This document shows, piece after piece, positions 1-64,000 of a stretch of DNA of 64,000 nucleotides (the first letter of the stretch is position 1; every line of letters starts with the position of its first letter). The stretch is from Cheilinus undulatus (taxonomy: Eukaryota; Chordata; Actinopteri; Labriformes; Labridae). The stretch covers positions 46,001 through 110,000 of the forward strand of contig NW_024571693.1 of the NCBI RefSeq assembly GCF_018320785.1, in the 5' to 3' direction. The position numbers were made by a program, and so were the translations under genes. The notes under the pieces were generated by a model. The model did no database searches, had not been told where the DNA came from, and saw only the letters and a program-made list of their open reading frames with translations.

Positions 1-229
1 ACTCTCTTTCTTACCCACAAATACACTCAGATTGATGCTAAAAGCAAATTAAAGGTCATGATAAAGTCACTGGTCGCGTTTCCTTCAGCACAAATCAATG
101 GCTGAGTTATTCTAATACCGTGAAGTTTGTTTCTCTGTTAACATATCAAAAGCTATGATTTTGATCAAGGTTCTGCTTGTGTTTTCAAGCTGAATAAATA
201 TGTTTAAGTACATCAGTGAGTGAATTTAC

Positions 230-379
230 CTTCAAACTGGTTAAGGCACTCAAACTCATCTCCATACCACCCTGCTGCAATACTTTCATTGTGTTTCCAC
301 TCGATTCTTTGGATAGTATCATTCATGGGGGGTGGTCTGATGATCACATCTTCACCTTTAGCTCCGTAAACTAGGACAG
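230..379 (-). CDS. Gene A V domain 4, first half
   Basis: V first-half exon of the 'V-Y-G-A-K-G-E-D-V-I-I-R-P-P-P-M' subtype, ending with C-L-N-Q-F-E. Here the upstream acceptor (AACAG) is intact, giving 150 nt; the inner AG at the CTAG would give 141 nt. The second half should lie left of the window, so gene A has at least four V domains. Confidence 0.65.
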
Positions 380-3300
380 CTGTTAAAAAAAAAGTGCATC
401 AAATGTCATTATTAAACTACTAAATACACTGTTAAGTTGAATAAATATACAGTGCTTTACAAATTTATTAGACCAGTTGTCATATTTGTCTCAGAGACCA
501 TCCAGCATCATGAAGTGCTTTAATGCGGACTCTCATTTTCAGTGCGCTCTCAACGTTTTACCGTTTTGAACAGGAATGAGGAGTTTCAAACTGAATTCAC
601 CTTCTTATATCCAAATTTGAGCCGGCTCACTGGGCTTCTCTGAGAAGTCAGAAATGAATCAAGCATTTCAACCACTAAAACAAAGCTTTCTGTTCAGGAA
701 TGCAAGTAAATAACTATAATTTGACATATTAATCAAGAAAAAATAATGTGCTTTACTATTTTTTCAGTTTTTTTGTAAATCGGTAAATTTGAAAATTCAT
801 GGATAACAATAATAATTACATTTTAGCATTAAAAATATCATTTGGGTTAAAGAGCTTCTACATATTGGTGTATTAACCATTGCAGAAACATAAAAAATGA
901 TTTTGGTAATTACCAATGCTGTTAATATAGGGCAGCTGTGGCATCAACCTTACTTTGGTTAGGGTTAGGGTGGTCTAATAAATTTGTTAAGCACTGTAAA
1001 CAAACAGCATATATGAAGACTGTGAGAGATCTTGAAACAAGGCAAAGGTTTATAAACAAGGTCAAAGACAAGGGCAGAACTGGTATCAAGTTATGTTCTA
1101 GTATGTCTCTATAGACCTGCATTTGTCATGAATGATCTTCCTTTTACAAAAATGGATAATTTATCATAAAAAAAAATGATCTACTCAAAAGATGTTAGCT
1201 AACATTCTTTATCTGATAAGCGTAGCCTTGCATATGTGAAATGATTATTTAAGTATTAAATTATACAAACTTTGTTTATTATTGGGATCTTTGATGAAGG
1301 GGTTTGTGACGCTTTCACTGGTGTCATTGCTGACTGGGTTCATCATCAAACATCTAAAACTCTCCTCCTTTGTATCCTAAACATTCAGAGAAAGAAAATC
1401 ATGAAAACAGATTAAGAAAAAGCTCAGTAGCACTGAGAATGCCACAATATGGTAAAGACAGATTAATGTTGTTAGTTTTTCATACCTTTGCTATAATCAA
1501 CACAACATTTGAAGGTCCATCCCTGCCATCTATAAACCACCTATAAGTGATTGGTTCAGCCTCTGTAGTGTTGCCTTCACAGGTCAGGTCACAGCTGGTC
1601 ATCTCAGTGTTGCAGGATGTTTTTACAGAGGGTTTAGCTACACGAGCTGACAGAAGAAAGAGCAAAGATACGGGGTACTCTAGGGGACTTGAGATCAAAA
1701 AAATTTCCAAAATAATCTGGAGGTAAAACTTTATCTAAAAAAAATCACCGCTCACAGATAACAGAGAGATGAGTCTTGCTGGAGTCTCTGAAGTTAATCT
1801 CTGGTGTGTAGATGCCGCTGTCGTTCAGGTTTAGTTCTTTGATGGTCAGTGCTCCAGTATCAGTGTTCACCTCACAACGACCTAAAATCATCAGCAGACA
1901 TGGTGACATGTGACAGCAGGTAGCAGGAAAAATGTAAAACAGAGAGAAATGGAAAAAAGACAAAACAAAAATCACAAACAACGGTGGTAAATATCTGGGT
2001 TTTTAAGGTTCAAATGCATTACTCATCCATCCCTCAACCTTAAACCACTCAAAAAAACACAATAAAATAACTCAGAATAGAACAAGCATGGGATTTATCC
2101 ATTGTTTCAGTAAGTGACAGAAAGAAAAGCCAAAACACGATTAGTCCTGTCTTGACTTTTGCTGACACAGAAGTATTATACCTGATATAACATCTTACAC
2201 TGAAAACATGTGAAAGGAGCACCCACATTTACATCCTAAAATGAACTGAAATCAACACCTTTAACTCTCTTTCTTACCCATTTAAACACTCAGATCAACG
2301 CTAAAAGCAAATTAAAGGATAAAGTCACTGGTCGTTCACATTAGCAAAAATCAGTGGCTGATTTATTCTAATAACTGGAAGATTGTTTCTCTGTTAACAT
2401 ATCAAAAACTATAATTTAATCAAGGTACTTCTTGTGTTTTCAAGCTGAATAAATATGTTTAAGTACATCAGTGAGTGAATTTACCTTCAAACTGGCCAAG
2501 GCACTCAGACTTGTTTCCATACCACCCTGCTGCAATATTTTCATTGTGTTTCCACTCGATTCTTTGGATAGTATCATTCATGGGGGGTGGTCTGATGATC
2601 ACATCTTCACCTTTAGCTCCGTAAACTGGGACAGCCAGAAAAAAAGGCACCAAATGTCATTAAACTCCTAAATGCACTGTTAAGTTGACTAAATATAAAC
2701 AAACAGCATATATGAACATGGTGACAGATCTGGAAATGATGACAAAGGTCTATATACTAGGTCAAAGACGAGGGCAGAACTGGTATCAAGTTATGTTCAA
2801 GGATGTCTCTATAGACCTACATTTGTCACAATCTACCTTTTACAAAAATGGATAAATTATCATACAAAACAGATAATCTACCCAGAAGATGTTAGCTAAT
2901 GTTTTTTATCTGATAAGCGTAGCCTTGCATAAGCACAATATTTATAAAGGTATTAAAATATACAAACGTTGTTTAATGAAGGGGTTTGTGACGCTTTCAC
3001 TGGTTTCATTGCTGACTTGGTTAGTCATTAAACAGCTGAATCTGTCCCCCTTTGTATCCTAAACATTCAGAGAAAGAAAATCATGACAACAGATTAAGAA
3101 AAAGCTCACTAGCACTGAGAATGCCACAATATGGTAAAGACAGATTAATGTTGTTAGTTTTTCATACCTTTGCTATAATCAACACAACATTTGAAGGTCC
3201 ATCCCTGCCATCTATAAACCACCTATAAGTGATTGGTTCAGCCTCTGCAGTGTTGCCTTCACAGGTCAGGTTACAGCTGGTCATCTCAGTGTTGCAGGAT

Positions 3301-6300
3301 GTTTTTACAGAGGGTTTAGCTACACGAGCTGACAGAAGAAAGAGCAAAGATACGGGGTACTCTAGGGGACTTGAGATCAAAAAAATTTCCAAAATAATCT
3401 GGAGGTAAAACTTTATCTAAAAAAAATCACCGCTCACAGATAACAGAGAGATGAGTCTTGCTGGAGTCTCTGCCGTTAATCTCTGGTGTGTAGATGCCGC
3501 TGTTGTTCAGGTTAAGTTCTTTGATGGTCAGTGCTCCAGTATCAGTGTTCACCTCACAACGACCTAAAATCATCAACAGACATGGTGACATGTGACAGCA
3601 GGTAGCAGGAAAAATGTAAAACAGAGAGAAATGGAAAAAAGACAAAACAAAAATCACAAACAACGGTGGTAAATATCTGGGTTTTTAAGGTTCAAATGCA
3701 TTACTCAACCATCCCTCAACCTTAAACCACTCAAAAAAACACAATAAAACAACTCAGAATAGAACAAGCATGGGATTTATCCATTTATTCAGTCAGTGAC
3801 AGAAAGAAAACCCAAAACATGATTAGTCCTGTCTTGACTTTTGCTGACACAGAAGTATTATACCTGATATAACATCTTACACTGAAAACATGTGAAAGGA
3901 ACACCCACATTTACATCCTAAAATGAACTGAAATCAACACCTTTAACTCTCTTTCTTACCCATTTAAACACTCAGATCAACGCTAAAAGCAAATTAAAGG
4001 ATAAAGTCACTGGTCGTTCACATTAGCAAAAATCAGTGGCTGATTTATTCTAATAACTGGAAGATTGTTTCTCTGTTAATATATCAAAACTATGATTTAA
4101 TCAAGGTACTTCTTGTGTTTTCAAGCTGAATAAATATGTTTAAGTACATCAGTGAGTGAATTTACCTTCAAACTGGCCAAGGCACTCAGACTTGTTTCCA
4201 TACCACCCTGCTGCAATATTTTCATTGTGTTTCCACTCGATTCTTTGGATAGTATCATTCATGGGGGGTGGTCTGAGGATCACATCTTCACCTTTAGCTC
4301 CGTAAACTAGGACAGCCAGAAAAAAAGGCACCAAATGTCATTAAACTCCTAAATGCACTGTTAAGTTGACTTGAACAATGGCAAAGGTCTATATACTAGG
4401 TCAAAGACGAGGGCAGAACTGGTATCAAGTTATGTTCTAGGATGTCTCTATAGACCTGCATTTGTCATGAATGATCTTCCTTTTACAAAGATGGATAAAT
4501 TATCATACAAAACAGATAATCTACCCAGAAGATGTTAGCTAATGTTTTTTATCTGATAAGCGTAGCCTTGCATATGCACAATATTTATAAAGGTATTAAA
4601 ATATACAAACGTTGTTTAATGAAGGGGTTTATGATGCTTTCACTGGTTTCATTGCTGACTGGGTTCATCATTAAACAGCTGAATCTGTCCCCCTTTGTAT
4701 CCTAAACATTGAGGGAAAGATAAAGAATACAGACTATGAAAACAAAGGATGACACGATATGGTTCAGAATGATCATTAATGATGAATTTAAAGTGTTCAA
4801 ACTCATCAGCTCAGGCTGAAGGAAACGTTTCTGCTTTTTCATACCTTTGTTATATTCCACTCCTTATATGAAGATCCATGCTTGCCATCTAAAAACCACT
4901 TATAGACAACTGGGTCGGCGTTTGTAGTGTTGCCTTCACAGGTCAGGAGACAGCTGGTCATCTCAGTGTTGCAGGATGTTTTTACAGAGGATTTAGCTAC
5001 ACGAGCTGACAGAAGAAAGAGCAAAGATGCGGGGTACTTTAGGGGACTTGAGGTAAAAAAGCAAAACAACCTGGATGTTAAATTTCATTTTAAATTCTCC
5101 ACCTACAGATTACAGAGAGTTCAATCTTAAAGGGGACTTTGTAGTTAATCTCTGGTGTGTAGATGCCGCTGTCGTTCAGTTTCAGTCCTTTGATGGTCAG
5201 TGCTCCAGTGTCAGTATCCACCTCACAACGACCTAAAATCATAAACAGACATGGTGACATGTGACACCAGGCAGGAGAGAAAATTCAAATCAGGGAGAAA
5301 TCAGAAAAAACACTGTGGTGGACAACTACTGTAACCACAGACTTTGCACAAGCAGACATCTTTAAAGATGGATTACATTAATGGTCTTTGGTGAATTAAA
5401 ACATTTCTATACCTCGCAAAAAAATGTAAATGTAATGCCTCATAATCCTCGGGTTTATCTGTAAACTCAGTCCAGATCAGGGTTGAAATGCATTAATGTA
5501 TTGTTATAAATGTATTGTTAAAATGTATTGTTATATTAATTATTTGATATTTGAGAGCTTTGAAAGAATTTAAGGTCCAAAAAGTCATTAAAATACACTT
5601 CAAGTAATCCTTTTACTTCAAGTTTCCATAAAATGTCTGTAATAACTGAACTGAAGTGGATATTAATGGATTCCAGTCATGGTTACCTTGTATTCTGTTT
5701 CCGTGGTGTAGCGGTGAGCTAAGAAGAAAAGCTGGGTGGTTTCTGTGGTAATGTGATGTAGACATTTTTAAAACAGAGACTTCAGTGTCCATATGTGTGA
5801 TTAAGCCTTTGTACAATCTGTGTTTTCTTTTAAAGACATAATAGTGTAATAATCCTCCAACACATTTGAAACTTGCAGACTCACACTGTCTCACCAGAAG
5901 TAAAAAGTCGATTTTAAGGGACCAGTCTTGTCAGCATTATTTTATATTTTGATAACTGCTCAAAAACACAAATATGCATTTTGACTTCTGCCTGTAAAAA
6001 GGCTATTACTAGATGGTAGTTGCTTCCTGAACCCCCCACACTACAGGAGTGGATTAATATTGTAAATGATATTTATGCTATGGAAAGAATTACTTTTTGT
6101 TTACGTCTACAAAAAGATATTTTTGTTAAACTATGGACCAACTGGGTCAAATATGTCAAACCCATTCAGAGAGACTTTGTGGAGGTGATGATTTAAGGTA
6201 TCTGTGGCACTATGCAACCTTGACAAACTACAACTTTGTTTTTCTTTCACTTCCCACCTCTTGAGACTATTTATGGTGTATTTTTGGTTGATCTTATGTA

Positions 6301-6816
6301 CACACTTTACCTCTCCCAAGTTGCACTTAGTTCCTTATACTTAAACAAGAAAAAGAAAAGACTGAATAGCAGAGGAAACTCAGTTACTCCAGCATGGATC
6401 TGTTGAGCTCTGATGTCTGCCTTTCAGAAGTGAAAAATAAAGAATTAAAAAAAAAAAAAAACACAAACATGCTAATTATATTTTGTGTTTTGTGCTCTAC
6501 TCTCATGAAAAGTATTAATGTGGCACTGTGTGTGTATGTGTGCGTGTGTGCACACATGCTTGTAGATGACTGATTTGATCTGTTTTATTGTTACTATTTA
6601 TCTGCCCAGGGATGACTGATGAAATAGCTAGTGTTTATGATACAAAGCATCTCTGTCTAGAGACTAATGTTATTTCAAACATTGTCCCAGAGACATATAA
6701 ACTTGATTAAAATAAACTAAACAAAGCTAGGGATGACCATAAGGCCCAATGACCTTCACCCTCAAAATTTAACCAGCTCATCCATGAGTTACAGTGTTTT
6801 TTTTTATGTAATGTCT

Positions 6817-6855
<39 letters not shown>

Positions 6856-9800
6856 AAAAGTATTCTAGAGGTATTACATTCACAAGAAGGTCCAGGAAGG
6901 ACTGACAACCCAAAAATATAACGGCTGGCATGGAAAAACGACCCCTGATAAAACATCTTATTTACACTGAAAACCTCTGAAAGCCCCACATCAATCTATA
7001 TCTTAAAATAAAGTTAAACTACAATCTTTAACTCTCTCACTTTAAAAGTTTTCTCCCCTAGAAAAAACACTTAAACCAATGCAAAAAGCATACAGAAGGA
7101 TAAAAGATCACAGATATCATAACTGTTCCTCTGGGAAATCAAATTGCCTTTTCTACACAAAAAACATTTATAAAAAGTTGGAATACAAGGAAAAAACATA
7201 CACCAGAAAAAAATCCATAATAAATATCACAAATAAATATCACATTAAGCTGTTCAAGAGGCTGATGGCAGTCAGAACAATTCTTTTATTTTTTGGAGGT
7301 GTTACAGTCCTTCTTGTAAGAGGGACATATCTGGGGTCAGACAGGGGCAGCAAGACCTCCTTCAAAAAGGTCTGGTTCATCCAGGATCAACTGGGCCCTT
7401 GAAAGAGTTCTAGCTTTGAATAATTTAAACAGCTCATTCAGAGTAGTGCTGGCAATTTGGCAACACATTTTGAGCCCAGCCATAATAACCATAATAAAGT
7501 CACTATAAAATACCTTCAAATGCCTTTTATTTGACAAACCAAATAGTCAAATTTGGATTAAGGTGCTTATGTTTTTAAGTGTAAATAAACAAGTATATTT
7601 GTAAGAAAATTTACCTTTAAACTGGCCAAAACACTTAGACTTGTTTCCATGCCAATCTGCTGCAATATCCTCATTGTGTTTCCACTCTATGCTTTTGATA
7701 GGAAGATCCATGGGGGATGGTCTGAGGACAGCATCTCCACCTATAGCCTTGTAAATTGGGTCAGCTGTAAAAAAATGGACATCAAAGGTCATTATTGAAT
7801 ATTTGTAGTCTTTTCTAAGTTATCTAAATCACATTCTGAACCATTTCTTAATTCATGAGAGAAAAAGCTCCTAAAGCAGAAGTTGTCTGAAGTTATGCTA
7901 CAAACTTTTTCACAACACAAGTAAGATGGAATCTACAGCAACATAAATTAATCTATTTAGTTATTCATTCGAATTTATTTAACCAGGAAAACCTCACTGA
8001 GATTAAAATCTCAGCAGCACAATGAACAGAGCTGCAAACATGAAACATAAGAAACACTACAAACACAGATCAACCAACGACTGGTTCACAGAGCAGAAAG
8101 TCATCAGTCAAAACATCTACGACCTGATCAATCTTCCTCCAATGCCTTCAATCTTAAAAATTTTAAAACAACTTTAAGAGACCAGCTCCCCCAGACATTC
8201 ATGCTCCTGCAGAATATTCCAGGCTGTTAACTGAAACTCCTTTTACCATCCTATGACTGACTTTGGGCACAGAAAGCAAAAGCAAATAAAGACTGTAGCT
8301 TTCAGAACTTTTCACATGAATAAAATCACACAAGTATGATGGAAGTAAAGCTGAAGGTTAAATAAAGCTTTATAAATGATGACATGCCAATAATTTAGCT
8401 TAAGAGCTGCCAAAGAAGGCCAACCAACTCGCTCATACAGAATGCAATAATAAGTCATGGACTTATGGTTCGAAAGAAAAACAAGACGTTTTCTGGATAA
8501 TAATAAGATAAGTGCTTTGAAATGATGGCATATCTCCATACTATGCATATTATTCAGTTCTGTTGTGCCTCCAATGTGGTAGACCTGACCTAACGTGAAA
8601 ACACTCGGCTTATTTTATGCTTAAAGTCAGAGAGAAAAAGCCTGAAATACCCATAACTTAACCTGACACGCCAGATGGATTTGTAAAACAAAAGCTTCAA
8701 TAGGAAAGGTTTGAGAAAAGGCAGAGGATTTGAAAAAAACTCGGAGTGTGATTGAATTACCGCAAAACATGGCGACTACATGTCAGTACTCAACTTTTGT
8801 CGTTTTTGAAAAGAAAACAACTCACTGCTGATCTTTGATCTTTTCATGAAGACATGTAATGAAGTTCTGATAAAACTAGTGCTTTAGCAGCATCCACGGT
8901 AACCTCTTCCTCCATAACTGCACCAGCTCTTGCTGCTGCTTGTTTGCGTAACGACACTGCCGAAAGTGCTGCCCCTCGTCACTGATTGGTCCTGCCGCTG
9001 GCTAACCGGGCCCAAACGGTTCAGATGGGTGCTTAACAAGATGGATTCGCCAGTGAAAAACAAGGAAACGGGTGTATTCATCTGCTTTGCAAGGTTAACA
9101 AAAATCGCATCTTGATAGTAAATTAGCTGAATTGCATTACATGATTTATATTTTGGTTATTTTTAATCGACAAAGAAATAACAAGAACAGTCACCCCTTA
9201 GTTAAATCCACATGGATCAAATGTCCCACTGTCACTTTCATTAACAACAAGCTGATCAGTATGAATATGGACATGAAAAATTACATAAAGATAAACTATA
9301 TGTTTGGGGGGGAAGACACACTATTAAACAATAACGCTCCTTAAATGAAATAAGACAAATAAAATGCTGTTTCTCCACTAGACCTAGCATTTAAAATACA
9401 TTATCTTATGGTCAGTAAGCCTGTTACTGTTAGTGATTCATAAAGCATTGTTTTAAGATCATGTTGTTGTTTAGACAGGCAACATGTATAAACTCTGGAG
9501 CAGCTGAGGTGACGTCATTTTCTCTGGCCATCAAATCCCTGTCCCTGATTTGTGCACACCCTGATCTCTTTCTGGAGCTGCACGGAGCAACTTTTCTGCA
9601 GTGAGTGTTTCAAACTGAACTAGTTTGTCTTTCATCTCTTTTTTGACTGAGTTTCTCATGTTTGTATTTTTCTTGTTGGCAGACTCTACGCTTTATCGGA
9701 AGAAGGTGTGGAGCCTGTTGGGATCTTTAGAACTCGGCTGTATGTGACCATAGGGTTTTCGTCTTTGCTGGCATGTCCCCATCCATTGTGTGGAGCGCTG

Positions 9801-11921
9801 GAAACAAGAGGAGGACAACCTCATTGAGTGTGTTGACATGGACTTGACTATCCCAGTTTGATGGTATTTTTAAGTATCCTGTTTATGTGTTAGTACGTAT
9901 ATAATCATATTGTGATGGAGATATACACTGAATGCTTTGTTTTAAATCCTGCTCAGCGCTTCATTGTCAGGGGAATACACAATGACTGAGTGAGGTGTGT
10001 AATGATGGCTGTGCTTCTCATCTCAGCAGTGGTAACCAACTAGATGGACACAGGCATCTCTTCAGTAACACAGTAGCCTTACCTTAAACCTGATCAAACA
10101 TATGCCTGATGAAAGCTGCTGTTTGATTTACTGCTCTGAAAAACTCTGATGTGTCTTCTGCTAACGCCATGTTGATTCTGTGCTGTTTAATATCATTTTT
10201 GTAACTGCTGTATCCTGCCAAGGTACTTTAAATTTTGGTTGTTAACTCTTTTCCAGTGCATCATATGGAGCATTTAAACTTGATTGTATGTAGTCCTTTT
10301 AAAAATACACGAGTGGGGTAAAGTGATGTGATTTATTATTGGATCATAATCATCTTGTTGCTAAAAACTGCAGTTTCAGTTGAGATATCTAAGTTGTGTT
10401 TATCTGAGAACTGAATAGAAAGTGTGTGCTTCAACATCAAAATTAAAATAAAAAGGTAGTCTAATATATTTCCCTTTGGTTTGCACCTTATTTCCGTCAC
10501 TTGTCTTCTTCAGATCAAAAGTTCCAAGTCTCAACTTGAATCAAAGATTGAATTAAAGATCTATGAATCACTTCCTTGAATGTTTGACACTAACCTTGTT
10601 TGACAGTCTCTCTCTGAATAAAGACTTCCCTTTATTATCTCTTCTGGGTTCATTTTATCTTGGTAATGTTTGTGAAATAGCTGTAGTGATAACCATTGTT
10701 AGCTCGTACAGCTGCAGGGGTCTGCATATCCCTAAGCAGATCCCCATACTACTTGAAATGTACTACTGCCTCTTCCCTGATGCCAAGCCATTTAAAGAAA
10801 AACAGAATTAATACAATTTTCCCAGCCTGTGTCTGTGAACGGGGTGATGGGCCCATTGGTCTCCACTGTGTGCATACAACACTCCAGAAAGAGTAGTACA
10901 TAGGTCATTTTTCACTTCATTTCATAACATTAAAGTGTATAGATAATTAATACACAAAATCTTCCCAGAAAGTGCTTCACAGGAATTTTAATTTTATCGT
11001 TATTGTTTGATGTAGATGCAGTTTAAAATCTTACGGATGGTAATTTGACACACACATATACGTATATATTGAAAATCAGAATATAAAATGATTTCTGTAA
11101 TCGCGGTATGTAATTTGCAGTGTGTTTTCCGTGTTTTTTTCAGTTACTGTAACCTCCTGTGTAGTTAAATGTAGTCAAATGAATGGATTCACACATCTAT
11201 CTACATCAAATTGATCGATAATTAGTCCATTCATTCGTCTGACAGCTCTGAGCTCCAGACAGTTTTCCAAGCGCGCCATTGGATGAGAAGCCCTATTACG
11301 TCATGCATAGCGGACCCCCAAACGTAGCTGTCCGCGCTATTTGCCGGTTGAAATAACTTTTAAAACTGATCGATTACAAAAATACGTGCAAGAAGTGAGA
11401 GTGACAACAATTTTATTCTTACTTGTAATGGAATGACGATTCAGCAGTCAAAAGATTAGGTACTCCCTCACCAGGGATCGTTTAAATACACAATATCTCC
11501 CGTTGGCCCACCGCCTACAGAGGAGAACGTGCTCCATGAGAAAGGAGGGGTACTCTAACAAGGAAGAACTAAAAATACGGACTCTGGATTACCCTTATTC
11601 ATAACGTTTCCAGTTATAACCACTGTTAGGTACACTAAGATGGCGCAGATAAAGCGTTTTACGTTGATTTAGTAAATGTGATCCATAACACACTGACAAT
11701 GGCACATTTCCTGCGTGACACAGCAGTAATTACTTCTCGATATACATTGTATTTATCTGTGTAACACGTATCAAATTTAAAAAATACACACCTCATATGA
11801 ATTACACAACTTCTTTAAAATCACCACAAAACACATTTAAGTGATTTCTGTACTTACCAAGGCTGGAAGAAAAAAACAGGACCAGGAAAAACAATCCCAA
11901 CTTTCGATGCGCGCCCAGCAT
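230..11921 (-). CDS. Gene A: multi-Ig CD2/SLAM-like receptor, 5' part (runs off left edge)
   Basis: Minus-strand gene with a signal exon (11,858-11,921), then split Ig exons: V 7,615-7,764 + 5,107-5,232; C2 4,845-5,005 + 4,611-4,701; V 4,166-4,306 + 3,438-3,563; C2 3,168-3,328 + 2,968-3,058; V 2,485-2,625 + 1,756-1,881; C2 1,486-1,646 + 1,271-1,376; V first half 230-379. All introns are phase 1 except the phase-0 intron inside each C2 domain, so the frame stays open throughout. Family knowledge: CD2/SLAM/CD48-type proteins are cell-surface receptors on leukocytes, usually V+C2. Here at least three V-C2 pairs plus a fourth V are strung together. TM and tail exons are not in the window. Weak points are the GTTTGT donors of the second C2 half and the shifted acceptors of the middle V exons. 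The ligand is unknown. Confidence 0.72.
1271..1646 (-). CDS. Gene A C2 domain 3 (two exons)
   Basis: First half 1,486-1,646 (161 nt) is nearly identical to C2 domain 2. Second half 1,271-1,376 reads D-T-K-E-E-S-F-R-C-L-M-M-N-P-V-S-N-D-T-S. Compared with its sisters it holds 15 extra bases before the GTTTGT donor (I-K-D-P-N-N-K), giving 106 nt, so the phase is still 1. Confidence 0.62.
1756..2625 (-). CDS. Gene A V domain 3 (two exons)
   Basis: First half 2,485-2,625 (141 nt) with the same acceptor shift as V domain 2; it reads Y-G-A-K-G-E-D-V-I-I-R-P-P-P-M-N-D-T. Second half 1,756-1,881 (126 nt): G-R-C-E-V-N-T-D-T-G, L-N-D-S-G-I-Y-T-P-E-I-N-F-R-D-S. The pair lies 1,682 bp from V domain 2 and differs at only a few bases, so the copy is recent. 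Confidence 0.68.
2968..3328 (-). CDS. Gene A C2 domain 2 (two exons)
   Basis: First half 3,168-3,328 (161 nt): S-R-V-A-K-P-S-V-K-T-S-C ... S-C-N-L-T-C-E-G-N-T-A ... Y-R-W-F-I-D-G. Second half 2,968-3,058 (91 nt): D-T-K-G-D-R-F-S-C-L-M-T-N-Q-V-S-N-E-T-S, with N-P-V-S changed to N-Q-V-S. Same GTTTGT-type donor as C2 domain 1. Nearly identical to C2 domain 3. Confidence 0.66.
3438..4306 (-). CDS. Gene A V domain 2 (two exons)
   Basis: First half 4,166-4,306 is of the 'Y-G-A-K-G-E-D-V-I-L' subtype with R-P-P-P-M-N-D-T-I-Q-R-I-E-W. The acceptor used by relatives has mutated to GG, so the next AG, nine bases inside, is the likely acceptor; the exon drops from 150 to 141 nt and stays in frame. Second half 3,438-3,563 (126 nt) carries L-N-N-S-G-I-Y-T-P-E-I-N-G. 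Part of the 1.68-kb tandem duplication. Confidence 0.68.
4611..5005 (-). CDS. Gene A C2 domain 1 (two exons)
   Basis: First half 4,845-5,005 (161 nt) begins S-R-V-A-K-S-S-V-K-T-S-C and contains S-C-L-L-T-C-E-G-N-T-T and V-Y-K-W-F-L-D-G. Second half 4,611-4,701 (91 nt) begins D-T-K-G-D-R-F-S-C-L-M-M-N-P-V-S-N-E-T-S. The multi-cysteine pattern and the closing N-P-V-S are typical of CD2/SLAM membrane-proximal C2 domains. N-linked glycosylation sequons are present (N-T-T, N-E-T). The donor of the second half would be C|GTTTGT, which is weak but keeps phase 1. Confidence 0.68.
5107..7764 (-). CDS. Gene A V domain 1 (two exons)
   Basis: First half 7,615-7,764 (150 nt) reads ADPIYKAIGGDAVLRPSPMD, then I-E-W-K-H-N and ends C-F-G-Q-F-K. 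Second half 5,107-5,232 (126 nt) starts G-R-C-E-V-D-T-D-T-G and contains L-N-D-S-G-I-Y-T-P-E. The F-strand Cys of a canonical V domain is replaced (Y-T-P), as in CD2-family membrane-distal domains. Donor of the second half is GTAGGT. This first V is of the 'D-A-V-L...P-M-D-L-P-I' subtype shared with the first V of genes B and C. Confidence 0.75.
5600..5960. repeat. Intron block shared by genes A, B and C
   Basis: This block recurs at about 24,860-25,220 (gene B) and 40,220-40,590 (gene C), always in the intron between the first-V halves. It contains a minus-strand ORF in A and C (S-T-S-H-Y-H-R-N-H-P-A-F-L-L-S-S), but no family I recognise. Common ancestry of the three introns explains the similarity; I do not call it a gene. 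Confidence 0.6.
5978..6456 (+). mobile_element. 5'-truncated L1-like LINE with target-site duplication
   Basis: Plus-strand reading 6,023-6,196 gives an ORF2-like C-terminus (L-P-E-P-P-T-L-Q-E-W-I-N-I-V ... M-E-R-I-T-F ... stop), followed by an AATAAA and a poly(A) run near 6,447-6,460. Flanks repeat a 16-bp word (5,962-5,977 and 6,457-6,472, one mismatch). The paralogous introns of genes B (about 25,215) and C (about 40,600) lack the insert. It is a dead copy in an intron of gene A. Confidence 0.75.
6820..6850 (+). repeat. Poly(A) tract
   Basis: An uninterrupted A run of about 31 bases. The matching intron positions in genes B (25,938) and C have a short run or none. It could be a slippage expansion or the tail of a lost retroelement. 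Confidence 0.8.
7960..8240. repeat. Fish repeat fragment in intron 1 (also 26,930-27,250 and 42,120-42,350)
   Basis: The T-T-T-A-T-T-T-A-A-C-C-A-G-G-like start followed by C-A-C-T-G-A-G-A-T-T-A is a common interspersed fish repeat. It sits at the same place in the first intron of genes A, B and C, so it predates the gene duplication. Confidence 0.5.
9041..9739 (+). pseudogene. Unidentified three-exon coding fragment, plus strand
   Basis: Three segments join in one open frame with usable splice sites. Exon 1, 9,041-9,093, starts MDSPVKNKETGVFICFA and ends phase 2 at a GTTAAC donor. Exon 2, 9,475-9,600, follows TTTAG and reads Q-A-T-C-I-N-S-G-A-A-E-V-T-S-F-S-L-A-I-K, then S-L-I-C-A-H-P-D-L-F, ending at GTGAGT. 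Exon 3, 9,683-9,739, follows GGCAG and reads L-Y-A-L-S-E-E-G-V-E-P-V-G-I-F-R-T-R, with a GTATGT donor. No further exon is evident and read-through hits a stop near 9,822. The region around 8,890-9,040 is richer in GC, as for a promoter. The helical, leucine-rich sequence suggests HEAT/ARM-like helices, but I do not recognise the protein. It lies antisense in intron 1 of gene A and may be the 5' remnant of another gene. Confidence 0.45.
9740..11857. other. Non-coding stretch in intron 1 of gene A
   Basis: No convincing exon found. A short GC-richer island at 11,265-11,345 holds a CCATTGG and a TTACGTCATG (CCAAT- and CRE-like), which could be a promoter of an unseen transcript. Sequence from 11,510 onward is paralogous to the region just downstream of gene C's exon 1. 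Confidence 0.4.
11858..11921 (-). CDS. Gene A exon 1: signal peptide
   Basis: ATG at 11,921 opens MLGAHRKLGLFFLVLFFSSS, a typical signal peptide with a short basic n-region and a hydrophobic core. The exon is 64 nt and ends in phase 1 at a good GTAAGT donor. The exon and about 400 bp of flanking sequence (11,510-11,940) resemble gene C's first exon region (45,740-46,140), so A and C share a more recent 5' end than B. Confidence 0.8.
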
Positions 11922-12083
11922 ATTCCTTGAAAGTGGACCAGGCGTTATCGCCCATAGATATAGAAGAGTAGATACGACACGCCCCTTTAGAGCTGCGTGC
12001 CTACGGCGAGGCTAAGCTAGTGGGGGCAAAAGTGTCGGGTCATGCCGTGGTTGTAGACGGCACGAAAACTCAAAACAACAAGG
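11922..12083. promoter_or_regulatory. Putative bidirectional promoter between gene A and the THAP-like exon
   Basis: A 162-bp, CpG-containing stretch separates two divergent start codons and is visibly more GC-rich than its surroundings. No clear TATA box is seen. The call rests on geometry and composition only. Confidence 0.35.
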
Positions 12084-12149
12084 ATGCCTGCACATTGTGC
12101 TGCATACGGTTGCACACTACACTGTACGGTTGAAACAAGGAAACTGTAA
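12084..12149 (+). pseudogene. THAP-domain-like first exon, fragment
   Basis: ATG at 12,084 opens MPAHCAAYGCTLHCTVETRK, which matches the start of THAP zinc-finger domains (M-P-x-x-C-x-A-x-x-C). The frame stops at 12,147-12,149, but a GTAAAT inside AAACTGTAAATAA could serve as donor. The expected next part (F-H-x-F-P) is not seen downstream to 13.3 kb. It lies head-to-head with gene A, 162 bp from its ATG, so the two may share a promoter. It could also be a P-element-type transposase remnant, since these carry THAP domains. Confidence 0.45.
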
Positions 12150-12269
12150 ATAACCTTTCATAGGTAAAAATAGTTTTTCGGCTCTTTTTTTCATTGTTAA
12201 ATCTTGTGGAGAGCTTCACTAACTACCTGACTAGCAAAACACTAACGCGAGCTAGCAGCTTGACAGCCA

Positions 12270-12500
12270 AATACCAGACTATTAATAGTAGCTGTAGTAT
12301 AGTTGTACATCAGCAGTAGTAGTATAAATAGCCTTTAGAGTCATAGAAGTAGTATCAGCATTAGTATTACTGGTTGTAGAAGCAGTGCCAGTATCAGCAG
12401 TAGTAGTTGGTGTACCACCGCTACTACTAGTAGTAGTTATATAAGTTATATACGTTATAGTTATATGTATAGTTATATACGTTAGGTCCAAGGTGAAGTG
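12270..12500. repeat. AGT/TA-rich simple repeat region
   Basis: Runs of AGTAGT, AGCAGTAGT and TATAGTTATA alternate. The minus-strand ORF over it is low-complexity threonine-rich sequence and is not a gene. Confidence 0.7.
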
Positions 12501-13109
12501 AAGTGTTACTATATACTCAGTGACACGTACAACAATTTCAATGTACATTTCTCTAACTTGTACAAATGGCAATAAACTCTATTCTGTCTCCACAGTGTGT
12601 TTGTTTCTATAAACATACAGAGTGAGAGAGAGATAAGGAGGGGGAGAGAGATAAATAAGTTAATATAAACGATTATTTTTGATTACCTTTACAATTAAAT
12701 CTTTCAATCTAGAAACATATTTTCTATAGGGTGACATCAGGTAAATTGGGCCACTTTTTGGTTAATTGCTTGGGTAACTAAGAAAAAGTAATGTGACACT
12801 AGATTGTGTTTTTATAGTTAATAAGGACTGTTTTTAATATTTTTGGGTTGAATTGATGTGATAAAATCATTTAGGTCTTACAGCATTTGAAACATCAGCC
12901 CTCCTACATTTTTGAGATGATCAGTGTTCAGGTAAAATGGGCCACTGAATTTCAGAGCAAAACAGAGTCATTTCTGATAAAACAATTTAACCTCAATTTT
13001 AACACACATGTAACACAATATAACCTTACATTTAAAGAACTTTAAAATAATACATGAATAATGACATTGAAATGTTAAGAATCATTAATGAGAACTAGCA
13101 ATTTAGGAA

Positions 13110-13260
13110 CTGTAATGTTAATGTGTGTGTGTGCCTCTGTCTGTGTGTTTCTATGTGTGTCTCTCTGTCTGTCTTTCTCTCCGTCCATCTGTCTGTGTGT
13201 GTCTCTGTCTTTCTGCCTGTTTGTTTGTCAGTCAGTTTTTCAGTTTGTTTTCCTCAAACT
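13110..13260. repeat. GT/CT-rich microsatellite region
   Basis: Alternating TGTGTG and TCTGTCTG words downstream of gene B. 12,500-13,110 holds no gene I can support. Confidence 0.7.
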
Positions 13261-13329
13261 ATAAGTTTTAACATTTTAGGAATAAAACAGCAATAAAATA
13301 ATTGCAAAAATAAGACACATTTCCTCTTT

Positions 13330-14553
13330 TGATGTCTTTGTTTATTATGTTTTCTCCATAAACATCCACGCACAGTTTTCACACATGTATGGGTCCCTTT
13401 TAGTCAACAGAGTCACATCTTAAATTGCACATTAAAAAACATCCAGCTGATTAGGATTTCATGCTCCACAATAAAATTCGGTAAGACATAATGACTGGAC
13501 TCAGTTATTTCCAACATTGACTAGAGTGAACATACTGTATGGCAGAGGATTCACAGCACATCAGTGTCACTTCTGTGCTGTTATAATCTCAGTGACTACC
13601 TGAACCTACACACTCACTCTCTGTGCTTCTGGATTCAGTCTTCTGTCCATGTTTGGAAATGATTCATAGATTTACATGAACTAATGAGATGTTTCATACA
13701 TTTAGGTCACAACTCTCATGAGTCCCAAATCCATGGCAGACTATTTTGGAGTCACAAGATTTCAGAGTTCTTTTGCACCATTCAAAAGTTGGACCAGTCA
13801 CTTTAACCTGTATAAAATAAAGAGATAGTTCATATGTCATGATTAAAAAAAAAAAAAAAAAGCCCAAAAAATGTTTGTGCTTGGTCACGACTGGAAGAAT
13901 GTAAGGAAATATAAACATACAAAAATAATCTCTATACTTTGGTTTGGCTCAGATTTCAGGATTTATGGCGCTGCAAAGGCTAATCACTATTATTAGGAAT
14001 TTCATGAAAATTCTCCCAGAACTTTGTTTTGGCATCAAAACTGGCAGCACAGATTTGATTCTATAAAAAATATAATCTAAATCTTAAAAAAAATTGTTTG
14101 TCTATGTAAAAAACATAAAAAGTTTGATGTTCTTGCCTAATACAAATGTCACAAAATGTTAACTGTGTAAAAATAAAGACTAAAAATCCTCTAAAATTCC
14201 TTGACATCCATCTCTTTTGTTTCCTCATATTTTCCTCCAACATACAGCAATTATGATGCTTCACTGGTCTGAAGCTGCTGTAAATAGAAATGTTAACTAC
14301 TATCACTCAGTGGTCCTGAACCATGCAGTGATTTTAAAATGCATGATCTGCAGAGAGCAGCTATTTGTATTCATTCTTACATCACAGGCTGACGTGGCAG
14401 TAGGTAGTTAATGTCAGAAATAAATAGTGCATTTCTTCAAGTTTCTCACTACCTTCATGTAACACTTCGTCCCATAGTGAGTTTAACATCTTCAAATGGA
14501 GAAGATTCTGCAACAAAAGTCTCTATCAACATGTTTTGAGGTTTACGCCTTGT
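13330..14553 (-). other. Gene B 3' UTR and poly(A) signal candidate
   Basis: Sequence below the stop matches gene C's 3' flank in two blocks (13,260-13,760 with 29,520-29,970; 13,860-14,480 with 31,150-31,500), which suggests conserved UTR. An AATAAA on the minus strand lies at 13,341-13,346. The minus-strand ORFs here are not conserved as protein. Confidence 0.5.
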
Positions 14554-14690
14554 TTACGCTCTGTCATCTGCTTCCTGTCCATCAGCTGATGGCTCACAGT
14601 TGGTTTCTGGTTTCTTGTCTGGCATCTTTACAGATACTGCAGCTTCTGCCGGGTTTTGGTTGGAAGTTTCTGGAGTCCCTGACTCAGTCT
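14554..14690 (-). CDS. Gene B terminal exon with stop
   Basis: 137 nt, starting E-T-E-S-G-T-P-E-T-S-N-Q-N-P-A-E-A-A and continuing V-K-M-P-D-K-K-P-E-T-N-C-E-P-S-A-D-G to a TAA at 14,554-14,556. In gene C these two parts are separate exons (32,187-32,264 and 31,535-31,629) with another exon between them. In gene B they are one exon, so the middle exon and both introns are lost. Confidence 0.8.
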
Positions 14691-17600
14691 CTATTAAATA
14701 AAACACAATAACAAGTAAGAACAGTAGTGTAACATCATGCTGATAGGCCCCGGTGCAATATTTTTTTGTGCTCCCACCCCTGCCCTAAACACAAGCACAC
14801 GCGTACACACGCGTACACACACACACACAGCCACTCGAGAGAACTGCTATTGTCACCATGTAGGCTAGGTAACTGGCCACACACTCATCCTGCAAACCAG
14901 CCTTTCAGCACCACGGACAGCGGCTGAAGCTCCATATCAACACTTCCCTAACAGCCTGCCCTGACCTGGGCTCAAACTACCACAGCCTGATGATGTCTTT
15001 TCCTTCCTCGTTTTGTGCGCCGCTTTTTTGTTTGGGCCTGCGAAACATGATGATGCTACCTTTTCTCGTCAAATTTCATCCACTTGCTTTTTTTTTCTTG
15101 CTGAAAGGAGAAACAACTCACATCACGAATCACGACTCATCATGACTGACAGGTATCAAGATGATTGGACAAATCATCATTTCATCCTCCAATACCAGCC
15201 ACTCAGCGTTACCTTACCGACCTGCCTCGAGCTATTCCACTCACAAAAACAGGGGCCTGTCGCAATTCTGCTGCTTTTTTTCCCTCCTTCATGGGCCCCT
15301 GACGGTGTCTGGGCCCCGGTGCAGCTGCACCGTTGATATTTACGCCACTGAGTAAGAGTTTTAATACACCTTTAACACCTAAAGCCACGATGTCTGTCCC
15401 ACCCCAGCCTGGATGACAAAAGCTAAATGTCTTTACTGGATGTTAGAACTAGCTTCAAGCTTAAAAAGCTTAAAGTAGTAAATAACTTTAAAAATAATGC
15501 AGAGAAGGACATTTCCTTCTCAGATTAAGAGGAGCTGACACATTTGAGTAGAAGTGCCTTAAATGACGTACTGAACTTGGGTGAACATATTAAAACATTT
15601 CCCAGCACAGGAAACTCTTCCATGTTTTTTCTGAACTGTTTAGGGTTAAACTCTCGTGGTTAGGATTTTACTGACCAGCTCCACTGTGGCCGTTTTGTGT
15701 CGCTGAGACCGGGGTGGTTCTCTGGATTCCTGAAGCAACTGAGGAAAACAATTGAAAATTAATAAATATTAATGATACAGAAAATACATCACTAACTAAA
15801 ACACATTTGGTTGATTTTCTACTATCAGTCAGTCTTCTGTAACTATTTTGAACACCACTTTGTGTTTATGTTTGGTTTAATAACATTTTACTCACCAGCT
15901 CCATCGCTGAGATGTTGGGTAGTATCAGTTTGTCCTGAAACAAATGGTAGAAAAAATCCATTTGAAGATAACTGGTGAAGGTTTTTGTTCTAAATCAAAC
16001 AAGTTTTATCATAGTTTAAACATGTTTCAGAGTAGGTTAAATAACATTTCATTACCTTCACCATGAGGAGATTCATTTAGTGGTCTCATCTCTTGTTCGG
16101 TCCCTATCAAGATAAAAAATAATAATTACAAAACAATAAATAAATGCTTTTGTTTAGAACTATAGTAGTTGAACACCATCACCTAAAACAGATAACTGGA
16201 AAACAAAATAATAATAATACACATATATCATAAATCTATGTTGTCAACATTTTTATTGTGGTTATGGTTTTTATAGCTAAGAAGAAGGTAGCTCAATAAA
16301 ATGACTCTACAATTTCTGCTGAAATTAAAAGAAAAAATCCACAGGCATGTTAGATGAATAATCCACATTTGAGAGCTATGTTTATTTTTCAGTATGTTTT
16401 CTTATCAAACATTTAAGTGAACATTTTGTATCTTACCTTATAAGGTAAGATACAACTGATTACTGAACTGTTTGTATTTAATTAAGGATAATTTTCTGTG
16501 TAAAATCAAATATTTGTATTCATAAATCTGGTAGAGCAAAACTATTGAAACAACCACAAAGTGACGCTACAATTTCTGTTGGAATAAAAAATTATTTAAT
16601 GCATGTTAAAAAGTGAATAATCTATATACTGAACTATGTTTCAATATACTTTTTTATCAAACATTTACGAGAACATTTTGTATCTTACTGTTTTGTGCTC
16701 GTCGCCTTCTTTCTGTATATAAAAGAAAGAAAAATGTTGTAAATCAGTCATTCATAATGTGATCATCATTAAAAATTAATCATGCTTAAGCAGAGTGTCA
16801 CCAAAGATGGATCCTGACAGCAGAACAAACTCAAACATTTTCATATGACTTCTATAAAATCACTGATTTTATTTAAATAAGATTTTTTGGATGTGTAATA
16901 ATAATTTGGACTAATAAATCTGGTAGAGGAAAAACTATTAAAAACAAAGCAGCTCTATCATTTCCACAGAAATAAAGAAGAAATCAACTGATCAAACTGA
17001 ATTATTGACTGTTTATAGATACTATATTGGTTGTGCTGAATACATGTTCAAATGAATTCTGAAATTTACATAAACTACAGTTGAAGAATGTTTTATTTCA
17101 CAACAAGTTATCTTGTTTACATGTTTAAGAGCACATTTAGTTTCTTCCTGTCAAGGTCCTAAAAAACTCAAAAGAAGGACCCAAATACAGAACTCAAAAA
17201 AGGATTTAATACAAACAAAATAAGGCAAATCCAAAAATGATAAAGTCCAATACAAGTAAAACTAAACTGAGGAACCACCAGGGAAAAATCTAAACTTACT
17301 TCAAAAAAAATCTAGCTAAAGGCAACATACACGGGAGGCACGAGGAAAGACACGAGGAGACAAACTGAGGATCACACTGAGAAGACATCTGGACAAAGTG
17401 ACAAAGGACAGGGAGAAACACAGAACCTCTCCTTGTGATTGCACAAGGAGAGACAGGTGTGGTTAGACAAGTGAAACTAGTGAAGGTAATCACAGTGGAG
17501 GGAAACTGAGGCAGGAAGAACACTGGAAACACACACAAGGGAAATCAACTACAAAATAAAACAGGACATCTTACAATACACAAGAACAGTGGACCAGGAA

Positions 17601-20600
17601 GAGATACAAAACATAAGAGACACGAGGAGGGGAGCAAGGGAACAAATACACACACAGGGAGTTAAACTAGACATGAAACATTGCACTCGGATGCAGGACA
17701 AAACAAGAGATCGCCAAAATAGGGTGGTCTCAGCTCGCCATTCGAGCCCTGTCGCAGTTCCTTTGCAGTGAGAACACAATCACCTCAGAAACCGGCACAA
17801 CTGACTCATAACTGTAGTACACACCGTAGTCGTGGGGCAGTAATGCGCCCTGCCAACCGTTCAGTAAAAACAATAGAAGAAAAAGGAATAGAAGAATCAG
17901 CAACAGAAGAAGAAGAGAAGGAGAGAAAAAAAAACAACAGATCTATCTGGATGAAATTAGTCGTGGCTCCGTGAGGCGGCACGTCTTCATTTTAACCAAT
18001 GCATCAGCACATTATTTTCGAAATATATTGTCCAAAAAAATGCATTTTTTGTTTATTTAGCAAACACTGGTACATCAACTAGATGAATGCTATAAAAAAA
18101 AAAAAAAACTAGCCACACACACTGCTGATGCTCCATGGCTGTTGTTTTTCCCCGTGGAAAGCGGTTAAGAACCTGAATGAATGAATGAAGATAAGGAAAC
18201 TCCCCCGCCTACCGGTAAGATTTCTGACCAATAAGAGACGAACTGGATTGCACGTGGCATTTGTTTACAACTTTGGACCGCAAGAGACTTTTGCCGTGTG
18301 AACACAAATGAACCAAGTGACAACTGAAACAAATGTATCGGTTTTGCCCCTGAATCGGAACAAAGCAAATGAGTCACAGGTGTGAATACACCCTGAAAGA
18401 CAACAAATAGTACACCAGAAACTACAACTAAGGAAGACAACAGCTACAACCACTGGGAATACAAAGAATAAAACACAAGGATGGAAATTCAAACACAGGC
18501 AGGGAAAAGGATTTACAAAAACACACTAGAACTATAAAAGAAACTACGACCTGGGAAAATCTACTACACAAAAAATGCAACACAAAACAAAATACTGGGA
18601 GCTAAAACTCTAGAATGAAATACAAAGGAAGTCAAAACCCTGAAACATAGGAGACTACAAGGTAAAACTTGAAAGGTAGAATGTAAAATAAACAGAAAAT
18701 CATGAAGGAAATACTGAAACACAAGAGATCATAAACTAAACACTAGAAACATGAAATGGAAAACATTGAAAAACTTATGAACATTATAAATCAAAACCTG
18801 GATCATGACACTTACCCTCTTCCCTTCTTTCTGTATAATGGACAAAGAAAAGTAGAAAATCAGTCATTCATAATGTGATCATCATTAAACATTAATCGTG
18901 CTTAAGCAGAGTGTCACCAAAGATGGATCCTGACAGCAGAACAAACTCAAACATCTTCATAAGACTCATATTACATTACTGATTGTATTTAATTAAGGAT
19001 AATTTTCTGTTTAAAATCAAATATTTGTTTTTATAAATCTGGTAGAGCAAAACTATTGAAACAACCACAAAGTGACGCTACAATTTCTGTTGGAATAAAA
19101 AATTATTTAATGCATGTTAAAAAGTGAATAATCTATATACTGAACTATGTTTCAATATACTTTTTTATCAAACATTTACGAGAACATTTTGTATCTTACT
19201 GTTTTGTGCTCGTCGCCTTCTTTCTGTATATAAAAGAAAGAAAAATGTTGTAAATCAGTCATTCATAATGTGATCATCATTAAACATTAATTGTGCTTAA
19301 GCAGAGAGTCACAAAACAAAGTAGCTCTATCATTTCTACAGAAATAAAGAAGAAATCAACTGATCAAACTGAATTATTGACTGTTTATAGATACTATATT
19401 GGTTGTGCTGAATACATGTTCAAATGAATTCTGAAATTTACATAAACTACAGTTGAAGAATGTTTTATTTCACAACAAGTTATCTTGTTTACATGTTTAA
19501 GAGCACATTTAGTTTCTTCCTGTCAAGGTCCTAAAAAACTCAAAAGAAGGACCCAAATACAGAACTCAAAAAAGGATTTAATACAAACAAAATAAGGCAA
19601 ATCCAAAAATGATAAAGTCCAATACAAGTAAAACTAAACTGAGGAACCACCAGGGAAAAATCTAAACTTACTTCAAAAAAAATCTAGCTAAAGGCAACAT
19701 ACACGGGAGGCACGAGGAAAGACACGAGGAGACAAACTGAGGATCACACTGAGAAGACATCTGGACAAAGTGACAAAGGACAGGGAGAAACACAGAACCT
19801 CTCCTTGTGATTGCACAAGGAGAGACAGGTGTGGTTAACGAGACAAGTGAAACTAGTGAGGGTAATCACAGTGGAGGGAAACTGAGGCAGGAAGAAAAAC
19901 TGGAATCACACACAAGGGAAGGCAACTACAAAATAAAACAGGAAACTTTACAATACACAAGAACACTGGACCAGGAAGAGATACAAAACATCAGTGACAC
20001 TAGAAGGGGAGCAAGGAAACAAATACAAACACAGGGAGTAAACTAAACATTAAACATTGCACTCGGATGCAGGACAAAACAAGAGATCGCCAAAATAGGG
20101 TGGTCTCAGCTCGCTTCCATTCGAGCCCTGTCGCAGTTCCTTTGCAGTGAGAACACAATCACCTCAGAAACCGGCACAACTGACTCATAACTGTAGTACA
20201 CACCGTAGTCGTGGGGGCAGTAATGCGCCCGGTTGCCAACCGTTCAGTAAAAACAATAGAAGAAAAAGGAATAGAAGAATCAGCAACAGAAGAAGAAGAG
20301 AAGGAGAGAAAAAAAAACAACAGATCTATCTGGATGAAATTAGTCGTGGCTCCGTGAGGCGGCACGTCTTCATTTTAACCAATGCATCAGCACATTATTT
20401 TCGAAATATATTGTCCAAAAAAATGCATTTTTTGTTTATTTAGCAAACACTGGTACATCAACTAGATGAATGCTATAAAAAAAAAAAAAAACTAGCCACA
20501 CACACTGCTGATGCTCCATGGCTGTTGTTTTTCCCCGTGGAAAGCGGTTAAGAACCTGAATGAATGAATGAAGATAAGGAAACTCCCCCGCCTACCGGTA

Positions 20601-23600
20601 AGATTTCTGACCAATAAGAGACGAACTGGATTGCACGTGGCATTTGTTTACAACTTTGGACCGCAAGAGACTTTTGCCGTGTGAACACAAATGAACCAAG
20701 TGACAACTGAAACAAATGTATCGGTTTTGCCCCTGAATCGGAACAAAGCAAATGAGTCACAGGTGTGAATACACCCTGAAAGACAACAAATAGTACACCA
20801 GAAACTACAACTAAGGAAGACAACAGCTACAACCACTGGGAATACAAAGAATAAAACACAAGGATGGAAATTCAAACACAGGCAGGGAAAAGGATTTACA
20901 AAAACACACTAGAACTATAAAAGAAACTACGACCTGGGAAAATCTACTACACAAAAAATGCAACACAAAACAAAATACTGGGAGCTAAAACTCTAGAATG
21001 AAATACAAAGGAAGTCAAAACCCTGAAACATAGGAGACTACAAGGTAAAACTTGAAAGGTAGAATGTAAAATAAACAGAAAATCATGAAGGAAATACTGA
21101 AACACAAGAGATCATAAACTAAACACTAGAAACATGAAATGGAAAACATTGAAAAACTTATGAACATTATAAATCAAAACCTGGATCATGACACTTACCC
21201 TCTTCCCTTCTTTCTGTATAATGGACAAAGAAAAGTAGAAAATCAGTCATTCATAATGTGATCATCATTAAACATTAATCGTGCTTAAGCAGAGTGTCAC
21301 CAAAGATGGATCCTGACAGCAGAACAAACTCAAACATCTTCATAAGACTCATATTACATTACTGATTGTATTTAATTAAGGATAATTTTCTGTTTAAAAT
21401 CAAATATTTGTTTTTATAAATCTGGTAGAGCAAAACTATTGAAACAACCACAAAGTGACGCTACAATTTCTGTTGGAATAAAAAATTATTTAATGCATGT
21501 TAAAAAGTGAATAATCTATATACTGAACTATGTTTCAATATACTTTTTTATCAAACATTTACGAGAACATTTTGTATCTTACTGTTTTGTGCTCGTCGCC
21601 TTCTTTCTGTATATAAAAGAAAGAAAAATGTTGTAAATCAGTCATTCATAATGTGATCATCATTAAACATTAATTGTGCTTAAGCAGAGAGTCACAAAAC
21701 AAAGTAGCTCTATCATTTCTACAGAAATAAAGAAGAAATCAACTGATCAAACTGAATTATTGACTGTTTATAGATACTATATTGGTTGTGCTGAATACAT
21801 GTTCAAATGAATATCTAAATTCTGAAATTTACATAAACTACAGTTGAAGAATGTTTTATTTTGTAATAAGTTGTCTTTTCACATGCTTAGGAGCACATTT
21901 AGTTTCTTCCTGTCAAGGTTGTAAAAAACTCAAAAGTAGGACCCAAATACAGAACTCAAAAAATGATTTAATGCATGTTAAAAAGTGAATAATCTATATA
22001 CTGAATTGCTTTCAGGACATATAAAGTTGTATTGAATATTGAACTATTTTTCAATATACTTTTTTATCAAACATTTACAAGAATATTTTGTATCTTACCT
22101 AACATTGCTCTTTGCTGTCTTCCTTTATATAAGAGAAAGAAAAGAATGTTGTTAATCCGTCATTAATGATGTGATCATTATCAGTCACTGACCATGCTTT
22201 AGCATTGTTTTATATTTGATAGTGACAGTGGAAAGAACATAAGGTACTCCTTCATCAGACTTAAACCACAGAACTGATCTGTAGGTGATTCTGACTTCTT
22301 GTTTAAAATCAAATATTATCACTTATAAATATGTTAGAGCAAAACTACTGAAAAAACTCATTATTACTGAATATTTTATCAACACAAAGAATTCTGGCTT
22401 CTTACCCCTCATGCACTTGCAGATGAAATATGCAGCTACCACATAGACAATCCCTACTGCTACAAAGATGGATATCCAGACTATAAAACAAATGGATAAA
22501 ACAAAAAGTCAAATCTATTTGGATGATATTGGCTAACGCTTTTGTTTGATTTTGTGGTATTGTTAATATGCAATGTTTGTATGAAGATAAAAAATCTGTG
22601 CTTATAATGAGGATGTTTGTCAGTGGAACTACTCACACACAGCGATGGGGTTTGTGACGCTTTCACTGGTTTCATTGCTGACTGGGTTCATCATCAAACA
22701 TCTGAAACTGAACCCTGAACTGAAATCCAAAAAATGCTAAACATTCAGAGAAAGAAAATCATGAATAAGGATAAAAGCTCACTAGCATTGAGGATGACAG
22801 TATTGTGAAGAAAGATTAATGTTAGTTTTTCATACATTTCTTATAATCAACTCCTCATATGAAGGTCCATGCTTGCCATCTATAAACCACGTATAAGTGA
22901 TTGGTTCAGCCTCTGCAGTGTTGCCTTTACAGGTCAGGCGACAGTAGGTCTTCCAAGTGTCACAGGATGTTTCTACAGAGGGTTTAGCTACACGAGCTGA
23001 AAGAGCATTTGAAGAAAGAGCAAAGATACGGGGTACTTTAGAGGACTTGAGGTCAAAAGAATTTTAAGAATGATCTGGTGGTTAAACTTTATTTAAAAAT
23101 CACCACTCACAGATAACAGAGAGCTGAGTTTTGTTGAAGACTTTGCCGTTAATCTCTGGTGTGTAGATGCCGCTGTCATTCAGGTTAAGATCTTTGATGG
23201 TCAGTGCTCCAGTATCAGTGTTCACCTCACAACGACCTAAAATCATGATCAGACATGGTGACATGTGACAGCAGGTGTCAGGGAAAATGTATGTATAGGG
23301 GGGAGAAATTGAATAAAACTAAATAAAAAAATAAAAAAACAACTGTGGTTAATATTTGTTTTTTAATTTCATGGTTCAACTGCATTACTCATCCACAGAA
23401 AAATAGAGTAACCATAAATCTAACACAAGTCTAAGTCTTTAAGGATGGGATAATATCACAGGCTGCATTCATGGACTTCAGTAACTTTAAAGACTTCTGC
23501 ACCCCCAAACACCTAAAACCACCCAGAAAACACAATAAAACAACTCAGAATAGAACAAGCTTGACTGATTCAAACCAAGACAGAAAGACAACCCAAAACA

Positions 23601-26600
23601 CATAAAAGTCCTGTCTTGACTTTTGCTGACACAGAAGTATCATACCTGATAAAACATCTTACACTGAAAACATGTGAAAGGAGCACCCACATTTACATCC
23701 TAAAATGAACTGAAATCATAACCTTTATCTCTCTTTCTTACCCATTTAAACACTCAGATTGATGCTAAAAGCAAATTAAAGGCCGTTATAAAGTCACTGG
23801 TCATTTACTTCAGCACAGATCAGTGGCTGATTTATTCTAATACCTTGAAGTTTGTTTCTCTGTTAACATATCAAAAACTATGATTTAATCAAGCTGAATA
23901 AATATATATAAGTACATCAGTGAGTAAATTTACCTTCAAACTGGCCAAGGCACTCAGACTCGTCTCCATACCACCCTGCTGCAATATTTTCATTGTGTTT
24001 CCACTCTATTCTTTGGATAGTATCAGTCATTGGGGGTGGTCTGAGGATCACATCTTCACCTTTAGCTCCGTAAACTGGGACAGCTGTAGAAAAAAAAAAT
24101 GCACCAAATGTCATCATTTAACTCTTAAATACACTGCCTTTGCAAGTCAGGAGACAGCTGGTCATCTCAGTGTTGCAGGATGTTTCTACAGAGGGTTTAG
24201 CTACACGAGCTGACAGAAGAAAGAGCAAAGATACGGGGTACTTTAGGGGACTTGAGATCAAAAGAATTTTAAGAATGATCTGGAGGTGAAACTTTATTTA
24301 AACAATTACCACTCACGGATAACAGAGAGCTGAGTCTTGCTTAAGACTTTGCCGTTAATCTCTGGTGTGTAGATGCCGCTGTCATTCAGGTTGATTTTTT
24401 TGATGGTCAGTTCTCCAGTATCAGTGTCCACCTCACAGCGACCTAAAATCATGAACAGACATGGTTAGGCTACACGTGACACCAGACAGAGAAGAAAATT
24501 TAAAACAGGGAGAAATGGGGAAAAAAACACTGTGGTGGGTCTCTGCTCTTTATTATTATTTTATTCTATGTTTCAACTGCATTACTCATCAGCAGACAAC
24601 TTCTTTAACCACAGACTTTGCACAAGCATACATCTTTAAAGATGGATTGCATTAATGGTCTTTAGTGAGTTAAAACATTTCTGTACCTTGAAAAAATGTT
24701 TTAATGAATTGCCTCATAATCCTTGGGTTTATTAGTAAACTCAGTCCAGATCAGGGGTTAAATGCTCTTTAAAGGTATTTTTTGATTTATTATTTTAAAT
24801 TTGAGAGCTTTGAAGGAATTTTAAGTCTAAACAGTCATTAAAAATACACTCAAGCAATCCCTTTACTTCAAGTTTCCATAAAATGACTGTAATAACTGAA
24901 CTAAGGTGGATATTAATGGATTCCAGTCATGGTTACCTTGTATTCTGTTTCTGTGGTGTAGTGGTGAGCTAAGAAGAAAAGCTGGGTGGTTTCTGTGGTA
25001 ATGTGATGTAGAAATGTTTTAAACAGAGACTTCAGTGTCCATATGTGTGGCTAAGACTTTGTACAATCTGCGTTTTCTTTTAAAGACATAATAGTGTAAT
25101 AATCCTCCTACACATTTGAAACTTGCAGACTTCCACACTGTCTCACCAGAAGTAAAAAAGTCGATTTTAAGGGACCAGTCTTGTCAGCATTATTTTATAT
25201 TTTGATAACTGCTCAAAAACAGAAATATCCTAATAATATTGTGTGTTTTTTTCTCTACTCTCATGAAAGTGCTAATGTGTCTCTGTGTGTGTGTGAGTGT
25301 TCACATGCTTGTAGATGACTGATTTGATCTGTTTTATTGTTACTATTTATCTGCCCAGGGATGTGTAGCGTTAAAAAGTTGATAAGTGAATATTATCAAC
25401 AAACCTCGTACAAGAATAGGGCGCCACCGCTTATGCGTTCTAAAATGGCTTCTCTTTAAGAAGGAAAAGGGAGGGGTTTGTTTTCTCAGTCATCCTAGGG
25501 TTCGATCACCACTCTTCACCAAGTTAGTAACTTAATGAGATAATGTATAGCATTAGCAGATTTATATCACTGTAGAATTATGTAACACCGATCAACTATG
25601 ACACAACAAATATTAGAAATATAGCTAATTGGTTATAAACACTGAGTAAACACACAGAAGATCTCATCACAGCTATAATGGGTGCAACAGAACTTGACCA
25701 CAAGGTGGCAATGTGGATCCATGGTAGATTTTCAACCTGGGCCTGTCAGCCTGGATAAAAGTCACTCAATTAATTCCTCCATAAAACTAAGTCATAGAGA
25801 AATAAAAAACATCATTGTGTTACTTATGATTAAAATAAACAAAACAAAGCGAGGGATGACCATAAGGCCCAATGACCTTGACCCTCAAAATTTAACCAGC
25901 TCATCCATGAGATAGAGTGGGGTTTGTGCAATGTCTGAAAAAAAAACCCAACATAAATAAAAGTATTCTAGAGAGATTACATTCACAAGAAGGTCCAGAA
26001 AGGACTGACAACCCAAAAACATCTTATTTACACTGAAAACATGTGAAAGCCCCACATCAATCTATATCTTAAAATAAACTTTAACTGCAATCTTAACCTG
26101 TCTCATTTTAAAAGTTTTCTCCCCTAGAAAAACACTCAAACCAGTGCAAAAAGCATACAGAAGGATAAAAGATCACAGATATCATAATTGTTCCCCGGGG
26201 AAGTCAGCTCACATTGAGCTGTTCAAGAGGCTGATGGCAGTCAGAGATAAATAGTTTTTGGTTAAATAGTTCTACATGTAACATATCTGGGGTCAGACAG
26301 GAGCAGCGAAACCTCCTTGATAAAGGTTTGGTTCATCCAGGATCAACTGGGCCTTTTTAAGAGTTCTGGCTTTATATCATTTAAACAGTTCATTCAGAGT
26401 AGTGCAGCAATTTTGTAGCACATATTGACTAAGACCAGCAACCTGTTCTTGTTTTTTAAATGACCACAATAAAGTCACTCTTAAATACTTACAAATGCCT
26501 TTTATTTGACAAACTAAGTAGTCGAATTTGGATCAAAGTGCTTTTGTTTTTAAGTGTAAATTAATAAGTATATTTGAAAGAAAAGTTACCTTTAAACTGG

Positions 26601-28046
26601 CCAAGGCACTCAAACTCGTCTCCATACCACCCTGCTGCAATATCTTCATTGTGTTTCCACTCTATTCTCTGGATAGGAAGATCCATGGGGGGTGGACTGA
26701 GGACAGCATCTTTACCTACAGCCACGGAAATTTGGTCATCTGTTAAAAAAAGGACACCAAAGGTCATTATTAAATATTTGTAGTCTTTTCTAAGTTGTCT
26801 AAATCACATTTGGAACAATTTCTTAATTCATGTGCAAAAAAAAATAAAAAATAAATTCCTAAAGCAGAGGTTATGCTACAAACGTTTTCCCCACACAACT
26901 AAGACAGAATCTACAGCAACATAATTTATTTATTTATTCATTTAAATTTATTTAACCTTATTTAACCAGGAAAACCTCACTGAGATTAAGAATCTCAGCA
27001 GCACAATGAACAGAGCTGCAAACATGAAACATTAAACATAAGAAACACTACAAACACAGATCAACCAACGACTGGTTCACAGAGCAGAAAGTCATCAGTC
27101 AAAACATCTACAACCTGATCAATCTTCCTCTAATACCTTCAGTCTATCTGTAGATTTTTAAAACAACTTTAATAGACCAGCTCTCCCAGACATTCATGTT
27201 CCTGCAGAACATTCAAGGCTGTTACCTGAAACTCCTTTTACCATCCCATGACTGAATTTGGGCACAGAGAGCAAAAGAAAATAAAGACTGGAGCTTCTCT
27301 GCCTTTCCACAAGTATGTTGGAAGCAGGTTAAGTTAAGCTTTATAAATGATGACATGAGTGGTCAAAGAGGGCCAACCAACTCGATCATACAATGATAAG
27401 TTCAGGACTTTAAGGTTCGTTATAAACCTCAGTGTCCCATGATAAACAGTATCTAAAGATTTAAGGCAGTGAGAAGATGCATGCATGTACAGGACATCAC
27501 AGTAATCAAGAAACTGCATACAAGTGGCAGTAACAAGTCTTTTATTTTAAAGAAAAACAAGACATTTTCTGGAGAAATATAAGATAAGTGGAGATTTCAA
27601 AACAAAAAAGGTCTATGTTGTATAAAATCAAGCGGTTGAGTGAAATACGTCTGAACTTGGATTAAAACTTTACCCAAGTATACTAATCCACTTGAGGGTA
27701 AAGTAAGACCGGCAGACAAAGCGACAAAGTATTAACGGTTAGCTGAATTCATAACAACAAAACTGACAGGCCTCAGACGCCATTGCGCATGTCCTGAATG
27801 TTAACGCACCCAACACTGAAGTAATGTTTTACATTTGACTCTACACACTTCATATCAACCAGAAAAATGGATTTTAAAATCTCAAAAACAACAGATTTAG
27901 TAGTATCAACCCAGAGAACGGATTTTTAAATCTCCTTAACAATTATTATATTTAGTAGCATTTCAACACTTACCGTCGTTGGGTGACGCAGAAAAAAACA
28001 ACAGGAAGACGTAAAATAATCCCAACGGTTTGAGCGCGCGCCACAT
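14554..28046 (-). CDS. Gene B: CD2/SLAM-like receptor, V-V-C2-TM with microexon tail
   Basis: Complete minus-strand model. Exons: signal 27,974-28,046; V1 26,590-26,739 + 24,317-24,442; V2 23,934-24,083 + 23,111-23,236; C2 22,836-22,996 + 22,637-22,736; TM 22,406-22,480; tail 22,099-22,122, 21,583-21,606, 21,199-21,213, 19,200-19,223, 18,816-18,830, 16,689-16,712, 16,056-16,103, 15,896-15,934, 15,676-15,738; terminal 14,554-14,690. These sum to 1,374 nt, exactly 457 codons plus stop, with every junction in frame. A C2 domain that once stood between V1 and V2 is destroyed. The family suggests a type I membrane receptor of immune cells, but no ITSM (T-x-Y-x-x-V/I) is seen in the tail. Which tail exons are used together is not knowable from sequence. 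Confidence 0.78.
14722..15350. mobile_element. Non-autonomous hAT-like element in gene B tail intron
   Basis: 629-bp insert with ends CAGTAGTGTAACATC and, inverted, CAGTGGCGTAAATATC. It is flanked by an 8-bp target-site duplication (14,714-14,721 and 15,351-15,358, one mismatch). The same intron of gene C lacks it. The plus-strand ORF inside has no transposase motif. Confidence 0.75.
15676..22122 (-). CDS. Gene B cytoplasmic tail: nine small phase-1 exons
   Basis: In transcript order: 22,099-22,122 (G-R-Q-Q-R-A-M-L), 21,583-21,606 (E-R-R-R-R-A-Q-N), 21,199-21,213 (15 nt, E-R-R-E-E), 19,200-19,223 and 18,816-18,830 (repeat of the previous two), 16,689-16,712 (E-R-R-R-R-A-Q-N again), 16,056-16,103 (G-T-E-Q-E-M-R-P-L-N-E-S-P-H-G-E), 15,896-15,934 (G-Q-T-D-T-T-Q-H-L-S-D-G-A), 15,676-15,738 (V-A-S-G-I-Q-R-T-T-P). 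Each has AG and GT borders, a length divisible by three, and phase 1. The first six are basic; the last three are polar. The repeated E-R-R-R-R-A-Q-N exons come from the 2.38-kb duplication. The last exon could also start nine bases later at an inner CAG. Confidence 0.7.
16426..16455. repeat. Perfect 30-bp palindrome at a former microexon
   Basis: The first 15 bases (TTGTATCTTACCTTA) are followed directly by their reverse complement. The text up to TCTTACC is the normal splice-donor context of a microexon; the exon and its acceptor are gone. Confidence 0.85.
17149..18810. mobile_element. TIR element of unknown family, copy 1
   Basis: 1.66-kb insert with ends TGTCAAGGTCCT and, inverted, TGTCATGATCCA. 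It interrupts the expected text between TTTCTT and TACC just downstream of a 15-nt microexon. It has no coding capacity I can support; the ORFs are short and antisense to each other. Superfamily not identified. Confidence 0.6.
19521..21193. mobile_element. TIR element of unknown family, copy 2
   Basis: Nearly identical to the copy at 17,149-18,810 and at the same place in its unit, so it was copied by tandem duplication and not by a new insertion. A third stub (21,911-21,960) holds only the first 50 bases before jumping into microexon intron sequence. Confidence 0.65.
22406..22480 (-). CDS. Gene B transmembrane exon
   Basis: 75 nt encoding F-W-I-S-I-F-V-A-V-G-I-V-Y-V-V-A-A-Y-F-I, then C-K-C-M-R. 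A single hydrophobic helix ends in a basic stop-transfer. Phase 1 at both ends. Confidence 0.82.
22637..22996 (-). CDS. Gene B C2 domain (two exons)
   Basis: First half 22,836-22,996 (161 nt): S-R-V-A-K-P-S-V-E-T-S-C-D-T-W-K-T-Y-C-R-L-T-C, then Y-T-W-F-I-D-G-K-H-G. Its donor is AAT|GTATGA rather than AAG|GTATGA. Second half 22,637-22,736 (100 nt) starts H-F-L-D-F-S-S-G-F-S-F-R-C-L-M-M-N-P-V-S; it is 12 nt longer than in gene C, and inner AGs could trim it in frame. Ends phase 1 at GTGAGT. Confidence 0.76.
23111..24083 (-). CDS. Gene B V domain 2 (two exons)
   Basis: First half 23,934-24,083 (150 nt) is the 'V-Y-G-A-K-G-E-D-V-I-L' subtype found in V2-V4 of gene A. Second half 23,111-23,236 (126 nt): G-R-C-E-V-N-T-D-T-G, L-N-D-S-G-I-Y-T-P-E-I-N-G-K-V-F. 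The CTACAG acceptor is intact here. Confidence 0.77.
24134..24209 (-). pseudogene. Gene B truncated C2 exon (relic)
   Basis: The acceptor and the first half of a C2 exon remain (S-R-V-A-K-P-S-V-E-T-S-C ... S-C-L-L-T-C-K-G). At about 24,134 the sequence jumps into intron text that belongs upstream of a V exon. The W-F-I-D-G half, the donor and the following C2 exon are gone, and the frame meets a stop (V-F-K-S-stop). If skipped, V1 joins V2 in phase 1. Confidence 0.75.
24317..26739 (-). CDS. Gene B V domain 1 (two exons)
   Basis: First half 26,590-26,739 (150 nt): D-Q-I-S-V-A-V-G-K-D-A-V-L-S-P-P-P-M-D-L, I-E-W-K-H-N, and E-C-L-G-Q-F-K. Second half 24,317-24,442 (126 nt): G-R-C-E-V-D-T-D-T-G, L-N-D-S-G-I-Y-T-P-E-I-N-G-K. 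Splice sites are canonical and phase 1. The 'D-A-V-L' subtype matches the first V of A and C. Confidence 0.77.
25365..25690. other. Insert of unknown type in gene B V intron
   Basis: Relative to the same intron in A and C, gene B carries about 300 bp of unrelated sequence starting after CTGCCCAGGGATG. It has no clear TIRs or coding potential. Confidence 0.4.
27974..28046 (-). CDS. Gene B exon 1: signal peptide
   Basis: ATG at 28,046 opens MWRALKPLGLFYVFLLFFSA, a signal peptide with a hydrophobic core. The exon is 73 nt, phase 1, with a GTAAG donor. The upstream flank differs from genes A and C. Confidence 0.8.
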
Positions 28047-28200
28047 CTTTTTCACGGGATACACCGACACATAGGCTACGTGGACCACTCTTTTCTGATT
28101 AATTTAACTAATTACAGGTAGCAGAAACTTCTTAGACAAGTAACCAGGAAATGAAATTTGACGGGTGCTGGTCACGGACAAAACCGAAAGTAAATTCTAG

Positions 28201-28725
28201 CAGTGGTGGGTTGTTCATGAACGAGCTGTTTCAAAAACTCGACTCTTCTACGTGAATCTTAAAATCAGGATTCTGTTGGAGAACCGTTCAATATGACTAT
28301 TTCTTTTAGCTATAATTGTTTTTTAATGTATTGTTTGTTTCTGTGTTATGTGATTGATTAGTAGGGACAATCTTTACTCCACACTACTATAGGCTGAATG
28401 TGCACAAGGGACACAAACATAATGGTGTAACACTGTTTTATTTCAGGTGTGTCATACAGCTCGGCCAGGGAGCTAATTTCATCTGACCCACAATGTATTT
28501 TTGGGAACAAATGTACATAAAAACAACAACAACAAAAAAAAAACGATTTTTTTATTAATAAAAATTTGGCATGATAGGAGTAAAATACCAGTACAAATAT
28601 CAATGACATGCAATATGACATTCCATGACATTGTTAATTTTGGAAGGTCAGATGAAACCAATTTGGTACCAAAATGTAGACCCGTTTGGGAGCCGAAAGA
28701 GCCGACTCTTCCTGCTGAGCTAGGC
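28201..28725. mobile_element. Probable short DNA transposon upstream of gene B
   Basis: Starts CAGTGGTGGGTTGTTC and ends in text that inverts to CAGCAGGAAGAGTCGG, typical of short fish hAT-type elements. A target duplication is not convincing. The ORFs in it are not supported. Confidence 0.4.
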
Positions 28726-28844
28726 AGGAGGAGAGGAGGATGAAGTAATGGCTGGAGGTACCAGAGCTGTCTTGTGCAGGGCCACTCCTTCTGGAACTTG
28801 GTCCCATTTCCACACAAGACCTCTAGAGCTCAGTCAGCCTGGAC

Positions 28845-28852
28845 TACACCCA

Positions 28853-28888
<36 letters not shown>

Positions 28889-28890
28889 AG
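28845..28890. repeat. (CA)n microsatellite
   Basis: About 20 CA units with two interruptions, between genes B and C. Confidence 0.85.
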
Positions 28891-28894
28891 ATAC

Positions 28895-29200
28895 TGAGAT
28901 TCCATGTTGTTGAGCAAGAGGTGAACTTAAGTCCGGCTGACCTTGAATTTTAATGTACAACCTCTAAAATCCAAGCAGTTTATCTGTGAGTCAGAGTGAA
29001 TTTTTGGACAAAACATGAACACTGAAATCTTTACATAGTTTTTGCAAGCCGGGGTTGTAAAGTAGGCCTAATTACCTTGTGCTCTGACCTTTACCCCCTT
29101 AAATTAAACTGATTAGTCCTTGAGATAAAGTGGATCATAGTGCTTGGCAGGAAATGCCAAAAAGCATTTTAGAGATGTTGCAATCACAAGTAAGGGGAAA
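28895..29200. repeat. Intergenic block shared with 49,625-49,820
   Basis: TTCCATGTTGTT ... GTACAACCTCTAAAA ... CTTGTGCTC ... GAGATA(A/G)AGTGGATC recurs in the C-B and D-C spacers in the same order. It shows that spacers were duplicated with the genes and locates where gene D's 3' end should be. Confidence 0.75.
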
Positions 29201-29449
29201 ACCTCAGGTCAAAATCAGAGTGGATATTTGTCAACAGTTACAGAAAAAAAAATCTGAAAGCACTACTGAACTTCAAAATTGACCAGAATGTAAATCACAA
29301 ACAGTAAATAAGTCTCCTGTATGGTTGAGCTAGAAGATGAAGTCTCAAAATCCCCCCTAGTTATTCAGATCAGTCCTTTGGGGAATGTGAATGTCTTGAT
29401 CTAACTTTACAGTATAAAGAAAAATCTGAAACACATTATCAGTGTCAAG

Positions 29450-31534
29450 TGTGTTTATTTACTGCAAACTAAATTTCGTCCCAAGGGCTGGGTCAGAGGC
29501 AGAAATACACTTTTACATCTCTGCAAAACAAAGTCCTCAAACTATAAAAGTTTTAACATTTCAGAAACCAAATAATGAAATAATTGCAAAAAATAAGACA
29601 CCTTTTCTCTTGTGATTTCTTTGTTTAATACATTTTACTTTAATTTTACATATAAAACATCCAGCTGTTTAGGATTTCATACATCACAATAAAAGTCTCT
29701 TTGTAAGAAATAATGATTGGACTCAGTTATTTCCAACATTGACTAGAGTGAACATACTGTATGGCAGAGGATTCACAGTACATCAGTGTCACTTCTGTGC
29801 TGTTATAATCTCAGTGACTACCTGAACCTACACACTCACTCTCTGTGCTTCTGGATTCAGTCTTCTGTCCATGTTTAGAAATGATTCATAGATTTACATG
29901 AACTAATGAGATGTTTTATACATTTAGGTCACAACTCTCATGAGTCTCAAATCCATGGCAGACTATTTTGGAGTCACTTCTATGTGGGTGAATTGTGTGT
30001 CTCACAACACTGCAGAAAAACAAGTGTATGGAGTACCAGAGTAATCATTTCTATGTATCGTTGAGTTGCACATCCATATATGACATTCATCTTCATAACA
30101 TTCATATTATTTCATATTCAGTTGTTTTATAGATGATGCAGGAGCTGAAAAAGCTCCAGAAAGATCTGAAAGCAAACATCAATGAATTCTTCAATTAATC
30201 AGGTTGATCATTTTTCAACTTGGACGTCTAGCATTTCCAGTGTTGGTTTTGAAGTGTCTACTTGTGTTTTACTGCTTAATTTTTAGAGCTTCATGCTGTT
30301 CAGATGAATATTTAGTAAATACTGTATAGAAATAGTGTGCAGTTTGGATTTGGGAGACAGGAAGTTTGAATGAGCGTACAATTTTTACAAACAAGTAAAT
30401 ATCCGACAAACTAATGCATGTACAGCACACTGACTTGTAAAAATGTAAAATAAAAAACAACATTGCAATTGAAAATAAAAGCAAGTTAAAACAAAGTCTA
30501 TAAAAACTTGAAATATCAATGATTCATCACTGAATCTTATTACAGACTTCCAGGAACAATGACACATCATTCATAGATATTCTATTGATGCTAAAATATT
30601 TAATAATCCTCTTCTTCATCTGTTCTTTATCATTTGTTCTATTTTAAATTATTTTCTGAAATTGCACTTAAACTGATTAAATTCACACTAATATGATTTA
30701 ATGATAAAACATCAGAAACATTCATCCTCCAGTAGAGTTCATTTTCTGATTGAACACAGCAGCTGTATGAGGCCCCCCAGAGGCAACAAGAGGAACTACA
30801 GCAGAGGATTTAAAGTACACCTTTTAAAGGGCACAAGCTTGTTTTTTAAGCTTGATTGACAAGTAACATGATTTTTTCCCCAATTATGATGCTTTTGTGA
30901 TCATTTCAGTACATTTATTTATTTATTTTACAAAATCTACATCTACATATAGCTTCCTTTAAAGCAGAGCAAAGTTCTTTTTTGTTTCTTCTCTTTAGCA
31001 TTAAGCAGGTAAATTGTTCTCAGTACAAAATAATAAAAAGGCCCTATCATCTCAGAAATATTTGTTTTCATAAAAAATGTAAGGACACACTCTGGAAGAT
31101 AGAAAATTTAAAGGGAAATTATTGGAGGTAAATGCTGTGTGATATGTTATATTTTTGCTAAGTTAAAAAAAAGTTTGTGTTTGGTCACGACTGGGAGACT
31201 CAAAGGAAATCTTAACATGCAAAAATAGTCTCTTTACTTTGGTTTGGCTGGAATCTCAAGATTTGTAGCACCATAATGGCTACATAATCACTATCATTGT
31301 AAATTTCACAAAAATAAGAACTTAAAGTTTTGGCATCAGAAATGGCAGCACAGATTTTTGTCTATAAAAATATATAATCTAAACCCTGAAAGAATATAAG
31401 ACAGTTGCTTAGGAGTAGAAAAACTTTGTCCCATAGTTAGTGTAACATCTTCAGACTGAGCAGAGTCTGTAACAGAAGTCTCTACCAATGTGATTTGAAG
31501 TTTTACAAATCAGGAAAGAAGTGAACACCCACGT
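29450..31534 (-). other. Gene C 3' UTR region
   Basis: Homologous to gene B's 3' flank in two blocks, with about 1.2 kb of extra sequence (29,970-31,150) between them. Minus-strand AATAAA candidates lie near 30,914 and 29,453. I see no gene inside the extra segment. Confidence 0.45.
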
Positions 31535-31629
31535 TTAGTAAACATCTCCTCGGTCATCTGCTCTCTGTTCATCAGCTGATGGCTCACTGTTGGTTTCTGG
31601 TTTCTTGTCTGGCATCAGTGCAGATTTCT
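31535..31629 (-). CDS. Gene C terminal exon with stop
   Basis: 95 nt after an AACAG acceptor: E-K-S-A-L-M-P-D-K-K-P-E-T-N-S-E-P-S-A-D, ending D-R-G-D-V-Y and TAA at 31,535-31,537. The homologous part in gene B shares M-P-D-K-K-P-E-T-N. Confidence 0.83.
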
Positions 31630-34600
31630 CTGTTAAATGACAAAGTAAAGGATGTTTTAAAAAAGCAGAACAAAGGTGTCCAAAATGATTTTTATTTAAA
31701 TACAGTTCAAACCATGATAAAAACCTGACAAAGTGATAGTTTCTTAGTTTCACACATCTTCCTTTAGTACTTTCTGTGCTGATTTTTTTTAAAGATTTAT
31801 TTCTGGGGCTTTTCATGCCATTATTTAGAGAGGAGGACAGTGGATAGAGTTGGAAACAGGGAGTAGTGAGTGATGATTATTTTCAAACTAATTCTTGGGG
31901 TTTTTACTTGTGTTTTGGGCAGAAAATGAATCAACTGCAACACACCAAAGACAAAACATTATTCTTTCAGTCATTAGAAACTGTGAGAGAAATAACAGAG
32001 AATGACAAGTATGTTAAATATTACTTACCAGAGTCCTTGTTGGTATCTGGAGGTCCAGAGGTCTGCTGGTCAGGAACCTCTACAGATGTGAACTCTACAA
32101 ATGGATGAAACATAAAAGTACATTGATTTTTAAGATAAAATAGTGACCCTGTTTTATTCTTTTGGATAACCTACGGTTGAACTCACCAGTTTCCTGGTCA
32201 GTGTTAGAGGCTGCAGCTTCTGCCAGGCTCTGGTTGGAAGTTTCTGGAGTCACTGACTCAGTCTCTATTAAATACAACAACACAATAACAAGTAAGAATT
32301 TTAAAACACCTTTAATACCTGAAGCCACGATGTCTGTCCCACCCCAGCCTGGATGACAAAAGCTAAATGTCTTTACTGGATGTTAGAACTAGCCTCAAGC
32401 TTAAAAATCTTAAAGTAGTAAATAACTTTAAAAATAATGCAGAGAAGGGCATTTCCTTCTCAGATTAAGAGGAGCTGACACATTTGAGTAGAAGTCCCTT
32501 AAATGATGTACTGAACTTGGGTAAACATATTAAGCCGTTTCCCAGAACAGGAAACTCTTCCATGTTTTTTCCAAACTGTTTAGGGTAAAACTCTCATGGT
32601 TAGGATTTTAAAAGTAACTAAACTAAACTAACTGAAACACCCTTGGTTGATTTTCTACTATCAGTCTTCTGTAACTATTTTGAACACCACTTTGTTTTTA
32701 TGTTTGGTTTAATAACATTTTACACACCAGCTCCATTGCTGAGATGTTGGGTAGTATCAGTTTGTCCTGAAACAAATGGTAGAAAAAATCCATTGTAAGA
32801 TAACTGGTGAATGATTTTGTTCTAAATCAAACAAGTTTTCTCATAGTTTAAACATGTTTCAGAATAGGTTCAATAGCATTTCATTACCTTCACCATCAGG
32901 AGATTGATTAAGTGGATCCATCTCATGTTCAGGCCCTATCAAGATAAAAATAATTACAAAACAATGTAGTTGATCACCATCACCTAAAACAGCAAACTGG
33001 AAAACAAAATGATAAGTCTAAGCATTTATCATAAATCTATGTTGACAACATTTTTTATTGTGGTTATGGCTGTTATAGCTAAGAAGAGTAGCTCAATAAA
33101 GTGACACTACAATTTCTGCTGAAATAAAAGGAAAAAATACACAGGCAAGCTTAGCATGTTGAAATTTAATAAGACTCATTTGAGAATTATGTTTATTTTC
33201 TAAATACGTTTTCTTATCAAACATTTAAGAAAACATTTTCTATCTTACCATCTAGTTCTCTTGGCCACTTTTCAATGTATTAAACAGAGAAAAGCATGTT
33301 GTAAATCAGTCATTCATAATGTGATCATCATTAAACATTAATCATGCTTAAGCAGAGAGTCACCAAAGATGGATCCTGACAGCAGAACATACATATATAT
33401 ATATATATTATATTACTGATTGTATTTCATTAAGATTTTTTCAGTTAAATATTGATTATTTGGACTAATAAATCTGATAGGGCAAAAACATTAAAAACAA
33501 CAAAGCAGCACTCTAATTTCCCCTGAAATAAAAAGGAATTCAATGATCAAACTGAATCTTGTCTGTTTATAGATACTACATTGGTTGTGATAAATACATG
33601 AAAAAAATTAAGTAATAGGTAAATTCTGAAATTTACATAAACCACAGTTGAAGAATGTTTTATTTCTCAATATGTAGTCTTTTCACATGTTTAACAAAAC
33701 ATTTAGTTTCTTACCCGCTTTCATTGCATTTGTGTGTTGGACAAAAAAAAGCATGTTGTGAATCAGTCATTCATAATGTGATCATCATTAAACATTAATC
33801 ATGCTTAAGCAGAGTGTCACCAAAGATGGATCCTGACAGCAAAACAAACTCAAACATCTTAAAAACACTGATTGTATTTAATTAAGATTGTTTTCAGTTC
33901 AATATTAGCTATTTAGACTAATAAATCTGGTAGAGAAAAACTATTAAAAACAACAAAGCAGCTCTATACTTTCAGCTGAAATAAAAAAAAGAAATCAACT
34001 GATCAAACTGAATTACTGTCTGTTTATAGATACTATATTGGTTGTGCTGTTAAAAAGGAACACATATCTAAATTCTGAAATTTACATGAACCACAGTTGA
34101 AGAATGTTTTATTTCTCAATATGTTGCCTTTTTACATGTTTAACAACAAACTTAAACATCTTAATATGACTATTATCACATTACTGATTGTATTTAATAA
34201 AGGAAAACATTTTTGTGTAAAATCAAATATTTGGATTCATAAATCTGATGGAGCAAAACTATTGAAGTACCATAAAGTGACGCTACAATTTCTGCTGAAG
34301 TAAAAAATTATATAATGCATGTTAAAAGTGAATAAACTATATATTGAACTATCTTTCAATATACTTTTATATCAAACATTTACGAGAACATTTTCTATCT
34401 TACCATCTCGGTGTCTTCGCCACTTTTCTGTGTATAAGACAGAGAAAAGCATGTTGTAAATCAGTCATTCATAAAGTGATCATCATTAAACATTAATCAT
34501 GCTTAAGCAGAGTGTCACCAAAGATGGATCCTGACAGCAGAACAAACTCAAACATCTTCATATGATTTTTATTATATTACTGATTGTATTTAATTAAGAT

Positions 34601-37600
34601 TTTTTTCAGTTTGATATTAATTATTTAGAATAAAAAATCTGGTAGAGAAAAACTATTAAAAACAACAAAGCAGCTCTATACTTTCAGCTGAAATAAAAAA
34701 AAGAAATCAACTGATCAAACTGAATTATTGTCTGTTTATAGATACTACATTGGTTGTGCTGTTAAAAAGGAACACATATCTAAATTCTGAAATTTACATG
34801 AACCACAGTTGAAGAATGTTTTATTTCTCAATATGTTGCCTTTTTACATGTTTAACAACAAACTCAAACATCTTAATATGACTCTTAGCACATTACTGAT
34901 TGTATTTAATAAAAGAAAATATTTTTGTGTAAAATCAAATATTTGGACTCATAAATCTGGTAGAGCAAAACTATTGAAGTACCATAAAGTGACGCTACAA
35001 TTTCTGCTGAAGTAAAAAATGATATAATGCATGTTAAAAAGTGAATAATCTATATAATGAACTATGTTTCATATACTTTTTAAAAAAAAAAATCAAATAT
35101 TAAAGAGAATATTTTATATCTTACCGTCTATTTCTCTTTGCCACTTCTCTGTGTATTTGACAAAGAAAAGCATGTTGTAAATCAGTCATTCATAATGTGA
35201 TCATCATTAAACATTAATCATGCTTAAGCAGAGTGTCACCAAAGATGGATCCTGACAGCAGAACAAACTCAAACATCTTTATATCACTTCTATCAAATCA
35301 CTGATTGTATTTAATTAAGATTTTTTTGTGTGTTTGTTTAATAATCATAATTTCTGCTGGAATAAAAAATAATTTAATGCATTTTAAAAAGTGAATAATC
35401 TATATACTGAACTATGTTTCAATATTCTTTTTATTATCAAACATTTAAGAGAATATATTGTATCTTACTGTATTGTGCTCTTCGCCTTCTTTCTGTATAT
35501 AAGAGAAAGAAAAGAATGTTGTAAATCAGCCATTAATGATGTGATCATTATCAGTCACTGACCATGCTTTAGCATTGTTTTATATTTGATAGTGACAGTG
35601 GAAAGAACATAAGGTACTCCTTCATCAGACTTAAACCACAGAACTGATCTGTAGGTAATTTTGACTTTTTGTTGAAAATCAAATATTATCACTTATAAAT
35701 TTGTTAGAGCAAAACTACTGAAAGAACTCATTATTACTGAATATTTTATCAACACAATGAATTCTGGCTTCTTACCCCTGATGAAAAATACAGCAACCCC
35801 AATGAGTACCAAAACAATCACTACTACTACTGGTACAAGGATGGATATCAGCCGCTCCTGTTCTTCTATAAAACAAAAAGTCAAATGTATTTGGATGATG
35901 TTGGTTAATGCTTTTGTTTGATATTGTGGTATTGTTAATATGCAATGTTTCTATAAAGATAAAAAATCAGTGCTTATAATGAGGATGTTTGTCAGTGGAA
36001 CTACTCACGTTTAATGATGGGGTTTGTGATGCTTTCACTGGTTTCATTGCTGACTGGGTTCATCATCAAACATCTGAAACTGTACTCCTTTGAATCCTAA
36101 ACATTCAGAGAAAGAAAATCATGAAAACAGATTAAGAAAAAAAAAGCTCATATGTTAAAGAGAGATTAATGTTGTTAGTTTTTCATACCTTTGTTATAAT
36201 CAACTCCTCATTTGAAGGTCCATGCTCGCCATCTATAAACCACGTATAAGTGATTGGTTCAGCCTCTGCAGTGTTGCCTTCACAGGTCACATCACAGTTG
36301 GTCATCTCAGTGTTGCAGGATGTTTCTACAGAGGGTTTAGCTACACGAGCTGACAGAAGAAAGAGCAAAAATACGGGGTACTTTAGGGTACTTGAGGTCA
36401 AAAGAATTTGAAGAATGATCTGGTGGTGAAACTTTATTTAAAAAATCACCACTCACAGATAACAGAGAGCTGAGTCTTGCTGGAGACTTTGTAGTTAATC
36501 TCTGGTGTGTAGATGCCACTGTCGTTCAGGTTAAGTTCTTTGATGGTCAGTTCTCCAGTATCAGTGTTCACCTCACAACGACCTAAAATCATAAACAGAC
36601 ATGGTGACATGTGACAGCAGGCAGGGAGAAAATGTAAAACAGGGAGAAATGGGGGATAAACACTGTGGTGGGTCCCTGTTTTTATTATATTATTATTTTA
36701 TTCTATGTTTCAACTGCATTACTCATCAGTAGACAACTACTGTAACCACAGACCTTTCACAAGCATACATCTTTAAAGATGGATTGCATTAATGGTCTGT
36801 AGTGAGTTAAAACATCTCTATCACTCTTAAAAATAAAATTTAGCTCAGTCCAGTTCAAGGGTTAAATGCTCTTTTAAGGTATGTTCATTTTCATTGTTTT
36901 ATATTTGAGAGCTCCGAAAGAATTTACAGTCTAAGGCTCTGTTCACATGACAACGTTTTCAAGAGAAAACTCCGTTCACACAAGAGCGGCATTTTGGTGC
37001 CTGAAAACAGAACTTTTTGGAAATGGGCTCCAGAGTTGAAGTTTTTCAAAACACCCCCATCTCTGTGTAAACAGGGAAAACAACACTTTCTGAAAACACA
37101 CATGTGCTCTACGGCTGCAGTCAGCTGTCAAGCACAAGTGTCTCAGCACTCTGAACAGAGCTGTGGCAGCTCGAGCCGTCTGATATAGTTTACTGTGATT
37201 CAGCTTGTCAAGACACAGCAGCTGGATTTAGAAAAGGGGAAACATTATTCTCGTTTGGAGGGCAATCAGTGCCAGTTTCTTTAGATAAAGTCATGTTATT
37301 AATTTTGGAAAAGATTACTTTTACCTTTTTTATTGATCATTATTTTAATCACCGTCATCATCATCGTAGTGAGGCAGAGAAATTTCACGGCTCATATTAA
37401 CAGAAAAAAATGCTTTGCTAGATCAGTCTTGTTATAACGTAGATATCTGCTGAGAATCATTAATTCCCCACAGACAAATTCAGCTCCTACAGCCTCTAAT
37501 TTCTTGTGGATTTTCTTATAAAGTGCGGCGCTGCTCATGAGCACAGCTGGAGCCTTTTTTCAGACCCATATTTCTATTTTTCCATATATCTGCTTCTTGG

Positions 37601-40600
37601 AAATGATTTAGACTTTATCTTTTTTCTTTAAGTTTTAATCAGCTAACTGCACATCAATGTGCAGCTGATGGAGGAGACAGCTTCTGTGTTTGGGTTAAAA
37701 AGAAAGTTAATCACTTCCAAGAAGCAGATCAAATTGAAAAAGGGGAAGTATATTGTTCTGAAAAGGCTATCATTCTTTTGCTGCACTTAAAGCAGGAAAC
37801 GCTGCACTTTCTTAGAAAATCCACAAGAAATCAAAAGTTTTAGGAGAAAAAATTGTCCCTTGAAAATCAAACAGTTGCAAGACCAGTCTATGATAAGACT
37901 GGTCTTGCAATTCATTTTTGCATTTATATGTGTTGTAAAATTTCGCTGCCGCGCTACGATGGTGATGAGGAGGATTTAGTGATGAATTACTCTCATGAAC
38001 CCAGGGCTTGACATTTACACCTGCCAACTAGCCAGATGTGGGTGGATTTCGACCGTGGCGCATAGGCGTAGGAACCGGGGGGGATGGGTGGGATGTGCCC
38101 CCCCCAATATTGGAGACAGGGGCATTTGCCCCACCCAAAAATTATATTCCAGAGGAGAAAAATATTTGATTTTGAAATTTTTAACTTATTTTTATTTTGA
38201 AAGTGCAACGCAGCGTCCTGTCACCGCCGGCCCCCTCCCTCACCACACTGAGAGTGTTTGAGAGGCGGGAGACAGCAGCAGACAGCAGGTTGTCTACTGA
38301 CAGAAAGTCTTTTGAACAAGGTAAAACAGTCTGTAGGGAATGTTGCCATGAATATGGCTTGTTTATAACTTCATGTTGTTAATTCATATTCATATTTAGA
38401 AACTATATCTTTTGAGTTGAGTTATCTTTGGTCACTTGTCTACTAACTTCTTCAGTGTTCCCAAGTAACGTCAACGCTAGCCAAAATGTTTTGTCATCTC
38501 ATTTCAGTACAATGCCACCACTGAAGAAAAGGCTGAAACAGCAGCAAGACTTGCTTTGTGTTTTCAACAAGAGTAATGTTAGTGTGAGTAACGGTTACAC
38601 AACACAAGGACAACAGGAAAAGGAGAGGATGGCATATGGCTTGAAGTGAGGTTAAAATAAATTAGTGAAAACTTTTACTGTAAGGGTTAAGTTATGCTGT
38701 AAACAGAGTTGACAGTGTATGAGCCTATATACATCTGCAAATCAGTAGTTAAAAGTCTTCATTCTATATGACAAAAACCTTAACAGATATTTTTTTAGCT
38801 TTTGTAAGTCAAATGCTGATACTCTACATTACTATATGTAATGTTGTCTTGTAAAAATATTAATGCCATGCAGGGACATCAAGGGCTTGAGGGAGTCAAA
38901 GTGAGGGAGAGACAGGAACAGACCAGTAGGTAAGAGAGAGTAACATATAACAGTAGATATTTTACAGGAGTTCACAAAAAAGTGGAAACATGGAATTGCT
39001 TGCTTGTAATAGGTGCAGTCCCATGGCATTGTGACTTTTCCTTTTAGGGTGTCCAGAGTTCTGTGTGTGCTACTAATTTTGTCTTTGTGCTACTGAAATA
39101 TTTAGCTTGCTAGTACCAGTACTGCCACCTGATAAAGTAAGCGTACAGCCCTGGAATGATATAATCATTATGCTTTGCTTAAAGACTCAAGCCATTTTGT
39201 TCAAGAGGAAGAGAGAAGTGTTTTTTCTGGTTGGTTTGCCCTCATCTTAAGATCATAAAACATAAACATACAGATTCTATACATGCATTTATATAGGCGT
39301 GCACAGCACTATTTTTCCAAGAAACATTTGAAAAAAAGAAGAAAGAGTAAAAGATCACATAGCATTTTGTGAATGTTTTGCAGTGTAGTTAATTTATGAC
39401 ATATTTCTGCTCAAACTATTTACAAATCTGTCAGATTTCCAATATGTGTCTCCCCCCCCAGTGTTAAACTCATTCCTACGCCCTTGCTGTGGCGAGTAGC
39501 AACATGAGACACACAGATGAGGACAGGAGAAGTTTAACACTCAACATTCTCTGATGGAGATCTGTCAGAGTGAAAATTACTGATGTTCTTGTAGTCTGCT
39601 GTAGTTTTTCCTGATAAACAGCCAATTTACAGGATTTTAATATTATCATAAACTTAATATCCATTAAGAAGTAAAAATCCAAGACTCTTGACTCTTAGAT
39701 GACCGTCTCTAACAGTGAAGTATGACATGTCTCTGTGTTGTTTCAAATGTACAGGTAGAAGTGCTTTATTAAGAGGAGAGCTGATATTGATCACACTGAT
39801 GAGGGAAAGTAGAGCATGTGTGTCATATCATACCCTTTGGACCACATTTGGCATATAGCTCATAGTTTTGAAACACCAAAATTGTGGCTAGTGGAAATAC
39901 TGAGTGGCTAGTAAGTTTGCAAAACCACTAGCCATCGTGGCTGGTGGGCAAAAAAAGTTAATGTCAATCCCTGCATGTACCTATGTATGATAAAAATGTT
40001 TCATATTATCAAAAACACATGAAAAACAGTGAATGTGCAGTACTGTGCTTGTTGTAGAGACAGTTTTACTGTGCAGTAAATCACCTTATTACAGCGGTTT
40101 TTGTTTCCTGCGTTCTCGTGTAGACAGAGATTGTTTTCAAAATGTGAAACTTTTTGGAAATGAAAATGGAAAACAAAGCAAAACGTTGTCGTGTAAACAA
40201 AGCCTAAACAGTCATTAAAAATACACTCAAGTAATCTCTTTACTTCAAGTTTCCATAAAATGACTGTAATAACTGAACTGAAGTGGATATTAATGGATTC
40301 CAGTCATGGTTACCTTGTATTCTGTTTCTGTGGTGTAGTGGTGAGCTAAGAAGAAAAGCTGGGTGGTTTCTGTGGTAATGTGATGTAGACATCTTTAAAA
40401 CAGAGACTTCAGTGTCCATACATGTGGCTAAGACTTTGTACAATCTGTGTTTTCTTTGAAAGACATAATAGTGTAATAATCCTCCAACACATCTGAAACT
40501 TGCAGACTTCCACGCTGTCTCACCAGAAGTAAAAAAGTCGATTTTAAGGGACCAGTCTTGTCAGCATTATTTTAGATTTTGATAACTGCTCAACAACAGA

Positions 40601-43600
40601 AATATGATAATTACATTTTGTGTTTTTTGCTCTACTCTCATGAAAAGTATTAAAGTGACTGTGTGTGTGTGTGTGTGTGTGGGGGGGGGGGTATATGTGT
40701 CTGTGGGTGTGTGTGTGGGTGTGTATGCACATGCTTGTAGATGATTGATTTGATCTGTTTTATTGTTACTATTTATCTGCCCAGGGATGACTAATGAAAT
40801 GGCTAGTGTATATGATACAAAGCATCTCCGCCTTCTTGAGAGACTAATGTTATTTCAAATATTGTCCCAGAGACATATAAACTTGATTAAAATAAACTAA
40901 ACAAAGCGAGGATGACCATAAGGCCCAATGATCTTCACCCTCAAAGTTAAACCAGCTCATCCATGAGTTAGAGTGGGTTTTGCAATTTTAGATATTAACT
41001 AAATTTACAAGAAGGTCCAGGAAGGACTGACAACACAAAAACATAATGCCCCTGGCATCGTCTATAGCTGACATCTGATAAAACATCTTATTTACACTGA
41101 AAACATGTGAAAGCCCCACATCAATCTATATCTTAAAATAAACTTTAACCACAATCTTAATCTGTCTCGTTTAAAAGTTTTCTCTCCTAGAAAAACACTC
41201 AAACCAGTGCAAAAAGCATACAGAAAGATAAAAGATCACAGATATCATAATTGTTCCCCTGGGAAGCCAGCTCACTTTGAGCTGTTCAGAGGCTGATGGC
41301 AGTCAGAACAAAATAGTTTTTGGTTAAATAGTTCTACATGTAACATATCTGGGGTCAGACAGGGGCAGCAAAACCTCCTTGAAAAAGGTTTGGTTCATCC
41401 AGGATCAACTGGACCTTTTTAAGAGTTCTGACTTTGTATCATTTAAACAGCTCATTCAGAGTAGTGCTAATTTTGCAGCACATATGCACTAAGTCCAGCA
41501 ACCTGTTCTTGTTTTTTAAAACAACCATAATAAAGTCACTATAAAATACCTTCAAATGTCTTTTATTTGACAAACCAAATAGTTGAATTCAGATCAAGCT
41601 GCTTATGTTTTCAAGAGTAGATAAACAAGTATATTTGTAAGAAAATTTACCTTGAATACCTTGAATTATCTTTAATTTGTTTCTCTGTTAACATACCCAA
41701 AACTATGATTATGATCAAAGGTGCTGCTTATGTTTTCAATCAGAAATAAACATATTTTGGTACATTCATAAGTAAATTTACCTTTAAACTGGCCAAAACA
41801 CTCAAACTCGTTTCCATGCCAATCTGCTGCAATATCCTCATTGTATTTCCACTCTATGTTTTTGATAGGAAGATCCATGGGGGGTGGTCTGAGGACAGCA
41901 TCTCCACCTATAGCCATGTAAATTTGGTCAACTGTAAAAGAAGGACACCAAAGGTCATTATTGAATATTTGTAGTCTTATCTAAGTTATCTAAATCACAT
42001 TCTGAACCATTTCTTAATTCATGAGCAAAAAACAAAATGCTCCTAAAGCAGAAGTTGTCTGAAGTTATGCTACAAACTTTTTCCCCACACAACTAAGACG
42101 GAATCTACAGCAACATAAATTCATTTATTTAGTTATTCATTTGAATTTATTTAACCAGGAAAACCTCACTGAGATTAAGAATCTCAGCAGCACAATGAAC
42201 AGAGCTGCAAACATGAAACATTAAACATAAGAAACACTACAAACACAGATCAACCAACGACTGGTTCACAGAGCAGAAAGTCATCAGTCAAAATATCTAC
42301 AACCTGATCAATCTTCCTCTAATACCTTTAATCTTTACATTTTTAAAATAACTTTAACTTTAACAACTTACCTGAAACTCCTCTTACTCATCACAAGCTA
42401 AAGATTTAAGGCATTGGGAAGATGCACGCATGTACAGAGTGTCACAGTAATCAATCACAGGTATAAAAGTGGCAGAAACAAGACTTGTCTCTGATAAAAA
42501 AAAAAACAAAAAACAAGAGGGTTTTTTTTTTCCAGAAAAGAGTAAGTGTTTTGAAAATGGTGGCATATGTCTATATTATGTAATAGATGGGGGTAAAATG
42601 GTATCATCTTTCGTTCTGGGGTGTGTAATAAGCCGTGCTACATTTGTGACTCAGTAGGGGAGACCAGGGGCAATTGTAACACACTAAATTCCTCCAATCA
42701 GAAACAAGCTTGAGTGATAAAACTAACTCTGCACAAACTCAGAGGGATTCTCTCTCTGCCTGTTGAAAAAGAGCAGGAATACTTCCACACCACAGAAGCT
42801 GTCCACAAAAAAAAAAAGATTTTTAGGTACAAAGCTTACTTTGTGGTTTGACAAATGTTTTTCTTCTGCTGTCTAAAGTTTAGATGAAAGTAAAGTCAAA
42901 CTCTGTTTAATTTCATCCCTGGCCTTTTGGTAGAAAAAACAACATGAACAACCTCTCCTAACATAAGTGCTAGTAGCTAATATGAGAGACTTTATTATGG
43001 CTGCTGGGTCAGGGGCAACTGTAACGCTGTGGCTGGGGTCAGCTGTAACACTGATTCAATTGTGTTCTAATTGCCATAGTCGACTACAAGCCATACTGCC
43101 TCATGTAAGCAAATGCGGACTTAATTTTGCTTTTTAAGAATAAATATATTTCACACATTTTAAAAGAAAAAATGCACTTTAATAAATCATGTTTGTGTAG
43201 TGATGTTAATGTGTCTATTCTGCAGTTTTATTAAAGTTTGGCTACAGACAGTTCTTAACTGATGAATCTGAAATGACCGTAATAGATCCAAATAATAAAA
43301 ATGTTCTGCGTAGAAAATAATTCTTACTGTGACTTATTAGTGCAATAAGACTTGGTGTGTCCATAAATAGATACATCTTTTTCTATGAATTCATATTACA
43401 GCCTTCTTGAATTGGGGAAATAAGAGACGATACTGAAAAAGAAAACTTGGAAAATTTATGTGATACTGTAACAGAAATGGGAATACTTTAAAGTTAGCCC
43501 TAATCTGAAATATAGACGGTAAGTATGATGCCAGGGTATCCACAGGGTAGCTCAAATTAAGGCCATTGAAAGGTAGTAAAAGGTAACAACCGCAATTTGA

Positions 43601-46139
43601 CCTGGTAGTAAATTTTTCATCACCCCTTCAATATATTATGACTTTTGCATTGATGCTGAATTTTTGTTTTAAGTTTGTTTGGTTGCTTACAACCAAAGGG
43701 AACTACTTACTGTGTCTGTATTAACGTAGCGCTCTGATACGAGGGAGACGGACAGACAGCGAGGATGGAGAGAAATGAGGAGAGAACCGTTACAGTAGGG
43801 CTGGACGATTATGGCAAAAATAATAATCACGATTATTTTGATTGATATTGAAATCACGATCAATGAACACGATTATTCGTTGATTTCAAAACTTGAGTAT
43901 TTATTGAACCACAACTTAAAAGAACAATGAAAAATAAATCAGTTACAAGTAAAATAATAATAATAATAATAATAATAATATATTAAATAATAGCAATAAA
44001 AAACAATAAATAAAATTAAATACCCAATCTACATGCACTCCTGTAAAACTTGCAAATTTCAAATGCAAATTGTCCTACCATGTCCTACCCTTCTTCTCAA
44101 CCAAAGGCTGCCTTCTGTCATGTTTTTAATCGCTCGCTCCTCGTATTATTGATCCACATATGTCACACGCTTGCTGCAGCTGCGCACGCAACACAGGTGC
44201 ATTCACAGTGCTTTTACAGTGTAGGAACTTGCATACACGCTGCGCGGCACATTAATCGTTTTTCTTTGATTATAATGTTTTTATGATCATGAAAAGCCAA
44301 AATTGAAATCACTATCAAATTTCGATTTTATTGTCCAGCCCTACGTTACAGTCAGGAGTAGAACAATGCAGCATCAGACTGCATGCACTGTTACATAATG
44401 ACAGAGTAAAGAACAGTTTAGGTAACAGGTTTACTTTTAACCATTTAACTTTAATGTGACCTTCTTATTAAGTTACCATCACTCTGTGTTTGAGAGAAAA
44501 GAAGGATTTCTTCATTTTCATTATAAACATCAGTTAGGATGTGATTATACACGACTGTGTCTTGAAATGTTGGAAATATCTGACTGTTACACTGGTAAGA
44601 ATTATTTTATCTCAGGGTTATCCAAACAATGGCTCCTGGAACAGTTGGGCCCTTTTTCAATCAATTTAAGGTTATTTCTTTTTAATTAGTGAACATTTGA
44701 TTCATTCACATAAACAAGACACTCTTTTTAAGGTAAAAATTGTGGAAAGGTTAAAAAACAGAATTCCAAAAAATTAAAACGGAATTTGGAAAAAAAAATA
44801 AAACTGATTTCATAGGGCCCTATAAATGTGACCTGGAAAGGTGTTACTGTGATCAAATCACACCGAGAATCCATCATTCACCATCAGCGGATTCAAGCGT
44901 GGGGTGAGCAGCTCCCTATTTCGTTTTTTGGTGCAACACAGAGCAGTGCAACTGCAAACACAAGCTCAGCTACGAGCACAAGTATTGCGTGTTGATAGTA
45001 AAAAATATTTTACAGGTAGTAAAAGGTAGTTCATTCAACTCTAGGATTCCTGTATAAACCCTGGATGTTTATGGTCAATGTTACAGTTGCCCCCAAACAC
45101 TTACAATTGTAACACCCTGACAACTTTGACTGAACTGAACAAAACAGTCATGCCTTTATGAGTTACAACACAGCAAAAGCTTTATTAATTAGTGCAAAAG
45201 TAAATGTGTCTTATATTTAAAAATGGTGTGTGTATTCAAAGTAATTTGTGGAAAATGTAAAAAATGTTACACTTGCCCCCAGTCTCCCCTACTTTAGGAC
45301 TAGCTCAGTACAAGTTATTTAGAGTCAAGATCCACACTTTAGATAGCATCAGTTACTTTGACCCCTTAAAGCCTGGTGTATTATATTTGATTCATACTTT
45401 TATGATACCTCTATCCAATCAATATGATCAAAAACTACTAAAAAAAATATTCTGATTACAACCTGATAAATGATAAAAATGCCCTCAAGTGGATTATGAG
45501 TTACCAAAAACACCTAATAATGAGATACTATATGTTAACTTTTATTGAAATTTGGATTTTTTGGATTTCAGTAGAAAGTGAAAGAAAAATTTCAGTTCCA
45601 AAAAATTTAATTTTTTCTGGCCATAATTTGTGTTTTCAGGCTTTAATGGGTTAAAAACTTTCAGCTTAAAGTCAAATGGAATAAGCCTGACACAACCATA
45701 ACTATTATCTTGTTGATTAAGGTTTTTTTGTTTCCACATCCAGAGGAGAACGTGCAGGAGCGACCTCAGAAAGAAAGGTACTCTAACACGGAAGAAGTAA
45801 AAACACTTTAACATAAAGTTTCCAGTTATTTCCACTTTTAGGTTCACTAAGATGGCGCAGATAAAGAGTTAAACGTTGATTTAGTGAACGTGATCCATAA
45901 CACACCGACGGGGCGTGTTTCCTGTTTGACGAAGCAGAAATTAATACTTGTCGATATATGTTGTATTTATTTGGGTAGAAGTATCAAATTTAATACCGCA
46001 CACCTCATATGAAGGACACAACTTCGTTCAAATCATCACAAAACATATTTAAGTGGTATTTATTTCAATACTTACAAAGGCTGGGAGAAAAACTCAGGAA
46101 CAGGAGAAACAATCCCAACTCTTGAAGCGCGTGCGGCAT
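31535..46139 (-). CDS. Gene C: CD2/SLAM-like receptor, V-C2-TM with microexon tail
   Basis: Complete 14-exon minus-strand model: signal 46,076-46,139; V 41,782-41,931 + 36,457-36,582; C2 36,189-36,349 + 36,009-36,096; TM 35,776-35,865; tail 35,469-35,492, 35,125-35,148, 34,404-34,427, 32,888-32,935, 32,728-32,766, 32,187-32,264, 32,029-32,094; terminal 31,535-31,629. The sum is 1,077 nt, 358 codons plus stop, with all junctions in frame. This is the minimal family architecture and the best reference for the others. Predicted type I membrane protein; family members act as adhesion or co-stimulatory receptors on leukocytes. The tail is polar and Pro/Ser/Thr/Glu-rich, ends D-V-Y, and has no ITSM. 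Two further microexons are dead. Confidence 0.83.
32029..32935 (-). CDS. Gene C tail exons of 48, 39, 78 and 66 nt
   Basis: 32,888-32,935 (G-P-E-H-E-M-D-P-L-N-Q-S-P-D-G-E), 32,728-32,766 (G-Q-T-D-T-T-Q-H-L-S-N-G-A), 32,187-32,264 (E-T-E-S-V-T-P-E-T-S-N-Q-S), 32,029-32,094 (E-F-T-S-V-E-V-P-D-Q-Q-T-S-G-P-P). All are phase 1 with canonical borders and have clear counterparts in genes B and D. They lack the conserved upstream block, so they form a separate, constitutive-looking part of the tail. Confidence 0.78.
33249..33735 (-). pseudogene. Two dead microexons of gene C
   Basis: At 33,715-33,735 the donor and a 21-nt exon-like body remain, but the TTAG acceptor seen in gene D relatives has become CAAC. 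At about 33,249-33,272 the CAG acceptor has become TTG; the only nearby AG would shift the frame. Both keep the flanking conserved block. Confidence 0.6.
33880..35280. repeat. 0.7-kb tandem duplication in gene C tail
   Basis: Two near-identical units at an offset of 704-721 bp, each with one 24-nt microexon (34,404 and 35,125) and a conserved block. Confidence 0.85.
34404..35492 (-). CDS. Gene C tail microexons 1-3 (24 nt each)
   Basis: 35,469-35,492 (E-R-R-R-R-A-Q-Y), 35,125-35,148 (E-K-W-Q-R-E-I-D), 34,404-34,427 (E-K-W-R-R-H-R-D). Each has a CAG acceptor, a GTAAGA donor and phase 1. Microexons 2 and 3 are tandem copies about 0.7 kb apart. The second and third are preceded by the conserved block described separately. 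Confidence 0.75.
35776..35865 (-). CDS. Gene C transmembrane exon
   Basis: 90 nt encoding Q-E-Q-E-R-L then I-S-I-L-V-P-V-V-V-V-I-V-L-V-L-I-G-V-A-V and F-F-I-R. One hydrophobic helix, phase 1 at both ends, donor GTAAG. Confidence 0.85.
36009..36349 (-). CDS. Gene C C2 domain (two exons)
   Basis: First half 36,189-36,349 (161 nt): S-R-V-A-K-P-S-V-E-T-S-C, N-C-D-V-T-C-E-G, Y-T-W-F-I-D-G-E-H-G. Second half 36,009-36,096 (88 nt): D-S-K-E-Y-S-F-R-C-L-M-M-N-P-V-S-N-E-T-S. Donors are GTATGA and GTGAGT. Confidence 0.83.
36457..41931 (-). CDS. Gene C V domain (two exons, 5.2-kb intron)
   Basis: First half 41,782-41,931 (150 nt): D-Q-I-Y-M-A-I-G-G-D-A-V-L-R-P-P-P-M-D-L, I-E-W-K-Y-N, E-C-F-G-Q-F-K. Second half 36,457-36,582 (126 nt): G-R-C-E-V-N-T-D-T-G-E-L-T-I-K, D-S-G-I-Y-T-P-E-I-N-Y-K. 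The intron is swollen by the nested transposon stack at 36,935-40,204. Confidence 0.82.
37875..37910. repeat. Perfect 15-bp hairpin
   Basis: TTGCAAGACCAGTCT, a 6-base spacer, then its exact reverse complement. It lies inside the outer transposon. Confidence 0.8.
38002..39973. mobile_element. hAT-like element nested in the outer element
   Basis: Ends CAGGGCTTGACATT and, inverted, CAGGGATTGACATT, with an 8-bp target duplication (37,994-38,001 and 39,974-39,981, one mismatch). No transposase is visible. Confidence 0.7.
38061..39486. mobile_element. Innermost hAT-like element
   Basis: Ends CATAGGCGTAGGAAC and, inverted, CAAGGGCGTAGGAA, with an 8-bp target duplication (38,053-38,060 and 39,487-39,494, one mismatch). 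A short plus ORF at 38,428-38,649 starting M-P-P-L-K-K-R-L-K-Q-Q-Q may be a transposase N-terminus; the rest is deleted. Confidence 0.7.
40655..40735. repeat. (TG)n/G-run microsatellite
   Basis: TG repeats followed by a run of about twelve G, then more TG/GGGTG. The homologous introns of A and B carry shorter TG tracts (6,527-6,555; 25,278-25,300). Confidence 0.85.
43533..45060. mobile_element. Second element nested in the 42.6-45.3 kb insert
   Basis: Left end CCAGGGTATCCACAGGG and inverted right end CCAGGGTTTATACAGG. AAAGGTAGTAAAAGGTA-like text lies near both ends. Borders are approximate. Confidence 0.45.
43796..44343. mobile_element. hAT-like element with exact 8-bp TSD
   Basis: 548 bp with ends TAGGGCTGGACGAT and, inverted, TAGGGCTGGACAAT. 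The word CGTTACAG flanks it on both sides (43,788-43,795 and 44,344-44,351). It contains an (AAT)n run near 43,955-43,982. Confidence 0.78.
46076..46139 (-). CDS. Gene C exon 1: signal peptide
   Basis: ATG at 46,139 opens MPHALQELGLFLLFLSFSPS. The exon is 64 nt, phase 1, with a GTAAGT donor. It is paralogous to gene A exon 1, including an A-G-A-T-G-G-C-G-C-A-G motif in the flanking intron (45,851 and 11,638). Confidence 0.82.
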
Positions 46140-46449
46140 ATTCCTAAGTTAAACACGTTAAACCGGCACCATAACAACACGACTACACTAAATACACTAA
46201 ACTACACTAAATATTAAAATTGATAGCTACATTTCAGTTAGCATAAACTACTCAGGTACGAACTCAGTTTGTCACAGACGAAATCGAAACTACAGCTTCT
46301 TCTTCGAGAATCCAACTCCGCCTTCCCGCAGTGCGCAGCCGTTAATGGTTGTCTCTTCTTCTTCTTCCTGTTCCTTCTGTGGTTTGTCTGGGAATGTTTC
46401 TCACGTTTTTACCTAATGTAACACACTGATTATTTTTAGATTTTTAACA

Positions 46450-46800
46450 GGGGTTTTAATCTTTTTAGTCTTGTTTTAACCAGTTCTGTCTTATCTATGG
46501 GGTACGGTACAATAAAAGGGACAAATTTAAGTGCCAACTTTTAAACTTTTTAATTGGGGAGGCAAAAATGTCAATCTACCTCAGTCAGACAGACAGACTA
46601 CAGACTGGACCTCAACTTGACCCTGTGACCTTGTGGAAGAGCAACATTAAAGCCAGGCTGCAGCTGGATTTTTACCTCCACAGGGCCACAGGAAATATGG
46701 AGAAGTTTATAGAGATGTGGGAGTATGAAGAGTTTCTGTGTAAAGTTTCTGATGGAGAACTAAAATTTCAAATCTGTCCTTTTATATTATGTTGAACAGT
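46450..46800 (+). mobile_element. Possible L1-like ORF2 C-terminal fragment
   Basis: Plus-strand ORF 46,568-46,795 includes L-W-K-S-N-I-K-A-R-L-Q-L-D-F and T-G-N-M-E-K-F-I-E-M-W, which resembles C-terminal ends of fish L1-like ORF2 proteins. No poly(A) or target duplication was found, so this is tentative. Confidence 0.3.
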
Positions 46801-46982
46801 CCAGTCACAGATCATTTTTACAGATATCACTGCATTATAATGTACTTTTGAACCATAAATTCCACATTTATGAGCATTATTTTTACTAAATCTACTTGCG
46901 TTATTTTGCAGTGCTGGTTCACACCATTTGTACATTTTTAAGGGAGGAGCAGGTGCCCCCAGTATTGTATTTTACTTAATTC

Positions 46983-47780
46983 AGTGATACTCAATGTGTG
47001 GCTCTTTTGTGATGATTTGTGGCTCCTTTGTGTCTTAATTTGAAATATTATTCCCCAGAAAACCTTAAATAAAAGGAAACTTTGACCTCAGAAATTATCC
47101 ATTGCAAGTCACATTAATCAGTTTGTTTCCCACACTTACACAGTTTGCTTTAATTGCCAACATTTAAATTTGTCTGTATATTTAAATTGCCCTTATTTGA
47201 TTATTTTGCCACTTTAAATCAATTTTTCAGTGCTGTAGGCCCACTTTTGTCACTTCTTTTGGTCCAGTTTTTGACTCTTTTATCCTGCTTTTTACTATTT
47301 GCAATTTTTTCCCCATTTCTGCCACTTTTTGCTATTTAAGCTGCCTTTTGCCATTAAATGCCACTCCCCCCCCCAAAACTTTAGCCATTCTTTGCAGTTT
47401 TTCCCCATTCTAGCCCATTTTAGTCACTTTGCACTCATTTTTTTGTTTTTTTGGTCATGTTTTTGCTACTTTTTGACCATTTTTGCCTCCTGTCACACAT
47501 TTTATGTCAATTCTCACCCACATTTTGCCACCTTCTGTCCATTTTTGCCACTTTTTCTCCTCAATTTTTTTGTCACTTTCCACCCAGTATTTGTTTTTTT
47601 AATGCTGATTTTGCCCCTTTTTACCCTTTTTGCCGCTTGTTGACCATTTTGCCCCCTTTAACTTATTTTTATTGCCACTTTAACCCATTTTTGCCACTTT
47701 TCACCACTTCGACTGTGGCTCTTGTAAAGATGTTTTTCAACAGTTTGGCTCTTTGGTTGAGCAGGTTTGAGTAACGCTGC
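46983..47780. repeat. Degenerate T-rich tandem repeat in a possible TIR element
   Basis: 47,200-47,720 consists of variants of TTTTGCCACTTTT. The ends CAGTGATACTCAA and, inverted, CAGCGTTACTCAA suggest a DNA transposon around it. The ORFs across it are low-complexity Phe/Leu strings. Confidence 0.5.
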
Positions 47781-47929
47781 TCTATTTGATACAAATTTCA
47801 GTCTGTTGAACAATTAATTTAGTCACTTTTGATTCAATAATGATACTAAATGCTAAGGAAAAATAAATAAAATCACATTTTTTTGGGTAGTAAGTACCCT
47901 TTTCCCCTCTGTGCTACACCCCTGCTGAG

Positions 47930-48570
47930 AATAGTGTTGGACTTACTACGCTGCCTTGTGGCACACCATTCTCAGCTTCATACTGGTTGGATAGTTCTGT
48001 CCCTATCCTCACCTCAATAGTTCTTCCATTGAAGAAGTCCATTACTCACTTAAATATTCTTCCTCCAGTCCCCATTAAGTGGAGCTTTATCAAGAGACCC
48101 TCTTTCAAGTGTTGAAAATGATGTTCTTTTCACTAGTCTGAATGCTCTGTTTCTGTTTCTCACTGCCTCCTCACATTTGTTGTCCCACCACTGCCTTCTT
48201 CTTTTTCTTTCCTACTTTTTAGGATAGCTTCTGTTGCAGCTGCTACAATGCTTTGTTTTATTTTGCAATCAAGCATTTCCACACTCAGTTCATCACTAAC
48301 CTGGTTTAGTAGTTTATCTCCTTCTTCCATAAATATCTCCCGGTTTGCTTTTGCAAATATCCACTTTCCTCCAACACTCTCTACTCCCTGTGGAGAAGCA
48401 GTATTAATTTTGCACCACCCGGGATAATGATCACTCCCTAAAGTTCCTCTTTGATACTCTGACCAATCACATATAGTTCCAGTGCTGTTTGATACTAGAG
48501 TCAGGTCTAATGCTGATTCCTGTCCAGTATTTACATCTTGTGTAGTAATTTGTGTTTAACATGCCTTTAA
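47930..48570 (-). mobile_element. Fragment of a second LINE (I/Nimb-like)
   Basis: Minus-strand translation gives endonuclease text (D-L-T-L-V-S ... G-S-D-H-Y-P) near 48,430-48,530, then Q-W-W-D-N-K-C-E-E-A-V near 48,190, and RT text (N-G-V-P-Q-G-S-V-V-S-P-T-L-F) near 47,935-47,985. Most of the RT is deleted. The clade is tentative. Confidence 0.65.
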
Positions 48571-48589
48571 CACTTCTCAGAGACACTGT

Positions 48590-50165
48590 TTGAACATTGT
48601 GTGGTGCGTTCAAGAACATTACGATGCATTTGTTTTAATGAACAGACTTGAGAAACAGCCTAAAACGGCATTAAACAAATCCCCTGATGTAAAACATCGA
48701 CTCAAACTATTGAATCTGAGGTGGGACTCTGTTCTCCCTGACTTTACTCTCAGCACCTCATTCCCTTCACAGCCTGGCTGATCTCACTAAAGTTTGCTTC
48801 TGAACTGCTTGTGAACTTTCACTTCCTCGGTCCTGGGGGCTCCCTGGTTGTGACGGGGCTTTAAGCAGCTGCTTATGTCGCTTATGCCTCGGGCCAGCTC
48901 TGTCATAACATAGAGAATGATATGATCGTATAATCATATTGATCATTTAATAGAATTATGTAACGACATCATATTTCATAATTCTCACAGCACTAATCTG
49001 TTTAAAATAAAAAACCCCAACAAAGACAGATAATAAATATATTTATGTAGTTAACAGCTTTATACAGGATGAACATCTCACAGAATTATGGCCTCATTCA
49101 GGCAGAAGTTTGTTTATTGTTCCTATTTTGCTGAACATCAGAATAAAAACAAAGAGCTCTGTGGTGATTATTGATCAGATTAAAAGAATGTGAGAGACAG
49201 CCTCAGTTATCAGCTAATAACAGATCTGTAGGCTACATAGCTGAGGATATTTACCATGATTCAATGATTGAGTTTATAAACCAAAGTAAATCCACTGATA
49301 ATTAAATATCTAAAATAAAGAATGCTTTTCTTAAGGCATTTTATGACCGATTTTATACCGTCATCTAAAAGGTTTTGAAATGATTTTAAACAAGGGTCTG
49401 CTTAAGGTTTGTGCTGTGAGGTGACTCAGCTGATCATCAGTACCTGATGTTGCTCACACTGAGGCTGTGAAGTGAATGAGTTCTCATTCACTAAGTTGTG
49501 CTTCCTCTCTCTCCCTGTCTCTGCCTCACATCTTTCTTTCAGTTTCTTGCTGGGAAATGACGTGAACAGAGGAAGGACGGATACCAAATTGTGAAATGAG
49601 AAAGACCTTCTGCATTAAGATGCTGAAATTCCATGTTGTCAAACAAGAGGTAAGGCCTGCTGTCCTGGACTTTAATGTACAACCTCTAAAAAAAAGCAGT
49701 TTATCCTTGAGCCAGAGTGGATTTTTGCAAGCCAGCGTTGTAAAAAGGCCTCATGACCTTGTGCTCAGACCCTTAAATTGAATGATTTTGTTCTTGAGAT
49801 AGAGTGGATCTTAGTGCAAAGTTTAACCCTCAGGCATCATTAGGGACATTTCTGTCCATTTGGGCAAAATTTTCCTCTTTCTCTTTCCCCGTTTTGGCTG
49901 TGTTAGCGCATATGGTCTATATTTTTTTTGTTTCTTTTTGCAACAAAGTTTTCCTTCGAGGCAAAATTTTGAATACAAATTTCAAATGCTCTCATAGGTC
50001 AGGGGAACAGTGTGAAACAAATTTACTACACTTTAAAGCCATTAAGGACAAAAATGTCCACTTCCAAAAAACTGCTATAAAAACTCAACAGATATATACA
50101 TTTCAAAATATCTCAAAAGTTGTTGCACAACTGGTTAAGGACTTTCTGTTTTCAATCAGACTTTT
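48590..50165. other. Gene D-gene C spacer without supported genes
   Basis: Apart from the shared intergenic block near 49,625-49,820 I see no conserved coding sequence. The plus ORF at 49,804-50,175 overlaps that block and shows no motif. Confidence 0.5.
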
Positions 50166-50169
50166 TCTA

Positions 50170-52812
50170 TCATAGATCATTTATTTTATTTATGTTTGCA
50201 TAGTTAAAAAAATTACAATTGTACAGCTTTCACAAGGAAAGTACATATGAGGATTTGTGCAGGTGAGGTAAAGAAACCCGAGAGGGCTTTTAATTAGACC
50301 TCACCATGTAAACTGATCATCGTCATTTGCCAATGGTGATAAGCGTAGACATTAAAAAAGAAGAAAAACAAAACATGGAAATGAAGAGAAAGAAAAAAGA
50401 AAAAGGCAAGTATGATAGTGTAGGAAGCGAGGTAGTGCTATTTTCAAGGCATTATTCTCTCTAATGATATTTGAAGTGAAATATTTTCTACTTCCAACAG
50501 ATCACACATCCTAGTATCCTGAGACACACACATCCTTAACGGTATTAGTCAAAATGCCGAATGTTAAGTCAGAGCAAGAGTAGTGCTTTCAGGGCACTCA
50601 GAACATAAGTGTATTCATAGATAAACATGTACACACTGACATAGTCATACACGCCTACAGATACATACATACACATATATGCATGCACATGTACATACCC
50701 AAAACACACCCAACTTAACAAAGAAAAGTTGAGTATGTTAGAGCATATGAGAATGCAAATTCATACTCGTCAATACCCAACCAGCAGCATTTTTTTTTTT
50801 TCATTACACTAGTATGACACTGTAGTTTTTGTTATTATTATTGTTATTTTGATTTGCAGTAGATGTTAGCTAGGGATAATAAATGCAAGAGTATAGATGG
50901 TCGATGTCTCAATTTATCAATGTATCTATTAAGCGTTTTTTGAATGCCTTCAGGGAGGATGTTGTTATTAGGAGGTGTGAGTAGGTGTCCCACAGTGCGA
51001 CACCTCCATATCTAATAAAGAACTGCGCTCTAGAGGTGCAACACTGTGGGGCACGCAATTGGTTAGCTCTTCTGGTTGGGTATGAGTGGTAGCTGGAATA
51101 ATCAGAAAAATATAGTTGGAAATGAGTTGGGAGGTTATGAGTCATATATTTTGGTTTGTAGATGAACGTACAGATCTGTAAAATGTTTGTTATAAATCGT
51201 TAGGATCCTGAGTTGAGAAAAAAGACGTGCTGTTGGCTGTCTGGGTGGGGAATTTGTTGCTAGTCTTACAAAAAGCTTTTGTATTAGATGTAGTTTGTTG
51301 AGATTGGGGGGGGTACTACCTCATGCTATATTGCAATAGGTGAAGTAAGGATAAACAAAACTGTAATAAAATGTTGACAAGGTGGCTCTATTAAGAAGAG
51401 GGGTAATTTTTCCGATGACTCCAACCGTTGTTGAAATTTTCTTTGTGACATAACTGATTTGTTCCTTCCAGCAACAACCCTCATCCACCATGAGGCCAAG
51501 AAAATGAACTATTGGTTCTCTTTTTAATTTTGTGATCAATAATAAAAAGGTTGCACTTATCTATGTTGTACGCTTTCCATCCGGCTAATAGGATGTAATT
51601 AGTTTTTTTATGTTAACTGATAGTTTGTTGATTTGGAACCATTTAGTGAATTTGGTGAGACTGTTATTAGCTTCTTCAATGAGTGAATCAAAGTGCTTGC
51701 TGGAAAGAACAAGTGTAGTGTCATCAGCAAATTAAATGAGAAACAGAAGGAGAGACCGAGGCAAGATCATTTATGTATAAAAGGAAGAGTAAAGGGCCAA
51801 GAATTGAACCCTGTGCTACTCCACAGGTCAATACCGATCTACTGGACTCGCAATTATTTATTGATACATATTGTTGTCTTCCAGTAATATAGTTTTTAAA
51901 ACCATTTGTAGACTGTTCCATTAAATCATATTTGTGCAGTTTTGACAGTAGTATGCTATGATTTACTGTGTCAAATGCCTTGGAAAGATCTAGAAAAACT
52001 GCTATTGCATATTCATTATATTCTAGTGCAGTTGTTTGTTAATGTTAACAGAGCCATGTTTGCAGAATGATTTTTTCAGAAGCCGTATTGATGGTTGTAT
52101 AATATTTTTTTTGTGGTGATGTGCTAAATTATTCTTTTATTTACTATTTTTTCAAGAATCTTGGAGAAGCATGGTAATATTGATATTGTACGGTAGTTGG
52201 TGAAGTTACTGGAACTGTCTGATTTGTGTATAGGTATGAATTAAGCTATTTTGACATCATGTGGAATAATTCCAGTTTAAAGTGATAGGGAGAAAATGAA
52301 AGCATGCGGTTCTGCAATGAATGATTTGACAGTTTTTACTAGTTTGACTGTGATGTCATCGTACCCTGGTGCTGAAGTTTGAAAACTGTCAATGATAGAG
52401 AGTACTTCATTGGAATCTGGCAGATCAAAGTGACAGAGAGTAGGAAAGTGATGAGTAGGAGAGTAGGAAATTGGTTTGTTTTTTAGATTATTGGGAAACA
52501 TTTGTTGAAACAGCCTTAAAGGACTGGGTGAGTTCTAGATATGCCAGGTTTACATCCATTTTGGAGTAGACATTTTCCCATGTTAATGTAGTAATAGTAT
52601 TTTTAAAGACATTAATGTTTTTATCATTATATTTTCGACAGGTTGTGTGTGTAACCTGTTTCTTGGTGGCTTGGCTGCCCATTTCTGATAGTTGAAATAT
52701 TGAAAAATGATCTGATACGTCTGCATATAATGTCCATGAGATGATTGCCTCATTACATGAGTTTGTCATTATATTATCTATTAATGTAGCAGATTTATCA
52801 GTCACTCTAGAG
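50170..52812 (-). mobile_element. Decayed non-LTR retrotransposon (CR1/L2/Rex1-type RT)
   Basis: Minus-strand pieces in order: endonuclease end with S-D-H-F (52,488-52,805), RT start with P-G-Y-D-D-I (52,277-52,501), RT core with G-V-A-Q-G-S-I-L-G-P-L-L-F (51,724-51,921), F-A-D-D at 51,720-51,731 in another frame, and C-terminal parts (51,321-51,539; 50,909-51,145). Frameshifts and stops show it is dead. Its right border abuts the gene D array. Confidence 0.8.
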
Positions 52813-53238
52813 GTATTATGTATAATAGAATAATAAAATAAGAATATAAGTTATTTAATAAGTTTTGTGTTTGTAAATTAGTTTCACTAACTAAGGATAA
52901 TTTTCTGTCTAAAATGAAATATTTGGACTAATAAATCTGGTAGAGCAAAACAATTGCAGAAACAACAAAGCGGCTCTATAATTTCTGCTGAGATTGAAAA
53001 AAAAAGGTCAAACTGAGTACATGTCTGTTTATAGATACTATACTGGTTGTGCTAAATACTTTATGTAAACTACAGATTTGGTGTTTAATATTTTAAAACA
53101 GAGAATACAGGCATGTTATACATGTTCAGATGAACTAATATCTTAATTCTGATATTTAAATAAACTACAGTTGAGAAAAGTGTTAAATTTTCAATATGTT
53201 GTCATATCAAAAATTTAAGAGAACATTTTGTATCTTAC

Positions 53239-55261
53239 CGTCTCCTTCTCCTTGCTGCTTTTGTTTGTCTAAGACAGAGAAAAGCATGTTGTAAATCAGT
53301 CATTCATAATGTTATCATCATTAAACATTAATCATGCTTAAGCAGAGTGTCACCAAAGATGGATCCTGACAGCAGAACAAACTCAAATATATTAATATGA
53401 CTCATATTACATTACTGATTATATCTAATTAAATAAATTTTTTGTGTAAAAATAAAACATTTGGACAAATAAATCTGGTAGAGCAAAACTATAAAGAAAA
53501 AAAATACAAAGTGACAACAATTCTGCTGAATATTGAAAAAATAATTATAAACAGGCATACTTTGTTAACAAAATGAATAATCCACATTTGAGAACTATTT
53601 TATTTTTTAATGTTTTCTCATCAAACATTTGAAAGAACATTTTGTGTCTTACCACATCATACATATTCGTCTGTGTAAAAGACAGAGAAAAGCATGTTGT
53701 AAATCAGTCATTCATAATGTGATCATCATTAAACATTAATCATGCTTCAGCAGAGTGTCACCAAAGATGGATCCTGACAGCAGAACAAACTCAAACATCT
53801 TGATAAGACTCATATTATATTACTGGTTGTATTTAGTTAAAAGATAATTTCTCTTTAATAATATATATTTGGACTAATAAATCTGGTTGATAAAAACTAT
53901 ATAAAACAACAAAGCAGCTCGATATTTCCTGCTGAGTTTGAAAAAATCAACTGGTTAAACTGAATTATTGTCCGTTTATACAAACTATATTGGTTGCGCT
54001 AAGTACTTAAAGTGGACTATAGATTTGGTGTTTAATACTTGAAAACAGAATACAGGCATGTTATACATGTTAAAAATAAACTAATAACTTAATTGCAATA
54101 TTTAAATAAACTACATTTGACAAATACATTTTTGTTTTAAATTGTTTTCGCATCAAACATTTAACAGAACATTTTGTATCTTACCGTATACTTCAGGTAG
54201 TTCATCTATTTGTGTGTATAAGACAAAGAAAAGCATGCTGTAAATCAGTCATTCATAATGTGATCATCATTAAACATTAATCATGCTTTAGCAGCCCAAC
54301 ATCAACTGATACAGTTGATGTTGGGCTGTATCAGTTTGTCCTGGAACAAATGGTAGAAAAAATCTATTGTAAGATAACTAGTGAAGGATTTTTCTCTAAA
54401 TAAAACAAGATTTTTCATAGTTTAAACATGTTTCAGAATAGGTTAAATAGAATTTCATTACCTTCACCATCAGGAGGTTGATTTAGTGGTCTCATCTCTT
54501 CTTCAGTCCCTATCAAGATAAAAAAAAATAGTAATTACAAAAAACAACAAATAAATCCTGTTGTTTATAGCTATTGTAGTTAAACACCATCACCTAAAAC
54601 AGCAAATTGGAAAACAAAGTGAAAACTATGAACATATATCACAAATCTATGTTGTCAACATTTTTACTGTGGTTATGGTTTTTATCGCTAAGAAGAAGGT
54701 AGCTCAATAAAGTGACTCTACAATTTCTGCTGATATTAAAGAAAAAATACACAGGCATGTTAAAAAATGAATAAGCCACATTTGAGAACTATGTTTAATT
54801 TTCAATATGTTTTCTTATCAAACATTTAAGAGAAAATTTTCTTTCTTACCTTGTAGCTCATGTCGCCGCTTTACTGTGTTTAAGACAAAAAAAAGCATGT
54901 TGTAAATCAGTCATTCATAATGTGATCATCATTAAACATTAATCATGCTTAAGCAGAGAGTCACCAAAGATGGATCCTGACAGCAGAACAAACTCAAACC
55001 TCTTAATCAGACTTACATTAATGACTGCATTTAATTAAGGATAATTTTGTTTAAATTTAAATATTGGATTTAAAAATCTGGTTGAGGAAAACTGCTGAAA
55101 AAAACAACAAAGTGACGCTACAATTTCTGCTTGAAGAAAAATGATTTAATACATCTTAAAAAGTGAATAATTTGTATATTGAACTATGTTTAAATATAGT
55201 GTTTTATCAACATTTAAAAGAACATTTTGTTTCTTACCGTCTAGTTCTTTTTGCATTTTTT
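53239..55261 (-). CDS. Gene D distal tail exons after a second duplication
   Basis: 55,238-55,261 (E-K-M-Q-K-E-L-D), 54,850-54,873 (V-K-R-R-H-E-L-Q), 54,462-54,509 (copy of the 48-nt exon), 54,185-54,205 (D-E-L-P-E-V-Y), 53,653-53,670 (D-E-Y-V then an in-frame TGA), 53,239-53,268 (D-K-Q-K-Q-Q-G-E-G-D). These lie where gene C has its terminal exon. Sequence left of about 55,400 switches from gene C-like intron to microexon-unit sequence, so a deletion or unequal exchange replaced the ancestral 3' end. If 53,653-53,670 is included it would be the last exon. Confidence 0.55.
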
Positions 55262-58200
55262 CTGTATATAAGAGACAGAAAAGCATGTCGTAAATCAGTC
55301 ATTAAAAACAAATGCTTCCTTGTTTCTGCACAAGCATTTGTTCAAATGCTCTGATGGTGTGAGCCACATAAACTAGTGAAATGTTATTGTTTTGTCCTCT
55401 ATTTCTAAAATTTATTTCTGGGTGTTTTATGCCATTATTTAGAGAGGAGGACAGTGGATAGAGTTGGAAACAGGAATGAGAAAGTGATGATTATTTTCAA
55501 ACTATTTTTGGGGGCTTTTACTTGTGTTTGGGAAGAGAATGAATCAACTGCAACACACCAAAGACAAAACATTATTCTTTCAGTCATTAGAAACTGTGAG
55601 AGAAATACCAGAGAATGACAAGTATGTTAAATATTACTTACTAGAGTCCTTGTTGGTATCTGGAGGTCCAGATGTCTGCAGGTCAGGAACCACTACAGAT
55701 GTGAGCTCTATAAATTGATGAAACATAAAAGTACATTGATTTTTAAGATAAAATAGTGACCCTGTTTTATTCTTTTGGATAACATACGGTTGAACTCACC
55801 AGTTTCCTGGTTGATGTTAGAGGCTGCAGCTGCCGGGCTCTGGTTGGAAGTTTCTGGAGTCACTGACTCAGTCTCTATTAAATAAAACAACACAATAACA
55901 AGAAAGAATTTTAATACACCTTTAACACCTGAAGCCACGATGTCTGTCCCACCCCAGCCTGGATGACAAAAGCTAAATGTCTTAACTGGATGTTAGAACT
56001 AGCTTCAAGCTTAAAAAGCTTAAAGTAGTAAATAACTTTAAAATAATGCAGAGAAGGGCATTTCCTTCTTAGATTAAGAGGAGCTGACACATTTGAGTAG
56101 AAGTGCCTTAAATGACGTACTGAACTTGGGTAAACATATTAAGCTGTCTCCCAGAACAGGAAACTCTTCCATGTTTGTTCCAAACTGTTTAGGGTAAAAC
56201 TCTCATGGTTAGGATTTTAAAAGTAACTAAACTAAACTAACTGAAACCCCCTTGGCTGATTTTCTACTGTCAGTCTTCTGTAACTATTTTGAACACCACT
56301 TTGTTTTTATGTTCGGTTTAAGAACATTTTACACACCAGCTCCATTGCTGAGATGTTGGGTAGTGTCAGTTTGTCCTGAAACAAATGGTAGAAAAAATCC
56401 ATTGTAAGATAACTGGTGAAGGATTTTGCTCTAAATCAAGCAAGTTTTATCATAGTTTAAACATGTTTCAGAATAGGTTAAATAGCATTTCATTACCTTC
56501 ACCATCAGGAGGTTGATTTAGTGGTCTCATCTCTTCTTCAGTCCCTATCAAGAAAAAAAAACCCAAATAATTACAAAACAATAAATAAATGCTGTTTTTA
56601 ACTATTGTAGTAAAACACCATCACCTAAAACAGATAATTGGAAAACAAAATGATAACTATGAACATAAATCATAAATCTATGTTGTCAACATTTTTTATT
56701 GTGGTTATGGTTTTTAGAGTTAAGAAGAAGTTAGCTCAATAAAGTGACTCTATAATTTCTGCTGAAATTGAAGAAAAAATACACAGGCATGTTAAAAAAT
56801 GAATAATCCACATTTGAGAACTATGTTTATTTTCAATATGTTTTCTTATCAAACATTTTAGAGAACATTTTGTATCTTACCTTTTCTTTCTCCAAAATGC
56901 TTTACTGTGTATAAGACAGAGAAAGAAAAGCATGTTGTAAATCAGTCATTCATAATGTGATCATCATTAAACATTAATCATGCTTAAGCAGAGAGTCACC
57001 AAAGATGGATCCTGACAGCAGAACAAACTCAAACCTCTTAATCAGACTTATATTACATTATTGACTGAATTTTATTTAGGATAATTTTGTGTAAAATTGT
57101 GACACTACAATTACTGCTGAAATTTGAAAAAATAATAAAAAAACAGGCATGGTTTGCATGTCAACAAAATGAATAATCCACATTTGAGAGCTATGTTTAT
57201 TTTTAAATATGTATTCTTATCAAACATTTAAGAGAACATTTTGTATCTTACCGCCTAGTTCTGTTAGCCGCGTTGACTTGTCTAAGACAGAGAAAAGCAT
57301 GTTATAAATCAGTCATTCATAATGTGATCATCATTAAACATTAATCATGCTTAAGCAGAGTGTCACCAAAGATGGATCCTGACAGCAGAACAAACTCAAA
57401 CATCGTCATATGACTCATATTACATTAAAATTAAATTAAATTAAATATTTGTTTTCATAAATCTGGGAGATCAAAACCATTGAAGAAACAAAAAGATGAC
57501 GCTACAACTTCTGCTGAAATTTGAAAAAAATAAAAAACAGGCATGCTTTGCACGTTCATGAAATGAATAATACACACTAGGGAACTATGTTCATTTTTCA
57601 ATATGTTTACTAATCAAACTTTTAAAAGAACATTTTGTATCTTACCGCCTAGTTCTTGTAGCTGCTTTAACATTTCTAAGATAGAAAAAACATGTAAATC
57701 AGTCATTCATAATGTGATCATCATTAAACATTAATCATGCTTAAGCAGAGTGTCACCAAAGATGGATCCTGACAGCAGAACAAACTCAAACATCTTAATC
57801 AGACTTATATCACATTACTGATTATATTTAATTCTGTAGAAAATTAAATATTTGTTTTCATAAGTCTGGTAGAGCAAAACTTTTGAAAAACAACAAAGTG
57901 ACAGTATAATTTCTGCTGAAATTTGGAAAAACTATAAAAAACAGGCATGTTAACAAAATGAATAATCCACATTTGAGAACTATGTTTATTTTTAAATATG
58001 TTTTATTATCAACCATTTAAGAGAACATTTTGTATCTTACCTTTTCGATCATGACGCGGCTTTACTGTGTATTGGACAAAGAAAAGCATGTTGTAAATCA
58101 GTCATTCATAATGTGATCATCATGTAACGGTTAATGCCTGACAACTTCACAAAGGCAAATGTCCTCTGCTGCGCGTCTGACGGTTCACACCTCCACGTCG

Positions 58201-61200
58201 TCCATTAATTCCTGATAATTGGGACACCTCGAAGGGCATTAACCGACTTATACCATGGTCACTTGCCAATGAAAATGATTAATAAAACTACTAATTTATA
58301 ATTTCATATGTGATCAAAATAGAAAGTTTTACAAAAACAACAACTTCTTTTCCCTAGCAACGCCTGGTGGCTTGACTAATAACTGGAATAGCCAATCCCA
58401 TAACATTCTTAGGGAATGTAAACGTGATTCACTACTCCAGTAAATAGGCGGGCCATAGATACAAAGTCACAACGGAACAAAAAAACTAGTCCGCTCAGCA
58501 CACTTTCTGAATTTATCAATGAAAAGACATGAAGACGAGTGAGATGGAGAGTCATGTGATCAGACTATAAACCTGTAAGTTCACATGAACAGTCATCTAA
58601 TAAAAATCTTAGTTTTAGCAGACCAGCTGTTTGAATACACAGAATAATTCCTCCTTCAGCACGACGAGGTCACAGACGTGAAACAGAGCTGTCCACGCCC
58701 TGCAGGTGCTGACTCTCTGTCAGACACGTCAATATTTATCAGATATTATCATGCTGGTTTATCAGAAGCATTTCCTTTTGGCTCTACAAAGAAATAATGG
58801 CTGTTATTGTTATTGTCCACTAGGATCAAATGTCCCGGTGTCACTTTTATTAACAGCAATCTGATCATTGTCAACATGGACATGGAAAATTAATAAAAAT
58901 AAACTACATATTTGTGGGGAAGACACTATTAAACAATAAAGCTCCTTAAATAAAATTTAAAAAATTAAATGCTATTTCCCCACCAGACTCAGCATTGAAA
59001 TAGATGATTTTGTGGCCAGTAAGCCTATTAGTGTTAGTGATTCATAGTCCCAGTATTCCTGACTTTCTCTTCATGATTCCCTACATCCTCCACTGTCCTG
59101 TCCTCTCCAAATAAAGGCAACAAGCCCTTAAATAAATCTTTTTTAAAAACTATGAAATAACAGCATAAGAAATAAAACAAAAATATATACTGTACATAAG
59201 AGGTAAAAAAGGCTCTTTGATTAAAAAAGAAATATAAAATGCAGTGAGTTTAATAGTTGTTTTTTGTTACCAAATGTAGAGAATCATCAGCCCCTCTCCT
59301 CACTGACACACTGAGTCTCTGCTCCGTCTGTGAGCTGACTTTGCTGTTGTATATCCAGGCTTTTTGTCTGTCTCAGTGAATCGGCTGTTCTTTAAGCAAA
59401 ACTACAGCCCTTGATCCTTTGACCAACAGTCTGTTCAGTCATTTTGAATACTGATATTGAACATTGTTAGTGCTGATGTCTCGTTCAGCGGCAGTACGAA
59501 CAGGTGTCAGTGGAGCATCAAACTCCTTGGTGGAGGAGGTGCTGCGCTCGCGCGCTGCGCCACTGTCCAGGAGAGGTGAACGATTTAATCTCCGGTTTCC
59601 CTCTCAAGAATGGCAGGTGAATTCACCTGATGTCGCGTACATATAAAAACGTCACAGTCAACATTGGGAAGAGCACCGTGCGCCACATAGCCTAATGCAA
59701 GATGGATCCTGACAGCAGAACAAACTCAAATATCTAAATATGACTCAAATTACATTACTGATTGTATTTAATTAAGGGTAACATTTTTGTGTAAAATCAA
59801 ATATTTATTTTTATAAATATTGTAGAGCAAAACCATTTAAAAAGAACTGACGCTACAATTTCTGCTGGAAAAAAATGAATTGATACATGTTAAAAAGTCA
59901 ATAATCTATATATTGAACTATGTTTCAATATACGTTTTTATCAAACATTTAAGAGAATATTTGTATCTTACCATTGTTTTCTCGTTGCATTCCTTCTGTA
60001 CATTAGAAAAAAAGCATGTTGTAAATCAGTCATTCATAATGTGATCATCATTAAACATTAATCATGCTTAAGCAGAGTGTCACCAAAGATGGATCCTGAC
60101 AGCAGAACAAACTCAAACATCTTAGTATGACTCATATTACATTACTAATTGTATTTAATTAATGATAATGTTCTTTGTAAAATCAAATAGTGGGATTCAA
60201 AAATCTGGTAGAGCAAAAATATTGAAAGAAAAAACTAAGTGATGCTACAATTTCTGCTAAAAAATAAAAAAAAAATAATAAAAAAACAAGCATGTTTTGC
60301 ATGTCAACAAAATGAATAATCAACATTTGAGAACTATGTTTACTTTTAAATATTTTATTTATCAAACATTTATGAGAACATTTTGTATCTTACCGCATGC
60401 TTCTCTTTTGCATCTCCCTGCAAATAGTTCTCTTAGCTGCTTTACAGTGTCTGAGAGAGAGAAAAGCATGTCGTAAATCAGTCATTCATAATGTGATCAT
60501 CATTAAACATTAATCATGATCAAGCAGAGTGTCACCAAAGATGGATCCTGACAGCAGAACAAACTCAAACATCTTCATAAGACTCATATTACATTACTGA
60601 TTGTATTTAATTTAGGATAATTTTGTACAAAATTTAATATTTGGTTTCATAAATCTGATAGAGCAAAACTATTAAAGAAACAAAAAAGTGACGCTACAAT
60701 TTCCGCTGAAATTTGAAAAAAAAAAAATAAATAAATAAAAAACAGGCATGGTTTGCATGTTAATGAAATGAATAATACACACTAGGGAACTATGTTTATT
60801 TTTCAATGTGATATCTTATCAAACATTTAAGGGAGCATTTTATATCTTACCACCTATTTCTGTTGCCAGCTTTAACATGCCTAAGACAGAGAAAAGCATG
60901 TTGTAAATCAGTCATTCATAATGTGATCATCATTAAACATTAATCATGCTTAAGCAGAGAGTCACCAAAGATGGATCCTGACAGCAGAACAAACTCAAAC
61001 ATCTTCTTATGACATCAATAAAGTCACTGATTTTATTTAATTAACATTTTTTTATGTTGAATATAAAATATTTACACTAATTAATCTGGTAGAGTAAAAC
61101 TATTTAAAACAACAAAGCCGCTCTATAATTTCCCCAGAAATAAAAAAAGAAATCAACTGATCAAACTGAATTATTGTCAGTTTATAGATTCTATATTGGT

Positions 61201-63788
61201 TGTGCTAAATACATGTTAAAAATTAACTATATTTGGAATCTACATAAACCTTAATTGAAAAATATGCTTTATTTCTCAATATGTTGTCTTTTCACATGCT
61301 TAAAAGAACATTCAGTTTCTTACCCTCTTCTACTGTATCTGTGTCTAAGACAGAGAAAAGCATGTTGTAAATCAGTCATTCATAATGTGATCATCATTAA
61401 ACATTAATCATGCTTAAGCAGAGTGTCACCAAAGATGGATCCTGACAGCAGAACAAACTCAAACATCATAATCAGACTTATATTACATTACTGACTGTAT
61501 TTAATTAAGGATATTTTTGTGTAAAATTGTGACGCTACAATTACTGCTGAAATTTGAAAAAAATAATAAAACAGGCATGCTTTGCATGTTAAAAAATGAA
61601 TTATCCACATTTGAGAACTACGTTTATTTTTTAATATGTTTTCTAATCAAACATTTGAGAGAACATTTTGTATCTTACCACCTGGTTCTTGTAGCCCCTT
61701 TAACATGTCTAAAACAGAAAAAAAACATGTTGTAAATCAGTCATTCATAATGTGATCATCATTAAACATTAATCGTGCTTAAGCAGAGCGTCACCAAAGA
61801 TGGATCCTGACAGCAGAACAAACTCAAACATCTTAATATTACTCATATTCCTTATCTGATTGTTTTAATTTTAGGATAATTTTGTATAAAATTAAATATT
61901 TGGTTTTAAAAAATCTGGTAGAGCAAAACTATTAAAAAAAACAAAAACATGATGCTACAATTTCTGCTGAATTAAAAAAAAAAAAATAAATAAAAAACAG
62001 GCATGCTTCGCATTGCATGTTAATGAAAGTTATAATCCACATTTGAGAGTAATGTTTATATTTCAATATGTTTTCTTATCAACAATTTAAAAGAATATTT
62101 TGTATCTTACCGTATACATCAGTTGTGCTTTCTTTTTATTGTGTATAAGACAGAGAAAAGCATGTTGTAAATCAGTCATTCATAATGTGATCATCATTAA
62201 ACATTAATCATGCTTAAGCAGAGTGTCACCAAAGATGGATCCTGACAGCAGAACAAACTCAAACATCTTCATATGACTTATATCACATCACTGATTGTAT
62301 TTAATTTAGGATACTTTGTGTAAAATTAAAAATTTGTTTTCATAAATCTGGTAGAGCAAAACTTTTAAAAAACAAAGTAACGATACAATTTCCGCTGAAA
62401 TTTGAAAAGTTAGCAGTAAAGAGGCATGCACTTCATGTTAACAAAATGATTAATTCACAGTGAGAACTGTTTATTTTTCAATACGTTTACTTATCAAACA
62501 TTTAAAAGAACATTTTGTATCTTACCGCCTAGTTCTTGTAGCTGCTTTAACATGTCTAAGATAGAAAAAGCATGTTGTAAATTAGTCATTCATAATGTGA
62601 TCATCATTAAACATTAATCATGCTTAAGCAGAGTGTCACCAAAGATGGATCCTGACAGCAGAACAAACTCAAACATCTTCATATGTCTTCTATAAAATCA
62701 CTAATTGTATTTAATTAAGATTTTTTTTATGTTTAATATAAAACATTTGGATTAATACATTTGTTAGAGTAAAACTATTTAAAACAACAAAGCAGCTCTA
62801 TAATTTCCCAGAAGCAAAAAAAGAAATCAACTGATCAAACTGAATTATTGTCTGTTTATAGATACTATATTGGTTGCGCTAAATATATGTTAGAAATTAA
62901 CTAATATTTGAAATCTACAGAAACATCATTTAAGAAATATGTTTTTCAATATGTTGTCTTTTCACATGCTTTAAAGAACATTTAGTTTCTTACCCTCTTC
63001 TACTGCAGCTGTGTCTAAGACAGAGAAAAGCATGTTGTAAATCAGTCATTCATAATGTGATCATCATTAAACATTAATCATGCTTAAGCAGAGTGTCACC
63101 AAAGATGGATCCTGACAGCAGAACAAACTCAAACATCTTCATATGTCTCATATTACATTACTGATTGAATTCAATTAAGGATCATTTTGTGTAAAATTGT
63201 GACACTACAATTACTGCTGAAATTTGAAAAAAAAATAAAAAAAAAACAGGCATGCTTTGCATGTTAACAAAATGAATAATCCACATTTGAGAACTATGTT
63301 TATTTTTCAATATGTTTTCTCATCAAAAATCATTTTTTATCTTACCTCTTAGTTCTGTGAGCCGCTTTGACATGTCTAAGACAGAGAAAAGCATGTTGTA
63401 AATCAGTCATTCATAATGTGATCATCATTAAACATTAATCATGCTTAAGCAGAGTGTCACCAAAGATGGATCCTGACAGCAGAACAAACTCAAACATCTT
63501 CATAAGACTTACATTACTGATTGTATTCAATTAAGGATAATTTTGTATAAAATTAAATATTTGTTTTCATAAATCTGGTAGAGCAAAACTATTGAAGAAA
63601 CAACAAAGTGAAGCTACAACTTCTGTTGGAAATTGAAAAAATAACTAAATAAATAAAAAAATAGGCATGCTTGGCATGTTAATGAAATGAATAATACATA
63701 TTTGAGAACTATGTTTATTTTTAAATATGATATCAGACATTTAAGAGAACATTTTGTGTCTTACCTTCTAATTTCAGCATTATTTTTT
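53239..63788 (-). CDS. Gene D: receptor cytoplasmic tail, array of 24 small exons (5' part off right edge)
   Basis: Only tail exons are in the window; signal, Ig and TM exons should lie beyond 64,000. 24 intact-looking exons, all phase 1 and with lengths divisible by three, sum to 789 nt (263 codons) if all are used. Homology to gene C's tail fixes the direction and family: 56,497-56,544, 56,337-56,375, 55,800-55,874 and 55,642-55,707 are the counterparts of C's 48-, 39-, 78- and 66-nt exons. The remaining exons are microexons of the repeated type. No counterpart of the terminal D-V-Y exon or 3' UTR is found before the LINE at 52.8 kb. The gene may end at an in-frame stop in 53,653-53,670, use an unseen last exon, or be damaged. 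Confidence 0.68.
54292..54360 (-). pseudogene. Gene D broken copy of the 39-nt exon with hairpin
   Basis: The acceptor side and start of the G-Q-T-D exon remain near 54,320-54,345. The rest is replaced by a hairpin with 17-bp arms and a 3-base loop (54,292-54,328) that runs straight into conserved-block sequence. There is no donor, so it cannot work as an internal exon. Confidence 0.7.
55642..56544 (-). CDS. Gene D tail exons of 48, 39, 75 and 66 nt
   Basis: 56,497-56,544 (G-T-E-E-E-M-R-P-L-N-Q-P-P-D-G-E), 56,337-56,375 (G-Q-T-D-T-T-Q-H-L-S-N-G-A), 55,800-55,874 (E-T-E-S-V-T-P-E-T-S-N-Q-S-P-A), 55,642-55,707 (E-L-T-S-V-V-V-P-D-L-Q-T-S-G-P-P). Exon order and intron text match gene C at 32,029-32,935; the third exon is three bases shorter. 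Confidence 0.75.
56881..58064 (-). CDS. Gene D microexons 11-14
   Basis: 58,041-58,064 (V-K-P-R-H-D-R-K), 57,646-57,675 (E-M-L-K-Q-L-Q-E-L-G), 57,252-57,281 (D-K-S-T-R-L-T-E-L-G), 56,881-56,904 (V-K-H-F-G-E-R-K). The 24-nt V-K type starts with TA after CACAG, so its first residue depends on the last base of the upstream exon. 57,646 is almost identical to 62,526. Confidence 0.68.
58125..59697. mobile_element. 1.57-kb insert splitting one conserved block
   Basis: The block text stops at 58,124 and resumes at about 59,698. Inside, 58,130-58,140 and 58,236-58,246 form an 11-bp inverted repeat (CGGTTAATGCC), and 58,820-59,040 matches 9,220-9,440 near gene A. No coding sequence is convincing; the plus ORF at 59,464-59,646 has no recognised motif. 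Mechanism (transposon or local exchange) is unresolved. Confidence 0.5.
59972..63788 (-). CDS. Gene D microexons 1-10
   Basis: Transcript order: 63,765-63,788 (E-K-I-M-L-K-L-E), 63,346-63,375 (D-M-S-K-R-L-T-E-L-R), 62,994-63,014 (D-T-A-A-V-E-E), 62,526-62,555 (D-M-L-K-Q-L-Q-E-L-G), 62,111-62,131 (E-S-T-T-D-V-Y), 61,679-61,708 (D-M-L-K-G-L-Q-E-P-G), 61,324-61,344 (D-T-D-T-V-E-E), 60,851-60,880 (G-M-L-K-L-A-T-E-I-G), 60,394-60,450 (57 nt), 59,972-59,995 (E-G-M-Q-R-E-N-N). 30-nt and 21-nt exons alternate from 63,375 to 60,851, as if a two-exon unit had been amplified. The 30-nt type (D-M-L-K-x-L-x-E-L-G) has the spacing of a short amphipathic helix. Donors are GTAAGA, acceptors mostly TCTTAG or CACAG. 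Confidence 0.68.
60394..60450 (-). CDS. Gene D 57-nt composite microexon
   Basis: Reads D-T-V-K-Q-L-R-E-L-F-A-G-R-C-K-R-E-A-C between CTCAG and GTAAGA. The 5' half resembles the 30-nt type; the 3' half adds nine codons with two cysteines and a basic patch. An expansion or fusion of two exons by deletion of the intron between them is likely. It still has phase 1 and a length divisible by three. Confidence 0.6.
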
Positions 63789-64000
63789 CTAAGACAGAGA
63801 AAAGCATGTTGTAAATTAGTCATTCATAATGTGATCATCATTAAACATTAATCATGCTTAAGCAGAGTGTCACCAAAGATGGATCCTGACAGCAGAACAA
63901 ACTCAAACATCTTCATAAGACTTACATTACTGATTGTATTAAATTAAGGATAATTTTGTATAAAATTAAATATTTGTTTTCATAAATCTGGTAGAGCAAA

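Follow-up and report, generated by a model that had tools for sequence, protein, structure and literature searches.

In this work we have analysed a stretch of 64,000 nucleotides from Cheilinus undulatus (hereafter the window), and we think it probable that the short exons arrayed on its minus strand at 53239-64000 are the cytoplasmic tail of one gene in a tandem CD2/SLAM-like cluster, made of in-frame cassette units whose intron block likely aids splicing. The short segments are in-frame phase-1 exons and are joined in public gene models, which may themselves rest partly on prediction. The protein LOC121506665 of C. undulatus (P0002, 663 aa) contains, in order, all 14 array microexons that precede the tail exons, and for the public protein P0001 100% identity and coverage were reported in the match with a model made from the DNA only (404 aa, 24 exons, 15 microexons). 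The sequence-only reading had described 24 segments of 18-75 nt on the minus strand, all multiples of three and in phase 1; we reproduced both count and frame, and these are 19 microexons and five tail exons. The microexons are 18, 21, 24 or 30 nt long, plus one of 57 nt, each with AG before and GTAAG after it. The regular spacing of one unit per 350-500 bp did not hold up, as it is broken, for example, where about 1.9 kb separate 59.97 from 58.06 kb. The array was also thought to run off the window, which is true for one microexon and the membrane exon only; otherwise it hardly leaves the window. Because C42:110001-115000, just beyond the window, reads N, this extent was taken from P0002.

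The 14 microexons of P0002 within the window lie, in order on the minus strand, at 63765..63788 (24 nt), 63346..63375 (30 nt), 62994..63014 (21 nt), 62526..62555 (30 nt), 62111..62131 (21 nt), 61679..61708 (30 nt), 61324..61344 (21 nt), 60851..60880 (30 nt), 60394..60450 (57 nt), 59972..59995 (24 nt), 58041..58064 (24 nt, with an incomplete intron block), 57646..57675 (30 nt), 57252..57281 (30 nt) and 56881..56904 (24 nt). The unit at 62131 has lost its usual acceptor and uses a displaced AG instead. The tail exons A (56497..56544, 48 nt), B (56337..56375, 39 nt), C (55800..55874, 75 nt) and D (55642..55707, 66 nt) follow, all of them used in P0002. A longer 25th segment, E (55547-55435), has a stop codon at its end and is skipped by the public model, which continues through two 24-nt microexons (55238..55261 and 54850..54873), a second copy of tail exon A (54462..54509, ends read by eye), a 21-nt microexon (54185..54205) and an 18-nt microexon (53653..53670), whose in-frame stop codon ends P0002. 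The 30-nt microexon-like segment at 53239..53268 therefore lies behind the stop. The array holds 14 microexons, with one more beyond the window and four more behind D. In two paralogues, both on contig C24, 15 and 14 microexons separate the membrane exon from the first tail exon.

Exons A to D match the tail exons of a second gene in the window, gene C, with their order kept, as had been noticed from the sequence; together with the presence of the segments as exons of public models, this confirms that the array belongs to a CD2/SLAM-like receptor gene. The ectodomain and membrane exons of gene C (35776..41931, minus strand, public protein P0005) are V1 (41931-41782), V2 (36582-36457), C2a (36349-36189), C2b (36096-36009) and the membrane exon (35865-35776). 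Three microexons (span 34404..35492: 35492-35469, 35148-35125, 34427-34404) are followed by two further units which have lost the usual acceptor (blocks at 33838-33751 and 33381-33294) and by tail exons A 32935-32888, B 32766-32728, C 32264-32187 and D 32094-32029 (span 32029..32935). A neighbouring gene on the same strand carries six microexons (span 16689..22122: 22122-22099, 21606-21583, 21213-21199, 19223-19200, 18830-18816, 16712-16689), of which P0006 uses four. Duplications of units were seen with 85% and 98% identity. As part of C42 and C24 may be allelic, not every copy counts as independent.

Could these segments, rather than being exons, be AG...GT stretches that occur by chance in tandemly repeated intron sequence? 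The units are a repeat family, and a common phase could simply have been inherited. We called exons on C42 and three stretches of C24 with a frame-blind rule, under which the acceptor is the first AG that lies 8 nt or more beyond the intron block and has a donor behind it. This gave 74 exons shorter than 60 nt. Not counted among them are a unit in which no exon was called, a spurious call of 81 nt and three hits with an incomplete 3' end. Across these four stretches 73 of the 74 are multiples of three, the sole exception being a 19-nt exon of gene C at 33267, whose usual acceptor is lost. The commonest length is 24 nt (45/74), 21 nt occurs in 6/74 and the range is 15 to 57; the lengths (15, 18, 21, 24, 30, 57) thus differ from each other by multiples of three, which speaks against chance stretches. 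In phase 1 only one of the 74 contains a stop, whereas 38 and 13 do so in the two remaining frames. When the bases were shuffled within exons (500 shuffles) a mean of 23.8 of the 74 had a stop, with a minimum of 13. The segments are, moreover, present in public proteins. We consider a chance origin extremely improbable, and since it would survive only if the public models were wrong throughout, we take it as refuted.

More questions are raised by the way in which the exons are included. With one exception every called exon keeps the frame in any combination. The sequence-only reading had inferred that alternative inclusion could yield many variants of the tail from a single locus, which would amount to a combinatorial code. 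Skipping at other loci is suggested by two proteins named isoform X2, P0006, with four of six genomic microexons, and P0005, without tail exon B; in a wrasse relative, Semicossyphus pulcher, protein names reach isoform X14, and there is a cluster of 14 member sequences. However, the exons missing from P0006 are identical duplicates of others, and the array locus has, in the protein collection, one member sequence, P0002, with 14 of 14 included; a search of this collection with the array part of P0002 returned P0002 and no other match. A tail code of this kind seems unlikely to us. In P0004 and P0010 only the first microexons of their genes are used (6/14 in P0004), and the ends of both proteins look like intron read-through. 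Full inclusion is therefore no rule among the public proteins.

The most constant part of each unit is not the exon. Directly upstream of the microexons lies an intron block of about 110 nt, unnoticed in the sequence-only reading, which is near-invariant between copies from several genes, with a pairwise identity of 96.7% against 74.6% and 67.8% in the flanking intron. Its copies deviate from the consensus by 1.3%, whereas even the best 80-nt windows of the flanks deviate by about 16%. Its AG-free stretch has a median of 71 nt, compared with 14 after shuffling. In the array an 88-nt core lies at 63391..63478 (minus strand), with further copies at 63891-63804, 63117-63030, 62657-62570, 62247-62160, 61812-61726, 61447-61360, 60983-60896, 60553-60466, 60101-60014, 58127-58086 (part), 57774-57693, 57384-57297, 57017-56930, 55303-55283 (part), 54982-54895, 54294-54233 (part), 53779-53692 and 53371-53284. 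The best 40 of 93 candidates in a search with the block were all on C42 or at C24:17.81-17.98 Mb. No Rfam RNA, such as an intronic snoRNA, reached the gathering score in the window; eight weak SNORD11 matches in 60-64 kb had 23 bits, with 55 needed (E about 0.6). Two other ideas were also dropped. One was an RNA structure of the block, but the folding of five copies was slightly poorer than that of shuffled sequences (z +0.5 to +0.8). The other was a docking site like that of Dscam; a 13-mer complementary to the block occurs once in C42, where 0.15 are expected, and in none of the three C24 stretches.

Is it possible that the block has no splicing role and is an island of recombination or gene conversion, whose copies are homogenised while the microexons ride along? 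Block divergence is unrelated to flank divergence (rho -0.03, 48 of 55 units) and stays flat for flank divergence between 5% and 50%, so homogenisation fits as well as selection. Over 80 nt, 21 of 55 copies are identical to the consensus, and these copies come from several genes and from the two contigs alike. The two gene C units with lost acceptors, which deviate from the consensus at one site each, fit the same explanation but are too few to count for much. They are what is left of five candidates for relaxed constraint in broken units: two others are in P0002, and C24C_17834752 merely lacks a donor of the listed kinds. Against homogenisation as the whole story, the block immediately precedes the acceptor and contains the branch-point region as well as the AG-free stretch; the ten closest pairs (flank divergence below 5%) do show a lower block divergence, 0.9%; and no conversion tract emerged, one apparent case of conversion by shared variants (C24A_17858214 / C24B_17923851) being explained by the alignment at the edge of an insertion. 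We regard such an island as possible but somewhat unlikely. Perhaps both roles are combined, and the block is an exon-cassette element, at once a splicing platform for a short in-frame stretch and a homology island where units recombine; we put this forward tentatively, as a rather doubtful idea. No comparable exon-cassette module was recognised in the literature searched.

The ectodomain of the receptor is CD2/SLAM-like and nearest to members of this family. By sequence it matched CD58 (E 7.7e-11), CD2 (0.0023) and SLAMF6 (0.047), with CEACAM also present and no B7 or butyrophilin chain among 43 matches up to E 10. By fold the top four were CD58, CD48, CD2 and NTB-A, followed by CEACAM1 and B7-1. 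The Pfam profile Receptor_2B4 was found in P0002 (27.1 bits, cut-off 21) and P0020 (21.5), while P0001 and P0016 were unlisted at E up to 0.01. Members of the CD2/SLAM family have a V domain without the canonical disulfide and a C2 domain with two disulfides. In an alignment of 13 proteins the V domain has Y-T-P in place of the F-strand Cys and a B-strand stretch without Cys, and C2 has four Cys, three invariant and one nearly so, which may form the two disulfides. Like CD58, CD48, CD2, CD244 and SLAMF6, its nearest solved relatives, the wrasse receptor has a membrane-distal V and a proximal C2 domain, but each of the two is split over two exons and the tail is built from microexons. The ITSM (T.Y..[VI]) was found in the tail of none of 14 wrasse proteins and in one of nine relatives from other fish (P0020, with three motifs). 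To our knowledge CD2, CD58 and CD48 also have no ITSM, and its absence therefore bars the SAP-signalling SLAM subfamily, not a CD2-type kinship.

In the tail of P0001 a helix is predicted over residues 193-357, and disorder after it. The confidence of the helix prediction is modest, with a mean pLDDT of 55.6 and, over 191-360, values of 43-81 per ten residues. For the exon peptides pN/pS was 1.49 (25 pairs), within a neutral range of 0.59-1.64 and equalled or exceeded in 46 of 1000 simulations; we did not take this as diversifying selection, and 264 non-independent pairs gave 1.47. Purifying selection on the exon peptides was not detected in the 25 pairs, and the sequence of the tail may therefore matter little.

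To bring these observations together, we hypothesize that each unit of about 400 bp, with its intron block, tiny exon and donor, is a self-contained cassette, and that unequal exchange or whole-unit duplication adds or removes units. Because the exons are symmetrical, in phase 1 at both ends and a multiple of three, each gain or loss keeps the frame, and each such event would change the length of the tail, mostly by 5 to 10 residues. In this view the microexons are included by default and form a charged stretch, helical for the most part, that links the membrane to a disordered C-terminus. Since the tyrosine switch of an ITSM was not found, the tail is more likely a spacer or scaffold than a phosphotyrosine switch, perhaps as is thought for chicken BG tails. 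The block most likely supplies what a small exon needs for splicing, a branch-point region and a long AG-free stretch, and its copies may be kept alike by selection, sequence exchange or both.

The layout itself is already known. The sequence-only reading knew of no precedent among immune receptors for a tail of so many tandem microexons, but chicken BG genes, kin of butyrophilin and B7, are one. Their tails comprise 13 to 36 exons, each of 21 or 24 nt (PMC4046983), and the first codon of every exon is split (PMC5938342). Both are tandem multigene Ig receptor families with many tiny in-frame tail exons (14-15 in the three wrasse arrays), exon numbers which differ between paralogues, inter-gene recombination, probable in the wrasse, and tails shortened by what in the wrasse looks like intron read-through (PMC4046983, PMC5938342 for BG). 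In contrast, BG exons are mostly of 21 nt, giving the heptads of a proposed coiled coil, a length which is in the minority in the wrasse; the wrasse ectodomain is not a V of the B7/butyrophilin type, B7-1 appearing by fold only behind CD2-family chains and CEACAM1; and an invariant block is not mentioned for BG in the parts of PMC4046983 and PMC5938342 that we consulted. Schistosoma mansoni micro-exon genes likewise contain 10-20 exons of very small size, most of which are multiples of three and some of which are alternatively spliced (PMC10526429), but they encode secreted parasite proteins without Ig receptor architecture and are an analogy only. Closer by descent, P0016, P0019 and P0021 of S. 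pulcher, from the same fish family, share a related ectodomain and an expanded repetitive tail; their repeat, known from proteins, resembles tail exon C (about 26 residues) and not the microexons.

What is new, then, is another receptor family, in a fish, and the near-invariant intron block. The chicken BG manner of building a tail is now found in a different Ig receptor family, and tail length becomes an evolvable trait, open to comparison among paralogues and across wrasses. Conservation is reversed here, with the intron block almost fixed while the exon peptides drift. The units offer dozens of natural replicates for two questions, what the recognition of a microexon needs and how tandem exons are born. 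If the exon-cassette reading is true, this would be a genome device that grows receptor tails block by block and leaves the encoded peptide free to change.

In this work we have found again, on the minus strand between 53239 and 64000, the 24 short segments which the sequence-only reading had reported there and which belong to the tail of the CD2/SLAM-like receptor gene LOC121506665. The genome comprises 1.17 Gb in 46 contigs, and the contig which carries this array, C42, has 145,255 bases, of which the window takes up 46001–110000. We called 76 units, each consisting of an intron block, a microexon and its donor, after leaving out three matches truncated at the 3' end; one unit yielded no exon and one a spurious 81-nt exon. 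With the acceptors chosen by a rule blind to the reading frame, the length was a multiple of three in 73 of the 74 exons shorter than 60 nt, and stops in phase 1 occurred in one of the 74, compared with 38 and 13 in the other two frames. The frame of the exon peptides is kept, but their sequence is not: pN/pS was 1.49 over 25 independent pairs (neutral range 0.59–1.64; 46 of 1000 simulations as high), and charged residues make up 41% and 52% of two arrays. A stretch of about 2.4 kb within the array is 85% identical to itself at a shift of 1.7 kb, which corresponds to about four units, and another gene contains a 2.6 kb duplication of 98% identity. Comparison of units showed that 24-nt exons become in-frame exons of 30 nt where an AG stands six bases before the usual acceptor, and a single base change may suffice for this conversion. 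Between two array units, at 58.1–59.97 kb, lies about 1.9 kb of unlike sequence, a putative insertion. Adjoining the array, three open frames on the minus strand at 51724–52850 resemble, by a motif, pieces of a non-LTR retrotransposon reverse transcriptase.

Tails of this kind have precedents. In PMC4046983 and PMC5938342, chicken BG genes are described with 13–36 tail exons each, of 21 or 24 nt, and with read-through and recombination; PMC10526429 describes the schistosome micro-exon genes, a second and unrelated case. The array is thus a tail of a kind already known from chicken BG, and no such fish or SLAM-family tail was recognised in the open-licence literature searched.

Are all the microexons used? 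A model of the first gene on C24, a second contig with paralogous receptor genes, was spliced from DNA alone and is open across 24 exons; it agreed with the public model P0001 (LOC121506194 isoform X2) at a reported 100% identity and 100% coverage of 404 residues. The predicted structure of P0001 has a helix at 193–357, including the membrane segment, and disorder thereafter (mean pLDDT 55.6). P0002, the public model of LOC121506665, uses array microexons 14 out of 14, in order, followed by the tail exons A–D; it skips segment E (55547–55435, with a stop) and continues through two microexons, a second A and two more microexons to a stop in 53670–53653. The window does not contain the membrane segment of P0002 or one further microexon of it; the membrane exon and first microexon of the array gene must lie directly beyond, in C42:110001–115000, where 5,000 bases read N exactly from the window's end. 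Other public models count against full inclusion: P0004 takes six of its gene's 14 microexons and then reads into an intron as far as a stop, P0010 too ends early, and P0006 contains four of six. The models P0004 (loci L018–L019) and P0010 (L022), each of a C24 gene, pass a microexon and terminate after a few intron-encoded residues, similar to the read-through into introns known from chicken BG. All these public models, P0001 and P0002 included, may rest partly on prediction.

By exon searches C42 holds about seven tandem genes, all on the minus strand, in the order V1, V2 and C2 (once or several times) and then, where seen, membrane exon, microexons and tail exons A–E, with two exons each for V and for C2 domains. 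In the 50 kb read of the C24 cluster, one gene has V1, V2, C2, the membrane exon, 15 microexons and A, B, C and D, and another stretch a membrane exon, 14 microexons, A and B. The model P0014 is attributed to C24, yet its first V and C2 exons resemble those found on C42 at 7762, 5233 and 5006 (window 4800–7770). Part of the C24 cluster may have its alternative haplotype, or a near copy, in C42. A 300-nt stretch that occurs at three places in the gene cluster (5573–5872, 24823–25122 and 40200–40499) is 92–95% identical, above most of its surroundings, and may represent a second stretch that is homogenised or mobile. In sequence comparisons the ectodomain comes closest to CD58, ahead of CEACAM, CD2, CD48 and SLAMF6; by predicted fold CD58, CD48, CD2 and NTB-A lead (target-normalised TM-scores 0.45–0.50), the confidence of the predicted Ig part being 54–83 per ten residues. 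P0002 is above the cut-off of Pfam Receptor_2B4, and P0001 is not listed. A profile search in which no more than 7,999 candidates were scored listed at least 23 proteins, 14 from Cheilinus and nine from Semicossyphus, Thunnus, Mugil, Spinachia and Anabas, and other species may carry such proteins as well; among these matches the ITSM motif was found in none of the 14 and in one of the nine, P0020 of Mugil, three times. In another wrasse, Semicossyphus pulcher, tails have expanded in a second way: those of P0016 (representing 14 member sequences), P0019 (named isoform X14) and P0021 repeat a unit of about 26 residues that resembles tail exon C.

Directly upstream of nearly every microexon we found a sharp-edged intron block of about 110 nt, for which we recognised no precedent in the open-licence literature searched. 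It was measured on 55 of the 76 units; of the other 21, twelve carry a block that is truncated but highly identical, and in nine it falls below 90% identity, eight of these belonging to the first microexon of a gene and the ninth being C24B_17926085. Over the 1,431 pairs formed by the 54 units that are complete in all parts, the block averaged 96.7% pairwise identity, whereas the 150 nt before it averaged 74.6% and the 130 nt that follow the donor 67.8%. Deviation from consensus was 1.3% per site in the block, and even the best 80-nt windows of the flanks deviated by about 16%. In 21 of the 55 copies, which come from both C42 and C24, there is no difference from the consensus over the first 80 nt. 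Since these contigs may be partly allelic, the copies are not all independent, but the contrast with the flanks stands. Homogenisation could also have kept the copies alike; block divergence was flat against flank divergence (rho −0.03, p 0.37; 48 of 55 units, seven being omitted for poor upstream alignment), except in the ten closest pairs, where it was lower (0.9%). The nearest AG upstream of the acceptor lies a median of 71 nt away in 54 units, versus 14 in shuffles, and a distant last AG is a trait of exons with distant branch points. It is likely that the block has a role in the splicing of these receptor tails.
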